This document shows, piece after piece, positions 1 to 64,000 of a stretch of DNA of 64,000 nucleotides. A model generated the notes under the pieces. That model was not told where the DNA came from and searched no databases. It was given only the letters and a program-made list of their open reading frames with translations. This DNA is from Agaricus subrufescens (lineage: Eukaryota > Basidiomycota > Agaricomycetes > Agaricales > Agaricaceae). The stretch is from positions 3,472,001-3,536,000 of the forward strand of contig CM057059.1 in assembly GCA_029945375.1 (NCBI GenBank), written 5' to 3'. A program made the position numbers and the translations under genes. How positions within the stretch are numbered: position 1 is the first letter of the stretch; each line of letters begins with the position of its first letter.

Positions 1-740
1 CTGTTCCCGGTAGCTAGTAACGTATGAGTTCAAAATACACTCATATAGCTGCCGAGACTGACCTTCAGATGACTCGTCCCAAATAATAATACTTAGTGAA
101 ACATGTGTCGCCCTGCCGCTCAAGTTATCTTGATCATGCATAAGTTAGCTATTCTGCCAGAAGCTCAGTGAAATTTTACCAGTGAGAGTCCTTTCTTCGA
201 CTGCACAACGCAGAAATAGACGCATTTATCTTCCTTCCCTTGAACTTTAATTTCATTCTGCTGTGTGGAAGCAACACAGCAAACGAGGCGATGTGTGATA
301 GAAGAATGAGTGACAGGTGTGAGATGCCTAGCTATTAAATCATGACATTCAACGCTTCCTGTTGTATCGCCCAGTGCACGTGCAGTCTCCCGTTCTGATT
401 AGCTTTCTTGTGAATATATTCTTATCACGCAACTACTATACCTGGCTCAGGCTCCTACCCAGCCCCTTTTGCGCTCATGTTTTGACATGTTTGCCTGCGC
501 GTGGGAGTGGGCTGGGTAGGAGCCTGTACCTGGCTAAGAAATCATCAAAGTGATCTATACAATCATTATTGTACGCCTTCTTACCAGCTCCCTCCCAAGT
601 CGTACCTGCTGAAATCAACAAAAGAATTATTATCTTAACCTGGAGCGTTGTATACTAACTACTTAAATATGAAATACAATTCCTATTCTTCCAAAAAATT
701 CATCAAGCGCATCTACCAATTCCCGCTCTAACATGACGGG
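1..740. other. non-coding flank with an inverted repeat
   Basis: No convincing gene is seen here. Short open frames lack introns or any family signature. The only clear structure is the perfect inverted repeat at 448-526, listed separately. The region is the downstream flank of the minus-strand F-box gene that ends at 741. Confidence 0.5.
448..526. repeat. perfect 18-bp inverted repeat (hairpin)
   Basis: CAGGCTCCTACCCAGCCC at 448-465 is followed by its exact reverse complement at 509-526, with a 43-nt loop. Both arms are flanked by the same word ACCTGGCT, as a direct repeat outside the left arm and just after the right arm. As RNA this would fold into a strong GC-rich stem. It could be a small foldback element or a structured transcript; nothing in the sequence decides which. 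Confidence 0.75.
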
Positions 741-2309
741 TCAAGTTCCTACGGCCTTTTGCAGCAGATCATCCCTCCCTCCCGAAAATTGCAGCAACCT
801 ACTACTACCCCAAGTAATTTCTATCTGACGTGTACCCACAATGGACACCAATTCCTCTCGTAGTTCCTGAGGCCAATCTTGAGGACCGAGTTCATTTCCT
901 TTGACCTTCAAATAGAAACACGATGTTTCCCCGACTCTCCATTTCTCCAACAAGGCCAAGATCCAGCGAGGCTCCACTCCCTCCTGGTAGCAACGCAACC
1001 TTAAAGTCGTAAGAGTAGACAGGTAATGAGGCTTGGTGTTGCCACACTCCTCAGCTCGCTCCGCCAGCGCATGAATGAACCTCTGTATACCATCTTGAGT
1101 GAGAAATGCGAATGCCAGTTTTTTGAGTTTGGGAAATGAACATCCGAACAGTTCATCCAGCTCCAATCTATGTTCTGTGTCTAGGTCAATTTTGAGGGAT
1201 GTGAGAGTTGCCGATACGTTGCCACAGAATAGGAAAAACTCGCAGAACATATTGTAAATGTCTTCGTACATCTTGAAATGCAGATACTCGAGTGAGGGTA
1301 GGTTGAACTTTTCGACTGATGAAGGATTGCAAGTTAGAGGGTAACTGAGTGTCAGGCGTTTAAGATGGGTGAGAGTGAGGGGTTTGTTGAATTGAGCATT
1401 CGCCTGTGAGACGGCCGTGAATTGACCGAAGAAGGGATAGCCACTGAGGAAACATTCCTCGAGGTTGGGACACTGATAAAGGATAGGCACCAGTACCTGC
1501 TCTGGCACGTCGTGGAGGAATAAAAATCGCACAGATGTGGGCATGAGAACATGACAGTCTGGATGGGGACGGGATATTTCGAGTCGGGTCGTAGTGCTGA
1601 GTGTTCGCAAGTCAAGGCTGGGGTTCATTTTATTGCATGAGATACCAAAAGTGTCAAGCAGAGGAAAGGAGGAGCTGTAGAGTTTTTGTATCCAGAGACG
1701 AGTTGCGTGGGTAGAGCCAGATAGTCTGAAAGCTTTGACGCTCCGCATTAGATCAGGAGTGAGAAGCGTATCGATTGCTAAGCAGGCCCCCTTTGCATCG
1801 AGTTTGTCGAGCACAGCAATGTTGACATTGAGGGCGAGAGGCCTGTTGCCAGTGTAATGCTGAAGCAAAGACGAGGCCCGCGCTATATCACTGTGGCTTT
1901 TTAGCGACAGTGGTATCTTCCTCCACAAGGCTGGAGTAGCAAAAGCAACTTGGCGAAAATAAACCGACACGGAGGTCAACACGGATGCCTGGCGAAAGCA
2001 TGCACGATATTCCTCGAATGTTGTGCCTGAGTCATCATCCGAACCAGTGGCTTGCTGGAATATGCGCGACAAGACCTCTGAAGGAAGTATATTGATGAGT
2101 GCAAGGGCATTGCGCAGCCGATGAGAGCGAAGGCGGAGGGCACGTCGCAGCTCGCTCAGGTGGGCTATATGATCATCGAGCGCGCGGATTTGATTGCTGA
2201 CATGAAGCAGCTCGGCCTGCTCGCTTGCAAAAACATACGGAAGAGGAGCTAAGTGCGGACGGAGATAGTCGCATTCGAATGAATCACGAATATTGGCTGT
2301 GGATGTCAT
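741..2309 (-). CDS. F-box-like protein
   Basis: Single-exon gene of 522 aa starting at the ATG at 2307-2309. The N-terminus (MTSTA...FECDYLRP) is shared with the F-box genes at 51618-56984, so the start is well supported. A short coiled region (EQAELLHVSNQIRALDDHI, about residues 29-47) precedes the F-box-like core at about residues 75-90 (LPSEVLSRIFQQA). A long irregular leucine-rich tail follows, as in LRR-type F-box proteins. By family analogy it would bind Skp1 in an SCF ubiquitin ligase and recruit an unknown substrate with the tail. The family is large and rapidly evolving in Agaricomycetes. It is adjacent to the NACHT/transposon block. Confidence 0.85.
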   Translation of the reverse strand: MTSTANIRDSFECDYLRPHLAPLPYVFASEQAELLHVSNQIRALDDHIAHLSELRRALRLRSHRLRNALALINILPSEVLSRIFQQATGSDDDSGTTFEEYRACFRQASVLTSVSVYFRQVAFATPALWRKIPLSLKSHSDIARASSLLQHYTGNRPLALNVNIAVLDKLDAKGACLAIDTLLTPDLMRSVKAFRLSGSTHATRLWIQKLYSSSFPLLDTFGISCNKMNPSLDLRTLSTTTRLEISRPHPDCHVLMPTSVRFLFLHDVPEQVLVPILYQCPNLEECFLSGYPFFGQFTAVSQANAQFNKPLTLTHLKRLTLSYPLTCNPSSVEKFNLPSLEYLHFKMYEDIYNMFCEFFLFCGNVSATLTSLKIDLDTEHRLELDELFGCSFPKLKKLAFAFLTQDGIQRFIHALAERAEECGNTKPHYLSTLTTLRLRCYQEGVEPRWILALLEKWRVGETSCFYLKVKGNELGPQDWPQELREELVSIVGTRQIEITWGSSRLLQFSGGRDDLLQKAVGT

Positions 2310-2439
2310 GGCGGCGGTAACGATGTCGCGAACATACGCGACGACGCGTTCAATACAACGCGATCACGTGTTGTTGAGTCACGATGTGACAAATCGGTCA
2401 CTTGCTTTGCCTTTCAGCCCTATGAGCGATTCTGTCGAC

Positions 2440-3480
2440 GTTTCCTCAGCCATGACTATTAATTAGTTCACGTCTACCAAACCAACTCACGTTCATCACC
2501 CTCTGGTCCTCGTACATCGACAACCGCTTATACCAGGTGAATTTACAGTGACGCCGCAGCCGCAGCCTGGTTTGCCCTGCCGCTCGGCTTGGCTCCCCCA
2601 TTGCTGTCCTCACTGTCCTTGTTGTCGGCCACAGCATAACCCATGATCGTGACCTCCATACCCGCACCCTCCTCTGCACCGGCACTATCTCTCCCCTCAG
2701 CCTCAACCTCATCCCCACACTTTCCTCCAGGGGCGCCGCCGTCATTGCCCTCGATCCTACTCCCGTCGCCATCCTCGCCAACCTACTCCGCATGGCCTGC
2801 TGCAACGAGTGTATCTATGCCAAGCAGCCCAGCCTCGACGAGCCCGCTGACATCTGCAGGGTGCTGCACTCAGTTTTTCTTCGGGACGACACCCCCCTGG
2901 ATGGCCTCGTCTTTGCCAACCAGTCCCCAGACATCGCCGGCACTGACGACCGCGACTCCAAGTCCCTCGCCACCTTTCTGATCATCACACTCCTCCTACC
3001 CGCCCTCCTTATCGCCCCTGGCAAGTGCAACATTCACATTGTCAGTGTTGTCAACCCCTTTTACGTCGCTTCACCCCTGCCTTTGGCATCAAAAATGGAT
3101 CCATGCTCCTCTTAGAAGGCCTCCATTCTCTCCGTGCCATCGTCCTCACACGCCACCTCCGCCGCATTCTAGACGCCCTTCCCAACAGAAGACGGATCAA
3201 GCGCGGTCCCGTCACCAGCTCTCTCACCAAATCCCTCCCAGCATCCATCCAATCCGTATTGCACACCCTCTCCCTGCCAAACCCCTTCAAAGCCCTCTCA
3301 GCCGAAACCATCTATATGCCAATTGTGCTAACCATCAAACTCAACATCCCCGTGCCCAACGACAACAATACCACAGAAGTTGATGATGGCGAATGTGGAG
3401 GTCGAATCACAGGAACATTGGTTTAAGAGGCTTATGGGGCTACTCTGAAACCCTGGGAGCATGTAGCACACTAATAAATG
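2440..3480 (+). pseudogene. decayed gene, copy 1 of a duplicated pair (possibly SDR/Rossmann-like)
   Basis: A GC-rich formerly coding stretch whose frame is broken several times. Recognisable pieces include FANQSPDI, FLIITLLLPALLIAPG, SIQSVLHTLSLPNPFKALSAE and a C-terminal stretch around DDGECGG. The same pieces recur in the same order at 42590-43770, for example SIQSVLHALFLPTLSKAFSAE, so both are remnants of one gene. The alternating hydrophobic blocks and spacing recall fungal short-chain-dehydrogenase-like proteins of the DUF1776 type; this is inference only. It sits tail to tail with the 3' end of the disrupted NACHT gene, and copy 2 sits beside a NACHT remnant, so the pair was duplicated as a unit. 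Confidence 0.5.
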
Positions 3481-3521
3481 TAGGTACACATCGTATTGCA
3501 CCAGCAGTCAATGAAGCTACA

Positions 3522-5582
3522 TTACACATCACCGGAATATGGAATACAGTAATAGCCCTGATACCGATATTCTTCAAAATCTAGTTCCTCCTTTATATCA
3601 GCATGAAGCGGCCGCTCTGTGAAATCATCTTCAGTGTACTCGTATATGAATACGGCAAACCGATTCTCTCGACTTCCACAAATTAATACTGGAAGCGTCG
3701 GATGGTGCTGTTGGAAATACTCGAGGCCTGATATATATTTGTCGAGTCTATTCCTTTTCCAGAAGAGGACCCACCCAGCACCATCCTCGTTAGAGTTTTG
3801 CTTTGATACCCATACCATATGCTTTATCGTATTCTCTGGCCACCATAGGCAACCCAGTTGGAGCTGTTCCAATCGGATCTCATGAACAATTCCCTTGTCC
3901 GAGAGATCTTTGTGGCATATCTACCAAGTAAATGTCAAGGGCATGGTTAAGATCGCGAAACTTCGAGCTCACTTTCCAAACGTCAAACCAAGCAGAGGCA
4001 ACCTTATAGATACCTGGGCTTCCCATAGATAAAGTATCCGGTTCCACCTGACACAGCATCTCGACAACTTGATCCCAGTGTTCTGGCGATGTTTCCTTTA
4101 GGGCTAAATCCCGCTTTCTGCACAGCGAGCTCGATATTGCCATATGGATCCAACCGGTCAGATATACAGATAATCCCATTGACATTTTGTCAAGCGCGTT
4201 AACGTCGGAGTGAAGTCGTGAAATATATTTGTGCCACCTGTCGTGGTACTCTAAGGTCGAAAGCGTGAATACTTAGATTCAAGACAGATGTAGCGACTCA
4301 CTTAAGCCTCGAGGTGATTGCCTCTTGAAGTCTAACCAGACTCTAACGCCACATTCCTCTATGTCCTCCCAAATTTTCTCAAAAGGCGCATAGAGTTCTA
4401 TTGACCGAGTAGGATCCCGTAAAAAATCGGCAAACGAGGTATGGTGAAAGCGTAATTGAGAATAGGCGTTGTCGAGTGATATGTCGAGTATTGAATATAA
4501 ATCATTGATCGCGGTGTAGATCCTGCCCAAATCAATACCAAGAATTAATGAAAGCATCTTTGCACAACTGAGTGCAGGAAAGGGTAGTTGACTGATGGCA
4601 ACGAGAACTTGTTGGGTTACCGGCCATGTTTTGCGTGGGATAGACGCCAGGATGCGAGTATATAGTGCATCCAAGTGTGCAAAAGGCTTCTCCTCACCGG
4701 AATCGCCTCCGGAACGCTCAATAACGGCTAGAACATCATTCAGGCGAGTACCCGGATCGGCGTGTTCAGCATCCCCAATGAAGCGAATCGCGACGTCGGC
4801 AAATGCGAATAGTCCAGATGCAGCATGAGCAAGCCTTGTGACTTTCATCTCCTCGGGCCAATCGTGTGGGACAATAAAAAGAGATTCTTCACGAATGGTC
4901 TCGAAGCTGCTCCTTAGATATCGTTCAACGTCCTGGCAAGCTTCTGGGGAGTTGACAGGAATATACTCTTTCCGATAGTTGGATGCCAATTGCTTTGCCT
5001 TCAAGAACGTGGCGAGAATATGTGGTTCTGGACGACTGGCAATGACCCAGATAAGAGGGGCATCGGGATGTTCGCGAGCAAAGTTTGTGACCAGGTGGAT
5101 GATCTCGCGCTGCCAAGGCCTTTGATCGAGTTCATCAAGCCCATCCAATAATATACCCCACATGTTCCCATCCGCTCCTATCTTCTTCTCTGCAAATGGT
5201 TCGATAATGAATGTCTTGAACTGCTCCTTCATGCCCTTGTTCACCAACTCAGGATCAGCAGCGAGCTTTTCACTGATGAAGGCACAGTAAGTCGGGATGT
5301 GGACCGCAAGCTGATATGCAATGGTGATGAAGACGCAGCGCGAATTGTTACGGCCATTGGGGCGCGAAAAAAAGACGGAGGCACCTAGACATTTGGCTGC
5401 GGCAAGAGTGTCGGCAATGGTCTGGACAATGGCAGATTTACCGACCCATGCAGGCCCGTAGATCCAAAGGATCAACTCCTGCCTTTTATCATCGTAGAAC
5501 CAGACCATTATCCGGTCGTTGATACTAACTCGAGTGCCCGGATGGCAACGCGGGGGAGGATCACGAGCAGATGAGTCGTGGG
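3522..5582 (-). CDS. 3' part of the disrupted NACHT gene (exons 6b-8)
   Basis: This segment holds the NACHT domain and the C-terminus. The frame opens at the copia B insertion (5577/5582) and runs to 4302. A 51-nt intron (4301-4251, donor GTGAGT) leads to exon 7 (4250-3973), then a 52-nt intron (3972-3921, GTGAGC...TAG) and exon 8 (3920-3522, TAA). Visible motifs are the P-loop GPAWVGKSA, GASVFFSRPNGRN (sensor-like strand), LLDGLDELDQRPWQ (Walker B) and WVIASRPEPH. A remnant of the same C-terminus, with aligned exon 8 wording, lies at 43790-44790. Translation from the internal ATG at 5508 would keep the ATPase but lose the N-terminus. Confidence 0.85.
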
Positions 5583-5964
5583 TAAAGAAATATACAAATG
5601 CTCAGCGTCAACGAAGGTGATGCTGACCGCTATATTTACCTAAAGAAATATACAAATGCTAACTACGAGTCAGATCTCGGTAAGCGAAGATACAAGGAAT
5701 ATAAACTCACCTCAGCGTCAACGAAGGTGATGCTGACCGCTGAGGTGTTACAACTGTGGCTGAATCTATATGTACTCGGCATGGAAACGGCACTTAAAAC
5801 TGTACAGTAGGTAAGGAAAAACTGTATAGTCAAAGGGGTGAACTTGGAAATGTAGACGATCAACGTCCAGGTGAAGAAATGTAAAGGATGTCAAAAATAG
5901 AATAATGAATAAAAATAGAAATGTAGTTGGACGATTTACCGCGAATGCCGAAGCATATCCAATA
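5583..5964 (-). repeat. 3' LTR of copia element B
   Basis: The 382-bp LTR begins (minus sense) TATTGGATATGC and ends ATTTCTTTA, so its termini are TA...TA rather than TG...CA. It is preceded by the polypurine tract GCAGGGGGAG (5974-5965, minus). It contains two copies of a 30-nt hairpin-forming segment, also seen in the LTRs of A. It differs from the 5' LTR by four substitutions. Confidence 0.92.
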
Positions 5965-5995
5965 CTCCCCCTGCTTCGGTATTGCCTTGTGTTCT

Positions 5996-6346
5996 CTATC
6001 CACGCAACCCCATCTCAATACAGGATCTCACCACAGCATCCTTTGCCAAGGGTTTCGTCAAGATATCCGCCAAGTTCTCCGACGACGGTATGTAGCGAAA
6101 GGTGACCAGATTTAAAACGACCTTCTCCTTGATGAAATGGTGTTTAATGTCGATATGCTTTGTACGTCTATGGTTCTTGTCGTTTTGCGTGTTAGCTATC
6201 GCGCCTGTGTTGTCTCCGAAAATGGTGGTTGGCATTTCCTGGGTTAGGTTTACCTCGTCGAGGAATTTGTTCATCCAAATGGCTTGTTGTGTGGCTCGAG
6301 TGAATGCCATATACTCAGCTTCTACCGTCGACAGAGCTACAGTTTC
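5996..6346 (-). CDS. C-terminal end of copia B pol (RNase H), separated from its gene
   Basis: In frame with the main B gag-pol once element A and one TTGAC copy are removed. It encodes the RNase H end (ETVALSTVEAEYMAF, GDNTGAIA, KHIDIKHHFI, LADILTKPLAKDAV) and stops at TAG 5996-5998. The upstream part of the apparent open frame (up to 6409) is merely LTR sequence of A read through. The matching upstream part of the gene ends at 11646. Confidence 0.9.
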   Translation of the reverse strand, partial: ETVALSTVEAEYMAFTRATQQAIWMNKFLDEVNLTQEMPTTIFGDNTGAIANTQNDKNHRRTKHIDIKHHFIKEKVVLNLVTFRYIPSSENLADILTKPLAKDAVVRSCIEMGLRG

Positions 6347-6351
6347 TTGAC

Positions 6352-6723
6352 TATTGAAGATACTTCGGTAACGTCCCAACTTCACTTCAATATCTATTTT
6401 AAGGATCATTCTATTTTCGTCTTTTCTACATTTCTCATTCTTTCACCGTGACCGTTTACATTCTCTATTATACCTCTTACTATACAGTTTTTCCTTTCCT
6501 ACTATACAGTTCTACTTTGCCGTTCTCGTGCCGAATACTTATACCACCAGCCACCGATGTCTCACCTCAGCGGTCAACATCACTTCGTTGACGTTGAGGT
6601 GAGTTTACCTTTCATGTACTCTCGTTTACTGGTAGCTGACATGTAGTTAGCATTTACATTTCCTTTAGGTAAATATAGCGGTCAACATCACTTCGTTGAC
6701 GTTGAGCATTTACATTTCCTTTA
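6352..6723 (+). repeat. 5' LTR of copia element A
   Basis: The 372-bp LTR starts TATTGAAGATAC and ends ACATTTCCTTTA (TA...TA ends). It holds two copies of a 30-nt hairpin-forming segment (AGCGGTCAACATC...GACGTTGAG) and two copies of GCATTTACATTTCCTTTA, one of them forming the LTR terminus. It should contain the promoter and the R region; no unambiguous TATA box was picked. Confidence 0.93.
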
Positions 6724-6735
6724 GGTTATGGGCCC
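6724..6735 (+). other. primer-binding site of element A (half-tRNA type)
   Basis: GGTTATGGGCCC immediately follows the LTR. It is the complement of the anticodon stem-loop region of initiator methionine tRNA (GGGCCCATAACC), not of the tRNA 3' end. Copia-like elements that prime with a 5' half of tRNA-iMet behave this way. The mirror site of element B is at 15772-15783. Confidence 0.7.
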
Positions 6736-6804
6736 CGGTCTGTGAACCTATATCAACAAAGTGAATTTTTGAACTAGCCAAACCGCTTACTTTAACTTTA
6801 CAAT

Positions 6805-9800
6805 ATGTCCAACACTGGTGGGAGTGCCCCTCCCATTTTTGCCGACAGCGCCAAGTTCAATGGGATGAACTGGGTTACATGGCGAGGACTGATCCAGATT
6901 GCCGCCGACTTACGAGGAGTGTCTGGGTATCTTGACGGTACCATACCAAATCCCTCCCCACAACAAGCTAACACCACCACCACAACACCAGCCGTTCCTA
7001 CTGCCCCCGCGGCCCCTACTGCGACAACGGTTACTACAGCTACTCAGACCCCTGAGACCCCCTGGGAATCCATATCTCCTACTCCTGCCGAGTGGAGAGT
7101 CCGCAACGCCTGGGCTATGGGTCTGCTCATCTATAACACGACTGACCCCCTCGGACTCGGTATCAACATCCAAGGAAATGCCGCCGATGCTTGGAAGTCA
7201 TACATCGACGGATACCAAGTCACTTCTGAAGTCGCATTAGCGAACGCCGAACAAGACCTCCGTAACATGTCCTACAATGATGGGCAAGACTTCATCGAAT
7301 TCATATCCAAGCTCAGGACCAAGTGGTCGAATGCCACAGCGCTCGGCGCAAAGATTGATGACTCCGCATTCAGGATGATAATCCTGAACGCACTTCCCCG
7401 ATCTTGGGACTCCATCGTGGCTACTCTATACACCACCACTAGTTCTCGCGACGCCATTAACCAACTTATGACGCACTGGGCTAGGATCAGCCGAGATCGC
7501 GTCGTAAACCCTCAAACTACTGCTGCTGCCCTCCGTGCTGATGGCAACAGTGGCGGTGGCAATAGTAGCAGTGGTAATAACAACAACCAAGCCCGTGTGT
7601 GCACCAACTCGAATTGTAACAGGCGAGGCCACACGATCGAGAATTGTTATTGGCCTGGAGGGGGGAAAGCCGGCCAGTTCCCACCTGGCTTCGGGAAACG
7701 TAACAACAGGAGACCCCCGAACAACAACAACAACAGTTCTTCCACCCAGCAGACATCTGCGAACAATGTTAACGAAAATGCAGAACAAGTCTTTGCCTTG
7801 ATGACTCACACCCCATTCGACACCTACGCCTCTGAGGTACCTTCTCAAATGCCACTCCAACCATTGCCCAACTCTGATCCCATCACGCCTATCCATAGGT
7901 CATTTAAACCTGACCTGGTGTTTGGGACGACCGATATCAGAGATGTGTTGGAGGATGTTCCTAGAGTGCTTACCTCACATATACCACAATGTCTAAATGT
8001 CCATACATCGGTTAACAGAGCTTCGACGCTCCTTGATTCTGGCGCTAGCGACCACTGTTTCGTGGCTAGGGAATCCTTCTCCGAATATCAGACCATATCA
8101 CCACCTCGGACTGGGAATTCTGCGGGGAAGGGATCCACATTCTCGATTGAAGGCACTGGCACTGCTCAATTCGCCACCACTATAGATGGCGTCTCGTCGA
8201 AAATCTTGATGACAGACGCACTTCACACGCCTCAACTCAGGTCGAACTTAATCTCCGTTTCGAAACTGGTGAATAAAGGGCTCAGTGTGAGCCCTGAGGG
8301 GAACATGGCCAGAGTGAAACAAGCCAGTGGAAAAACCGTACTCACCGCTGTTAGACAAAATGGGTTGTACGTTGTACCTACGGGTGGTAATGAGGATGTT
8401 AACGCCAATACTTTCCAATCGAAGAGAAAAGCAGTATCTTTCGACGTGTGGCATCGAAGGCTGGGTCACGCTGGTGTTGATGCTCTGAAGGGGTTGGTTA
8501 ACGGAGGTCTGGTAGACGGATTGGAGATAAGTGGACCTACAGAGATGAAGGCGCTCTGCGAGGACTGCATATATGGAACGCATACGAGTCACCCATTCAC
8601 TGAGTCAACCAGCGCAGAAACAGAGGCTTTAGAGCGCGTTTATATAGATATCTGGGGACCGGCCTCTACCCAGTCAGCCGGGGGTGCAAACTATTTTATG
8701 TTGATTATTGACGGCGCAACATCCTATCGCGCCGTTTATTTTCTGGCCTCGAAATCCGCGGATGCGACGCTACGTGTGCTTAAGGAGTTTCAATCCATGG
8801 CGGAGAGACAAACAGGGAAGCGCTTGAAGAGGGTGCGAGCGGACATGGGCAGAGAATGGTGCAACGTCGCATGGGACGAGTACGTAAAGACGCATGGCAT
8901 CACCCTGGACTTCACTACCCCTTACGCTCACCAGCAAAATGGCAAGGTCGAGCGTTCCATGCGCACTCTACTAGATACCGCCCGGACTATGCTAGCCGAC
9001 TCTGGCCTGCCACAGAAATTCTGGGCTGATGCGGTCCAGACGGCAGTCTACACGCGCAACTTCATCCCGAACTCTCGCAAACCCGCTGTCATCCCAGCTG
9101 GAGTGTGGTTTAACACTCGACAAGATGTCTCCCACCTCCGTCCCTTCGGCTCCACTGCATACGCACACATCCCTCGCGAAGTTAGTCCTTCAAAACTGGC
9201 GCCACGTTCAGCCAAGTTGACTTTGTTAGGATACTTCGACCGGTCTGGCTACAAGCTGGTGGACCGCACCACTGGGTCTGTCTACAAGTCCAGGGACGTT
9301 ATCTTCGAGGAGTCCCCACCTCATTTCTCCACCGACCCTATTGTCCGTTTCACTGCCGATGACCTCACGCCACAAAACACAGCGATTGCGCCGCGGCCAA
9401 AAGCTATCACAAGCTTGCACCCTCCTGTGAACCCACCACCCCCTCCACCACCTGCGACACCGAACCAACCCGCCACGTCATCATCCGGCCCCATCCTACC
9501 CCCGCAGTCGGGAGGCTCTGAACTTGCACGGGATAGCGAAGATGAGGTGTCAGACGCCGTGATACCTGGGGGAGACTTGCCAATTGCCATTCGGAAGGCG
9601 AAGAGAGACACTAGAGCATCGGCGAGGATGAAAGACAGTCTCGAGTACCTCAGTCGCCCTACAGCTAGCATGGCTACAACCGATCTTGACAACTTCGGTG
9701 TTCCCTCAACGTTCACCCAGGCCATGAAGCGTCCTGAGCTGTGGCTCCAACCGATGTTGAAAGAACTGGCTGTCATGGAGGCGAAGAACGTTTTCCGACT

Positions 9801-11244
9801 TGTTCCGCGGCCGGTGGGCAAGAATGTTGTGAAGTCCAAGTGGGTGTTCGCCAACAAATACAACGATGCGGGGGAGATTGTGGATAGGAAGGCAAGGTTG
9901 GTGGCGAAGGGTTTCACGCAAGTTCTTGGGGAAGATTACGATGAAACTTACGCCTCCGTGGCGCGGCTGGAATCTGTTCAGATGGTCTGTGCCATAGCGG
10001 CTTCCCGTGGGCTTCGACTATGGCAAGTCGATTTCGTATCTGCCTTCCTCAATAGCGAGAATTCATTCGAGATCTACATGGAGCAACCGCCGGGTTTCGA
10101 TGAGGGGGGAGATAACGTTTGGATGCTCCTCAAAACCCTTTACGGAACGATGCAAGGAGCCCATGATTGGGCTATCACTCTCGAACGCGCATACAATGAC
10201 CACGGCTACTATACTTCAAAGGCGGACTCCCAAGTCAGATCCAAGGTAGTCAATGGCGAGTTCACAATAACGTCGACATGGACAGATGACATACTAGGGG
10301 CGTCCTCAACAGAGGCTGGGGAAACTGCGGCAAAGGAGGAGCTGAAGAGTAGCTACGATATAAAGGATTTGGGGTCGGCAAAGTATATCTTGGGAATGAA
10401 GATTGAACGTAGAGATGACGGGAGCATTAAACTGTCCCAGCGGGCATATTCGGAGCGTGTTCTGGGGCGTTTTAACATGGATGAGGCGAAACCGCGGAGC
10501 ACCCCCCTACCGGCTGGGCTGACGCTGTCGACTAAAGACTCGCCGGTTACTGAAGAGGAGATGCGCGATATGAGAGAAGTACCATACCGCGAGGCCCTTG
10601 GCTCACTGATGTGGTTACAGGTAGCGACTAGGCCAGATCTTTCCTATGCGGTGAACCTTCTCTCTCGCTTCGCTCACAATCCTGGACGAGAACATTGGAA
10701 TGCGCTAAAACACACCCTTGCCTATCTCAAGAACACCTTAGACTATGGTGTTACCTACTACCATAATTCCAACCTGAGGCCTTTCGGATACGCTGATGCT
10801 GACTATGCGGGTGACATTGATGCCCGACGCTCAACAGAGGGACATCTTTTCTTCATGGCAGGAGGACCGGTATCTTGGTCGAGCAAACGGCAAGAAACGG
10901 TCGCATTATCGACTGTGGAAGCTGAGTACATGGCCTTTACTCGGGCTATTCAACAAGCTATCTGGATGGATAAATTTCTAGAAGAAGTTGGATTAACACA
11001 GGACAGGCCCACTAACATTTTCGGGGATAATACGGGGGCAATCGCGAATACTCAAAACGACAAGAATCATCGTAGAACAAAACACATCGACATCAAGCAC
11101 CACTTCATTAAAGAGAAGGTTACATCTGGTATAGTGGTATTCAACTATATACCGACATCAGAAAATCTGGCGGATATCTTGACTAAGCCATTGGCGAAGG
11201 ATGCTGTACTGAGATGCTGTATTGGAATGGGGATACGTGGATAG
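6805..11244 (+). CDS. gag-pol polyprotein of copia element A
   Basis: Intact single frame of 1479 aa starting MSNTGGSAPP, the same start as in element B. Domain order is that of Ty1/copia. Gag comes first, with a CCHC-like knuckle CTNSNCNRRGHTIENC (about residue 265). The aspartic protease has LLDSGASDH (about 407). Integrase follows, with the HHCC zinc motif (HRRLGHAG...CEDC, about 550-590) and D, D, E residues in IDIWGP, RADMGREW and NGKVERS. Reverse transcriptase carries TWTDDILGA (about 1157) where YVDD is usual. RNase H has YADADYAGD and STVEAEYMA (about 1328 and 1370). Expression is from the 5' LTR. Confidence 0.97.
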   Translation: MSNTGGSAPPIFADSAKFNGMNWVTWRGLIQIAADLRGVSGYLDGTIPNPSPQQANTTTTTPAVPTAPAAPTATTVTTATQTPETPWESISPTPAEWRVRNAWAMGLLIYNTTDPLGLGINIQGNAADAWKSYIDGYQVTSEVALANAEQDLRNMSYNDGQDFIEFISKLRTKWSNATALGAKIDDSAFRMIILNALPRSWDSIVATLYTTTSSRDAINQLMTHWARISRDRVVNPQTTAAALRADGNSGGGNSSSGNNNNQARVCTNSNCNRRGHTIENCYWPGGGKAGQFPPGFGKRNNRRPPNNNNNSSSTQQTSANNVNENAEQVFALMTHTPFDTYASEVPSQMPLQPLPNSDPITPIHRSFKPDLVFGTTDIRDVLEDVPRVLTSHIPQCLNVHTSVNRASTLLDSGASDHCFVARESFSEYQTISPPRTGNSAGKGSTFSIEGTGTAQFATTIDGVSSKILMTDALHTPQLRSNLISVSKLVNKGLSVSPEGNMARVKQASGKTVLTAVRQNGLYVVPTGGNEDVNANTFQSKRKAVSFDVWHRRLGHAGVDALKGLVNGGLVDGLEISGPTEMKALCEDCIYGTHTSHPFTESTSAETEALERVYIDIWGPASTQSAGGANYFMLIIDGATSYRAVYFLASKSADATLRVLKEFQSMAERQTGKRLKRVRADMGREWCNVAWDEYVKTHGITLDFTTPYAHQQNGKVERSMRTLLDTARTMLADSGLPQKFWADAVQTAVYTRNFIPNSRKPAVIPAGVWFNTRQDVSHLRPFGSTAYAHIPREVSPSKLAPRSAKLTLLGYFDRSGYKLVDRTTGSVYKSRDVIFEESPPHFSTDPIVRFTADDLTPQNTAIAPRPKAITSLHPPVNPPPPPPPATPNQPATSSSGPILPPQSGGSELARDSEDEVSDAVIPGGDLPIAIRKAKRDTRASARMKDSLEYLSRPTASMATTDLDNFGVPSTFTQAMKRPELWLQPMLKELAVMEAKNVFRLVPRPVGKNVVKSKWVFANKYNDAGEIVDRKARLVAKGFTQVLGEDYDETYASVARLESVQMVCAIAASRGLRLWQVDFVSAFLNSENSFEIYMEQPPGFDEGGDNVWMLLKTLYGTMQGAHDWAITLERAYNDHGYYTSKADSQVRSKVVNGEFTITSTWTDDILGASSTEAGETAAKEELKSSYDIKDLGSAKYILGMKIERRDDGSIKLSQRAYSERVLGRFNMDEAKPRSTPLPAGLTLSTKDSPVTEEEMRDMREVPYREALGSLMWLQVATRPDLSYAVNLLSRFAHNPGREHWNALKHTLAYLKNTLDYGVTYYHNSNLRPFGYADADYAGDIDARRSTEGHLFFMAGGPVSWSSKRQETVALSTVEAEYMAFTRAIQQAIWMDKFLEEVGLTQDRPTNIFGDNTGAIANTQNDKNHRRTKHIDIKHHFIKEKVTSGIVVFNYIPTSENLADILTKPLAKDAVLRCCIGMGIRG

Positions 11245-11258
11245 AAGGTGATACCGAA

Positions 11259-11268
11259 GCAGGGGGAG
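11259..11268 (+). other. polypurine tract of element A
   Basis: GCAGGGGGAG directly abuts the 3' LTR and would prime plus-strand DNA synthesis. The same word precedes the 3' LTR of element B. Confidence 0.85.
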
Positions 11269-11640
11269 TATTGAAGATACTTCGGTAACGTCCCAACTTC
11301 ACTTCAATATCTATTTTAAGGATCATTCTATTTTCGTCTTTTCTACATTTCTCATTCTTTCACCGTGACCGTTTACATTCTCTATTATACCTCTTACTAT
11401 ACAGTTTTTCCTTTCCTACTATACAGTTCTACTTTGCCGTTCTCGTGCCGAATACTTATACCACCAGCCACCGATGTCTCACCTCAGCGGTCAACATCAC
11501 TTCGTTGACGTTGAGGTGAGTTTACCTTTCATGTACTCTCGTTTACTGGTAGCTGACATGTAGTTAGCATTTACATTTCCTTTAGGTAAATATAGCGGTC
11601 AACATCACTTCGTTGACGTTGAGCATTTACATTTCCTTTA
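11269..11640 (+). repeat. 3' LTR of copia element A
   Basis: 372 bp, no difference from the 5' LTR at 6352-6723 seen by eye. It is followed by the target duplication TTGAC at 11641-11645, where the interrupted gag-pol of element B resumes. Confidence 0.95.
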
Positions 11641-11645
11641 TTGAC

Positions 11646-14600
11646 GTTTACTCGCCCAGGACACCGGCCCTCCTCCAACAAAGAAGATATATCCCTCGGT
11701 CGAGCGTCTTGCATCGACGTCACCAGCGTAGTCGGCATCAACGTATCCAAATGGCCTTAGACTAGAGTTCTTGTAGTATGTGATACCGTAGTCGAGTGTC
11801 CCCTTAATATACGCAAGCGTATGCTTGAGAGCGTTCCAATGTGCTCGTCCTGGATTGTGAGCGAAGCGAGATAGGAGGTTGACAGAGTATGATAAATCCG
11901 GCCTTGTTGCTACCTGTAACCACATTAATGAGCCAAGTGCCTCGCGGTACGGCACGTTTTTCATGTCCTGCAGATCTTCATCTGTCTCCGGTGAATCCTT
12001 TGCTGATAGAGTGAGACCAGCAGGTAAAGGGGTGCTACGTGGTTTCACTTCGTCCATGTTGAAGCGGCCCAGGACACGCTCCGAATACGCCCGTTGTGAC
12101 AACTTAATGCTCCCATCATCTCTGCGCTCGAACTTCATCCCCAGTATGTATTTCGCCGTTCCTAAATCCTTAACCTCATAGCTACTCTTCAACTCCTCTT
12201 TCGCTTTAATCTCTCCGGATTCTGTTGTTGATGCACCTAGGATATCGTCCGTCCATGTTGAAGTTATAGTAAATTCATCGCCAACCATCTTTGATCGCAC
12301 TTGGGGATCCGCCTTTGATGTGTAGTAGCCGTGATCATTGTATGCCCGTTCGAGAGTGATAGCCCAGTCGTGGGCACCCTGCATTGTTCCGTAGAGGGTT
12401 TTGAGGAGCAGCCAGACCTGGTCTCCCCCCTCGTCAAAGCCCGGCGGTTGTTCCATGTAGATCTCAAAAGTGTTATCGCTATTTAGGAAGGCGGAGACGA
12501 AGTCAACTTGCCACAAACGGAGTCCACGCGAAGCCGCTATGGCGCAGACCATGCGTACTGACTCCAAACGCGCAACGGAAGCGTAAGTCTCATCGTAGTC
12601 CTCCCCCAGGACCTGAGTGAACCCCTTCGCGACCAATCTCGCCTTCCTATCTACAATCTCTCCCTCGTCGTTATACTTGTTGGCAAAGACCCATTTCGAC
12701 TTTACGACGTTCTTCCCAGCAGGTCGAGGAACGAGCTCGAAGACGCCTTTAGCCTCCATGACACCAAGCTCCTTGAGCATCGGCTGTAGCCATAGGTCAG
12801 GACGCTTCATCGCCTGGTGGAAAGTGGAAGGGACGGTAGAGTCGTCATCAGAGGAAGTGGTGGCCATGCTGGCAGTGGGGCGACTAAGGTACTCGAGGCT
12901 CTCTTTCATCCTCGTGGACGCCCTGGTTTCCCTCTTAGGTTTACGCACCGCGATGGGTAAGTCGCCACCCGGCATGATGGCATCCGTAACCTCGTCCTCA
13001 CTGTCCATCGGAATCGAAGGTGGAAGGACAGGACCATGGACAGGCGTAGGCGTCGTGGGTGCGGGTGAAGTAATCGTTGTGGTTGGAGAGGGTTGAGTGG
13101 ATGGTGCAGGATGTAGCTGGTTGATTGGTTTTGGGCGTGGAGCAGTGGCGGTATTCCGAGGAGTCAAGTCGTCGGGAGCAAATCGGACAATAGGGTCGGT
13201 AGTAAAGTGAGGTGGAGACTCCTCAAAAATGACGTCTCTGGACTTGTGGACAGCGCCAGTAACACGATCCAGCAATTTGTAGCCGGATCGATCATAGTAG
13301 CCAATGAGGGTCAACTTAGCTGATCTAGGTGCGAGCTTGGAAGGGCTAACCTCGCGGGGAATGTGCGCGTAGGCGGTGGAACCGAAGGGGCGTAAATGGG
13401 AAATGTCCTGGCGGTGGTTAAACCACGCCTGTGCGGGAACGGTAGTAGGCATGCGGGTACTCGGGATGAAGTTTCGAGTGTAGACGGCTGTTTGAACCGC
13501 GTCCGCCCAAAATTTCTGGGGAAGGCCGGAGTCAGCCAACATTGTACGGGCCATGTCCAGCAGAGTGCGCATGGAGCGCTCTGCCTTGCCATTCTGCTGG
13601 TGGGCGTATGGCGTAGTAAAGTCCAACGCAATGCCGTGACTTTTTACGTATTCGTCCCAAGCCGAATTGCACCACTCCCTCCCCATGTCTACTCGAACTC
13701 GCTTCAGTTGTTTCCCAGTCTGTCGCTCCGCCTGCATGTGGAACTCTTTGAATACGCGCAAGGTCACGTCCGCGGACTTCAAACTCAGGAAGTATACCGC
13801 ACGATATGACGTAGCACCATCAATTATCAACATGAAGTACAACGCGCCCCCGGCGGATTGAGTCAAAGCCGGGCCCCAAATGTCAATGTACACCCGCTCC
13901 AAGATTTCGGTCTCATTCCCTGTCGACTCCGCGAAAGGGTGGCTCGTATGTGTGCCGAATATGCAGTCCTCGCATAAGGCTTTCATCTCCACAGGTCCGT
14001 TCACATCTAGTCCGTCTACCAGTCCACCATTGACCATCCCCTTTAGTGTATCGCTCCCAGCATGTCCCAGTCTTCTGTGCCACGTGTCAAAGGGTACCGC
14101 TTTCCTCTTGGATTGAAAAGTGTTAGCGTCAACGCTCTCTGTTGTCCGGTTCATCGGTACCATATACAAGCCATTTCGCCTCACAGCAGTGAGTACGGTC
14201 GTCCCATTAGCTTGTTTCACTCTCGCCGCATTGCCCTCGAAGCTTACATTGAGTCCCTTATTCACCAGCTTCGACACAGAAATCAAATTCGATCGCAACT
14301 GCGGGGTGTGAAGCGCATCGGTCATTAATATCTTTGACGACACTCCATCTATCGTAGTGGAAAATCCCGCAGTGCCTGTCCCTTCAATCGAGAAAGTGGA
14401 GTCCTTTCCCGCAGAATTTCCAAATCTGGGCGGCGAGACGATATGATATTCCGAGAAGGATTCTCTTGCGACGAAGCAATGGTCACTGGCACCAGAATCC
14501 AAGAGAGTAATGGCTTGGTTCGTTGTTGTATGAACATTTAAGCAGAGTGGTATAGACGAGGTAAAGTCATCTAGAGTATCCCCATCGACGTCTCTCATAT

Positions 14601-15699
14601 CAATTGTCCCAAACATCAGGTCAGATTTAAGCAGCCTGGTAGCGGGTACAGCTGGATTAGATTGGGATAGTGGTTGGATTGGAGGGTGAGAGGGTACCTC
14701 AGAAGTGACGTTGTTGGCAGGAACGTGAGTGACCAGAGCGAAGACCTGTTCATTGGTCCCTTCGTTGACAGCGTTCGCAGATGTTTGTTGCGAATTGGAC
14801 TGTCTGTTATTTGGGGACCTTCTGTTATTGCGCCTGCCAAAGCCGGGTGGGAACTGCCCGGCCTTTCCTCCCCCGGGCCAGTAACAATTCTCGATGGTAT
14901 GACCGCGCCTGTTACAGTTGGAGTTGGTGCAAACGCGGGTCTGGTTGTTGTTGTTGCTATCAGCGCGAAGTGCCGCAGTGGTGGACTGGGGGTTTACAAC
15001 TCGGTCTCGGCTAATCCTAGCCCAGTGAGTCATAAGCTGGTTTATAGCGTCACGGGAGGAGGTCGTTGTGTATAAAGTGGCGACAATCGGGTCCCATGAT
15101 CGAGGCAGAGCATTTATGATAATCATCCTAAATGCAGAATCATCGATTTTCGCTCCGAGTGCAGTAGCGTTGGACCATTTGGTCCGAAGTTTGGATATGA
15201 ATTCAATAAAGTCATTTCCATCGCTGTAAGTCATGTTCCGCAGGTCCTGTTCGGCATTGGCTAACGCAACTTCTGACGCAACCTGGTATCCGTCCATGTA
15301 GGATTTCCATGCGTCGGCAGCGGTGCCCAGAATGTTAATACCCAGGCCGAGTGGATCGCTGGTGTTGTATATGAGCAATCCCATCGCCCAGGCGTTGCGG
15401 ACTTTCCATTCAGCGGCTGTAGGGGAAGTGGATTCCCAGGGGGTTTCAAGTGTCTGGGCAAGTGTAGCAGTCGCCGCTGCGGGGGCAGTAGGGGCCGCAG
15501 GTGCAGTAGGGGCGACTGGCGCTGTAGTAGTGGTGTTTTGTTGAGGAGAGGGATTGGGTATAGTTCCATCTAGGTAACCAGATACGCCGCGCAGGTCGGC
15601 CGCTATCTGAATTAATCCCCTCCACGTCACCCAGTTCATACCGTTGAACTTGGCGCTGTCAGCGAAGATGGGGGGAGCGCTCCCACCAGTGTTGGACAT
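11646..15699 (-). CDS. gag-pol of copia element B, main part
   Basis: The frame starts at ATG 15699 (MSNTGGSAPP) and is open to the insertion of element A. It contains the gag knuckle CTNSNCNRRGHTIENC, protease LLDSGASDH, integrase HRRLGHAG...CEDC and HQQNGKAERS, and reverse transcriptase TWTDDILGAS. It ends in the RNase H domain at VSWASKRQ, where A interrupts; the last 117 codons lie at 6346-5996. No other stop or frameshift was noticed, so B was coding-competent when A landed. It differs from A mainly in the spacer after gag and in the proline-rich region after integrase. Confidence 0.95.
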
Positions 15700-15771
15700 T
15701 TTTCCAAAGTAAAGTAAGCGGTTGTGCGATTGCAAGTTTCCTTTTTTTCGTTGATATAGGTTCACAGACCG

Positions 15772-15783
15772 GGGCCCATAACC
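15772..15783 (-). other. primer-binding site of element B
   Basis: On the minus strand GGTTATGGGCCC directly follows the 5' LTR, the same half-tRNA-iMet complement as in element A. Confidence 0.7.
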
Positions 15784-16165
15784 TAAAGAAATATACAAAT
15801 GCTCAGCGTCAACGAAGGTGATGCTGACCGCTGAATTTACCTAAAGAAATATACAAATGCTAACTACGAGTCAGATCTCGGTAAGCGAAGATACAAGGAA
15901 TATAAACTCACCTCAGCGTCAACGAAGGTGATGCTGACCGCTGAGGTGTTACAACTGTGGCTGAATCTATATGTACTCGGCACGGAAACGGCACTTAAAA
16001 CTGTACAGTAGGTAAGGAAAAACTGTATAGTCAAAGGGGTGAACTTGGAAATGTAGACGATCAACGTCCAGGTGAAGAAATGTAAAGGATGTCAAAAATA
16101 GAATAATGAATAAAAATAGAAATGTAGTTGGATGATTTACCGCGAATGCCGAAGCATATCCAATA
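15784..16165 (-). repeat. 5' LTR of copia element B
   Basis: 382 bp with TA...TA termini. It differs from the 3' LTR (5583-5964) at four bases: an adjacent pair (AT/GA) near the plus-strand start and two C/T changes. It is flanked by the TSD copy GTGGG at 16166-16170. Confidence 0.93.
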
Positions 16166-16231
16166 GTGGGCAGCGCCCTGGATGATATGTTTCGAGAGAA
16201 GCTTTTTCGCTGAACGCCTTTTTATTAGCAG
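16166..16231 (-). CDS. orphaned 5' end of NACHT exon 6
   Basis: Sixty-six bases (22 codons) of NACHT coding sequence stranded between the copia B and gypsy insertions. They read, minus sense, LLIKRRSAKKLLSKHIIQGAAH and continue in frame with DSSARDPPPRCHPGTR at 5577. The exon starts at the splice acceptor that the gypsy TSD (CAGCT, 16229-16233) overlaps. Confidence 0.85.
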
Positions 16232-16233
16232 CT

Positions 16234-16487
16234 TGTAAGCACGGGGCCTCACTTACGACACGCAGTCAGATACGTAGGCACAACGTATATTCCGATAAAG
16301 GAAAAGAGTCCTTATGATACGCGTATACGAAGAGAGAGATATAGAGAGAAAGAGAACAAGATGTAAGAGGGAGAGATGATGGATGAAAGAAGGTAACCCG
16401 TTATCGCCTAGAGCGGCCCTTTATATATGGCCAGTTAGTGATCGGTCAGTGACGTCAGCTCTTGTCAGTAGTAAGCTCTTGCTTACA
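16234..16487 (-). repeat. 3' LTR of the gypsy element
   Basis: 254 bp with canonical TG...CA ends and a 7-bp terminal inverted repeat (TGTAAGC/GCTTACA). It contains a TATATAT motif in the middle. It differs by one C/T from the 5' LTR. On the minus strand it follows the purine tract GGGCGGGGAGGAG (16500-16488). Confidence 0.93.
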
Positions 16488-16500
16488 CTCCTCCCCGCCC
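16488..16500 (-). other. polypurine tract of the gypsy element
   Basis: Minus-strand GGGCGGGGAGGAG abuts the 3' LTR and is the expected plus-strand primer. An A-rich 3' untranslated stretch of about 270 bp lies between the pol stop at 16772 and this site. Confidence 0.75.
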
Positions 16501-16771
16501 ACAACAGAGAAGCCACCAGGAAAAAAAGGGAAAAAAAAAGAGAAAGAAGGAGAAAATAAGAAAAAGGAAACACAGGATGCGCAAAGACAAGGTAGACTAG
16601 CTATCTAAATCCGTGCGCAGCTGCAATAAAAAACCCTGGTGCCATTCAGGGAAAAAGCATACCGCAGGCAGGAGAGAAAAGGAAAAGAAAAACAATAAAA
16701 ACAATAAAAACAAAAACAAAGAGAAAAAAAAAGCAACAAGGACAGCGGGAACAAAGAAAAACTGAACTACG

Positions 16772-19516
16772 TTACTTGATCGGGTGACCGTGGGTATCCA
16801 AGCCCGAACGCTCAAAGAACCTGTCCAAAGCTGCCAGGTCCTTCACCTCACGGCCTGGCAACCACTCGCTTTCTTCAACCGGGTAGCCCACATACTTCAC
16901 CCGGTAACTCCAACCCCGACCCACTGGCCGACGCTCCAGAATATCCTCGACCTCGGCCTTGCCCTTATCATCCAACGGGGGTCTCTCGAAAACGATGTCG
17001 TCATTCTCAACCCATGGCCGCACCAGGGAGGCGTGGAAAGTCTCCGTCGCAGCTGCGTTCCCCGGCCGGGGGATCTCGAGCGTGACCGTGCTGTGCGCGA
17101 GGTCCAACTTACGGACAACATACGGGCCCTCAAAGCGGGGCAACAACTTCGCCACCACCTTCTGGCCCTTGGCCCCCATCCGCTTGCGACGATTAGCCAT
17201 CGATAACTTCACGCGATCACCCACTCCAAACGGCAATTCCGACACGTCGCGCGATTTATTGGCATGGAAAGCTTGCACGACCTTGTGCTGCAACAACGAA
17301 TCCCTCGCCTGGGCCTCCAGTGCACGGATGCGGTTCAAAAAGGACGCGGGGTCCTCCGGAGGAGCAACAGGCTCTGCAACGAGCGGGGGGATCACGCGCG
17401 GAGAGAAGCCCATACGCAGCTGGAAACCGGTGAGCCCTGTCGAAGCGTTTTGTGTGTTCATCATTGCGAAACGGATGGTGGGCAACGCCTTCACCCAACC
17501 TTTCTGCAAATTGTTGACATGTGCACGCAGGCACTGATTCAACGTCTTGTTCGTCCGCTCGCTGGCGCCGTCGGTCTCCGGGTGGAACAAGGACGACATC
17601 TTCAGCGACGTCCCGGTGAGTCCATGCAGGGTCCACCAGAACGTCGACGTGAACAGCTTGTCACGGTCTGACACAATTTCCAGGGGCAGCCCGTTTTCGC
17701 AATACCAGTTGGTGAAAAACAAGTGCGCGACGTCAGCCGCGGAGGCCCGCAACATTGTGGGGATCAGACGCACGTCCGCGCCCAACCGATCCGTGATCGT
17801 TAATACGCAATCAAAACCCTCCTCCTCGGGGAAGGGACCGACGAAATCCATGGCGACGGCCTGAAAACGGTGATCAGGCACCGGAAGAGGATGCAAGGGG
17901 CCGAACGGCTTCTTGGTGGACGACTTCACTCTTTGACATGTATCACAACGCGGCACATAGATACGTTCCAAATCACTATACATCCCCGGCCAGTAGAACG
18001 AACCGCGCAGGGCCTCATAGGACTTATCCAGCCCAAAATGACCAAGCGCGTCGTGGGCCAGGGTGAAAATGGTCTCCCTGACGTTCCCTGTCCGTGGCAC
18101 GACCAACCTCCCTTCAAAGAACAGGAGGCCACCTCGCATCGAGACGTTGGGGGTAGTCGGCCACGTTGCCAGCAGCTTACTGCACCAGGTGTCGCTTTTG
18201 TAGCCCTCCTTAATCACCGCCCGTAACTCATCATCCACAGCGACCTCAGATGTAGCGGCCACGACCGGCTCCACTATGCAGCAAAGCGCCGGAGCCCACC
18301 GCGCCTGAACAGAAGCCTCCACGTCGAGCAGGCCACACACTGCTATCTCAAGCTCGTCCATTCGATCGTAGGGTGACATGTGGAAGGCATCCGCTTCCGA
18401 ACAGGCAGAGGTGAACACGGTCCGCGAGAGAGCGTCCGCGGCGGCATTATCCTCCCCACGTAGGTAGACGATAGTAAAATCGTATTGTTGAAGAAATTCC
18501 ATCCACCTTGCTTGCCTCCGGGAGAGGTGCTTCTGAGACTGAAAACACTCAAGCGTGCGATGGTCAGTGAGCACTGTGAACGGCACACCGATCAGATCCA
18601 CCCGCCATTTCTCTAGCGCGCGTACAATAGCCAATAACTCCTTCTCGTGCACGGGATAGTTGAGCTCCGCCTTTTTAAATGACCTTGACTCGAACGCCAC
18701 AGGCCGGGCAGACTCAAATGTTTTACCAAAGCTCAGCACAGCACCGCTACCAGTGTCAGATGCATCCGTCGAGACAAAAATGCGATTCTCCCCAAGGGAG
18801 GTATAATCAATAGTCGTGAGGCACTCACGAGACAAAACCAGCCGTTTAATACTATCTAAGGCACTCTGATGAGAGTCGGTCCAGTCAGGAAACTGCGAAT
18901 CCATATCCTTCTCTGTCAACCGAGACAGGATTGCGGAGTACCGAGCCAGGTCAGGCAAAAAGACAGCAAGATATCTCACAAGGCCCAAAAAGCGGCGGAC
19001 CTCCTTTGCCGATTGTGGGACTGGCCAGTTGACAATGCGGTCCGCCTTACGGTCGTCCGCCTCAATTCCCCTCGCACTGATACGATGCCCCAAGAAGTTA
19101 ATTTCCGTACAAAACAATTTCGTCTTCTTTAGATTGCAATAGAGGCTGGAGTCCCGCAAGGCCTGCAAGATGAGCCTTACATTGCGCTCGTGCTCTGCCA
19201 ATGTTTCTGACCAAATCACGATATCATCAAGGTACACGCGGCAGATCTTGCCAATGTGCTGGCGGAGTGCTTTGTTGATACGCCGCTGATGTATGGCAGG
19301 CGCATTCCTCAGGCCCATGGGCATCACAACCCACTCGTAGGAGCCAAAAGGCGTGGACACAGCCGTCTTGCCAATGTCCTTGCACCGCATCCTAGTCTGG
19401 AAGAAGGCACTAGTCATGTCGATGACCGCAAACAATTTCCCTCGTGCACAGTCATTCAACACGTCATCAACTTTCGGTAGGGTGTAGTTATCTGGGATGG
19501 TATTTCGATTCAACTC
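16772..19516 (-). CDS. gypsy pol: reverse transcriptase, RNase H, integrase, chromodomain
   Basis: Same frame as the upstream gag-pol part, separated only by a TGA at 19517-19519. Reverse transcriptase has LFAVIDMTSAFFQTRM and YLDDIVIWSE. RNase H has FVSTDASDTGSGAVLSF and ELNYPVHEKELLAIV. Integrase has the zinc motif H...H...CDTCQRVK, then AMDFVGPF, IVSDRDKLFTS and ETDGASERTNKT as D, D, E. The C-terminus is a chromodomain (VEDILERR...YRVKYVGYPVEESEWLP), which in chromoviruses directs integration to chromatin. The apparent start at 19513 is a TTG; the true protein began in gag. Confidence 0.95.
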   Translation of the reverse strand, partial: ELNRNTIPDNYTLPKVDDVLNDCARGKLFAVIDMTSAFFQTRMRCKDIGKTAVSTPFGSYEWVVMPMGLRNAPAIHQRRINKALRQHIGKICRVYLDDIVIWSETLAEHERNVRLILQALRDSSLYCNLKKTKLFCTEINFLGHRISARGIEADDRKADRIVNWPVPQSAKEVRRFLGLVRYLAVFLPDLARYSAILSRLTEKDMDSQFPDWTDSHQSALDSIKRLVLSRECLTTIDYTSLGENRIFVSTDASDTGSGAVLSFGKTFESARPVAFESRSFKKAELNYPVHEKELLAIVRALEKWRVDLIGVPFTVLTDHRTLECFQSQKHLSRRQARWMEFLQQYDFTIVYLRGEDNAAADALSRTVFTSACSEADAFHMSPYDRMDELEIAVCGLLDVEASVQARWAPALCCIVEPVVAATSEVAVDDELRAVIKEGYKSDTWCSKLLATWPTTPNVSMRGGLLFFEGRLVVPRTGNVRETIFTLAHDALGHFGLDKSYEALRGSFYWPGMYSDLERIYVPRCDTCQRVKSSTKKPFGPLHPLPVPDHRFQAVAMDFVGPFPEEEGFDCVLTITDRLGADVRLIPTMLRASAADVAHLFFTNWYCENGLPLEIVSDRDKLFTSTFWWTLHGLTGTSLKMSSLFHPETDGASERTNKTLNQCLRAHVNNLQKGWVKALPTIRFAMMNTQNASTGLTGFQLRMGFSPRVIPPLVAEPVAPPEDPASFLNRIRALEAQARDSLLQHKVVQAFHANKSRDVSELPFGVGDRVKLSMANRRKRMGAKGQKVVAKLLPRFEGPYVVRKLDLAHSTVTLEIPRPGNAAATETFHASLVRPWVENDDIVFERPPLDDKGKAEVEDILERRPVGRGWSYRVKYVGYPVEESEWLPGREVKDLAALDRFFERSGLDTHGHPIK

Positions 19517-22082
19517 TCAGTAATCATTAACCCACCGCGGCGGGGCATCAGGGTCAGCCTTCGGAATGCAAAACGAGGGAGAGGCATGTGGTGAATCGGA
19601 TGGTCGGATACGACCAGCATCAAGGTGCTCATCAATCAACCTCTTCCACGCCTGTTTATAGCGACGTGGGCAACTGTATGTTCTGGGTCTCACAGTCTTA
19701 GACGGATCCTTCAGGTTGATTTCGGCCTCAATATCCTTTGGCAGTGCCGATACATTGGGCATCTCAGCGAAAATGAGTGAAAACTCAGCTGTTATCTTCT
19801 CATGTAGCCGCCGCAGGATCTCCTCATCAATTATAGAGGTAATGCATTCCTGGATTGCAGCGACCACAGTTTGCACATCTGATGTATGTGTATGCGGACT
19901 CATGGCCAACTTCGTTGCCAGAAGTTTCTCTTTCAGGTCTTCAATCAGAGTCTTTCTGTAGCGGGCGGTCGTTTTCAAAAGACGCCTCTCGGCCACCCTC
20001 CGCTCAGACACTGTTTGTGCAGGCTTACGTGGCTGTTTCTTAACTCCAACATTATCACCTAATAGATTGTAGTTCTGCTTCTTGTCCGTAACGATCCGAG
20101 CTTTGCTGTCAATCACAATTGAGTTTGCTGTCAAAAAGGGCATTCCCAAGATAATTGGACAGGACAATTCATTGACAATTAACGCTTTAACACTACGAGC
20201 GGAATAAGACAGATCGGTAGAGGAAAGGGATAACACGGCGAATTCTTTGAGAGAAGAGCGTCCAGACGACATTGCACCGCATACAGAAAAAGAGTCCTTA
20301 AGTGGGTATCGCTGCAGGCCAAGCTCGCTAACTAGGGTGTCGCGGATGAGGACAACATGTGCCCCACAGTCAAGGAGGGCAGTTGTCTTCACTGGAAAAT
20401 CATCGTTAGGTCCCAATACCGAACAGTCCCAGTAGAGATGTTGACCACGTACGTCACTACGGGTCGTGTCCCCTTCATCACCGAGGAACGCGATTGCATC
20501 GCTGTCCTCGCCAGAGTCATCGGAAGGTTCCTTGTCAGCCGGCACAACGCTATTGGCAGCGTCCTTCTTCTGTTTCTTAGCAGGACGGTCGGAAGAGGCG
20601 GATGAGGACCCGGAGCCACGCTTGTCGCCGCTGGCCTCCTTGCCCTTACTGAAAGCATCAATTTCGGCTTGTGTCGGTTTTTGAACAGGTCGATAGCCCT
20701 CCCCCCGAGGAAAAGGTGCCGTACATTCCAGAGATCTGTGGTTCTGCAGAACCTTCCTACACTTGAAGCATCCATTGAACTTCACTAGGATGGCACGCTC
20801 GTCATCGGTCAAGGCCGGGCAGTAATCGTTTTCAGCAGAACCGGCAGGCTTCTTCTCCATCTTACGAGATCTACCACCGGTCGAGGTACCAGCATTCCCC
20901 ACACCGGAACCTCCCGCATTAACAGAACCAGACGACCCAACCTTGGCATTGCAAATACGTTCCGCTTCCATAAGTGCATCCCAAATCGCTTTCTGTTGTC
21001 GGCGTCGAACGTTGTCTAGTCGCTGCACCTCATTTTCCCATTTAATAGAGTCAGTGATCGTATAAACATAAGAGCCAGAAGGGGTAGGCGTCTCGAATAC
21101 TAGCCTCATGAGGTCCTCGCACAAATGAGACTGTAGGAAGCTCCGGAAGGCCATGTCATCGAAATGAAATGCCGTCCCAACCAGAACAGAATTCTTCCTT
21201 TTCACCCTGGTTGCCCAGTCAACAAACTTTTCACCTTTCTTCATAGAATCAGATTGAAGACTGTTGTAGACTTCTAATTCCCAGTTATCCTGTAAGAACC
21301 GTTTCCGGATCTTGTCCATGAAAAGCGTAACAGTCGTCCCAACGGGTTGTTTACCAGCCTCGATGTTGACCCACTTCATGTGTTCACTATTCGCGAAACA
21401 CCCAGCAATCTTTTTCAGACGTCGCTTCTCATCAGTGATACCTTTATCCTCGAGGTATACCTCCACATAATCCTCCAATTCTCGGAGAATGTAAGGGGTC
21501 AACACCGTTGCAGTAACCCTAGGTAACCCTAGAACTTTTGGAATCTCGATACCGTCACAGAGTACAATAGCGTTACCCATATCGTTGGAGGAGGAAGAGT
21601 CGGAGTCGGAAGAGTCGGAAGAAGCACAGGAATCAGAAAGGGGTACAGAAGGCAACAGCCCAGGTGGTGGAACAGGTGCAGGCGGTAACGAACCAGTAGG
21701 GGTAGTAGGAGCAGCCGGAGCGGCAGGAATAGGCACAGCGGGAGAGTTAAGAGCGGAAATGACACCAAGGCTCGGTGTATGCGGTGTCGTCGGCAGTAAA
21801 CCAGATGTATCGCCCGGTATCACAGGAGTGACAGGTCAGCTAAAATGTCCCAGTACAGAGGTCGGCGATAAAGGTACAACACCAGATGGAGCTGTAAAAC
21901 CAGACAAAGGATTTGTCAGAACGGTCATTGTATGCGGTAAAGGAGTGCACATATGCGCACAAAACGGTAGTATATCGGTATTAGCACCCAGAGGGGCTAC
22001 AGCAGTATCAGATTCCAGCGTTGGCCCGACAGGCCTTGGGATAAAAGTCTTCCCAGAACGCGGGGCAGGGGACTGATGTATA
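19517..22082 (-). CDS. gypsy gag-protease part of gag-pol (two in-frame TGA stops)
   Basis: Continuous gag frame from the insertion point to the TGA at 19517-19519, with another TGA at 21836-21838. It holds a proline/serine-rich N-terminal stretch, a capsid-like region (about 21500-20950), a cysteine knuckle CFKCRKVLQNHRSLEC, and the protease motif ALLDCGAHVVLI, where DCG replaces the usual DSG/DTG. Both TGA codons lie where the family would carry arginine, for example WVNDY-TGA-ELNRN, so they look like CGA to TGA changes. The frame also continues across the DNA element into 41385-41499. Confidence 0.85.
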
Positions 22083-22139
22083 CTGTACATAACACATACA
22101 GCCGGCTGTACAAACCACATACAGCCACCAGTACATTTT
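22083..22139 (+). repeat. left terminal inverted repeat of the 19.3-kb element
   Basis: 57 bp beginning CTGTACATAACACATACAGC. It matches the reverse complement of 41328-41384 at 50 of 57 positions. It contains the 14-bp palindrome TACAGCCGGCTGTA and the repeated word ACATACAGCC. Confidence 0.9.
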
Positions 22140-22179
22140 AGGCAACCTGTATAACTATAGTAGTCATACAGCAGCCTGC

Positions 22180-24200
22180 TACTAGTGGGAGTAGAATCTT
22201 ACTAGCATGGGATGTGAAATATAATAGAATCCTACTGGGATGGGGGAAACATGAATGGTAGGATTCTACTAGTGTGTAAAAACTGTGTGGAGTAGGATTC
22301 CACTCATTGTGTACAGTAGAATTGTACTGATAGAGGATAACTGTATGCAGTAGAATTCTACTGATATGGGATAACTGTGCACAGTAGAATTGTACTGATA
22401 GAGGATAACTGTATGCAGTAGAATTCTACTGATATGGGATAACTGTGCACAGTAGAATTCTACTGATAGAGGATAGCTGTGTGCAGTAGAATTCTACTGA
22501 TGTGGGGTAACTGTGCACAGTAGATTTCTACTGATAGAGGATAACTGTATGCAGGAGAATTCTACTGATGTAGGATAACTGTGCACAGTAGAATTCTACT
22601 GATAGAGGATAGCTGTGTGCAGTAGAATTCTACTGATGTGGGATAACTGTGCACAGTAGAATTCTACTGATAGAGGATAGCTGTGTGCAGTAGAATTCTA
22701 CTGATAGAGGATAACTGTATGCAGTAGAATTCTACTGATGTGGGATAACTGTGCACAGTAGAATTCTACTGATAGAGGATAGCTGTGTCCAGTAGATTTC
22801 TACTGATTGAGGAAAGCTGTGTCCAGTAGATTTCTACTGATGTAAGATAACTGTGCACAGTAGAATTCTACTGATAGAGGATGACTGTTTGCAGTAGAAT
22901 TCTACTGATATGGGATAACTGTGCACAGTAGAATTCTACTGATGTGAGATAACTGTGCACAGTAGAATTCTACTGATAGAGGATAACTGGATGCAGTAGA
23001 ATTCTACTGATGTGGGATAACTGTGCACAGTAGAATTCTACTGATAGAGGATAGCTGTGTCCAGTAGAATTCTACTGATGTAAGATAACTGTGCACAGTA
23101 GAATTGTACTGATAGAGGATAACTGTATGCAGTAGAATTCTACTGATATGGGATAACTGTGCACAGTAGAATTCTACTGATAGAGGATAGCTGTGTGCAG
23201 TAGAATTCTACTGATAGAGGATAACTGCATGCAGTGAATTCTACTGATGTGGGATAACTGTGCACAGTAGAATTCTACTGATAGAGGATAGCTGTGTCCA
23301 GTAGATTTCTACTGATTGAGGAAAGCTGTGTCCAGTAGATTTCTACTGATGTAAGATAACTGTGCACAGTAGAATTCTACTGATAGAGGATGACTGTTTG
23401 CAGTAGAATTCTCACTGATATGGGATAATTAGGCACAGTAGAATCACTATTGAGATAACCAAAAACAGTAGAACTACCTGATGAGATATCCAATGCAGTA
23501 GAATTCTACTGATGTGGGATAACTGTGCACAGTAGAATTCTACTGATAGAGGATAGCTGTGTCCAGTAGAATTCTACTGATGTAAGATAACTGTGCACAG
23601 TAGAATTGTACTGATAGAGGATAACTGTATGCAGTAGAATTCTACTGATATGGGATAACTGTGCACAGTAGAATTCTACTGATAGAGGATAGCTGTGTGC
23701 AGTAGAATTCTACTGATAGAGGATAACTGTATGCAGTAGAATTCTACTGATGTGGGATAACTGTGCACAGTAGAATTCTACTGATAGAGGATAGCTGTGT
23801 CCAGTAGATTTCTACTGATTGAGGAAAGCTGTGTCCAGTAGATTTCTACTGATGTAAGATAACTGTGCACAGTAGAATTCTACTGATGTGGGATAACTGT
23901 GCACAGTAGAATTCTACTGATGTGGGATAACTGTGCACAGTAGATTTCTACTGATAGAGGATAGCTGTGCACAGTAGAATTCTACTGATGTAAGATAACT
24001 GTGCACAGTAGAATTCTACTGATGTAAGATAACTGTGCACAGTAGAATTCTACTGATGTAAGATAACTGTGCACAGTAGAATTCTACTGATAGAGGATAG
24101 CTGTGCACAGTAGAATTCTACTAATGTGGGATAACTGTGCACAGTAAAACTCTACTGATGTGGCATAATTGTGCATGGCAGAATTCTACTGATGTGGGAA
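22180..24200. repeat. left array of 34-bp palindromic repeats
   Basis: Tandem units of 34 bp, each a 16-bp palindrome CAGTAGAATTCTACTG followed by an 18-bp spacer of several types (ATAGAGGATAGCTGTGTG, ATGTGGGATAACTGTGCA and variants). By length there are about 55-60 units. The outer units are degenerate and the central ones nearly perfect. A longer period of about 505 bp is superimposed, with marker units at 22781, 23290 and 23793. It has no coding content. It lies just inside the left TIR and is mirrored by the right array. Confidence 0.93.
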
Positions 24201-24546
24201 TTTCCTATTCTTTTTATCTGGGACTATTCCTATTCTGTATCCTACTCCTATATGTCCTTGTATATAAGTTTATAATTCCTGTACCTAGTGCCTCAGTTTG
24301 AAATTGACCTAGATTATTTCCCTCTCAATACCTATCAATCTGCTAAGCTTTCCACTCTTTGTATTTCTATCCACTTTTGCTCTTCAGGCATCCCAGAATC
24401 TGCTGGAGAGCACAGTGTGCTGTCATGTCACTGAGGTCAATGCCTATCCCTTGTCAGAACCCATTTAGTTCTGACTCTGCAGTTGTAGTCTAAACAATCC
24501 TCACATTTTGTTATATGATAATGCAAAACATCAAAATTCATCATAT
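24201..24546. other. non-coding spacer inside the 19.3-kb element
   Basis: AT-rich sequence between the left palindrome array and the 3' end of the minus-strand gene at 24547. No repeat or gene was recognised. It presumably holds the polyadenylation region of that gene. Confidence 0.4.
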
Positions 24547-26144
24547 CTACAACAACTCCTCTACATTTAGACTGACTCCAAACTTCTCATAGTAAGCATT
24601 GCTAATATGTCCTATAGCTTTCTTCATCATCATCTTCTCAGCTGCTTCCTTGTCTCCTATAGATCCACTGAATAAATCTGTACTCTTGATACCCCAAAGT
24701 CTATCCAGATTTTGAATAATGAAAAGAGTATTTCTTGGATTGAGGGGTTGTGAGCCAAAACCCTCAGTTACTCTACTATCTTTGATGAAAGAAGAAATCT
24801 CCCAGCTCTTCCAGAGAGCAGCACCTACAACAGCAGTTTCAACAGCACACCCACAAGAAAAATGCCCATCAACCTGTTTCCTAGCATTTTTTCTAGTCTT
24901 CATCATTCTAGGAACTGGTACACCATGAATCTGGATATCTGCCATAGACTGAAAACCATCAACATGTGATGTCACCCTGTCTTTCAAGTCATGGTGAATG
25001 CAGATAGTATTACCAGATTCATTGGTAAGCATTTCCAATGTAAGAGCCTGGGTAGTGGTATATGCCTCTGGCAGAAATCCATGATTTTTCCTGACTTGGT
25101 TCTTGAGAGAAGTTGGAATGTATGGTTTTTCAAAGACTTGAGCAGTGAGCCAATCAGTTAAAATTTTAATTCCTTCAGCTGTTTCAAATGTGATTAATCA
25201 GTAGATATTGAATAATATAGAATACATACTGTGGCTGTGTTGCTTTGGTTCAGACTTGGCCTTTTTGTTAGGTCTTGCCTTTTCTTTTCCTTTTTTCAGT
25301 TCTACAATGCCATTATTAAAAAAGCCAATAGAGCTTAGAAGAATTACCTGGTATAGTTACTTCTGAGCTTGCAGAGTCATCATCAGCTTGTCTTTTCAAA
25401 TTTTTGAATACTGGAAATAGTCAAAATAATGTCAAATTTGCTAGAACAATTGAAACTCACAGGATTCTTTATTTTCAGGAGTCAAAATTTTCATAATTTC
25501 ATCAGGACTATCAATCTCCACATATTTGGCAGTTCCAGCATATGGTTGATATTCATCAACATCCTCATCAGAGGAAAAATCACAAATAGCTGGACCAGGT
25601 AGAGTGTTAAGAGGGGTAGTAGATTGGGGAGGCTGAGCAGATGCTAGAACAGGAGCCATGGAAGTTGAAGCATTTTTAGAGGTAGGTGGTGTAGTAGTGG
25701 CTGGTATATTCTCTTCAATTGGAGTAGGGGAATTATGCTGAGATTGGGTAAAAGCTGAAGTTGAGACCTCATCAGTTACAGCAGACACTGAGGCTGCATC
25801 AGTTGTAGCCTCATCTTCATACAGGCTTTGCAGTAGCTCTTGAATATTATCCAGGTGCTTTTTCCTGTTTGCAATAGTCATAGTTATAGACTTTATATTT
25901 TCTAAAGATATTCATTCATTGTTTCAATAAATATCTAGATAACCATAAAAAATAACATACTTCGACTCTTGGCAGTCTTTTTCCTTGCCTGAGCAAGTTT
26001 CAACTGATCTTGTTGGTATTTGATAATGGCAAGTAAAGTCTTTTCTTCTTCCTTCAATTGTAAAAAGGCTAACAATCACTGTCAGTAATCATGATTAGAT
26101 ATAATCATTTGATACTGACTGTATTGAGTCAGGGTTGAAGACAT
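24547..26144 (-). CDS. element gene A: unknown 446-aa protein
   Basis: Six exons: 26144-26120, 26068-25961, 25901-25461, 25410-25348, 25301-25230 and 25178-24547. They sum to 1341 nt, 447 codons, with introns of about 45-60 nt. The N-terminal part is Lys/Glu-rich and probably coiled (LKEEEKTLLAIIKYQQDQLK). A long Ser/Thr/Pro-rich acidic linker follows, then a basic stretch KKGKEKARPNKKAKSE that looks like a nuclear localisation signal. The C-terminal domain of about 210 residues includes GHFSCGCAVETAVVGAALWKSW and IQNLDRLWGIKSTDLFSG. I do not recognise the family. Its position in the transposon and likely nuclear import suggest an accessory transposition or regulatory role (inference). Confidence 0.75.
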
Positions 26145-26589
26145 GTTGAGTAGACAAGGCTTTTTTCCAAGAGCAAGTAAAATAGCACTGAGGGGTTAGT
26201 TGAATTCTACTGACTAACAGGTATTTAAGCAATTTCATTATACCCTATGTGAGCAAACTGTGGATGGCATCAGTAGCTGTGCTTGGGAAATTAATTTAGC
26301 CAGAGAAGCAAGCTAGCAGTCCCAGGAATTTGGTATATACAGTAGGACTTACAGCATGTCTACAAGATTGACAGCATGATTGTGACATGCAGGGATGGTG
26401 GTGTGACAGTGGTAAAACTATTCTACAGAAACCATATGGCTTAAATTAACATTGAAGGGTTCTACTTTGACAAAAGCATCATATTCAAGTATTTTATGAT
26501 TTTGTGTACACTGATTACAACATGACTTTGTTGTGTATCATGTCAGCAAGGTGTGAGGATCAAGAAATAGAAATAGATATGTACACTTA
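26145..26589. other. upstream region of element gene A
   Basis: No gene is seen. A single copy of a repeat-like word (GAATTCTACTGAC at about 26200), related to the palindrome of the terminal arrays, lies just upstream of the start of gene A. It could be a transposase or regulator contact site; this is a guess from the sequence likeness only. Confidence 0.35.
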
Positions 26590-28440
26590 ATGCCTTCATT
26601 ATGGGATTACTTTGATGTTCGGGACGCAGCCCTGATCAATGGTATAGCCATGACCTTGTATTTTAGCCTGTACATGGACTGAGTGCAGTAACGGTATGAC
26701 AGTGCCTTGACATTGCGAGGTGCAATGGCTGTGATCAGATGCCTACTGATCATGGCACAGTTTTGTCATGTGTAGTGCATCAAGACGACTGTCAATGAAG
26801 TGCAAACACTTACACTCTTCATTGCGGGATTGCTTTGACAGTCAGGAGGCAATAGCCCTGATTAATGGCATGATGGCAGAATAATGGCGTGGCCGTTGTG
26901 GCAGCGGCCTTGTATTTTAGCTTGCACATGTCCGCGATCTTTTTTTTCCTATAATCAACGCATGGCCGTGATTTTTTTTTCTCCTATAATCAGCGCATGG
27001 CCGCGATCTTGCTTTGGCCCGCTCATGGACCAAGTACGTCAATGGGCGTGGTCCTGCCGTGATCAGATGCCCACTGATCACGGCAACAACCTTGTCGTGC
27101 ATTGTGTCTCGAGATGCGTGTCAGTGAGGTGCGAAAATCAAGAAATGATCACGTACACTTACGAATTTCATCTCGGGATTTGGTTGACATTCGGGATGCA
27201 ACGGCCCTGATAGATGGCAAAATGAGATGATAATGGCATTGTGTCTGCGATAGCCGTGCGCATGGCTACGGTCTTGCTTTTGGCCCGCGCATGGACCAAG
27301 TACGTCGATGGGCGTGGTCTTGCTGTGATTAGATGCTCGCTGATCACGGCACGACTTTGTCGTGCATCGCGTCTCAAGATGGGTGTGCGCTCAGTGCAAA
27401 AATCAAGAAATGAGTACGTACATTTACGACTTTCATTTCGGGATTGGTTTGACATTCGGGATGCAACGGCCCTGATCGATGGCAAAGTGAGGTGATAATG
27501 GCATTGTGTCTGCGATAGCCGTGCGCGTGGCTACGATCTTGCTTTTGGCCTGCGCATGGACCGAGGGATCGATGGGCGTGGTCTGCTGTGATCAGATGCT
27601 CGCTGATCACGGCACGACTTTGTCGTGCATCGCGTCTCAAGATGGGTGTGCGCTCGGTGCAAAAATCAAGAAATGAGTACGTACATTTACGACTTTCATT
27701 TCGGGATTGGTTTGACATTCGGGATGCAACGGCCCTGATCGATGGCAAAATAAGATGATAATGGCATTGTGTCTGCGATAGCCGTGCGCGTGGCTACGAT
27801 CTTGCTTTTGGCCTGCGCATGGACCGAGTGGATCGATGGGCGTGGTCTTGCTGTGATCAGATGCTCGCTGATCACGGCGCGACTTTGTCGTGCATCGCGT
27901 CTCAAGATGGGTGTGCGCTCAGTGCAAAAATCAAGAAATGAGTACGTACATTTACGACTTTCATTTCGGGATCGGTTTGACATTCGGGATGCAACGCCCT
28001 GATCGATGGCAAAGTGAGGTGATAATGGCATTGTGTCTGCGATAGCCGTGCGCGTGGCTACGATCTTGCTTTTGGCCTGCGCATGGACCGAGTGGATCGA
28101 TGGGCGTGGTCTTGCTGTGATCAGATGCTCGCTGATCACGGCGCGACTTTGTCGTGCATCGCGTCTCAAGATGGGTGTGCGCTCAGTGCAAAAACCAATG
28201 AATACGTACATTTACGACTTTCATTTCGGGATCGGTTTGACGTCCAGGATGCAATGGCCCTGATCAATGGCAAAATGATGACATGATAATGGCATGTTGT
28301 CTGCGATAGCCGTGCGCATGGCCGCGATGTTGCGTTTGGCCTGTGCACGGACCAAGTCCAGTGACGGCTTGACGATGGCGTGGCATCGTGAGCTGCGATG
28401 GCCGCAATCAGGGGCAAGGGAAACGAAACGTAGGCGACTG
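26590..28440. repeat. 264-bp tandem repeat array
   Basis: Units of about 264 bp. Anchor words at 27186, 27451, 27714, 27979 and 28239 give spacings of 265, 263, 265 and 260, with more divergent units on the left from about 26600 and a partial one on the right. Each unit contains a hairpin GTGATCAG-7 nt-CTGATCAC (for example 27853-27875) and GC-rich wording unlike the rest of the element. The repeated open frames of 80-170 codons in it are by-products of the repetition. Confidence 0.9.
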
Positions 28441-31206
28441 TTTTGGTATAGGTCAAAGCTTAGCATCATTGATTGTCACACCGGGTAACAAGGTACAATG
28501 ACACATTGATTCGGGTACAAAGGCATTTTCTTCGGCTGCCTTCCATTCTTTCAATGAAAATGTTAGTAGGTTGTCACCGCTCTAATCTTCATAATGGTGG
28601 CCTTTGAGGGAGATTTAACTTCATGCGGGCCGCTCATATGTTTGTTACTGCTTTAGTTCTTCATAAGTGTCGCTTTGAATTCAAATCGAAATGCATCCTG
28701 TCGATGTTATTGTTTTTGCGCGAGCACACGCAGGCCCTACCCTGAACTGTCAATGGAGTTCGGGACAGTCTGCCGGCAAGGCAACTGCTGCCGAACACCG
28801 CTAGCCTTTTTGGGTACTAAAGCCTTGATGGTGTCTGGCGACTATCCGTTCACAGCGTTCGCTTATCGCATGCTGGGACGGTTGATACCTGGGTGGTTTC
28901 GAGTGTTCGAGGACCACATGGATGATGCTCTGCGAGTGAAGAAAGTTGCGAACAGAGTGAGTGTTATGATTTTGTGTTGTCGTCCATATCGCGCTCACTT
29001 CCCTGGCTTGGCGTGCGGGACGCTGACAGCTGCAATGGGTCCCTGCCACGACCCTGCCTCAACTTTACAGCGATTGCAGGGCAATGAAATGATCCGTGCT
29101 GTTATCAATGGCGCTCCCCGCACGCAATAAATAGAACAGTGCATCGTCGAGTAGGCCTTTTCCTCGCCTTTCATTCCTCTTCCCTCAGATCGTTCGCAGT
29201 TCTATCCCCCTTCTTGTCGTCGTTTCGACTGAGTACGGTCGAGTTGCGGTTAGGCGCCCCCGCAATGAGGCTTGGAAAAGGCATGTCGACTTCGTAGATT
29301 GGGTGCGATTGGAACACCCTTGGCCTGTTTGGCCGAGGTTCTTCAGCCTCTCCGACTGCTCACAGACCCGCTTGACCTCTGTGCCAGCTGTGGTGTGAGC
29401 GTGGGGATGTCCTCACCATGGGCTGCGTCAACGTGCGCTGACCGTGCCTCTCGCTTTGGCGGAGGGATCGTGAGGAGTTCGCAGAAGCGCTTACGATTCT
29501 CGAGTCTCCCACCATTTCTGCTTTGTCATGCTCTCGCGATGGAGGAACTTCTTGGAGACTTGGTGCGCCATCGTTTGTTCTATCCCACACCGTTTATTGC
29601 AACTATCTAACACAGACATAGTCTTTTAATGTCTATCGCTTTACCTGTGTGCGCTATCACTTTTCACGTGTGCGCTATCGCTTTTCATGTGTGCGCTGTC
29701 AGTTTACCTGTGCGCTATCACTTTACCTGTGTGCGCTGTCAGTTTACCTGTGTGCGCTATCGCTTTTTCTGTGTTTGTTATTGCTTTACCTGTGCGTTTT
29801 CATTGATGCTATCCTGTATCCCCACTCAATCTCTCAGAAATTTACTGGTCTGTCATGGTCTACCCGGTTGTAGACTTCCTTTTTTCCTGTAGGTATTGAT
29901 ATCCTCCCCGCCTATCCATCACATGCCCTCTCTTCACTCTCTTGCTCCAGTATTGCAGTGTGTTGAAGGAACATGTTGGGACTTTGGTAGGCCATTCTTA
30001 ACACTACCACGTGCACTATACTTGCATCTCTCTCACTCATTGTAGTTTTTTAGTGTTTGTTCGGTCTCTGCTTTCGTCTTATCCGTCACACACCCTCCTC
30101 CCCTCACTCTCTTACCCCATATTGCCATGATGTGTTGCGACTTTGGTAGGCTATCCTTTATGCTACTGTGTGCGCCTTACTTGCATCTCTCACTCATTTG
30201 TAGTTTTTTAGTGTTTGTTCAGTGTTTGATTTTGTTCATCTATTTGGCATTCTCCTTTGTGTTCATGGAGATATCCGCCACTGATAGAATACCATGTCCT
30301 TGTGTTCATGTCGGTACTCATTCTATTATTTGTGTGTGTGGATCTCATCTCATCCTCATATAAAGCATCTGGTGTCATCATGGACACACTCTACACCAAC
30401 GTTTTGGTGTCCCTCTATCTTTTGAGGTTTGTCATTGATCTACATGTGTTTGTCTTACTCACGCGTTACAGGTTCTTGTCTCCCTTTGCTATGCTCTTGG
30501 GATTATATACTGCCTTGCTCAGTGAACTGGTGTTGTCAGTGGCACCCCTTACATTTGTGAACTCCATTACTGACCATGTGTCATAAAGTATCTTCGTAGC
30601 ATTTGACTCACTCAGCATTACTTATGCCTTGTTGTACCTCTACACTGTGTGAGTCTGCCTTCTGTGATCCAGGTTGATTCTATTGCTTTACTCATGATGT
30701 ATACTTGACAGATCTTATTCCTCGCATGTGCCACTCTACTTTTCCCACCATCTGTATCATTTGTATGCTGCATCTTTTCGGTGAGTGCTACCTCTTGTAT
30801 GATATACTTAGTAATGCCCAACCTTCTATGCTAGACTATGTCATTCTCTGTCATTATTGTGTCACGGCTATATAAGGTACATGTCTGATTTACTTTTGAC
30901 CCATACTCAATATGCTTGTAGGTGGGCGTATTTTACTGCAAGATGATCTGCTATGTTTTGTCTTACTTTGTAAGTATCCTCTCTGTGAATGTATTAAGTT
31001 GTACTTACTATTTATTGTTACTCAGTCATTTGTATATCATATGTACTTGTTTGTTACTTACATTGTATTCTTCTTATATGTAGTTATATGACCTGAGACA
31101 GGAGGGCCCGCCTGTTTCATGCCATGTAACTTTTTTTTAGTGTAGTGTTTTCAATTTTTAACTTGCAATCCTCATGTAACAATGCATATATATTATCATG
31201 AATAGA
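28441..31206. other. long non-coding middle of the 19.3-kb element
   Basis: About 2.8 kb with no supported gene. It holds a minisatellite (29633-29803) and an imperfect duplication of about 170 bp (29910-30080 against 30080-30235, sharing TTGCATCTCTC and TAGTTTTTTAGTGTTTGTTC). Open frames such as 28675-29130 lack splice structure or any recognisable motif. The stretch from 30240 on is pyrimidine-rich in the style of an untranslated or intron-derived region. Confidence 0.4.
29633..29803. repeat. 21-bp minisatellite
   Basis: About eight degenerate units of the type TTTACCTGTGTGCGCTATCA, period about 20-21 bp, alternating CGCTATC and CGCTGTC. No coding meaning is evident. Confidence 0.75.
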
Positions 31207-31297
31207 GGGGAAACCCTGTCAGTCTGATTTTATAAGGGGAAACTCTGTCAGTTTGATTTTATAAGGGTAAAAACTTAGTCAATTTCATTTTATGAGG
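31207..31297. repeat. three 29-bp direct repeats upstream of element gene B
   Basis: Units GGGGAAACCCTGTCAGTCTG..., GGGGAAACTCTGTCAGTTTG... and a weaker third begin at 31207, 31236 and 31265 and end in ATTTTATAAG-like words. They lie about 100-200 bp before the start codon of the gene at 31403, so they may belong to its promoter (inference). Confidence 0.6.
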
Positions 31298-31402
31298 ACC
31301 CAGGTAATCCAAACATGTTTGCTCATGTGATTTTACAGATCTGACCATATATAAGATGAAAAACTTTTGAACACCCATCATTCTTTCTTGCTTCTGCCCA
31401 CC

Positions 31403-34253
31403 ATGTCTCAACCTTCCTCTGTCACCATTCCTGTCCACACCTCCTCTACCCCTCAGAGGCTCTCTGTCCCCCCTGCTACTCCTGCTCCTGCCTCTGCTGT
31501 CTCTCCTGCCCCTACTCACTCCTCTAGGGTTAGGGGAAATCTGGCTAGGAACCAAACTTTCACTAACTCCTTAGCCACTGCCATTGATGGTCAGCAGGCT
31601 GCTGCAACTCATAACCATGGAGGTAAGGGTAAGGGTAGAGGTCGCAAACCACGTCGCAAGTCTAGTAAGTAATTTTTCATATCTTAGTTCTCTATTTTTA
31701 CCAGTATTATAGAGGGTAGAATGGAGCAACAAGAAAGTGTTAGTGAAGTTGGTGAGTATTTCATAATAACAAGTATAGCTTATCTTGATATTCTTATAAG
31801 AACCTGGTACTACTAGTACCACTACTACCCCAGTTCAAGATAGTAAGTATGATTGTTGTATAACATTTTCTTATAACATCATAAGCTCCTATTAGTGGTC
31901 AGGTTTCTAGTGGTACTACTAGTACCACTACTACTCAGGTTCAAGATTGTAAGTATGATTTCCTTTTGTTGTATAGCATCTTCTTATAATATTATAAGCT
32001 CCTGTCAGTGGCCAGGTTTCTAGTGGTACTACTAGTGCCATTAGTACTCAAGTTCAAGATGGTAAGTACAATTTCTATTTGTTGTATAACATCTTCTTAT
32101 AATATTATAAGCTTCTGTTAGTGGTCAGGTTTCTGGTGGTACTACTAGTACCACTACTACTGAAGTTCAAGATAGTAAGTAAAAGTTTCATTTTTGTGTA
32201 ACACTTTCTTATACTTTTATCAGCATCTAGTGGTGGTCAAGTTCCTGGTGGAAGGGTAATCAGTAAGTTCAAATCTATATAACACATTCTTATACTTATA
32301 TTTTTGTAAGGGCAATCTACTATTCCCAATCTTCCTCCTAAACTTCTTAATCGTCGTGGTCAGTTCAAGTGGGATGCTACAGTTAGGGTTGAGTGGAAGA
32401 AAGCTGTAAAAGAAAAGGAGCATGATGTTAGAGATAAGGGCTTGAAGAAGAAATCATATGGGGCTAGAAAACGTAGGTTGCATCATAGGGCTGGTGTTAG
32501 CTATGTGGCAGGTGGTGAAGCTAGCAAGTCTTCTCTTGCTGATCTTGGTTTGGGAGGGGATGATGACTTGATGGACATTGATAGCTCAGAGCATGAAGAT
32601 GATGTAAATGAGTAATTTCTTGAATATACTAGCACTCTTTTCTGATGGTCTGCCAGGAAATTGATGAGTCTCAAGCTAGTTCTGTGATTATTATTTCCAT
32701 GTTCAATTTATATCTGTCTAATGATTTCTTAGTGGTGTTCATGTTGTCTTAATGGAGGAGACTTATATCTCTGCCAATGTCACCGGGCTGTTTGTTACAA
32801 ATGCCTTGGTGACATTGCAACACAGCCTAATCTTGGCAAATTTACCTGTCCATATTGTTGGAAAGAGAATGATACAAGAATGGGAACAGTCACTCCCTAT
32901 GTTGTCAGTACACACAGAACTATTACTTTGAAATTGATCTAACTATAATTTTAGCCTTTCACAAACTCTGCTGAAGTAGTATTCATAAAGTCCTCTCTAG
33001 TTTCTAGAAGCAGACTACCAGAAATATGTCCTGGCACCCTTTGTTTGATAAGCTTTGTGCTCAAAGGTTTTGACACAGAGTCTACTGTGGCATCCCTCAT
33101 CTATCTCCATCTCAAACATTATTTCCTCAATACCCCTACTAGCAAAGTTCAACATTTTATTGTTGAATTTGATGATGACACAGATAAAAAGGGACAGTTA
33201 ATTCATTGGAAAAATATGAAAAAGCTTCTTCCAGATTTTGAACAGTGAGTAGATTTATTCCTAGTATAAATCTAACTCTAATCAAAATTAGATTTGATCG
33301 TTTTTTGATTTTCATAACTACTCATTCAACACCTGATGGTGACCTCTGGGTTAAAGGCACAGGAAGAGATGAAAATGAAGACCGATCTGCTTTTGATATT
33401 GAAAATGTGAAGTATAATCTAATTCAAAGTAAAATTCTGATATACTAATAATTTGTCTCAGTTTTTCACTTTTCTCTTTCCCAAGAGATTCATTGAAATC
33501 ATAACAACTGATCTTAGAGCTAGTCTCTTTCTTTTGTGCTGTGAAGGTCCTTTTGTACAAAGAGAGCTTCTTGCACGTATTCACAGTTTTACAAAGGAGT
33601 GAGTATTTTTTAATTTGTTATTCTCCTGTCTAACTTTGATTTTGAAGCAAATTTTGGCTTACAACTGCCTTTGTCAAAAAAGACTTTCATCCAACATCTG
33701 TTCACACATTTCTGATGAATTTTGTGACCACAGTTTATATCAACCAAAAGCCATCAGTCTTCCCCAATCTTTTAGAAGCACAATATGAGTTAGGTGCAAG
33801 TATTGATGGAATTATGATGTCTAGGAGGGGTGACAATGGGTTTTGCTTATTACGTTGGGTCAATGCCCTTTATAGCCCTTGTGGTGCTCCTGCTCCAACT
33901 TGTTGTCCTAATTGTGGAGCATTTTTACCCTGGTCTGTCAAGGAAGTTTTCCCTGCTCAAAATCCTTCAGAAAAGATACCAGGTGTACATAAAGGTATAT
34001 TCAATATTATTAGTCATCTATGTCTGTACTCAAATATTTTACAGATCTGCAACCAATGTCTTTATATTGCAAAAATCCAAGTTGTGCTTTGGCACTTCAT
34101 CGGAAACATCCCTCATCTTCTTTTTTGGTTACAAATAGTTATCCCCCACCTCATACTATTGCTGGCAGGGTTTGGGGATATTGGGTTGGATGTTGGATGG
34201 AGCCTTCTGATACAGATCAAACTTTTAATTTGTCTTTTGATGATGTTATGTAG
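31403..34253 (+). CDS. element gene B: repeat-exon protein with PHD-like finger and possible caspase/CHAT-like domain
   Basis: Fifteen exons (31403-31664, 31713-31751, 31801-31842, 31886-31948, 31999-32061, 32112-32174, 32224-32262, 32311-32603, 32657-32683, 32733-32903, 32955-33244, 33292-33406, 33462-33598, 33648-33994, 34045-34253) sum to 2160 nt, giving 719 aa. The N-terminus is Ser/Pro/Thr-rich with a basic GKGKGRGRKPRRK patch. Exons 3-6 encode a repeated peptide (SGQVSSGTTSTTTTQVQD). A Cys-rich finger follows (WCSCCLNGGDLYLCQCHR...CYKCLGD...CPYCW, PHD-like). The middle domain carries FLIFITTHSTPDGDLW and LFLLCCEGPF, placed like the His and Cys strands of caspase/CHAT folds (inference). 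The C-terminus has CCPNCGAF and CKNPSC. The function is unknown. Confidence 0.8.
31801..32223 (+). repeat. tandem exon-intron units in element gene B
   Basis: Exons 4, 5 and 6 are each 63 nt and each is followed by an intron of about 50 nt, so the unit repeats with a period of exactly 113 bp (31886, 31999, 32112). Exon 3 is a shortened, related unit. Introns share GTAAGTA...ATAACATCTTCTTATAATATTATAAG-type wording, and exons encode near-identical 21-residue peptides. All flanking introns are phase 1, so adding or losing units keeps the frame. Confidence 0.9.
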
Positions 34254-34342
34254 CTAATTTTTACTCTGTGGTACTCTCAATTCAAAATGTTCAAGGTTTT
34301 GTCAACTATTAAACAATAGATACATATAAACCAATCAAAGTA

Positions 34343-37300
34343 CTATTTTACCATTTTTTGAATTTTACTGCGGTTCCATAATGAAAGAAAAACACTAGTA
34401 TATAATATAGCCCTTTCCTGCCCCATATATCTGATAGACTTTCTAATTTTTGCCAGTCCACCATTTCCACATTCAGCTGCACTAGAGTTAACCCTAGCTA
34501 ATAAAGGTTGACTTTCAGCATATGTAGACATGAAAAAGGCCTTGCTACATTTGCTATGACCTTGTGAATGAAAATTATCAATGAGAAAAACTGTATCAGA
34601 GAAAAACTCTGGTTCCCTGGTCCTACAATATGGACCAAGTTGACAAGCAAAATCATAAATGACATATTTTGGAGCTTTAGGCCATCTAGTGACCATAGCT
34701 GAGAAAACATCATTTCTTCCTTCACTTGAAGGAATGCAATGATATCCATAGCATATACTATGTGGACACCATGCACACATAAGCCCACCTGTTAGTTGGT
34801 TTTGACCATATTCATGGTAGTATTTGTTACACTGCCCTCCTCTTTTCTTGGGTTCCTTGATATTTTCATACCTGAGTCCAGGATATGTAGGCCTATGCCT
34901 GATCTGGGGCATACTATATTTTGTTCCACTCTAAAAATAGTCTTAGTATATTAATTTATTGAACAGGTATTTGATATCTACCTTTTTCCACCCACCATCA
35001 GCATTGGGTGCAGCTGGGTCACAAGCAGGGCTTTCATATGTAATCATTTGCTTTGTGACATCTTCTGTTTTCTTGATTAATTGTGTACAAAGTGCCAATG
35101 TTGATGAATCCCAGAAAGGTAAATTAGCTTGTTGTTCCATTTTCAATAACCAATATAGACATGGAATGCAAGCAAGATAATTGAGTGTAGTTGGTGATGG
35201 AGATGCCACAAATGCTTTGAGTTGGTGTAGTGCAGGTCTGTTGATGACTTGAAGAATAGAATCTGAGCTACTAATCTAATCTTTTTTAAGTCTAGTATTA
35301 AACAATTATATATGCAACTTACTTGTTTAAAAAATGCTATAACTTCAGAGGGGCATTTTTTCTTGAGTAATAAAGCTGATGGAGAGCAGTATTTCTCAAA
35401 AAAAGAATGCAGAATTGGTTCTTGTATTTCAAGCATTTCTTGTAACAGAGGTATTTGCTTGATTCTAGCTATCATATCTTGTGTCTGTTTGGTTTGGTCT
35501 TGTATATCTTCATCATCTGTAGACTCTCCCTCCCATTCTTTTGATTTTCCTTTTGAAGTAGTGACTGATCCACTATTAAGTGGTCCAGAGAAGATGTTTG
35601 CCATTAGTTTCCGGATTTCTGGTGATGAAATAACAGTTTGATGGCGGTAGTAAGAACAGCTTCTGATGATAGAGTTTTGGTGGATAGTGGTTGGGGGGTA
35701 AAGTGATGAATGTAAATGTTTCTGGTTGAAACCCACAGTAACACCATCCCATATGACTGTTTCTGGAGCTATTCCACATTCAGGACATTGAAAGTCATTT
35801 TCAAGAGTAAGTAGGCCAGCATAGCTAAACCAGGCTGCTCTGAAAATTTTTTCATCCACAAAAGGAGAATCAGAGTGGTATCTCTGATATCTAATTGATA
35901 CTGTCTTGATCCAGGCAGTAAATGGAGTTTCAGAAGATACATATGCTGCAGTGTACTCTTCTAAGAGATCATGGGTGAACAAGGCATGGTTATTGAGATT
36001 GAATATTCCCAAATCACTGCAGTCAGGACCAATGGCTTTGTACCGGGATGATTGACAATGTGTGCAATGTTGCAGTTGAATTTGGGTGTGGATTGACTTG
36101 GTAAGAGTATAGATAATGCAAGGTTTGGTGTAAATGTTGTAGTTTGGCTGGAATTGCTGTCCACAAGAACACTGAGATGATGGAGATAATAAAAGTGGTC
36201 CATCAAAGGCTAGAACTGGTGGAACAATCTTGTAAATCTTGTCTGTAGAAATTCTTGCCCAGGTTGGTGGGGGTATTGAGATATAGGATACAGAATGCAT
36301 AATCTTGATATTAGGCATAGAAATTGAAACTATAAGTATTATTAGCTTTGAGTTTTTATAACATAATTAAGTTTACCTGATAATCCATGATTCATATCTA
36401 GTGCCAAGTTTTCAGAAGATTCTCCCAAGTATTTCTTGACTGTTTTAATATGAGGGCAGAAAGGATTATTTGTTCCATCTTTGGAACATTGCCACGAACT
36501 GGAGTGGATGTCTGAGCCAACTAATGTGATTACTGCTCTAGCTTTCACAAGTGAAGGAAGTTGACTAGATCCAACAGAGAACAATGTTGTGTGTTCTGCA
36601 TCAATCAATTCCTTTGAAAAAATTGAAACAAGTTCAAGCTTTTCTATAGTAAAATAGTTAGATAATAAGAACATTAATAAGACTATCATTTACCTGGGCT
36701 GTTTTCAAATATGCCTTCACCATATTCTTTTAAAAACCTTTGATGAACACATTTGAAATTTGTTGTTGCTGCAGTGCAGTAACAAACAGGTTCTGAAGTT
36801 AATGATGCTCTATCAATTTGTAAATGATGCCATTTGCCCTGCATTAATTGTATTAGTTAACTGGATTTTATAAATTAGTTACAGTATAAATCTTACTGTA
36901 GATGATCCATTTTTTGTATCCCATCCTTGTATTACAAAAACATCCTTACTTATAGGATAAAATGGCATTGCATTAACAAGCACAGCTTCAACAAATTCAT
37001 GATAAAAGTCTGTTGCCAGTGATATGGAAGAACAATCTAAAAATGGATCCAAAAATCCACTGGAAGAAACTTCTGAAAATTCAGTAGACTCTTCTACTAC
37101 AGCAGTAGTTAGTGGAGAGCCACTGTTTAATGGCTCAGAAAAAAAAGTATCTGTTGAAGAAAATTCAAAAGGGATAGAATTTATAGCTGGAGCAGGATCT
37201 TTGATAAACAATGCTTCTTTAGATCTTGTTGAATGTCCTGTTTTTTGTTTTTTTTGAGGTGTAAAAGATAAAGATAAATCTGGAGATTTATCAAAGTTAT

Positions 37301-37406
37301 CAAGAGTTAAAGTAGGTGGAGAGTTGGGTGGTGTATCCAATGTTATTTGGATAGGATTGGGAGGGTTTTTGTTGTGACGCTTTTGTGATTGGCCTTTTTT
37401 AGACAT
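34343..37406 (-). CDS. KDZ-type transposase with cysteine clusters
   Basis: Six exons (37406-36897, 36838-36694, 36643-36377, 36329-35323, 35275-34982, 34930-34343) sum to 2811 nt, giving 936 aa from ATG at 37406. Ser/Pro-rich N-terminus with a basic patch; SWIM-like zinc motifs (CYCTAATTNFKCVH and CSKDGTNNPFCPH); further clusters CSCGQQF...CTHCQ and CPECG; then the KDZ core, with GGLMCAWCPHSICYGYHCI, YVIYDFACQL, FLIDNFHSQGH and NSSAAECGNGGL. Asp, Asp and Glu of the last three are candidate catalytic residues. The layout resembles fungal CxC-type clusters associated with KDZ transposases. It should cut and join the 57-bp ends. No stop or frameshift was seen. Confidence 0.88.
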
Positions 37407-37710
37407 TGAGATAAAGGAATAAAGAGAGGGGTGAGGAACAATAGTCACTTAGAGTTTAATATATATGTAGACAGTGAAAATTGATTGCTATATTTAGCAA
37501 GTTTTATTAATTAATCTAAACAAACACAAATAGTTGCCCCAAAATTTGCTGAGTCTAAATCTAATATTAGAAATAAATTGTATAGAAAGTTCTAGAATCA
37601 AATAAACAATAGTCAACAATTTCCCCAATATCAAAAATTTTGATCCAAGAATATATAAGAGTCTAGTATTACTAGCATTTTAATTATCCCTGCATTTTAG
37701 CCATCCTCTG
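37407..37710. promoter_or_regulatory. divergent promoter of transposase and element gene C
   Basis: About 300 bp of AT-rich DNA between the transposase start (37406, -) and the start of gene C (37711, +). The arrangement suggests a shared bidirectional promoter. No sequence motif was pinned down. Confidence 0.45.
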
Positions 37711-39008
37711 ATGCATTCCCCTCGTACTCCACGTACTCGTCGTCCCAGTCAAAAACTCTTGGATAGTGGCAATGCTATTCAAAAGAAGAAAAGACAGCCT
37801 GCTAAATGCCATATTTGCCCAGGTTTTCCTCTTAAAGCTATTTGTAGCTGTAGAAAACAGCAACAACAAACAGCCTCTTCCTCAAGTATTTCAAATACCT
37901 TATCTACAAGTACAGATCTTTTTTCTCACAGTATCTTTTTAGATTCTTCTGCAACTCCAGCCATTTCCCAGACTTTTTCTATAAATATAAATTCTCCTGA
38001 AATTAACTCACCCACAGTGTCACTGCCACATTCATCTCCTACACCCAACAATAATTTTGTATCTACACCAATACCTTTGTTCAATTTTCCAGATACCTTG
38101 GATACTCCAGAAAATTCATCAAATGGAGAAATTGTAAGTTCAATTTTTCTTATAAAATACCAATGTAACTTAAACTTTAGAATGACTCTCAGATCAACAA
38201 TATGATGTCAAATTCATCTGATCTTATGGTAAGTTACTATTTTACAAAAATTGATGAGAACTAATATATATAGATTGATCCACAACTGCTTGATCAAGAT
38301 AATCAGGATCTAGATCCTGAAATTGGCACTTCTGAAAATGTCCAAGAATTATCACCTAAAAAAAATGCAAAAACAGTCCCTTCAGTGAGGAATCCAGTTT
38401 ATGGCTTGGTAGAGGGAGTCAAAAAAGGAAGTGCAGTTTATGGTATGTTTTGATTATAAAATGCTTTTCTGTTGAATTTTAACAAAGATAAGATGTTGCA
38501 AGAACTCGTGAACTACCTGATAAAATTAATATGCTAGGAAAGTCAACCTCTAGATATAGAAGAGAACTACCAGACATTATTGCAAGGGCAAGTAAACTAT
38601 TATTTTTGAATCTGTGATTGACTTTATTCATATTATTGCCAGTGTGAACGGTTGGCTGTACAGTGTGATGTCTACATGATGTTAGTGTGTCAGCAAGCCA
38701 GTGGCTCTTCAGCTGCTGTGCACTATACCTCTCCTAGGCTCAGAAAAGAAGCCAAGCAAGACACTGTGGAAATTATTCAAAACTATCAATCTTTGATGAA
38801 CAAATTATTGTTGTCTCGGAGACAAGATGCATTAGTTGCTATCAAAGAGAAAGAAATAGCTGAAAAAGAAGCACAAGAAGCACAAGAGAGAACAAGACAG
38901 GCAGAAGAAAAAATAAAGGCACAAGAGACACAATTAGAGGCCCAGAGTATTTTGCTACAAAAATTACAAGCTCAAATGGAGGAATTGCAAGCACAAAGAG
39001 AAGAGTAA
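37711..39008 (+). CDS. element gene C: coiled-coil protein
   Basis: Five exons (37711-38133, 38181-38228, 38274-38442, 38493-38587, 38643-39008) sum to 1101 nt, 366 aa. The basic Cys-containing N-terminus (CHICPGFPLKAICSC) could bind zinc or DNA. A long Ser/Thr/Pro-rich linker follows, then a helical region CERLAVQCDVYMMLVCQQASG and a long Glu/Gln/Lys/Ala coiled coil over the last 90 residues. Intron 4 begins GCAAGT, the standard rare GC-AG donor; a GT donor there would put a stop in frame. It is divergent from the transposase, with about 305 bp between start codons. A DNA-binding or dimerising accessory role is inferred. Confidence 0.78.
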
Positions 39009-39109
39009 AGTAGACAAAGAATATGATACTGTAAATAGTTATTTAATGTTAATTTCTGAGACAAAAGATACTTGAACTATTCAACTGCTTTTAACATAAT
39101 TGATGGAAG

Positions 39110-41280
39110 TTTTCCCAATATAGTAGGATTCTACTGCTTATATTATAGTAGAATCCAATTGGCCACAATGTATGTACTGTGGTAGAATTCCACTCCCTAT
39201 TATTTTCCTATTGACTACTATTTCTCTACTGCAGTAAAATTCTACTATTGATAAATGTAGCTCTACAATGGATTCTACTGATCAAAACTTTCCCAATGCA
39301 ATAGAATTCTGCTGCACACAATAGCCTGACTGTAGTAGAATTGTACTGCCTATAATATCCATACTACAATAGAATTCTACCACTCACAATATCCTTACTG
39401 CAGTAGAATTCTACTGACCTTAATTTTTGCATTGCAGGAGAATACTACTATGAACAATGTCCCTACTGCAGCAGAATTCTACTATCCACAGTGGTTCCAC
39501 TGCAGTAGAATTGTACTATCAATATTTCACCCACTACAGTAGAATTGTACTGTCAACAATTTACCCAGTGCAATAGAATTCTACTGTTCACAATATGCCC
39601 ACTGCAGTAGAATTCTACTGCTCACAATATCCCTAGTGCAGTAGAATTCTACTGCTCACAATGTGCCCACTGCAGTAGAATTCTACTGCTCACAATATAC
39701 CCACTGCAGTAGAATTCTACTGCTCACAATATGCCCACTGCAGTAGAATTCTACTGCTCACAATATCCCCACTGCAGTAGAATTCTACTGACATCCCCAC
39801 TGCAGTAGAATTCTTCACAATATGCCCACTGCAGTAGAATTCTACTGCTCACAATATCCCCACTGCAGTAGAATTCTACTGCTCACAACATCCCCACTGC
39901 AGTAGAATTCTACTGCTCACAACATGCCCACTGCAGTAGAATTCTACTGCTCACAACATCCCCACTGCAGTAGAATTCTACTGCTCACAACATACCCACT
40001 GCAGTAGAATTCTACTGCTCACAATATCCCCACTGCAGTAGAATTCTACTGCTCACAACATCCCCACTGCAGTAGAATTATACTGCTCACAATATCCCCA
40101 CTGCAGTAGAATTCTACTGCCCACAATATCCCTAGTGCAGTAGAATTCTACTGCCCACAACATACCCACTGCAGTAGAATTCTACTGCCCACAACATACC
40201 CACTGCATTAGAATTCTACTGCTCACAACATACCCACTGCAGTAGAATTCTACTGCTCACAACATACCCACTGCAGTAGAATTCTACCCACTGCTGCTGC
40301 TCACAACATACCCACTGCAGTAGAATTCTACTGCTCACAATATCCCTACTGCAGTAGAACTATACCGCTCACAATATCCCTAGTGCAGCAGAACTCTCAC
40401 TGCTCACATATCCCTAGTGCAGTAGAATTATACCACTCACACATCCCTAGTGCAGTAGAATTCTACCGCCTACAACATATCCACTGCAGTAGAATTCTAC
40501 TGCTCAATATCCCTAGTGCAGTAGAATTCTACTGCTCACAACATACCCACTGCAGTAGAATTCTACTGCCCACAACATACCCACTGCAGTAGAATTCTAC
40601 TGCTCACAATATACCCACTGCAGTAGAATTCTACTGCTCACAATATCCCTAGTGCAGTAGAATTCTACTGCTCACAACATACCCACTGCAGTAGAATTCT
40701 ACTGCTCACAACATACCCACTGCAGTAGAATTATACTGCTCACAATATCCCTAGTGCAGTAGAATTCTACTGCTCACAATATCCCTAGTGCAGTAGAACT
40801 CTACTGCTCACAATATCCCTAGTGTAGTAGAATTCTACTGCTCACAATATCCCTAGTGCAGTAGAATTCTACCGCCTACAACATATCCACTACAGTAGAA
40901 TTCTACTGCTCACAATATCCCTAGTGCAGTAGAATTCTACTGCTCACAACATACCCACTGCAGTAGAATTCTACTGCTCACAACATCCCCACTGCAGTAG
41001 AATTCTACTGCTCACAACATTCCCACTGCAGTAGAATTCTACTGCTCACAATATACCCACAAATTAGAATTCTACTGCTCACAATATCCCTGCTACATTA
41101 GAATTCTACTGTTCACAATATTCCTACTACAGTAGAAACCTACTGCTCCCAATCCTCCCAGTGCAGTAGGATTCTATCCCTTAGTTAGATATCATGTCAG
41201 TAGGATCTTACCAGGCTTGATATCCAGAAGTCAATAGGATTCTATTAAGAACAATGTGCAGCCTGAATGGTAGGATCCTA
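39110..41280. repeat. right array of 34-bp palindromic repeats
   Basis: Tandem 34-bp units, each the 18-bp palindrome GCAGTAGAATTCTACTGC plus a spacer such as TCACAATATCCCCACT. By length there are about 55-60 units. The core palindrome CAGTAGAATTCTACTG and the 34-bp period are the same as in the left array, but the spacer differs. Units are degenerate at 39110-39600 and after 41050, and nearly uniform in the centre. No coding content. Confidence 0.93.
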
Positions 41281-41327
41281 CTCTGGGATGTATGGCTGTG
41301 GTAGTCAGAGCCTTATGTAACACTCCA

Positions 41328-41384
41328 AAAATGTACAAGGGGCTGTATGTAGGTTGTACAGCCGGCTGTATGCCTTATGTACAG
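41328..41384 (-). repeat. right terminal inverted repeat of the 19.3-kb element
   Basis: 57 bp reading (minus) CTGTACATAAGGCATACAGC. It matches the left TIR at 50/57 positions and shares the 14-bp palindrome TACAGCCGGCTGTA. The flanking TATGCATA at 41385-41392 is the putative target duplication. Confidence 0.9.
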
Positions 41385-41503
41385 TATGCATAAATCAGCT
41401 ACGTGCAGAACGCAGGACACTAGCGGACAGTCTGCGAGATCCGAAAGAGGATGACGCGGCAGTATCAAGTTCCCCGTTGGCCGACTTAGAACGAGTCTTT
41501 CAT
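41385..41503 (-). pseudogene. N-terminal gag fragment of the gypsy element
   Basis: About 35 codons of gag (KTRSKSANGELDTAASSSFG) lie between the 5' LTR leader and the DNA-element insertion, and join the frame at 22082 when the insertion and one 8-mer are removed. A TGA at 41395-41397 interrupts it. The only nearby ATG (41501-41503) is one base out of frame, so the original start has been damaged or lies elsewhere. Confidence 0.6.
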
Positions 41504-41587
41504 GAGGCAGCCACATTGGAACCTGTCGGCATAAAAAAAATTCAATGATGGACAGTGCAAATACGAGTGTGCAGACGTAAAAAAAAG

Positions 41588-41841
41588 TGTAAGCACGGGG
41601 CCTCACTTACGACACGCAGTCAGATACGTAGGCACAACGTATATTCCGATAAAGGAAAAGAGTCCTTATGATACGCGTATACGAAGAGAGAGATATAGAG
41701 AGAAAGAGAACAAGATGTAAGAGGGAGAGATGATGGATGAAAGAAGGTAACCCGTTATCGCTTAGAGCGGCCCTTTATATATGGCCAGTTAGTGATCGGT
41801 CAGTGACGTCAGCTCTTGTCAGTAGTAAGCTCTTGCTTACA
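41588..41841 (-). repeat. 5' LTR of the gypsy element
   Basis: 254 bp, TGTAAGC...GCTTACA, one base different from the 3' LTR at 16234-16487. The target duplication CAGCT follows at 41842-41846. In minus sense the sequence after it begins CTTTTTTTTACG, which resembles no tRNA end. Confidence 0.93.
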
Positions 41842-42506
41842 CAGCTACTACGTTGATTTATTAAGTTGGCACACCTGCCTTTCACTTCCCGATCTCCTGT
41901 TACATGATTAATTATATTTGTGGATTTGTCCACCATCGTAGGATTTGTAAGGACAAAATGGTGGGCATGGCTGAAAGAACCGCTTGACGCCATTGTACTG
42001 CTATCGACGACTAGTTGGCAGAGTGATTAATGGTTGATTCGTAGTTCACAATCTCAGCTAACCTTCATTAGCACCTCTCCAAATATCGCAAGTATTGTTG
42101 CGATGTGTGCTGGTTGTGGCGCTTGGAGTACCTAATCAACTTGAGCAAGTGTTCAAGCTTGCGCTTGGACGATGCTCTTACCAGTATTCAAGTCATATTG
42201 TCCACTGGTTCTTGTATTCTGGCTGGTTCCGGTTGCTGGCGGTGAATTAGCACAGAATTTCCACATAATGACGATGGTGCGAGCTTTCCGTGGCTCACCG
42301 TTAATAGCAATGCTCGGCGGAACACCCGGCCCCATTTCACTTGAGGTATCTTGATTGCATGTGAGTGGACTCTTTCATCAGAATCTCAAGGAGACTTTAC
42401 CACCAAGTCTACCACCATGATTATTTCCTTGACCAACAAACGTTGAGGGAGGGGTATAAACCTTCTTTCCCTTGGAATTCACCTTCGTCTTGTTGCACGG
42501 AGGCAT
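41842..42506 (-). CDS. 5' part of the disrupted NACHT gene (exons 1-5)
   Basis: Exons 42506-42401, 42349-42299, 42235-42182, 42131-42063 and 42010-41904 are separated by four GT-AG introns of about 50-63 nt. They encode a polar N-terminus starting MPPCNKTKVNSKGKKVYTPP and ending SHAHHFVLTNPTMVDKSTNI. The last piece resembles the short segment before NACHT domains in mushroom proteins. Intron 5 starts GTAACA at 41903. Its acceptor AG overlaps the gypsy target duplication at 41845-41846. The short frames in individual exons give no domain, but phase agrees throughout with the 3' part. Confidence 0.8.
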
Positions 42507-42589
42507 TGTAACAGATGGCAGATGGTGGAAGGAAGCACAAGCGTGAGAGGCCAGTGTTTTGAATCATAATATTCAGCGCTCATCACATC
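42507..42589. promoter_or_regulatory. likely divergent promoter
   Basis: Short spacer between the first ATG of the disrupted NACHT gene (42506, -) and the decayed gene copy 2 (+). Divergent placement implies that the upstream sequences were shared. No motif was identified. Confidence 0.3.
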
Positions 42590-43770
42590 AACAGCTGCTT
42601 ACACTTACTAGGTGAATCCACAGTGATGCCGTCACCAAACGCTCCATCCTCCAGTGTTACATCAGAGAGCTGCTGCCTGTTGTGCCCTGTCTCGTCTCCA
42701 CAGCCCGGCTCGGCCCCCTCGTTGTCGTCCTTGCTCTCCTCGTCGCTACCGCCGTCACCCACACCGTCACCCTCGGCCACAGCACAACCCATGACCGCGA
42801 TCTCCATTCCTGTACCCTCCCCCTCACTGGCACCTTCTCTCCCCTCAGCCTGAGCCTCGTGCCCTTTCCCTCAGAGGCACCAACGTCGTCCCCCTCGACC
42901 CTGCTCCCGTCCCCATCTTCGTCAACCTGCCGGAACGAGTGCACCTACGTCAAGCGTTCAACCTCGTCGACCCTGCCGAGCACTGACAAGCGCAAATCCA
43001 AGTCTCTCGCCACCTCCTCTTCCCCACCCTCCTGGTCGCCCCCGTTGAACGCGACATCTGCATTGTCAACACCGTCAATTCCTTTTACGCCGCTGCAGTC
43101 AAGCGCTTCACCCCGCCTTTGGCACGCAAAATGCGTCCACACTCCTCTCAAAAGGTGTCCGGCCTCTCTGCACCATCACCCTCACAAGCCACCTCCAGCA
43201 CATCCTGGACGCCCTTCCCAAGCCACAGGTGCCGAAACTAGAAGACGGGTCAAGCGCGGTCCCTGTCACCAACTCCAGGATGCAGAACAGCAGCATTGTG
43301 GCCGTCAGCATCTCCCCTAGTATCAGTCGTCTGGACACTGTCTCGCAGCTGATGAACGCCGGCTGGAGCCTGCTGGAAGGACTTTTTCTTGGTTTGGTGT
43401 CCTGTTGTATGCCAATTTCCATTTTCATCACAAAATACTAATCTTTATCTAGATATATGCTCCTTTCACCGCTGTTATACCTCCTCGCTGAATCCCCTGT
43501 GGCATCAATCCAGTCCGTATTGCACGCCCTCTTCCTGCCAACCCTCTCTAAAGCTTTCTCAGCCGAACCCACCTCCGAGACAGAACTCCCCAAGCCCGGC
43601 GCACTATATGCCACTTGTGCTACCATCAAACTTGAATCCGCGTACCTGACGACGACAACCATGGAAAATGACGATGGCTAATATGGAGGTCAAGTTGCTG
43701 GAACATCGGTTCGGGAGGTTTACGAGGTCGCTTTGAAGCTTTGGGAGAAGGGACAGGCAGCACATCAATT
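42590..43770 (+). pseudogene. decayed gene, copy 2 of a duplicated pair (possibly SDR/Rossmann-like)
   Basis: Parallel to the remnant at 2440-3480, with shared pieces HDRDLH, LTGTFSPLSLSL, ERDICIVNTVNSFYAAAV, SIQSVLHALFLPTLSKAFSAE, PGALYATCATIK and YEVALKLWEKG. These now lie in different frames with several shifts. A longer stretch than copy 1 survives in the middle (PVTNSRMQNSSIVAVSISPSISR). The C-terminal DDG...YGG...EVYEVALK pattern is as in fungal SDR-like proteins (inference). The nucleotide likeness to copy 1 continues past the gene into the NACHT 3' region, so a block of at least 1.7 kb was duplicated. Confidence 0.5.
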
Positions 43771-43789
43771 TATGTAGGTGTACATCATA

Positions 43790-44790
43790 CTACATTGTAT
43801 GCAGCCCACAGTTAATGAAGCCACATTACATATCATCGCAATATGGAATACAGTAAGAGCCCTGATACAGGTATTTATCAAAGTCTGGCTCCTCACCTAC
43901 CCAAATATGGAGTGGCTGCTCTGCGAAATCATCTCCAGAGTACTTATTATGAATACGGCAAACCGACTCCCTTGAGTTCTACACATTAATACCGGAAGCG
44001 TCGGATGGTGCTGTTGGAAAGACTTGAGGCAATATGTATCTGTCGAGTTGATCTCTACCCCAGCAGGGGTGCCACGACTTAACTCTCTTGCTAGAGTGTC
44101 GATCTAAAATATCTATACTAAGAATCAGATTGTCCTCTGGCCGCCATAGGTGTTCCAGTTGGAGCTGTTTCAGTTGGATCTCGTGAACGATTCCCGCGTC
44201 CGAGAGTTCTTTGTGACGTAGCTAGAAAAATAGATGTTGAAAGCGTAGTTAAGGTTGTGAAATTCCCAACTTTCTGAGTAGATAGTTATATGCTCACGTT
44301 ATATTACGGTATAGTTCAGTAAGATTGTGCGGGAGGAAAGGATTGGAGAGTGCCGTGATTAGCCGTAAATGACTGCTTCGCCCTCCCTCTTCCATCTTCG
44401 GTGCTTGCTCTTGTCTCCTCTTGAAGTCCACGAGCCATTGGCATCTTTACATATGTATAGCTTCTCTAAGCGTGTATCAAAAGTGAAATGGGGTCTTTTG
44501 TAAACACGAGAGAAGGTCACGGCATGACTAATTGACTCTGGTTCTTCGGAGCGCATTCCGGCCTAGCGCCCATAGGTATCTAATCTTCTCTATAGCAGGT
44601 CTTCACTCACCCTACGTAGATTGATTCTCAAGCACAGTACTGCATGTGTCCGATGAAGTTTCCTGGAGTCCACCAGTCGGAGGTGAATATTTGGAAGTTG
44701 CACTAAGCATAAAACAGAACCCGAGAGTTTCCAGATCAGAGAAAGAAGTGAATGATCCTGCCGAATCAACGCGTTCATCTCCACGAGGCT
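43790..44790 (-). pseudogene. NACHT gene remnant (C-terminal part)
   Basis: Decayed relative of the 3' end of the disrupted NACHT gene. The plus strand at 43800-44030 matches 3490-3730 closely, including the words GAATATGGAATACAGTA and GGAAGCGTCGGATGGTGC. Further in, minus-strand pieces read ELSDAGIVHEIQLKQLQLE, where the intact relative has DLSDKGIVHEIRLEQLQLG. Pieces at 44359-44784 (LLSLIWKLSGS..., RKLHRTHA) recall the end of the NACHT helical region. No P-loop survives. It is a partial tandem copy. Confidence 0.6.
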
Positions 44791-45054
44791 AAGGAGGCCA
44801 ATTCAACCAAAGATGAAACCCCTTACGACAGTTCTTCTATCGACCTATCCGATCACAAGCGACAAGTCTTGTCCTACTAAGTAGTGCTGTGCTTTCCAAG
44901 AATACCTGACAACGTGGGGCCTTCCTTGGTTCTTTACAGTGGGGCTAAACGTGATAAGTAGCAACAGCATTGACTCCGTTGACACCTCCCCCCTTCAACG
45001 TTCCCCACTCTCGCGTCTTTTCCATCAATCAGCCCCTCCCCCCTAGTAATATCG

Positions 45055-48000
45055 ATGAAGATCGAACGGGCTCCCTATATCGAGAAAAAAACCAAACTAC
45101 TTGTCGCGTTCGATGTCGGAACAACATGTAGTGGAGTTTCTTACAGGTAGTTGGAAAAAATCTGAAACAAATTCATGGAGGACTAATTCATCGTCTTTCT
45201 CACTTATCAGCATTCTGGACCATGGTGCGGTGCCACAAATCTACCATGTCCACAGGTGTGATTGTCTCGATTATGAGAACATATGTGCAATTCCAGCTCG
45301 CTGACTAGTACGCCTTACACGTTAGGTTTCCTGGTCAAGCCAAACCCGGGGTCGATTCAAAGATCCCTTCAGTAATGTATTATGATCGGAATGGTCAGGT
45401 GTGCGCTATCGGCGAGGAGGCCGATGGTGATAGTGTTGAGGAAAAAGCGGAAGAAAATGATTGGATCAAGTTGAAATGGTAGGCTCCTCGATTTTTCTCA
45501 TTGAAAGAGAATTTTTCAGGAATTTAAACTTACAGGTTCAAAATGCACTATCGTCCGAAAAAGTCTGAAAATCCGCTACCAACTAAAATCAAAGTTCCAC
45601 CCCTACCTCCCAATAAACCCATCGTAGACGTTTTAGCTGATTTCCTAAGTTACCTTAAGGATTGTACGAAACAATATATCGAAGATTCTCATCCTGGTAT
45701 AGGAACAAGAGTTTGGGATAGGAACTCGGAGATAGAATATGTTTTATCTCATCCCAACCGATGGGAAGGCCCTCCTCAAGGTTTGATGAGACAAGCTGCA
45801 GAGAAAGCTGGTCTCATTGTACCTGGAGGAAAGAATAGGGTGACATTCATATCGGAGGGAGAAGCCAGTTTGAATATGTGCATTGAACATGATCTGTTGA
45901 ATGATTCCATTCGGGTATGTTATACGTTTGTCGTCTAAACATGATGATTTCCTTTTCTGATAAGCCTTCAAAGGAGGGTGAAGGTGTGATCATGGTGGAT
46001 GCCGGAGGAGGAACTATCGACTTCAGTGCATACGCCCTGGATAAAAAATCTGATGAGAAGGTATTCGAAGAGATCGTGGAACCGCAATGTGAGATCTGTT
46101 TCCATCCTACATGATTGATAACTCAGCCCAGTATCGTGCTAGCTCACTTCAAAGGCTCAGAATTCGTAACGGCCGCTCTTGGAGATTATCTGAACGGTAT
46201 GTAGACGTAAATACGATGAGAATGTAGTTCTGATAAGGGTATTTTAGAGCTTCTCAGGGGATCCAAGTATCAGGAAGATATACCCCTAATGCAGAAGGTC
46301 TTCAACAAAGGAACCAAGTGTACCTTTAAAAACCCCAGTGATCCGTGTTACGTTCACTTTGGCAGCTCCAGAGATAATGAACCTCGGTTCAAAATAATGA
46401 AAGGAAAGCTTCGCCTCGATGGGTATGATCTCTCTCTTTTTTCTTCCTTTATTATTACGTCTATCTCCTCTGATATAAATTCGATATCTCAATATTCTTC
46501 TCTCCTACAGAACTCGTGTCGCTTCGTTCATTGATCCCGCCATCGATTGCATCGTTGACATTGTTTGCGAAATGCGTCGAAACGCTCGTAAACCGATCAG
46601 TGTAAGCTCATGTGAAGAATAGTTCAAAATAGCCCCTAATTTTCCATTCCAGAACGTTTTCCTTGTTGGTGGCTTCGCCAATAACGAGTACCTCTTCAAA
46701 AGAGTTAAGAGTAGTCTTTCGGCGTATGGATTAACAGTCAACAGACCCACCTCCACTGAGAAGACGTTCGTCTTTATGCTTTTCACTCTTCAATCGACTG
46801 ACCTGACGGGATATTTCAGAAGCCAAACTGGTACCCTTAACAAGGCCGTAGCGGAAGGCGCTATCACATATGCTCTGGATAATCCTGTTCGGTCCAGAGT
46901 CACGTATCGTGCGTATGGTGTCGAATGCAATATTCTCTATGATCCCAAATGGCCGGACCACGTTCAACGCAAGTCAAGTTGTATTACATTACATTCCGGG
47001 CAGAAGGCTATACCGAAAGGATTCCACCTCCTCATTGCGAAAGTAAGTTGTCGACCGTGTGCTATATCTGTCATCGTAATCATTCTTGTTGCATAGAGAG
47101 AGCAATTATCAGATACTCAAGAGCTGACCTGTCAATACGTCCGAAGTGCGCAGTATCTTAGCGAACTCAGGGAGATTAAGAAGGAAATCTTCTTCTATCA
47201 AGGAGATTTGCCTCCGGAAAAATACAAATGGATGGATAACGATCCAAGTAGGTTGCTTTCAAAGTAGTTTCGGAGTGAAAGATGGACTGAGTTTATTTCT
47301 AGATGGTTTCCAAAGGTATTTTACTGTGAGAGCCATGCTATCAAATGTTGCGATGACTGGCCTTTCTGCTCGAGGAGGATCGAAGCACTATAGAGTCGAA
47401 GTCAAGATCGTTTTATTCCTTGGGGGTACAGAGCCGAAGGCTCAGATAGTGTGGACGGATAGTCGCGTGAGTAACCATCCTGACTGCACTGATCCGCAAG
47501 TCTGAGAGCTGTTTCAACCATTGTAGGGCCAGGAGAGGAGGTTCGTTGTGATAGATATCGAATTCATTATATATTCATTTCGATTGATTTGAATCTTTTT
47601 TAGGCAAGATGCAGATATCATCTACGACGTTGACACCTGTGAACAAGGCAGCAGCGCCAGCTCTGAGTTTCTTTCATGGAATGACGAACTGAGATCTCCT
47701 TATCAGGTACTTCTATTAATTCTCGAAAAATGTTTTACTGATGATTATTAGCGTTCAAGTTCCCTTTCGGTGTCGTCAGGCTCACAAAGCATGGATTTTC
47801 CCTCTCTCTACCCAAGTGCTACAAGCTTTCAAGCAGGAAATCCATTCGCCATATTAGATTCTTACCAGTCCTCAGAGATGGAAAATGGTTTAGATTGGAG
47901 CGCCTGCGCATGGGATGGATTTAGTGGCGATTCAGAGTATTATAGCGGGATCAACTGGGGATATCAACCGAGCTTTGCCCCTACCAGTCCCTCGTCCGAT

Positions 48001-48066
48001 GCTCCTCATACAGGCGTACCCCTCTGGAAAGGCGGAAGGAAACGACCTGGAAAGAGGGCTATCTAA
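45055..48066 (+). CDS. Hsp70-like ATPase (HSPA12 type)
   Basis: Multi-exon gene with small introns, from ATG 45055 to TAA at 48064-48066. It has actin/Hsp70 ATPase fold signatures in order: VAFDVGTTCSGVSY (phosphate 1, first exon), KIPSVMYY, EASLNMCI, VDAGGGTIDFSAY (phosphate 2, about 45990) and VFLVGGFANNEYL (adenosine, about 46660). The mid-part has the SHFKGSEFVTAAL segment typical of HSPA12-like fungal proteins; it requires the acceptor TAG at about 46141. The last 100 residues (47770-48066) are Ser/Gly-rich and probably disordered. These proteins lack the classical substrate-binding domain; the function in fungi is unclear. It is the first intact gene right of the transposon block. Confidence 0.88.
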
Positions 48067-48829
48067 CTTACGGCATACATGCGTATTGAGATCTACAAAA
48101 GAGTTGTGAGGCAAGGTGATAGTAGTGTTGGGAGACAGTTCTTTAGCTATACATGCGACGATTTTGTACTTTAGGAAAGAGATTGTTACCGATGGATTCG
48201 ATTCGTTACTAGCGCTTCAAATGGTGTGTTTTTGATTCTTCGTTGGTTCCGCTATCAGTCAAATAGTATTTTAATTAGTAAGATGGTCTCGTTTTCGTCT
48301 ATATTTAGTTCTCTGTTCCCCTCTCCCCGACCCGGAACCCTACCCTAGCCTTTACCCCTTTCCTTACATTCGAGCGATGGTTCGACCTCAGCCCCTTGAT
48401 AAGGAGGATTGATACCACTGGAATCTCTCTTTTTACGTGTTATGTGCATGTGCTCAGACCTGTGACTGGAAACGAAAGACTGGTATAACGGTTAAAATCT
48501 CCTGTTATGTGGAGAGTGAACACGTCTATCACACTTCATGGGTATGTTTCTCATTTATTACCTTTGCACCGTGAAACTTCGACTTGTACAGTGCGTCCAT
48601 GTGCCCCATGTCAAGCATCCCGGAATTCCACCGGCCCGTTGCATATCTAAATGCCATCATACGATCTTCCTTCAGTTTCTATTGTAACACGCTTGAGAAT
48701 GTCGGACATATGCGCGGCAGAAGTACCCACATGATATGGGTACAACATGGCGTTTGCAATGCCGATCGAAGTGCTCGTCGTGCTCTTAAAGCCCTGGGTT
48801 CCTCTGGTGACAAATCGACGAAACATACC
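48067..48829. other. intergenic region
   Basis: No gene was recognised. An open frame runs into the next gene from 48584, but its protein sequence before the signal peptide has no support. The stretch at 48320-48420 is pyrimidine-rich, as in basidiomycete promoters. Confidence 0.4.
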
Positions 48830-50381
48830 ATGCATCGTTTTTCTGCTACTTCATTAATGCTCATCGGGCTAACAGCTTTACTACCATTGGTGGCAGCGCA
48901 ATCGCCTGCCTGGGGCCAATGTGAGTCACCCCCTTGTCCGCGCTGTTATCACTCATTGTTAAAAAATCGAAAGGCGGTGGTAATGGTTGGACTGGGGCAA
49001 CAAGCTGTGTTTCCGGGTGAGATTGATTTCTCTTTTAACGATCTTCTCCTAACAGACAATAGGTACACATGTGTCAAACAAAATGAATGTAGGTCTTCAT
49101 ATTAGTGCTACCTTATTTTCGAGTTTAATTCTGTCCTGTCTTAATGAAGGGTACTACCAATGCATTCCAGGAACCGCCACCACTACTTCCTCGAACACGA
49201 CTCCTCCAACTACCTCTCCTCCCGTTGCCACACCAAGTAACGCAAAGTATTGGTTTAGCTTGTAGGATTTTCGTTCTCACGACTCACCAGTCATATCTAA
49301 TCACGAACCCCAGCGGTGACTCCTATACTCAAACAGGATTTCAGCCCACTGGTGTCATCCCAGCTCCTGGTAACCCACTCGGAAACCCGCCTTATCCTGG
49401 TTTCACTGCGACTGGCGGGGAGAATTGGGTCGATTATGTCACAACTCAATACAACAAATCTCTTCTCCTGACATACAACTACGCTTATGGGGGAGCCACA
49501 ATTGATGCTACTCTTGTTCAACCTTTCGATCCCAGTGTTCTATCGCTGACAGACCAAATGAACCAGTTCTTGAATGGCGCAGGGAAAAAACCCGCTAGCA
49601 CGCCCTGGTCGTCGACAAACTCTCTCTTTTCATTTTTCATTGGCATCAATGATATTGGAAATAGCTGGTATCTGTCTGGTGATCGCAACGCGTAAGTTTA
49701 TGTTAGAACTATTGGCTTTCAGAACATGAAATTTTTTTTTCAGGTTCTCAGACACTTTGCTTAATGCGTACTTTGCGCTTGTACAGAAAGCTTAGTAAGG
49801 AGCGCAATTGGTTTATAGCAAATGGTTCAACTAATTCCGGTCAAGTAATGTCGGTGCCCGTAACTTCCTCTTTGTCAATGTTCCGCCAGTAGACAGATCA
49901 CCTCTCGTACGTAGGCTGATTTTCCCTCGCAGAGGTGATCTCGTAACGCTTCTCCTAAATTTAGGCAGCATCCTCGGACCAAGCCTCTCGTGACGCTTGG
50001 GGTGCAGTGATCGATGGATTCAACACTAGACTTGTCGCCAAAATCAATAGCTTCAAGTCAGCGAACTCTGGAGTCAGTCATTGTATACATTCAACCGTGT
50101 CCCTGAGACTGAACACCGCTATCGTAGGTTTTGACTTATTTCTGGGACTCGCATACACAATTCGAAACCATGCTCGATAATCCTCAAGCTTATGGCTTCA
50201 AAGACAACTCGAGCTTTGGCAGTAGTTCCGATGAGTTTTGGGGGTATATATCTTTTTAACTTTTATTCATAGTTTCTGCTCACTTTTTATTTTCAGCAAC
50301 AATTATCATCCCAGCAGCTACGCCCACAAATTCTTCGGTCAAACAGTTGGAAACACTGTTCTCGGAGGCACGGTATTTTGA
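48830..50381 (+). CDS. secreted CBM1-carrying carbohydrate esterase, family CE16-like (SGNH)
   Basis: Ten exons (48830-48920, 48974-49016, 49063-49088, 49150-49261, 49314-49691, 49744-49794, 49846-49906, 49965-50072, 50128-50243, 50297-50381) sum to 1071 nt, 356 aa. Signal peptide MHRFSATSLMLIGLTALLPL...AAQ; CBM1 cellulose-binding module (SPAWGQCGGNGWTGATSC ... YTCVKQNEWYYQC); Thr/Pro/Ser linker. The SGNH hydrolase domain has the nucleophile block FGDSYTQTGF, YGGATID (Gly block), FIGINDIGNSW (Asn block) and NNYHPSSYAH (catalytic His). CE16 enzymes remove acetyl groups from xylo-oligosaccharides or similar sugars outside the cell. Fits plant-biomass degradation. Confidence 0.9.
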
Positions 50382-50819
50382 AATCATGTGAACTGTTTTT
50401 AGATACGATGTGTAATGTGATTGTATCAATGTTGGTCAATGCCGAAATTAGGCCTGCTGATCCTGTCATTTTTGGCTATGCTTGGACTTTCTCCGCACAA
50501 TACCGACCTTTCTCCGATTGAATGTTGAGGTTTCTCCGATTCCGTTGAAGATCCGGCGAAGCTTCGACTTAGTCCGATCATATGACCTCAATTTTCGCAA
50601 GGAACTCTGCTTTCCTCAGCCTTCTTATGATCTTCCCTCATACTATGGTCAGGATTGAGTGTTGTACGAAATTGGAACCACTGGTATGACATTCTCCTTT
50701 GATATTAACGGACCAGGTGCCTGAATCCAGTCACTTATTACGACAACCAATTGTGTGACCTTTCCCCTCTCACCACTGTACCTTTCAGACCTCCTCTCCA
50801 GAGGCAGAACAATTTCAAT
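50382..50819. other. intergenic region
   Basis: No gene is seen. It contains terminator sequence of the esterase gene and the promoter of the CBM1-only gene. Confidence 0.4.
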
Positions 50820-51484
50820 ATGAACCATCCACAACGACACGCAATAATCGCTTGGCTAATTATAATGCTTGACATTTTGTTTTTCTTACCGCGTGTCGCT
50901 ACTGGGGCGGCTGTTGATATGGCTGGGGTAGCCTATGAGAAGGACCAAGGAGTGGAAGTAGTGAAAGGGTGGGGACAATGTAAGTCTTTATCCACTCGTT
51001 CTATGCGCAATCTTTTCATTTGTGTGACCTGCTGACGGAACATATTGTAGGTGGTGGATACGAATATTCGGGTCCTACTGAATGTGAAACGGGGTGCGTG
51101 CCGCCAATCACAAACAATCCATCGACTGATTGATTCTCAACAATAACATAGATTTGCATGTCGTAAACAACATGAAGGTTAGTTGTTCAACATCAAAAGC
51201 CATTCTCTTACCGCCAATCTCAACACTATCGCTAATTTCACTTGTTTGCGTTATAATCAGCGTATCACCAATGCCTTCCTAATGGGCCGAGGCTGACACC
51301 GGGACTGGTACTGAATTCGGGCGCTCTTACAAGGGCACCTGCAGCATCACCGGAACCAACAACTCCTACTCCGTGTCTACCACCCAGAACAGCTACTATA
51401 GATCAGAAAAGGGGCAGAGAGGTGACAGAAGAAACCACGTTTGAACAATCGACCAAAAGGCTCAGGGAGGCAGCAGCGAGATAA
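50820..51484 (+). CDS. small secreted CBM1-only protein
   Basis: Four exons (50820-50979, 51051-51093, 51152-51177, 51261-51484) sum to 453 nt, 150 aa. A signal-anchor-like N-terminus (HAIIAWLIIMLDILFFLPRV) precedes a CBM1 module (GWGQCGGGYEYSGPTEC ... FACRKQHEAYHQC). A 67-residue Pro/Thr-rich then charged tail without catalytic motif follows. Intron positions inside the CBM1 match those of the neighbouring esterase, so it probably arose from a duplicate of that gene that lost the hydrolase domain. It may be a carbohydrate-binding effector-like protein or a decaying copy. Confidence 0.7.
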
Positions 51485-51617
51485 TTATCGGAGCCTGAGT
51501 ATATCAGATAGTTTAATTAATCTGGTATCAGCCCTTACTTAGGCACAACCTTATACTAGATTTTCCTGACTGGATGACTGGTCGGACTGTGAAACCCATC
51601 AAACTGTCATCTTCGTC

Positions 51618-52206
51618 ATGAACACCAACGGCACGATCCCCGACTCCATGACATCCACAGCTAATTCATTCGTATGCGACTATCTCCATTTCTTCACGTC
51701 GCCGATTGAGCCTATTTTTTCAAGCGAACGGGCGGAGTTTGTCAATCTCTACGAACGGATCAGCTTACTTGGTAGCCATACTTCCCCGCTGAATACGTAT
51801 CAGGGTGCCCCCCATCATTACTGGTGCCAACCGCGCGATCCGTCCCCGATAAACCACACCCTCGCTATCAATGCATCGTAAGTTGCTTTACAGCAAGTTA
51901 TCGGCCCTATGGAATTCGCAGCTCATACATTTGAATGCGACTACCTCCGTCCTGACCCACTCCCGGTTCCGAGTCTCCCTTTGGAAAACAAACATGCCGA
52001 GATCGCCCATGCATGCAAGGAAAGTAACTTGCTTGAGAGTCACATTTCTCAGTTGGATATATTGCACCATGCCCTCCAACATCGCGCCAACCAGTTACAC
52101 AATCAACTTTCGTCGATCAACTCCCTCCCTGTGGAGATTTTGTCGTACATATTTGAGCGGGTCAAAGATTCAACGGTCTCCATTTATCCAAAATTTTGTA
52201 CCTTCT
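51618..52206 (+). pseudogene. truncated F-box gene fragments (two)
   Basis: Two partial copies of the local F-box N-terminus in tandem. 51618-51881 reads MNTNGTIPDSMTSTANSFVC then a coil, and breaks before the F-box. 51909-52208 reads FECDYLRPDPLPVPS, a coil, and an F-box core LPVEILSYIFERV, then stops. Neither has the leucine-rich tail. They look like remnants of tandem duplication within the F-box cluster. Confidence 0.65.
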
Positions 52207-52208
52207 AG

Positions 52209-53378
52209 CGGTCCATTCGTAGAGCGGTGTAAGTCACCACTCAATCAGCTCAGAGCCTCGATGCCTTGGTTTCTCTGTACCATTTCTGAGTGTTATTCAT
52301 GCACTAGCGCTAGTGTAAATAAAAAAGCATATATTCGTCATCGATGTAATTGTCCGAATCAATCGCGACATGGACTTTCGTAGTCATCCGGGCTCGTTGA
52401 GGCCTGGTTGAGGCTGTGTGGAAGATTGATCAACAAGGCATTATTCATTCTATTTTCAGATAAAGTCTATTTTTATCAGCTCCACGATTCTCGTTGATCA
52501 CTAGAGTAGCGGGAGTGGAGATTAATCAGAAACAAAAGTTACCAGGATTACAAGGAGGTATACTAGTTATGCTTTTAGAATGTTCTATGGCGAGGCAATG
52601 GTGGAGATGCTTTTATCAAACACATATAACAGCAGGTCGAGGTATTGGTGAACCATCAATGATAATACAGAAGGTAGCCGCCTTGCAGTGATAATTCACA
52701 TTAATCGGCGAGTGGTGCATCGAAACCAAGAAAGCAAGGACGAATTATTCTAGCTTCTTGTTTTTTCTGAGCTGGGAGAGGGTTTCGCTGCAATCAGACA
52801 GTTGGGAGATGCCTTATGGCAGCTCCGTCCTGTTCAGCACGAGATGATGACGGCTTCAGACGTATGATCCGGGATCTAAGCGATAGATCAATGTGGGTAC
52901 CACAGGTGTGGCAAAAGAAGATCTTTTGCAGGAGGTACCTCTCGAAAGATGACAGGAAATCGGAGTTGGGTCAATGTCTGTGGAGTAAAGTAAGGTTTGT
53001 GACCGTGACTATTTATGTCATATGTCATGTATGCCATAAGTAATTAATTCAGGGATATCATAGCCTTTTATCTCGAATATCGTCTCCGCATATGCTCCGC
53101 CTCGTTATTTCTCGCGTAGCTCCACCCTCTAGATCCTATAACAGTATCAGTGTATGGACGATAGACTTCCATATATAAAAGCTAACTTCTGTAATAGACC
53201 TTCATCTTGGGATAACACTGGAAAGCTCTCCTATCAGGAGACCCCTATCTTCCAAATCTAGGTCAACGGGGCACGCGCTACTGCTGACATTCGCAAAGTC
53301 GCTTTTGTGGCAGGCCTATCAAACTGCTCGAGCTTCAAAATTGACACGAACGCTCCGGCCAACAATATTCTCGACCCC
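52209..53378. other. intergenic region between F-box copies
   Basis: No gene is supported. Short frames (52494-52691, 52816-53043) have no family likeness. The sequence is AT-richer than the neighbouring genes and may hold decayed F-box or transposon material that I cannot identify. Confidence 0.4.
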
Positions 53379-55166
53379 ATGACATCCACAATCAGTCCAT
53401 TTGAATGTGATCATCTCTATTCCCCCACACCCCCGACTCCGGATATTTCTTCTAGTCAACACGCGGAGCTTGCTCATCTCAACGAGCAAATAAGCTCACT
53501 TGACGGTCGCATTTGCCAGCTGAATGTGTTGCGACGCGCCCTCGATCACCCATTGAGCCGACCGCACATTCACTCATCGGCACGCCACACTCTCGACACC
53601 GACGCCCCATTATGCATCTTCAAGCAAGCTCCTAACTCGATGGAATCCTCGTCTACTCACACATTCAAAACCGATCATCCCCCTTCTGGCCCACTCCCGA
53701 TTCCGAGTCTTCTCTCGAGCGAACAGGACGATTCTGCCCAACATAACAAAGAAATCAGCTTGCTCGACAGCCAGGTTTCTCAGTTAGACACCTTGCGGCA
53801 CACCCTATATCATCGTTTTTGCCAACTGCACAACCAGCTCTCGCCGATTCATGCACTCCCTGTCGAGCTCCTATCATACATATTCGAGCAAGTCAATAGT
53901 TCAGAAGCTCACACTTGTCCGGATTTATACGACTGTCGGCAATGCATTCGCAGGGCATTCTTATTGGGCTCCGTGTCGACTCACTTCCGCTATGTTGCTC
54001 TCGGTACTCCGGCGCTGTGGAAAAGGGTTCCATTGGAACTACGTCGAGCTGACCCTGAAACGATTAGTAAAGCAGTGGCTTTACTACAGCATTGTGTTAC
54101 CTATGCACCCAGCGTCAACATATCAGTATCCGACTCGCTTGATGAATCAAAAGCTCGATCAGCTATCGAGGTTCTTCTAACTCCTGAAACAACGCAGAAA
54201 ATAAAAGCTTTCCAACTGTATGGCTCGGCTTGTGCGCCACACCTGTGGGTGGAAAAACTCAATGGCTCCCACTTTCCTATGCTCGACGTCTTGAACATAA
54301 ACCACAACATAACTTTCGATTTCGAGACACTCAAGACTGTGACCCGGCTCAAAGTATCCCACCGTGGCAGAGGTCCTCCTCGGACCTTGCCTCCATCCCT
54401 CCTTTATCTGGACGTCGCACATATATCAGAACGGGAGTTGGTTTCTTTCCTTTATCAGTGCCCGGACCTTGTGGAGTGCATGGCTTGTCTCAATCCGGTT
54501 GGCCGAGATGCCGTCACTCAATTCACCAAACCCCTCACCCTCAGTCGCCTTAAACGCTTGAAGCTTGGTCCTGTCGATATTATTGCGCAACCCTCCTCAG
54601 CGGGGAAATTTCAACTACCCTCACTCGAATTTCTCCATCTTGAATACCCCCGTAAAAGTGCGATTCTTGGGATTATTGCATTTTGCGGCGATCTGTCGAC
54701 TACTCTCACGACTCTCGTCATCAGCACATGTTGGGACACATTTGACAGTGAATATCTATATCGATTGTGCAAGATACCCTTTCCCAAACTCAAAAAATTA
54801 GAGTTCAGGTGTACCTATTTCGAATTTCTCCAAGCCGCGGTCCGTGCACTTGCACGGGTGGATAGTGAAGGCTGCAACCAAGAGACACGTAATTTACCCG
54901 CTCTCAAAACTATTATTCTGAGTTGTCCCGTTCGAGACACTGAGCCGCATTCAATTGTGGATTTGTTGAAGGAATGGAGGATTGGCGAGGCATTTTATTA
55001 TCACCTCGTATTCGAATATCCTGATCGTAACCACGACTGGAATGTTGAATTCGATGAGTGGGAGTCAAATGTGGGCAGCCGCAAGATAGAGGTTACATGG
55101 GGCCACTGCAAGGTGCAGGAGTTGAGAGCGCGGGATGGCTCGCATGGGAGCCCTATGCGGGAATAG
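53379..55166 (+). CDS. F-box-like protein with duplicated N-terminal unit
   Basis: Single-exon gene of 595 aa starting at ATG 53379 (MTSTISPFECDHL), the family start; the open frame further upstream begins only with a GTG. It contains two consecutive N-terminal units: one with HAELAHLNEQISSLDGRICQ (about residue 29) lacking an F-box, and a second with FKTDHPPSGPLPIPS, a coil, and the F-box core ALPVELLSYIFEQV (about residue 170). The C-terminal leucine-rich tail ends in a family motif (RKIEVTWG) also present in the gene at 741-2309 (RQIEITWG). Presumed SCF substrate receptor of unknown target. Confidence 0.85.
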   Translation: MTSTISPFECDHLYSPTPPTPDISSSQHAELAHLNEQISSLDGRICQLNVLRRALDHPLSRPHIHSSARHTLDTDAPLCIFKQAPNSMESSSTHTFKTDHPPSGPLPIPSLLSSEQDDSAQHNKEISLLDSQVSQLDTLRHTLYHRFCQLHNQLSPIHALPVELLSYIFEQVNSSEAHTCPDLYDCRQCIRRAFLLGSVSTHFRYVALGTPALWKRVPLELRRADPETISKAVALLQHCVTYAPSVNISVSDSLDESKARSAIEVLLTPETTQKIKAFQLYGSACAPHLWVEKLNGSHFPMLDVLNINHNITFDFETLKTVTRLKVSHRGRGPPRTLPPSLLYLDVAHISERELVSFLYQCPDLVECMACLNPVGRDAVTQFTKPLTLSRLKRLKLGPVDIIAQPSSAGKFQLPSLEFLHLEYPRKSAILGIIAFCGDLSTTLTTLVISTCWDTFDSEYLYRLCKIPFPKLKKLEFRCTYFEFLQAAVRALARVDSEGCNQETRNLPALKTIILSCPVRDTEPHSIVDLLKEWRIGEAFYYHLVFEYPDRNHDWNVEFDEWESNVGSRKIEVTWGHCKVQELRARDGSHGSPMRE

Positions 55167-55454
55167 AGTAATTCGTCATAATTAAATTCGTCATAATTAT
55201 TGTTCTATTTCGGTTACCGGTTTGAATTTGGAGGATTGAATGCAACGCACTGACGAGACAGTATTTGCTATGCGGTAAGGCAGTGCTGCCCGGTTGTCTC
55301 GATTTATTCCATTTGCGATAACGTACCAACAACGTCAATCGGTGATTCGAGTGGCCACCACAACTGGCGACAGATTCAATCGGAGAGTTTATCGGAGCTC
55401 AATTTGCCCACAAGAGGTTACTGAGAAGTTCGTTCCACCAGTGTGCTCGACGCC

Positions 55455-56984
55455 ATGGTCGATTTCATGTCATCCCCGGTAGTTACTCCACAATGCGACT
55501 ATCTTGATCCGCGCACACTTTCCAACGTACCCACGGACGTGTCGGAGCAGCTCCTCCACATCAGCCATCAGATCAGCGCAATCGACAGCCATGTTTCGCA
55601 GCTGATCACGATGCGCAATGGTCTGCGTCGCCGCTCTCACCAATTGCATAATATACTCCTACCCATTCATACCCTTCCCACTGAGATCTTATCCTATATA
55701 TTCCAGCTCGTCCTCAATCAGGGTGGCCTCCGTCCCAAGGGCTCTTCTCTGTATAAACAATGTCTTGCTCGAGCGCTCGTCTTGAGCTCAGTGTCTTCTC
55801 ATTTCCGCCACATTGCGTTTGGCACCCCAGAACTATGGCGGAGAGTACCGTTACACCTAACGAGGGGACAACCAGTTTGCAAAGTATCATCTTTGCTTCA
55901 ACACTGTGTTACTGTCGCATCTATGGTCAAAATTTCTGTATCCGAAAACCTTGGCAAAGAGGACGCTCGCTCAGCCATCGACGTTCTCCTCACTCCTCAT
56001 GTTACGCGGAGGATCAGAACTTTCGAATTATACGAGTCAATCTATTCGCTAGGTCTCTGGGTAGAGAAACTCAGAAACTCCCCGTTTCCTATGCTTGGGA
56101 CCTTGAGGCTAAAAATTTCCTTCTTATATTTCAGAGAGGACCCGATTTACAACTTCGGGGCACTCAAGGCCTTGACAAAGCTCAGCCTAGACAGTCACCG
56201 CAGGAAAATTTCCCGAGAGACACTTCCAATCACCGTGCCTCCGACTTTGCGATACCTGAACCTCAACCGCTGCTCGGAAGAAGGCTTGATGTTTCTCCTT
56301 CACCAAACTCCGAACCTGGTGGAGTGCGTGGCCAGTATTACAGAGTCGAATACCCACACCCGGAACGTTGCACCTTTGACCCTCAACCACCTTAGGCGAC
56401 TGAACTTATCTGCCCGCGCTCTCACCGAAACTAGGTTATTGGCGCGGGACCTCCGATTACCCTCTCTCGAGGTTCTCGAGCTTACCCTTCACGGACGATT
56501 CGAATTATCCATGTTTATTCCTTTCTGCCGTATCATTTCAGCAACTGTCACCACCCTCACCATGAACGTATGGTGGTCCACATTAGACTCTGAGAGTCTG
56601 TATCAACTCTGCAGATTACCATTCCCTAAACTCAGAAGCCTGAATTTTTATTCTGATATAGTTGAGTCTATCATATGCGTCTTTCGTGTTTTGGCACCGG
56701 TGGATGGCGGAGATGGCAACTCAGAGACTTGTTATTTACCTGCGCTCGACTCCATTATCATATGCTATGACGACTACGACGCTGAGCCGAAAGATCTTCT
56801 CAATTTGTTAAAGAGGTGGAAGATCGGTGATGCTTTTGATTTCCACATCCAGCGTTATCTGGAGAAGGGGAGCATTGGTGATGCATTTGATCATGACACT
56901 CTGCCTATTAAGCTTATGGTACAGTTATTGCCATTAGTCACCGGTACTACCAGAGGCGTTAGAATCAGTCGTAGGATGTCGTGA
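55455..56984 (+). CDS. F-box-like protein
   Basis: Single-exon gene of about 509 aa from ATG 55455 (MVDFMSSPVV); the earlier in-frame start at 55443 is only a GTG. It has the same layout as its neighbours: CDYLDPRTLS, coil SEQLLHISHQISAIDSHVSQ, F-box core TLPTEILSYIFQLV at about residue 80, then a leucine-rich tail. It is paralogous to 53379-55166 and 741-2309; the cluster is a tandem family. The tail ends differently (GTTRGVRISRRMS), so the last motif may have diverged. Confidence 0.83.
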   Translation: MVDFMSSPVVTPQCDYLDPRTLSNVPTDVSEQLLHISHQISAIDSHVSQLITMRNGLRRRSHQLHNILLPIHTLPTEILSYIFQLVLNQGGLRPKGSSLYKQCLARALVLSSVSSHFRHIAFGTPELWRRVPLHLTRGQPVCKVSSLLQHCVTVASMVKISVSENLGKEDARSAIDVLLTPHVTRRIRTFELYESIYSLGLWVEKLRNSPFPMLGTLRLKISFLYFREDPIYNFGALKALTKLSLDSHRRKISRETLPITVPPTLRYLNLNRCSEEGLMFLLHQTPNLVECVASITESNTHTRNVAPLTLNHLRRLNLSARALTETRLLARDLRLPSLEVLELTLHGRFELSMFIPFCRIISATVTTLTMNVWWSTLDSESLYQLCRLPFPKLRSLNFYSDIVESIICVFRVLAPVDGGDGNSETCYLPALDSIIICYDDYDAEPKDLLNLLKRWKIGDAFDFHIQRYLEKGSIGDAFDHDTLPIKLMVQLLPLVTGTTRGVRISRRMS

Positions 56985-57302
56985 TATTGACTCTGATAGC
57001 CTCATTTGCCTAGTAATAATCTCGTTACCGTTGGAACCAATATTGATAATTATGCAGCCACTACACCGAAGAAACTGGTGGTGCGATATACATGCATACC
57101 ACATCGGAACAAGCAGAAGCATTCATTGCCCAGCCGAACGCGCGCACTTGATGAGCAAGTAAATAAAAGAGTGGGGTACGAGAACGATTATATAAATACT
57201 TAAACTTAGTACGTCTATATCCTCCCATCCTAATCACCAACTGTATTAGTAGTCTCCAAGACCGTTCATAACCACCACAAGTCACCATCCACAGCCTCTC
57301 CT
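56985..57302. other. intergenic region
   Basis: Short convergent spacer between the F-box gene (+) and TIM50 (-). Nothing was recognised; it presumably holds both terminators. Confidence 0.4.
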
Positions 57303-59086
57303 TTAAGTCTTCTTGGCGGGATCATCTACCGATTGTGCGTCCGGCTTTTTTTCTGGTTCCTCTCCTGGTTGCGGTTTTTTCGATTGTGTGAACACTTCAA
57401 GCAAACTCGAAGGACCTTGAGCCATCATAGCCGCTTGTTCCTGTTCCAACAATTTATCCAATTGTTCGCGATTGATTTCGATATATTTCTGCTCTTCAAG
57501 GTATACTTTTTGAGCCTCCATACGTTTTTGCTCAAGATATGTCGGTGGAGGTTGACCGCGGGGAGTCGGCTAGCCAAAAGAACAAACACAAAAGTGGCAC
57601 ACGTCAGGTAAAGCTCCGGGTTTTCGAGCTAAAAGGAATGACGTACGTTGTGTGATAAACCGAAGAGATCGGAGAAGTTACTGCTAGATACATGGAATGA
57701 CTTCTTCTTCCATTCCTCAATGTGTTGCGCCTTAGCCTCGGCTTCCTTTTTAGCATATTCAAGAGGGATGTCTTTACCACGATAGGCATCGAGGATTGGT
57801 CGAACGTCAGCAGGTTTGTAAATTGCAATTGCTACGGAAGCGAATTAATTGTAATCCCGAGGTAAAATCTCAGTACGTACATTCGAGGAATGGAATCATG
57901 GCAATAAGTCCTATATCATTTGTATCGCCTTTCCATTTGGGGATGATAATGGAGTTTTCAGGATGGGTCATGTAATGGGAAGAATCGGTATCAAGCGCAA
58001 CCACTTTTGATAGATCACGGTTGAGATACGAGAGGTCCTAAGAAAGCATAAGCATGATGTTCCGAACGAAATAGTTTCACTACTAACTTTGACAACAGTA
58101 CCGTTTATTGAGCGCGTGGCTTCGCGGAATAATCGGTGAGCGATAAAGAAATTATATTTGTCTAGTTTATCGAGAACCGGGAGAGCTGTCTAAATAAAGT
58201 TCAGTCATTAAAGACACGAATTAGGGTAAGACGAATGAACTGCCACTGACGTAGTAGTTTTGGGATGTGAAAATCACAACCTCGTAGAATTGAGAGATAT
58301 AGGCAAGGAAATAATCAACGCCTGGGCGCTTAGCTGTTCGCCAGCCATGCTGTCGCTAATCAATAGTGAGCAAAACGTTGAATCAAAGATTCAAAGGAAC
58401 AAGAAAAACTTACATCCCATGTAGACGTTACGAGAAGATCGTCAATTGATAATAAGAGAGTATAAGGTTTTTGGTGAGGGGGTGGATACGGTGGAGGCAG
58501 CAATTCCGACCAAGCAGGTTTGTTGAAAACCTAGAAAGGGCAAGTCAACAATATTATTAATCACAATATAAGGAACATACGTCAAAGAGGTTCCCCATAC
58601 GCTCTTTTGTCCTATTCCACCGGCCTTGAGGTGCATGCTCCAATTTCTTAAGAACAAAGTTATCACTGGTTAAGAAAAACGAATGCAAGTAGTGCTCACT
58701 CGTTTCTGCTCCTTCAACTCATCCTCCTCCCATTCTCTGCCCATATAGAATATCCCGAGTCCGAGAGAAAGACCCAGAAGTCCAAAGGACAATTTTCCCA
58801 TATTTTGCCGCCGCTTCTCGCTCGATGACATGCTCCCTTTAGAAGAACGCGCTCCTGTCCTTTCCTGAGCCTGTGGTTGCGGCGTGGCCTCCGGAGGAGA
58901 AAAGTCCAGGCTGGGCAGAGAGCCTGACGGTGACGTCGTGGATTCAGATTGACCTTGGGGTGTCTCAGGCTCTGATTCTGGGCCAGACGTCGTTCCCGGC
59001 GACGAGGAGGGAGGCTTCTGCGACATCCATCGCGCCGACTGGGCGAGAGCACGTCGCTGGACGGGGCGGGCTAGGACGGCGAACAT
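57303..59086 (-). CDS. TIM50: mitochondrial import inner membrane translocase subunit Tim50
   Basis: Multi-exon gene from ATG 59086 to the stop at 57303. The N-terminus [20 protein letters not shown] is a mitochondrial presequence. A Ser/Pro-rich stretch and one membrane span ([18 protein letters not shown]) follow. The FCP1/NIF-like domain starts with [18 protein letters not shown], where the DxDxT phosphatase motif is degenerate, as in Tim50, and continues with [41 protein letters not shown] and [20 protein letters not shown]. The tail is Gln/Glu-rich. Tim50 receives preproteins emerging from TOM and guides them to TIM23. Single-copy housekeeping gene. Confidence 0.92.
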
Positions 59087-60380
59087 ATGACAGGCGTTGT
59101 TTGGCTCCACGGCCAAACAGACTTTTCGCGTGTCCGTTGGTATTGTTTGGCAAGGCACCCAGGAACAAACACGGCGCTTCGGCCATTGCCACTTCGTCAG
59201 AGCCGTTCCGGATCGCAAAGATTCGCTTCAAGCGTGTATGGCTCTCCACATCCATTGAGCGACATGCGCGGAACCGAGGCAGAGTGCAGAAATGTACGAC
59301 ATAGTTCCCTCCGGCTTCCCGGGAATACTCTCACACAACCTCACTGCCCGCCCTATCCGCCTAGCCAGTGTCGCACAGCATAACTTTGATGTTCTACCTC
59401 CGATTGTTTATGTAGTTTATAATTATGTGCTGTAAATTTCGTATTTTCACATGATGGGATGTGATACCTTGGCGTTAGTAAGTCTTGCCTCGCAACGGAA
59501 GTGAAGCATAGATAAGGTGTTTGCCTAATTATACCTCAATTTCCGGCATCGGGCCTGGAAGTTCTGCGGACTGCTGTGCTTCTTCAAGTTCAACTTTAGA
59601 TGCGGGATATGTGAGAAATGCTCCAAGGGTAGGCTCGGCGCCTCGGGATTGACTCTGGATAGCTATAATTTGATATCGAACTTACTCACAAGAGACACGC
59701 AGTTTTGATTGTACCTTTCAACGGCCTCTGCACTTTTCCTCTGTTACATTCAAACTGAAGCCGAGTTGGGCGCTGACGTGAATGTTGCGGAAGCGATCAG
59801 TAACACGACGATGAAATGTGGCGTACCATGACAATAAGGAGAATATAAAGTTTGGGGGGACTTTTGAGCCCCAACGGTCAGGTTATCAGCAGGTTATCGG
59901 CATCGTGGTATGTGTTCTGGAAATTTCCATGAAATAGGGGCCAATGTGCTTCGACAGTTGAAATCTGTACGTACTATCTCAGCTACCAGGTCTCTGAATG
60001 GATACGATTTTTGGGGAATCAGGCCTCATGCCCCAGATTGATTGGCTAGCGTCCCTGATGGTGATCGTAATTCGTATTAAATTTTCCGAAACACGCGCGT
60101 CCAATCTATTATTTGCCACTTCATTTTTACTGTCACCCTCGGGTATATAAACCCCCTCCCCCGCTTTTCATTTCAGCACTCAGTGAAGCCAGCTTTCCGC
60201 ATCTCTCAGCCTCTCTGTCTATCTCCACAACCTTTTTTTTTTCTTGAGTGTCTTGCATTTTGTGCATGTACTCGAACCAGCTTTGCTCTCCACACAACGC
60301 GTTCCGAGGCAAAAAACACACCACCGCTGACGGTATATACAATCTCTGAAACCCTCAAGCTCATATAGCCGAACCTAGTC
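59087..60380. promoter_or_regulatory. divergent intergenic region, TIM50 and INO1
   Basis: About 1.3 kb between divergent start codons. A TATA-like box TATATAAA is at about 60144-60151, followed by pyrimidine-rich CCCCCTCCCCCG and a long CTT-rich leader before the INO1 start at 60381. TTTTCACATG at 59444-59453 matches the yeast inositol-response element (reverse ATTTCACATG) at 9 of 10 bases, but is far upstream and may be chance. No further gene was seen. Confidence 0.5.
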
Positions 60381-62207
60381 ATGTCTTACAATAACGGCTC
60401 GCCTGGATACCTCACGCCCGACTCTCAACTCGAGGGCGTCCTCCCTGTTCACCCCACTGCTGCTCGTCGCCCCAACTCTATCACCGTTCAGTCCGAAAAC
60501 ACGCTCTATGACGACGAGCACATCACCTCCAAGTTCTACAACCGTGGCGCCAGCGTCTCTGTCGCCGACGGCCAGTTTGTCGTTGTGCCCAAAGCCGAGG
60601 AGTACCAGTTCCGCACCAAAAGAAGTGTCGGCAAAACTGGGTTGGTGTTCAACCCTTGTTTTCCCCTCGCATGCTAATTGTGTCGCCCGCTTATAGACTC
60701 ATGATGATTGGTGTCGGCGGCAATAATGGGACCACGCTCTGCGCCACCATTCTTGCAAACCGACACGGCATCACGTGGCACACCAAGCAGGGTATCCAGC
60801 AGCCCAACTACATTGGTTCTCTTCTCCGTGCGTCTACCGTCAGCATCGGCACCGCGGACGATGGCAAGGAAGTCCATGTCCCCGTCTCCGACGTCCTTCC
60901 CATGGTTCACCCCAACGACCTCGTTCTCGGCGGTTGGGATATCTCCGGCACTACTCTCGACAAGGCCATGGACCGTGCACAAGTCCTTGACTACGACCTC
61001 CAGCGTCAAGTCGCCCCCCATATGGCTCTGCTCGGCAAGCCTCTCCCTTCCATTTACTACCCTGATTACATCGCCGCCAACCAAGAAGCACGTGCCGACA
61101 ATATTATCCCGGGTAACGACAAACAAGCTCACCTTGAGCATATTCGTGCCGATATCCGCAAATTTAAAGCGGACAATGATCTTGATCGCGTCGTCGTTTT
61201 TTGGACCGCCAACACTGAGCGCTACAGTGAGATTATTCCCGGTGTCAATGACACTGCCGACAACCTCCTGAACGCCATCAAGAACTCCCATTCTGAAGTT
61301 TCTCCTTCTACTGTGTTCGCCGTTGCCGCCATTCTCGAGAATGAGCCTTTCGTCAACGGTGCTCCGCAGAACACATTCGTTCCCGGAGCTATTGAACTAG
61401 CTGAACGTCAGAAATCCTTCATCGGGGGTGATGATCTCAAGTCTGGTCAGACCAAGTTGAAGTCTGTTCTTGCCGAGTTCCTTGTCAACGCCGGTATTAA
61501 ACCTCTTTCCATTGCCTCTTACAATCATCTTGGCAACAACGATGGTCGTAACTTGTCTGCTGAGAGGCAGTTCAAGAGCAAGGAAATCAGCAAAAGTAGC
61601 GTCGTGGATGATATGGTCAACGCGAACCGTCTTCTTTACAAGGCCCCTGAAGTTGGCCCTAAGGGTGTCCCTATCGGCAAAGGTGAACATCCGGATCATG
61701 TTGTCGTCATCAAATACGTTCCTGCTGTCGGTGACTCCAAGCGCGCGATTGACGAGTATTACTCCGAGATCTTCTGTGGTGGCAGATCTACTATCAATAT
61801 CTTCAATGAATGCGAGGTTAGTGATCGTTCATTACAAGAGACTTGGTGACTAATCTGTTCGGATAGGATTCCCTTCTTGCTACTCCATTGATCTTGGATT
61901 TGACTATCCTCACTGAGCTTCTTACTCGTGTTCAATACCGCAAGGTTGGTCAGCAAGAAGACTTTGCTCCTTTGTACTCTGTCCTCTCCTTGTTGTCGTA
62001 TATGCTCAAGGCCCCTCTCGTCAAGCCTGGTATGTTTTCCTTGTACGATAGTAAAATCTGATCTTTAACGATGCTTTTTCTCCCTTCACAGGTACTGACG
62101 TCGTTAACAGCCTCAACAGGCAGCGCAATGCTTTGGACAGTTTCTTGAAGGCTTGTATCGGGCTGGAGGGTAACAGTGACCTCTTGCTCGAGACTAGGCT
62201 TTGGTAA
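60381..62207 (+). CDS. INO1: inositol-3-phosphate synthase
   Basis: Four exons: 60381-60640, 60697-61816, 61867-62029 and 62092-62207. They sum to 1659 nt, giving 552 aa, close to fungal Ino1 (about 530-550). It converts D-glucose 6-phosphate to 1D-myo-inositol 3-phosphate with NAD, the first step of inositol and phosphatidylinositol synthesis in the cytosol. Visible are the NAD-binding [90 protein letters not shown] and DYRV-like tail segments ([22 protein letters not shown]). The start [15 protein letters not shown] fits a short fungal N-terminal extension. Divergent from TIM50. Confidence 0.96.
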
Positions 62208-62850
62208 ATGAAGTGTTTTTTGTGACTTCGCCTGAAACGACAGGCAAAATGAAGTCTTTTTTTACTCGATTTTCTGTACTATAAATGTCTGATGGCTCGT
62301 GGCTCGTAACTCTTTTGTGTCCGCATCGCTGTTCAACACAGCGTTCGAGGAGATTGATACGTACATTTTATACATAAGCTTTTTTGCGCGATATCGATTG
62401 GCACTTCATATTCAAGAGGAGCATGATAATCTGGATCTGCCACTTTCTTTGAGCTGCTAGGGGAAAGGACTGGCAAATATAAGCCATTCCGAATGTGAGG
62501 ACAAAAATAGTCGCAAACAAAGCAAGCATGGCCCGAACACATTCTTTCTTATGTGGCTGATGCAACGGTGAAGCCAAATCTTCCCTCCTGGTATTGTTGA
62601 AGCAGCACAAATGATTCGCGCTATTCCACTGGATCTCGACGTCGTACAAACCAATGGCCCGGTCTGCGCGGAGGCCTGAAGTAACCAATACAGGTATTTT
62701 AAGCTTGTTACAATAAGCGCTGTGACTCGGAACTAATAATCTCTCAATGATGGTTCTGAGAAGAACACTTGTCAACGCCTCATTCCCTTCCCCCTCCCTT
62801 GCGTTCTTTCTTCTGTCTCCCTTTTGCACTCCGCCGCTATTTCGACCCAG
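62208..62850. other. intergenic region
   Basis: INO1 terminator region and the promoter of the NACHT gene that starts at 62851. A 205-codon minus-strand frame (62368-63015) overlaps both and has no recognisable feature. Nothing else is seen. Confidence 0.4.
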
Positions 62851-64000
62851 ATGTCCCTCCATGGCAGATCTATTGGCGCTCGCACAAAGGACTGGTTCAA
62901 GCTCTGGAAACGACGACCGCGCCCCTCGTTGATCAGCCCTAATGAGCAAGGAGGTAGAGGTACTTAGAAGTGTTGCCCCTATCGACGATGTGCTAATGGG
63001 ATATCGTAGGTGCATTCTCCAATGCGCGGGACATCACTGTCAGCGGTGGACAGTTCATCGATGCAGATGAGATGAAATTGTACTATGTAAACAACGTCAT
63101 CTCATCCAAAGAAGTGGGTGCGTAATCTTTCTTATTAGCATAGGGAGTCTTCGCGCTGATTCTCGACCTAACAGTCTTCGAACTATTGGAACCGTATACG
63201 TGCCTCGATGCGACAAAAGACTCCAGTGCACGACATCCTCCTCCAAAATGTCATCCTGAAACCCGGCTGAAGATCAGGAAGAGGCTGGAACGGTGGCTCA
63301 TGAATGAGCCTGACGGATGGAAAATGCTCTGGGTCCGTGGTTCTGCCGGGACTGGCAAGTCTGCTGTTGCCCAATCGTTTGGTGACTCGTGTGGAAAGGA
63401 AAGGAGACATGGAGCGTCCTACTTCTTTTCCCGTCCCACTGGCAGAGACAAGATCGAAACTGTGGTACCCACCATCGTTTACCAGCTCGCTGCGATCATC
63501 CCCGAATACCGATCTCTCATAGGCCACCAGCTTGCCAGCAATCCCCTCTTACTACGCAAATCGGCACCCGTTCAGTTCCGGGAGCTCATTGTTGAACCAT
63601 TTGCCATCCTTCAACGTGATTGCCCTCATGACCCAATCGTCATCATCCTCGACGGCCTCGATGAATGTGAAGGAGAAATTGCTCAGCGAGAGATCCTTCA
63701 GATGATCACCGATGCCATTCGTACGAACCCAGATCTCCCGCTTCGGTGGCTGATTTTCAGCCGTCCTGAGGCACACCTCAAGAATGCATTCTCTCGAAAT
63801 GTTTTATGTGGCCGTGATGAGCTCATCATTGACGACGAGTGCCGGGAGAATGTGGGACGATATGTCGTGGATAGACTTGTGGAAATCAAGGCCGCATATA
63901 ATGATGTGACACCCGAAGTTTGGCCACCAGCAGATCAGCTCGAGGAACTGCTTAACGCTATTTCTGGTCTTTTCGTATTTGCGTCGACGTGTATAAACTT
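62851..64000 (+). CDS. NACHT NTPase, 5' part (runs off the window)
   Basis: Exons 62851-62953, 63010-63117 and from 63175 to beyond 64000; the frame stays open to the window end. The N-terminus MSLHGRSIGARTKDWFKLWK is followed by FSNARDITVSGGQFIDADEM (the short segment typical before mushroom NACHT domains) and DSSARHPPPKCHPETR, the same motif as in the disrupted gene (DSSARDPPPRCHPGTR). The NACHT domain has Walker A GSAGTGKSAVA, GASYFFSRPTGRD, Walker B IVIILDGLDECEGE and WLIFSRPEAH. The tail is out of view, so it cannot be said whether repeats follow. Probable STAND signalling ATPase. Confidence 0.9.

Follow-up and report, generated by a model that had tools for sequence, protein, structure and literature searches.

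A 19.3-kb KDZ-type element of Agaricus subrufescens with four genes and dyad arrays near both ends

Features, ends and insertion site

The window, i.e. the whole 64,000-nucleotide stretch analysed here (Agaricus subrufescens, assembly GCA_029945375.1, contig CM057059.1, positions 3,472,001 to 3,536,000), contains a transposon with four genes (G1–G4), a satellite and an array of short dyads near each end. The features are listed below in window positions, with strand and, for non-coding features, basis.

22054..22061, no strand: left target-site duplication (TSD) CAGAACGC (copy comparison and empty sites)
22062..41405, no strand: whole transposon, 19,344 bp (ends compared across copies and with empty sites)
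22062..22082, plus: outer left tip GGGGCAGGGGACTGATGTATA, common to the copies, unlike the right tip
22083..22139, plus: left inner terminal inverted repeat (TIR), imperfect (copy comparison)
22308..24193, no strand: left array, 34-bp units with AGTA-N6-TACT dyads (repeat search and dyad count)
24547..26144, minus: G1, 6 exons, 446 aa; CxxH and CxC of its C-terminal domain are conserved in 13 relatives
26993..28357, no strand: satellite, 265-bp unit, 5.2 copies (repeat search)
31403..34253, plus: G2, 719 aa, 15 exons, PHD finger at about residues 293–343
31805..32224: exon–intron tandem repeat in G2
34343..37406, minus: G3, 936 aa, 6 exons, KDZ-type transposase with CxC4 cluster
37711..39008, plus: G4, 366 aa, 5 exons, one GC-AG intron, CxxC..CxC motif, divergent from G3
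39272..41176, no strand: right array, 34-bp units with AGTA-N6-TACT dyads (repeat search and dyad count)
41328..41384, minus: right inner TIR, imperfect (copy comparison)
41385..41405, minus: outer right tip TATGCATAAATCAGCTACGTG (plus-strand letters), common to the copies
41406..41413, no strand: right TSD CAGAACGC (copy comparison and empty sites)

In 10/10 left ends listed, GGGGCAGGGGAC(T/C)GATGTATA was found outside the left TIR drawn in a first-pass annotation, C8b and C6a being the copies that differ at the variable base; TATGCATAAATCAGCTACGTG was found outside the right TIR in all right ends read, and beyond both tips the flanks differed. Sharp bounds and TIRs of about 57 bp were retained from that annotation, whereas its ends at 22083 and 41384 lay 21 bp too far in and were moved to 22062 and 41405. 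The inner TIR is imperfect and enclosed by unlike 21-bp tips, the left one beginning with GGGG. The imperfect 8-bp TSD described earlier was rejected because those bases recur as element sequence in other copies; the duplication is a perfect 8 bp, CAGAACGC. One insertion site common to all copies, considered at first look, was dropped after the differing outer flanks had been read.

The rejoined flanks were compared with three uninserted gypsy relatives (98, 89 and 90.5% identity, no gaps near the site). A 255-bp repeat (41588–41842), identical to 16234–16488 and probably forming an LTR pair with it, lies on one side of the insertion site, and a gag/pol-type frame of 772 aa (19517–21835) on the other. 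The proposal that removal of the element restores a gypsy gag frame was not supported, the longest minus-strand frame over the rejoined site being 103 aa.

Genes, copies and arrays in the genome

Gene models were obtained with a simple gene finder, followed by selection of splice sites by hand. Frames were checked in the window and eight other copies, of which seven (window included) were checked in full, and all four genes were open in 7/7 (window, C4, C10a, C10b, C38, C8b and C6a). The four spliced open frames reported at first pass, with a KDZ-like transposase among them, were borne out, frames and splice sites recurring in other copies, as were the satellite and the palindromic 34-bp arrays at both ends. 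For the window against C8b (subfamily A against B, see below), dN/dS was 0.29 (G1), 0.22 (G2), 0.22 (G3) and 0.17 (G4). In C5, G1, G3 and G4 were open (dN/dS 0.32, 0.19 and 0.27, respectively), and the first exon and start of G2 could not be aligned, a forced reading giving 25 stops; in C1, G1 was open and G2 interrupted, and the stretch fetched left out most or all of G3 and G4. G2 values were computed for C5 (first exon unaligned) and C1 (interrupted, fetched in part) and set aside. G2 of C8b and C6a holds one repeat unit fewer. Judged from such ratios, G1 and G4 are under purifying selection. Between subfamilies A and B, dS was 0.22 for G1 versus 0.07–0.08 for G3 and G4; the two halves of the element therefore differ in history.

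G3 matched PF18717 (CxC4) at 145.8 bits (cut-off 26.9). The KDZ domain PF18758 scored 23.7 bits on one G3 exon, under the cut-off of 26.6, and was not listed for the full protein; it is precomputed for some close relatives, e.g. P0001, for which a rescan gave 25.0 bits. At E ≤ 0.001, 185 relatives of G3 were obtained, the best among the matches listed being 51% identical (Agaricus bisporus); all but three of the 120 listed (of 185) are from named mushrooms and their kin. A CxC..CxH cluster is present in 21 aligned sequences, in which D502, D834, D859 and E894 are invariant, and some of these four may be catalytic residues.

C59, H62, C108 and C110 of G1 are invariant in 13 aligned sequences. 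One database relative of G1 was retrieved within the length and word limits of the search (68%, A. bisporus), and structure prediction for its domain from 13 sequences gave an unusable model (mean pLDDT 42.1). For G1 and G4, no Pfam family scored above cut-off; the charged tail of G4 is probably, by its look, a coiled-coil. The PHD finger of G2 matched the CHD4 PHD at E = 1.5e-4 (next sequence 0.0086), and for G2 Pfam lists no family at E ≤ 1. A second G2 domain is common to one Lentinula protein (P0121, 29%), for which structure prediction (3 sequences) likewise gave an unusable model (pLDDT 35.3). A caspase- or CHAT-like identity of this domain, considered from TTHSTPDGDL and LCCEG/LTCGG, which also occur in P0121, is not claimed, given the motif look and poor model behind it and no Pfam family.

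The genome searched (44,652,945 bases, 44 contigs) yielded 27 matches to the first 218 bp of the element and 39 CxC4 transposase matches in all, including 13 loci whose profile start and distance to G4 place them in the window's family; two of the 13, C10:629k and C6:739k, were not retrieved in full. DNA comparison, with BLAST pieces of up to 300 bp or up to 150 bp dropped before counting in the two copy comparisons, respectively, gave subfamily A (C3, i.e. the window, C4, C10a, C10b, C8a, C38 and C6z, to which a shared TSD links C36) and subfamily B (C8b, C6a and C1), C5 being more diverged than both. Several copies with distinct flanks, predicted at first pass for a mobile unit of this size, were thereby found: copies with matching ends, the arrays and all four genes occur at other sites with 8-bp TSDs. 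Nine copies were read at both ends. An exact TSD of their own was present in five (C3, C8b, C6a, C6z/C36 and C8a), C5 agreed at 6/8 bases, and three (C4, C10a and C10b) were mismatched, with C4 left equal to C10b right and C4 right equal to C10a left. An inversion interrupts C8a, and contigs C6, C36 and C38 terminate within copies. For the crossed TSDs, the data fit either rearrangement via the 18–19-kb repeats or assembly mis-joins and do not tell them apart. Two elements without genes (about 3.4 and 3.9 kb) retain ends and arrays, with TSDs agreeing at 7/8 and 8/8 bases, which suggests that ends and arrays are enough in cis.

Transposase copies that everywhere else lacked the companion genes, the TIRs or the arrays would have counted against the first-pass reading; instead, G4 was located 1.7–2.8 kb upstream of the transposase, in divergent orientation, at 39/39 CxC4-KDZ loci of the genome (one match, at C2:1028173, is weak, E = 8e-4), and G1 within 26 kb at 38/39 and within 12 kb at 34/39, the limits of 6 kb for G4 and 26 kb for G1 being set by hand. 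C6:739k had no G1 match within 26 kb; at C2:1092098 the nearest G1 belongs to a neighbour and its own lies 8.1 kb off. For eight G1 matches, the contig held no CxC4 locus up to 26 kb away; one of these matches is C6z, which is cut by the contig end. G1 lies on the strand of the transposase in the window's family and on the opposite strand in other families. Since the loci are related by transposition, 39/39 does not represent 39 independent events. G1 and G4 are kept beside the transposase across diverged CxC4-KDZ families; together with the dyad clusters described below, this is an apparently new pattern of the lineage. G2 matched in the genome only at the 13 loci of the window's family, and 47/47 genome matches of the satellite lie inside copies of that family.

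Each array consists of about 55 units of 34 bp, its length differing from copy to copy; 51 AGTA-N6-TACT dyads were counted in 22062–24230 and 42 in 39101–41405. Outside the window's family, 12 end windows of six families were sampled out of 26 other CxC4 loci and gave 50, 34, 4, 9, 40, 20, 26, 26, 32, 28, 0 and 19 dyads; the zero-count window (L045) missed the array, which the adjacent L057 holds (11 dyads, spacing mainly 33 and 56 bp). Dyad clusters were thus present at both ends in 7/7 families sampled, often 33–34 bp apart and with a variable centre. Spacing was mostly 33–34 bp in the window's family, C2:732k, C3_170 and C1_1828, mixed and partly irregular in C5_2463 and C7_2163, and poor or irregular in C6_954 (4 and 9 dyads). 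Among tetramer dyads with gaps of 0–12, AGTA-N6-TACT ranked first in 9/12 windows and second in 2/12 and was absent from 1/12. Controls shuffled in two-base blocks gave means of at most 0.16 dyads in 14 windows and 0.32 in the worst control, and three control stretches contained zero AGTA-N6-TACT. Centres differ among families and, in some, between both ends (e.g. CCATAG, TCCTGG). The tip GGGGCAGG[G/T]GAC was present in 3/6 other families, and an 8-bp duplication in 3/3 families tested, with a boundary ambiguity of 0–3 bp and with offsets scanned, which makes chance short matches possible.

Relation to described transposons

Judged from its CxC4 cysteine cluster, 8-bp TSD and terminal inverted repeats, the element is a KDZ-superfamily DNA transposon. 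Spm/En, a CACTA element, encodes TnpA and TnpD, and TnpA brings the ends together on subterminal sites. Like the window element, it carries short sites in arrays close to its two ends and encodes a second protein; with a CACTA TSD of 3 bp against 8 bp and a different transposase, the likeness is an analogy, and membership in CACTA/Spm was excluded.

The accessible parts of PMC12730594, PMC12810828, PMC8290104, PMC7641404, PMC12477816 and PMC9297572 already describe KDZ elements that make 8-bp TSDs, giant members of the superfamily, and accessory genes of the TET/JBP or another type. The 8-bp TSD fits both Zisupton and Dileera as reported in PMC12730594; the Kyakuja subgroup, given there for two Laccaria families with 7-bp TSDs, CA..TG ends and no TIR, was excluded by the 8-bp TSD, TIRs and GGGG left tip. 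Cryptococcus KDZ1–3 (about 9–11 kb, TIRs of 139–241 bp, transposase with CxC1, TSDs of 4–8 bp reported for KDZ2/3; PMC12810828, in part) share a KDZ-type transposase with cysteine cluster, TIRs and 8-bp TSDs with the window element, which differs by its 19.3 kb, CxC4, three extra genes and dyad arrays. Additional genes, probably directed at chromatin, are also carried by TET+ KDZ transposons, and a TET+ Zisupton is reported from A. bisporus (Kojima 2025, PMC12730594, in part). In a predicted A. bisporus protein (P0122), a TET/JBP-like stretch (E = 0.0098, below cut-off) is fused to a G1 relative. With residues 64–181 of P0122 as query, matches were restricted to loci on C2, C7 and C14; none of the 13 copies gave a TET/JBP-like match, although a strongly diverged TET gene could escape this query; in its place stands a PHD-finger gene. 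Giant algal KDZ elements share the 15–30-kb size class and accessory genes, while neither dyad arrays nor fixed partner genes are described in the accessible part of PMC12477816. Among the open-licence papers listed by the searches, no title or abstract opening described KDZ dyad arrays, and none combined KDZ with 'subterminal'. Since large KDZ elements bearing accessory genes have precedents (PMC12477816, PMC12730594, both in part), the window element is not a new kind; the undescribed family of large self-contained elements suspected at first pass holds insofar as none was found described in the open-licence literature.

Proposed mechanism, alternatives and meaning

The element is probably a recently active, self-contained KDZ cut-and-paste transposon, in which the transposase and two co-encoded cysteine-motif partners act on subterminal dyads in the manner of TnpA/TnpD of Spm. 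G3, with its cysteine clusters and a core with invariant acidic residues, would excise the element at its tips and insert it with 8-bp duplications, G4 and G1 serving as putative accessory proteins retained by the lineage. G1 and/or G4, or G3 itself, may dimerise on the AGTA-N6-TACT dyads along each array, and the dyad-bound protein would join both element ends, by analogy with TnpA. G2 would most likely be a chromatin reader, aiding escape from silencing or target choice. For CxC4-KDZ elements as a whole, we tentatively propose, at somewhat less than even chances, a three-protein transposition system: G3, G4 and G1 would assemble into a nucleoprotein complex on AGTA-N6-TACT dyads set close to one another, changing centres between kept half-sites could prevent cross-action among families, and the window's family would have added a PHD chromatin reader against silencing.

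Alternatively, G3 might move the element alone, with G1, G2 and G4 as cargo with other jobs; the arrays would then be unbound DNA that only multiplies as satellites or hairpins. Cryptococcus KDZ1–3 are mobile, and the accessible part of PMC12810828 names no protein for them beyond a transposase with KDZ and CxC1 domains; the array length, moreover, varies among copies as in satellites. Nevertheless, G1 and G4 stay beside the transposase in diverged families and are under purifying selection, and half-sites and 6-base gap are identical in seven families despite differing centres. A hairpin alone has no need of a fixed half-site, so the recurring half-sites count against hairpin-only arrays, and we regard this alternative as rather unlikely. 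Multiplication mainly by segmental duplication or ectopic recombination would account for the mismatched TSDs in 3/9 both-end copies, two pairs of which match crosswise, for the inversion splitting C8a and for the three contigs ending inside copies. It is very improbable in view of five exact own TSDs, of the unrelated sequence that adjoins the ends and, for the window copy, of three empty sites; crossed TSDs moreover presuppose prior insertions, and assembly mis-joins would give them too. That host genes and satellites were caught by chance between TIRs at one locus has a negligible probability: G2 is confined to the window's family, therefore at least one gene was captured, yet the four genes and both arrays recur at other sites, intact in the seven copies checked, which already refute a chance composite.

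KDZ elements are abundant in mushrooms, yet the literature reached says little about their ends and helper proteins. Here, the transposase comes with two retained partner genes and a defined dyad, so that assays of binding and mobility have candidate proteins and a specific DNA target to start from. With its near-identical 18–19-kb copies and crossed TSDs, the family might promote chromosome rearrangement or, alternatively, calls for caution with assembly joins. The PHD finger carried by the transposon may, like TET/JBP genes in other KDZ elements, be an answer to host chromatin.

Retroelements and the G2 repeat in the window

Two retroelement-like features and a tandem repeat inside G2, the accessory gene with a PHD finger, were located in the window:

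11638-15840, minus strand: uninterrupted frame of 1400 aa, called copia-like by its look only
16234-16488 and 41588-41842: pair of identical 255-bp repeats
31805-32224: 113-bp tandem repeat within G2

The 255-bp repeats are probably the LTRs of the gypsy element that hosts the transposon. Each G2 repeat unit consists of a 63-nt exon and an intron of approximately 50 nt, and protein length is therefore set by the repeat number.

Possibly rearranged copies and gene-less derivatives

Left and right 8-bp target-site duplications (TSDs) were compared within the copies that had both ends read, and were mismatched in three:

C4:45-64k
C10:686-705k
C10:1422-1440k

The TSDs of these copies matched crosswise between copies, which may reflect either a translocation through the transposon or a mis-assembly. 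An inversion divides another copy (C8:1395201-1415200; L019, L020): one of its breakpoints falls inside the element, and the second lies a few kb past the element's right end. Two gene-less derivatives, L033 (~3.4 kb) and L034 (~3.9 kb), each have the look of a long, nearly perfect palindrome and share their ends and 34-bp arrays with the full transposon.

A segment at three loci with a TET/JBP-like frame

Genome matches placed a TET/JBP-like frame, accessory genes G1 and G4 and a CxC4-KDZ transposase, in this common order, at three loci:

C2:3846008-3918293
C7:2163363-2235612
C14:91896-164181

Scores were identical and each locus spans ~72 kb; this segment of at least 72 kb, present in three genomic places, would represent either a duplication or a giant element.
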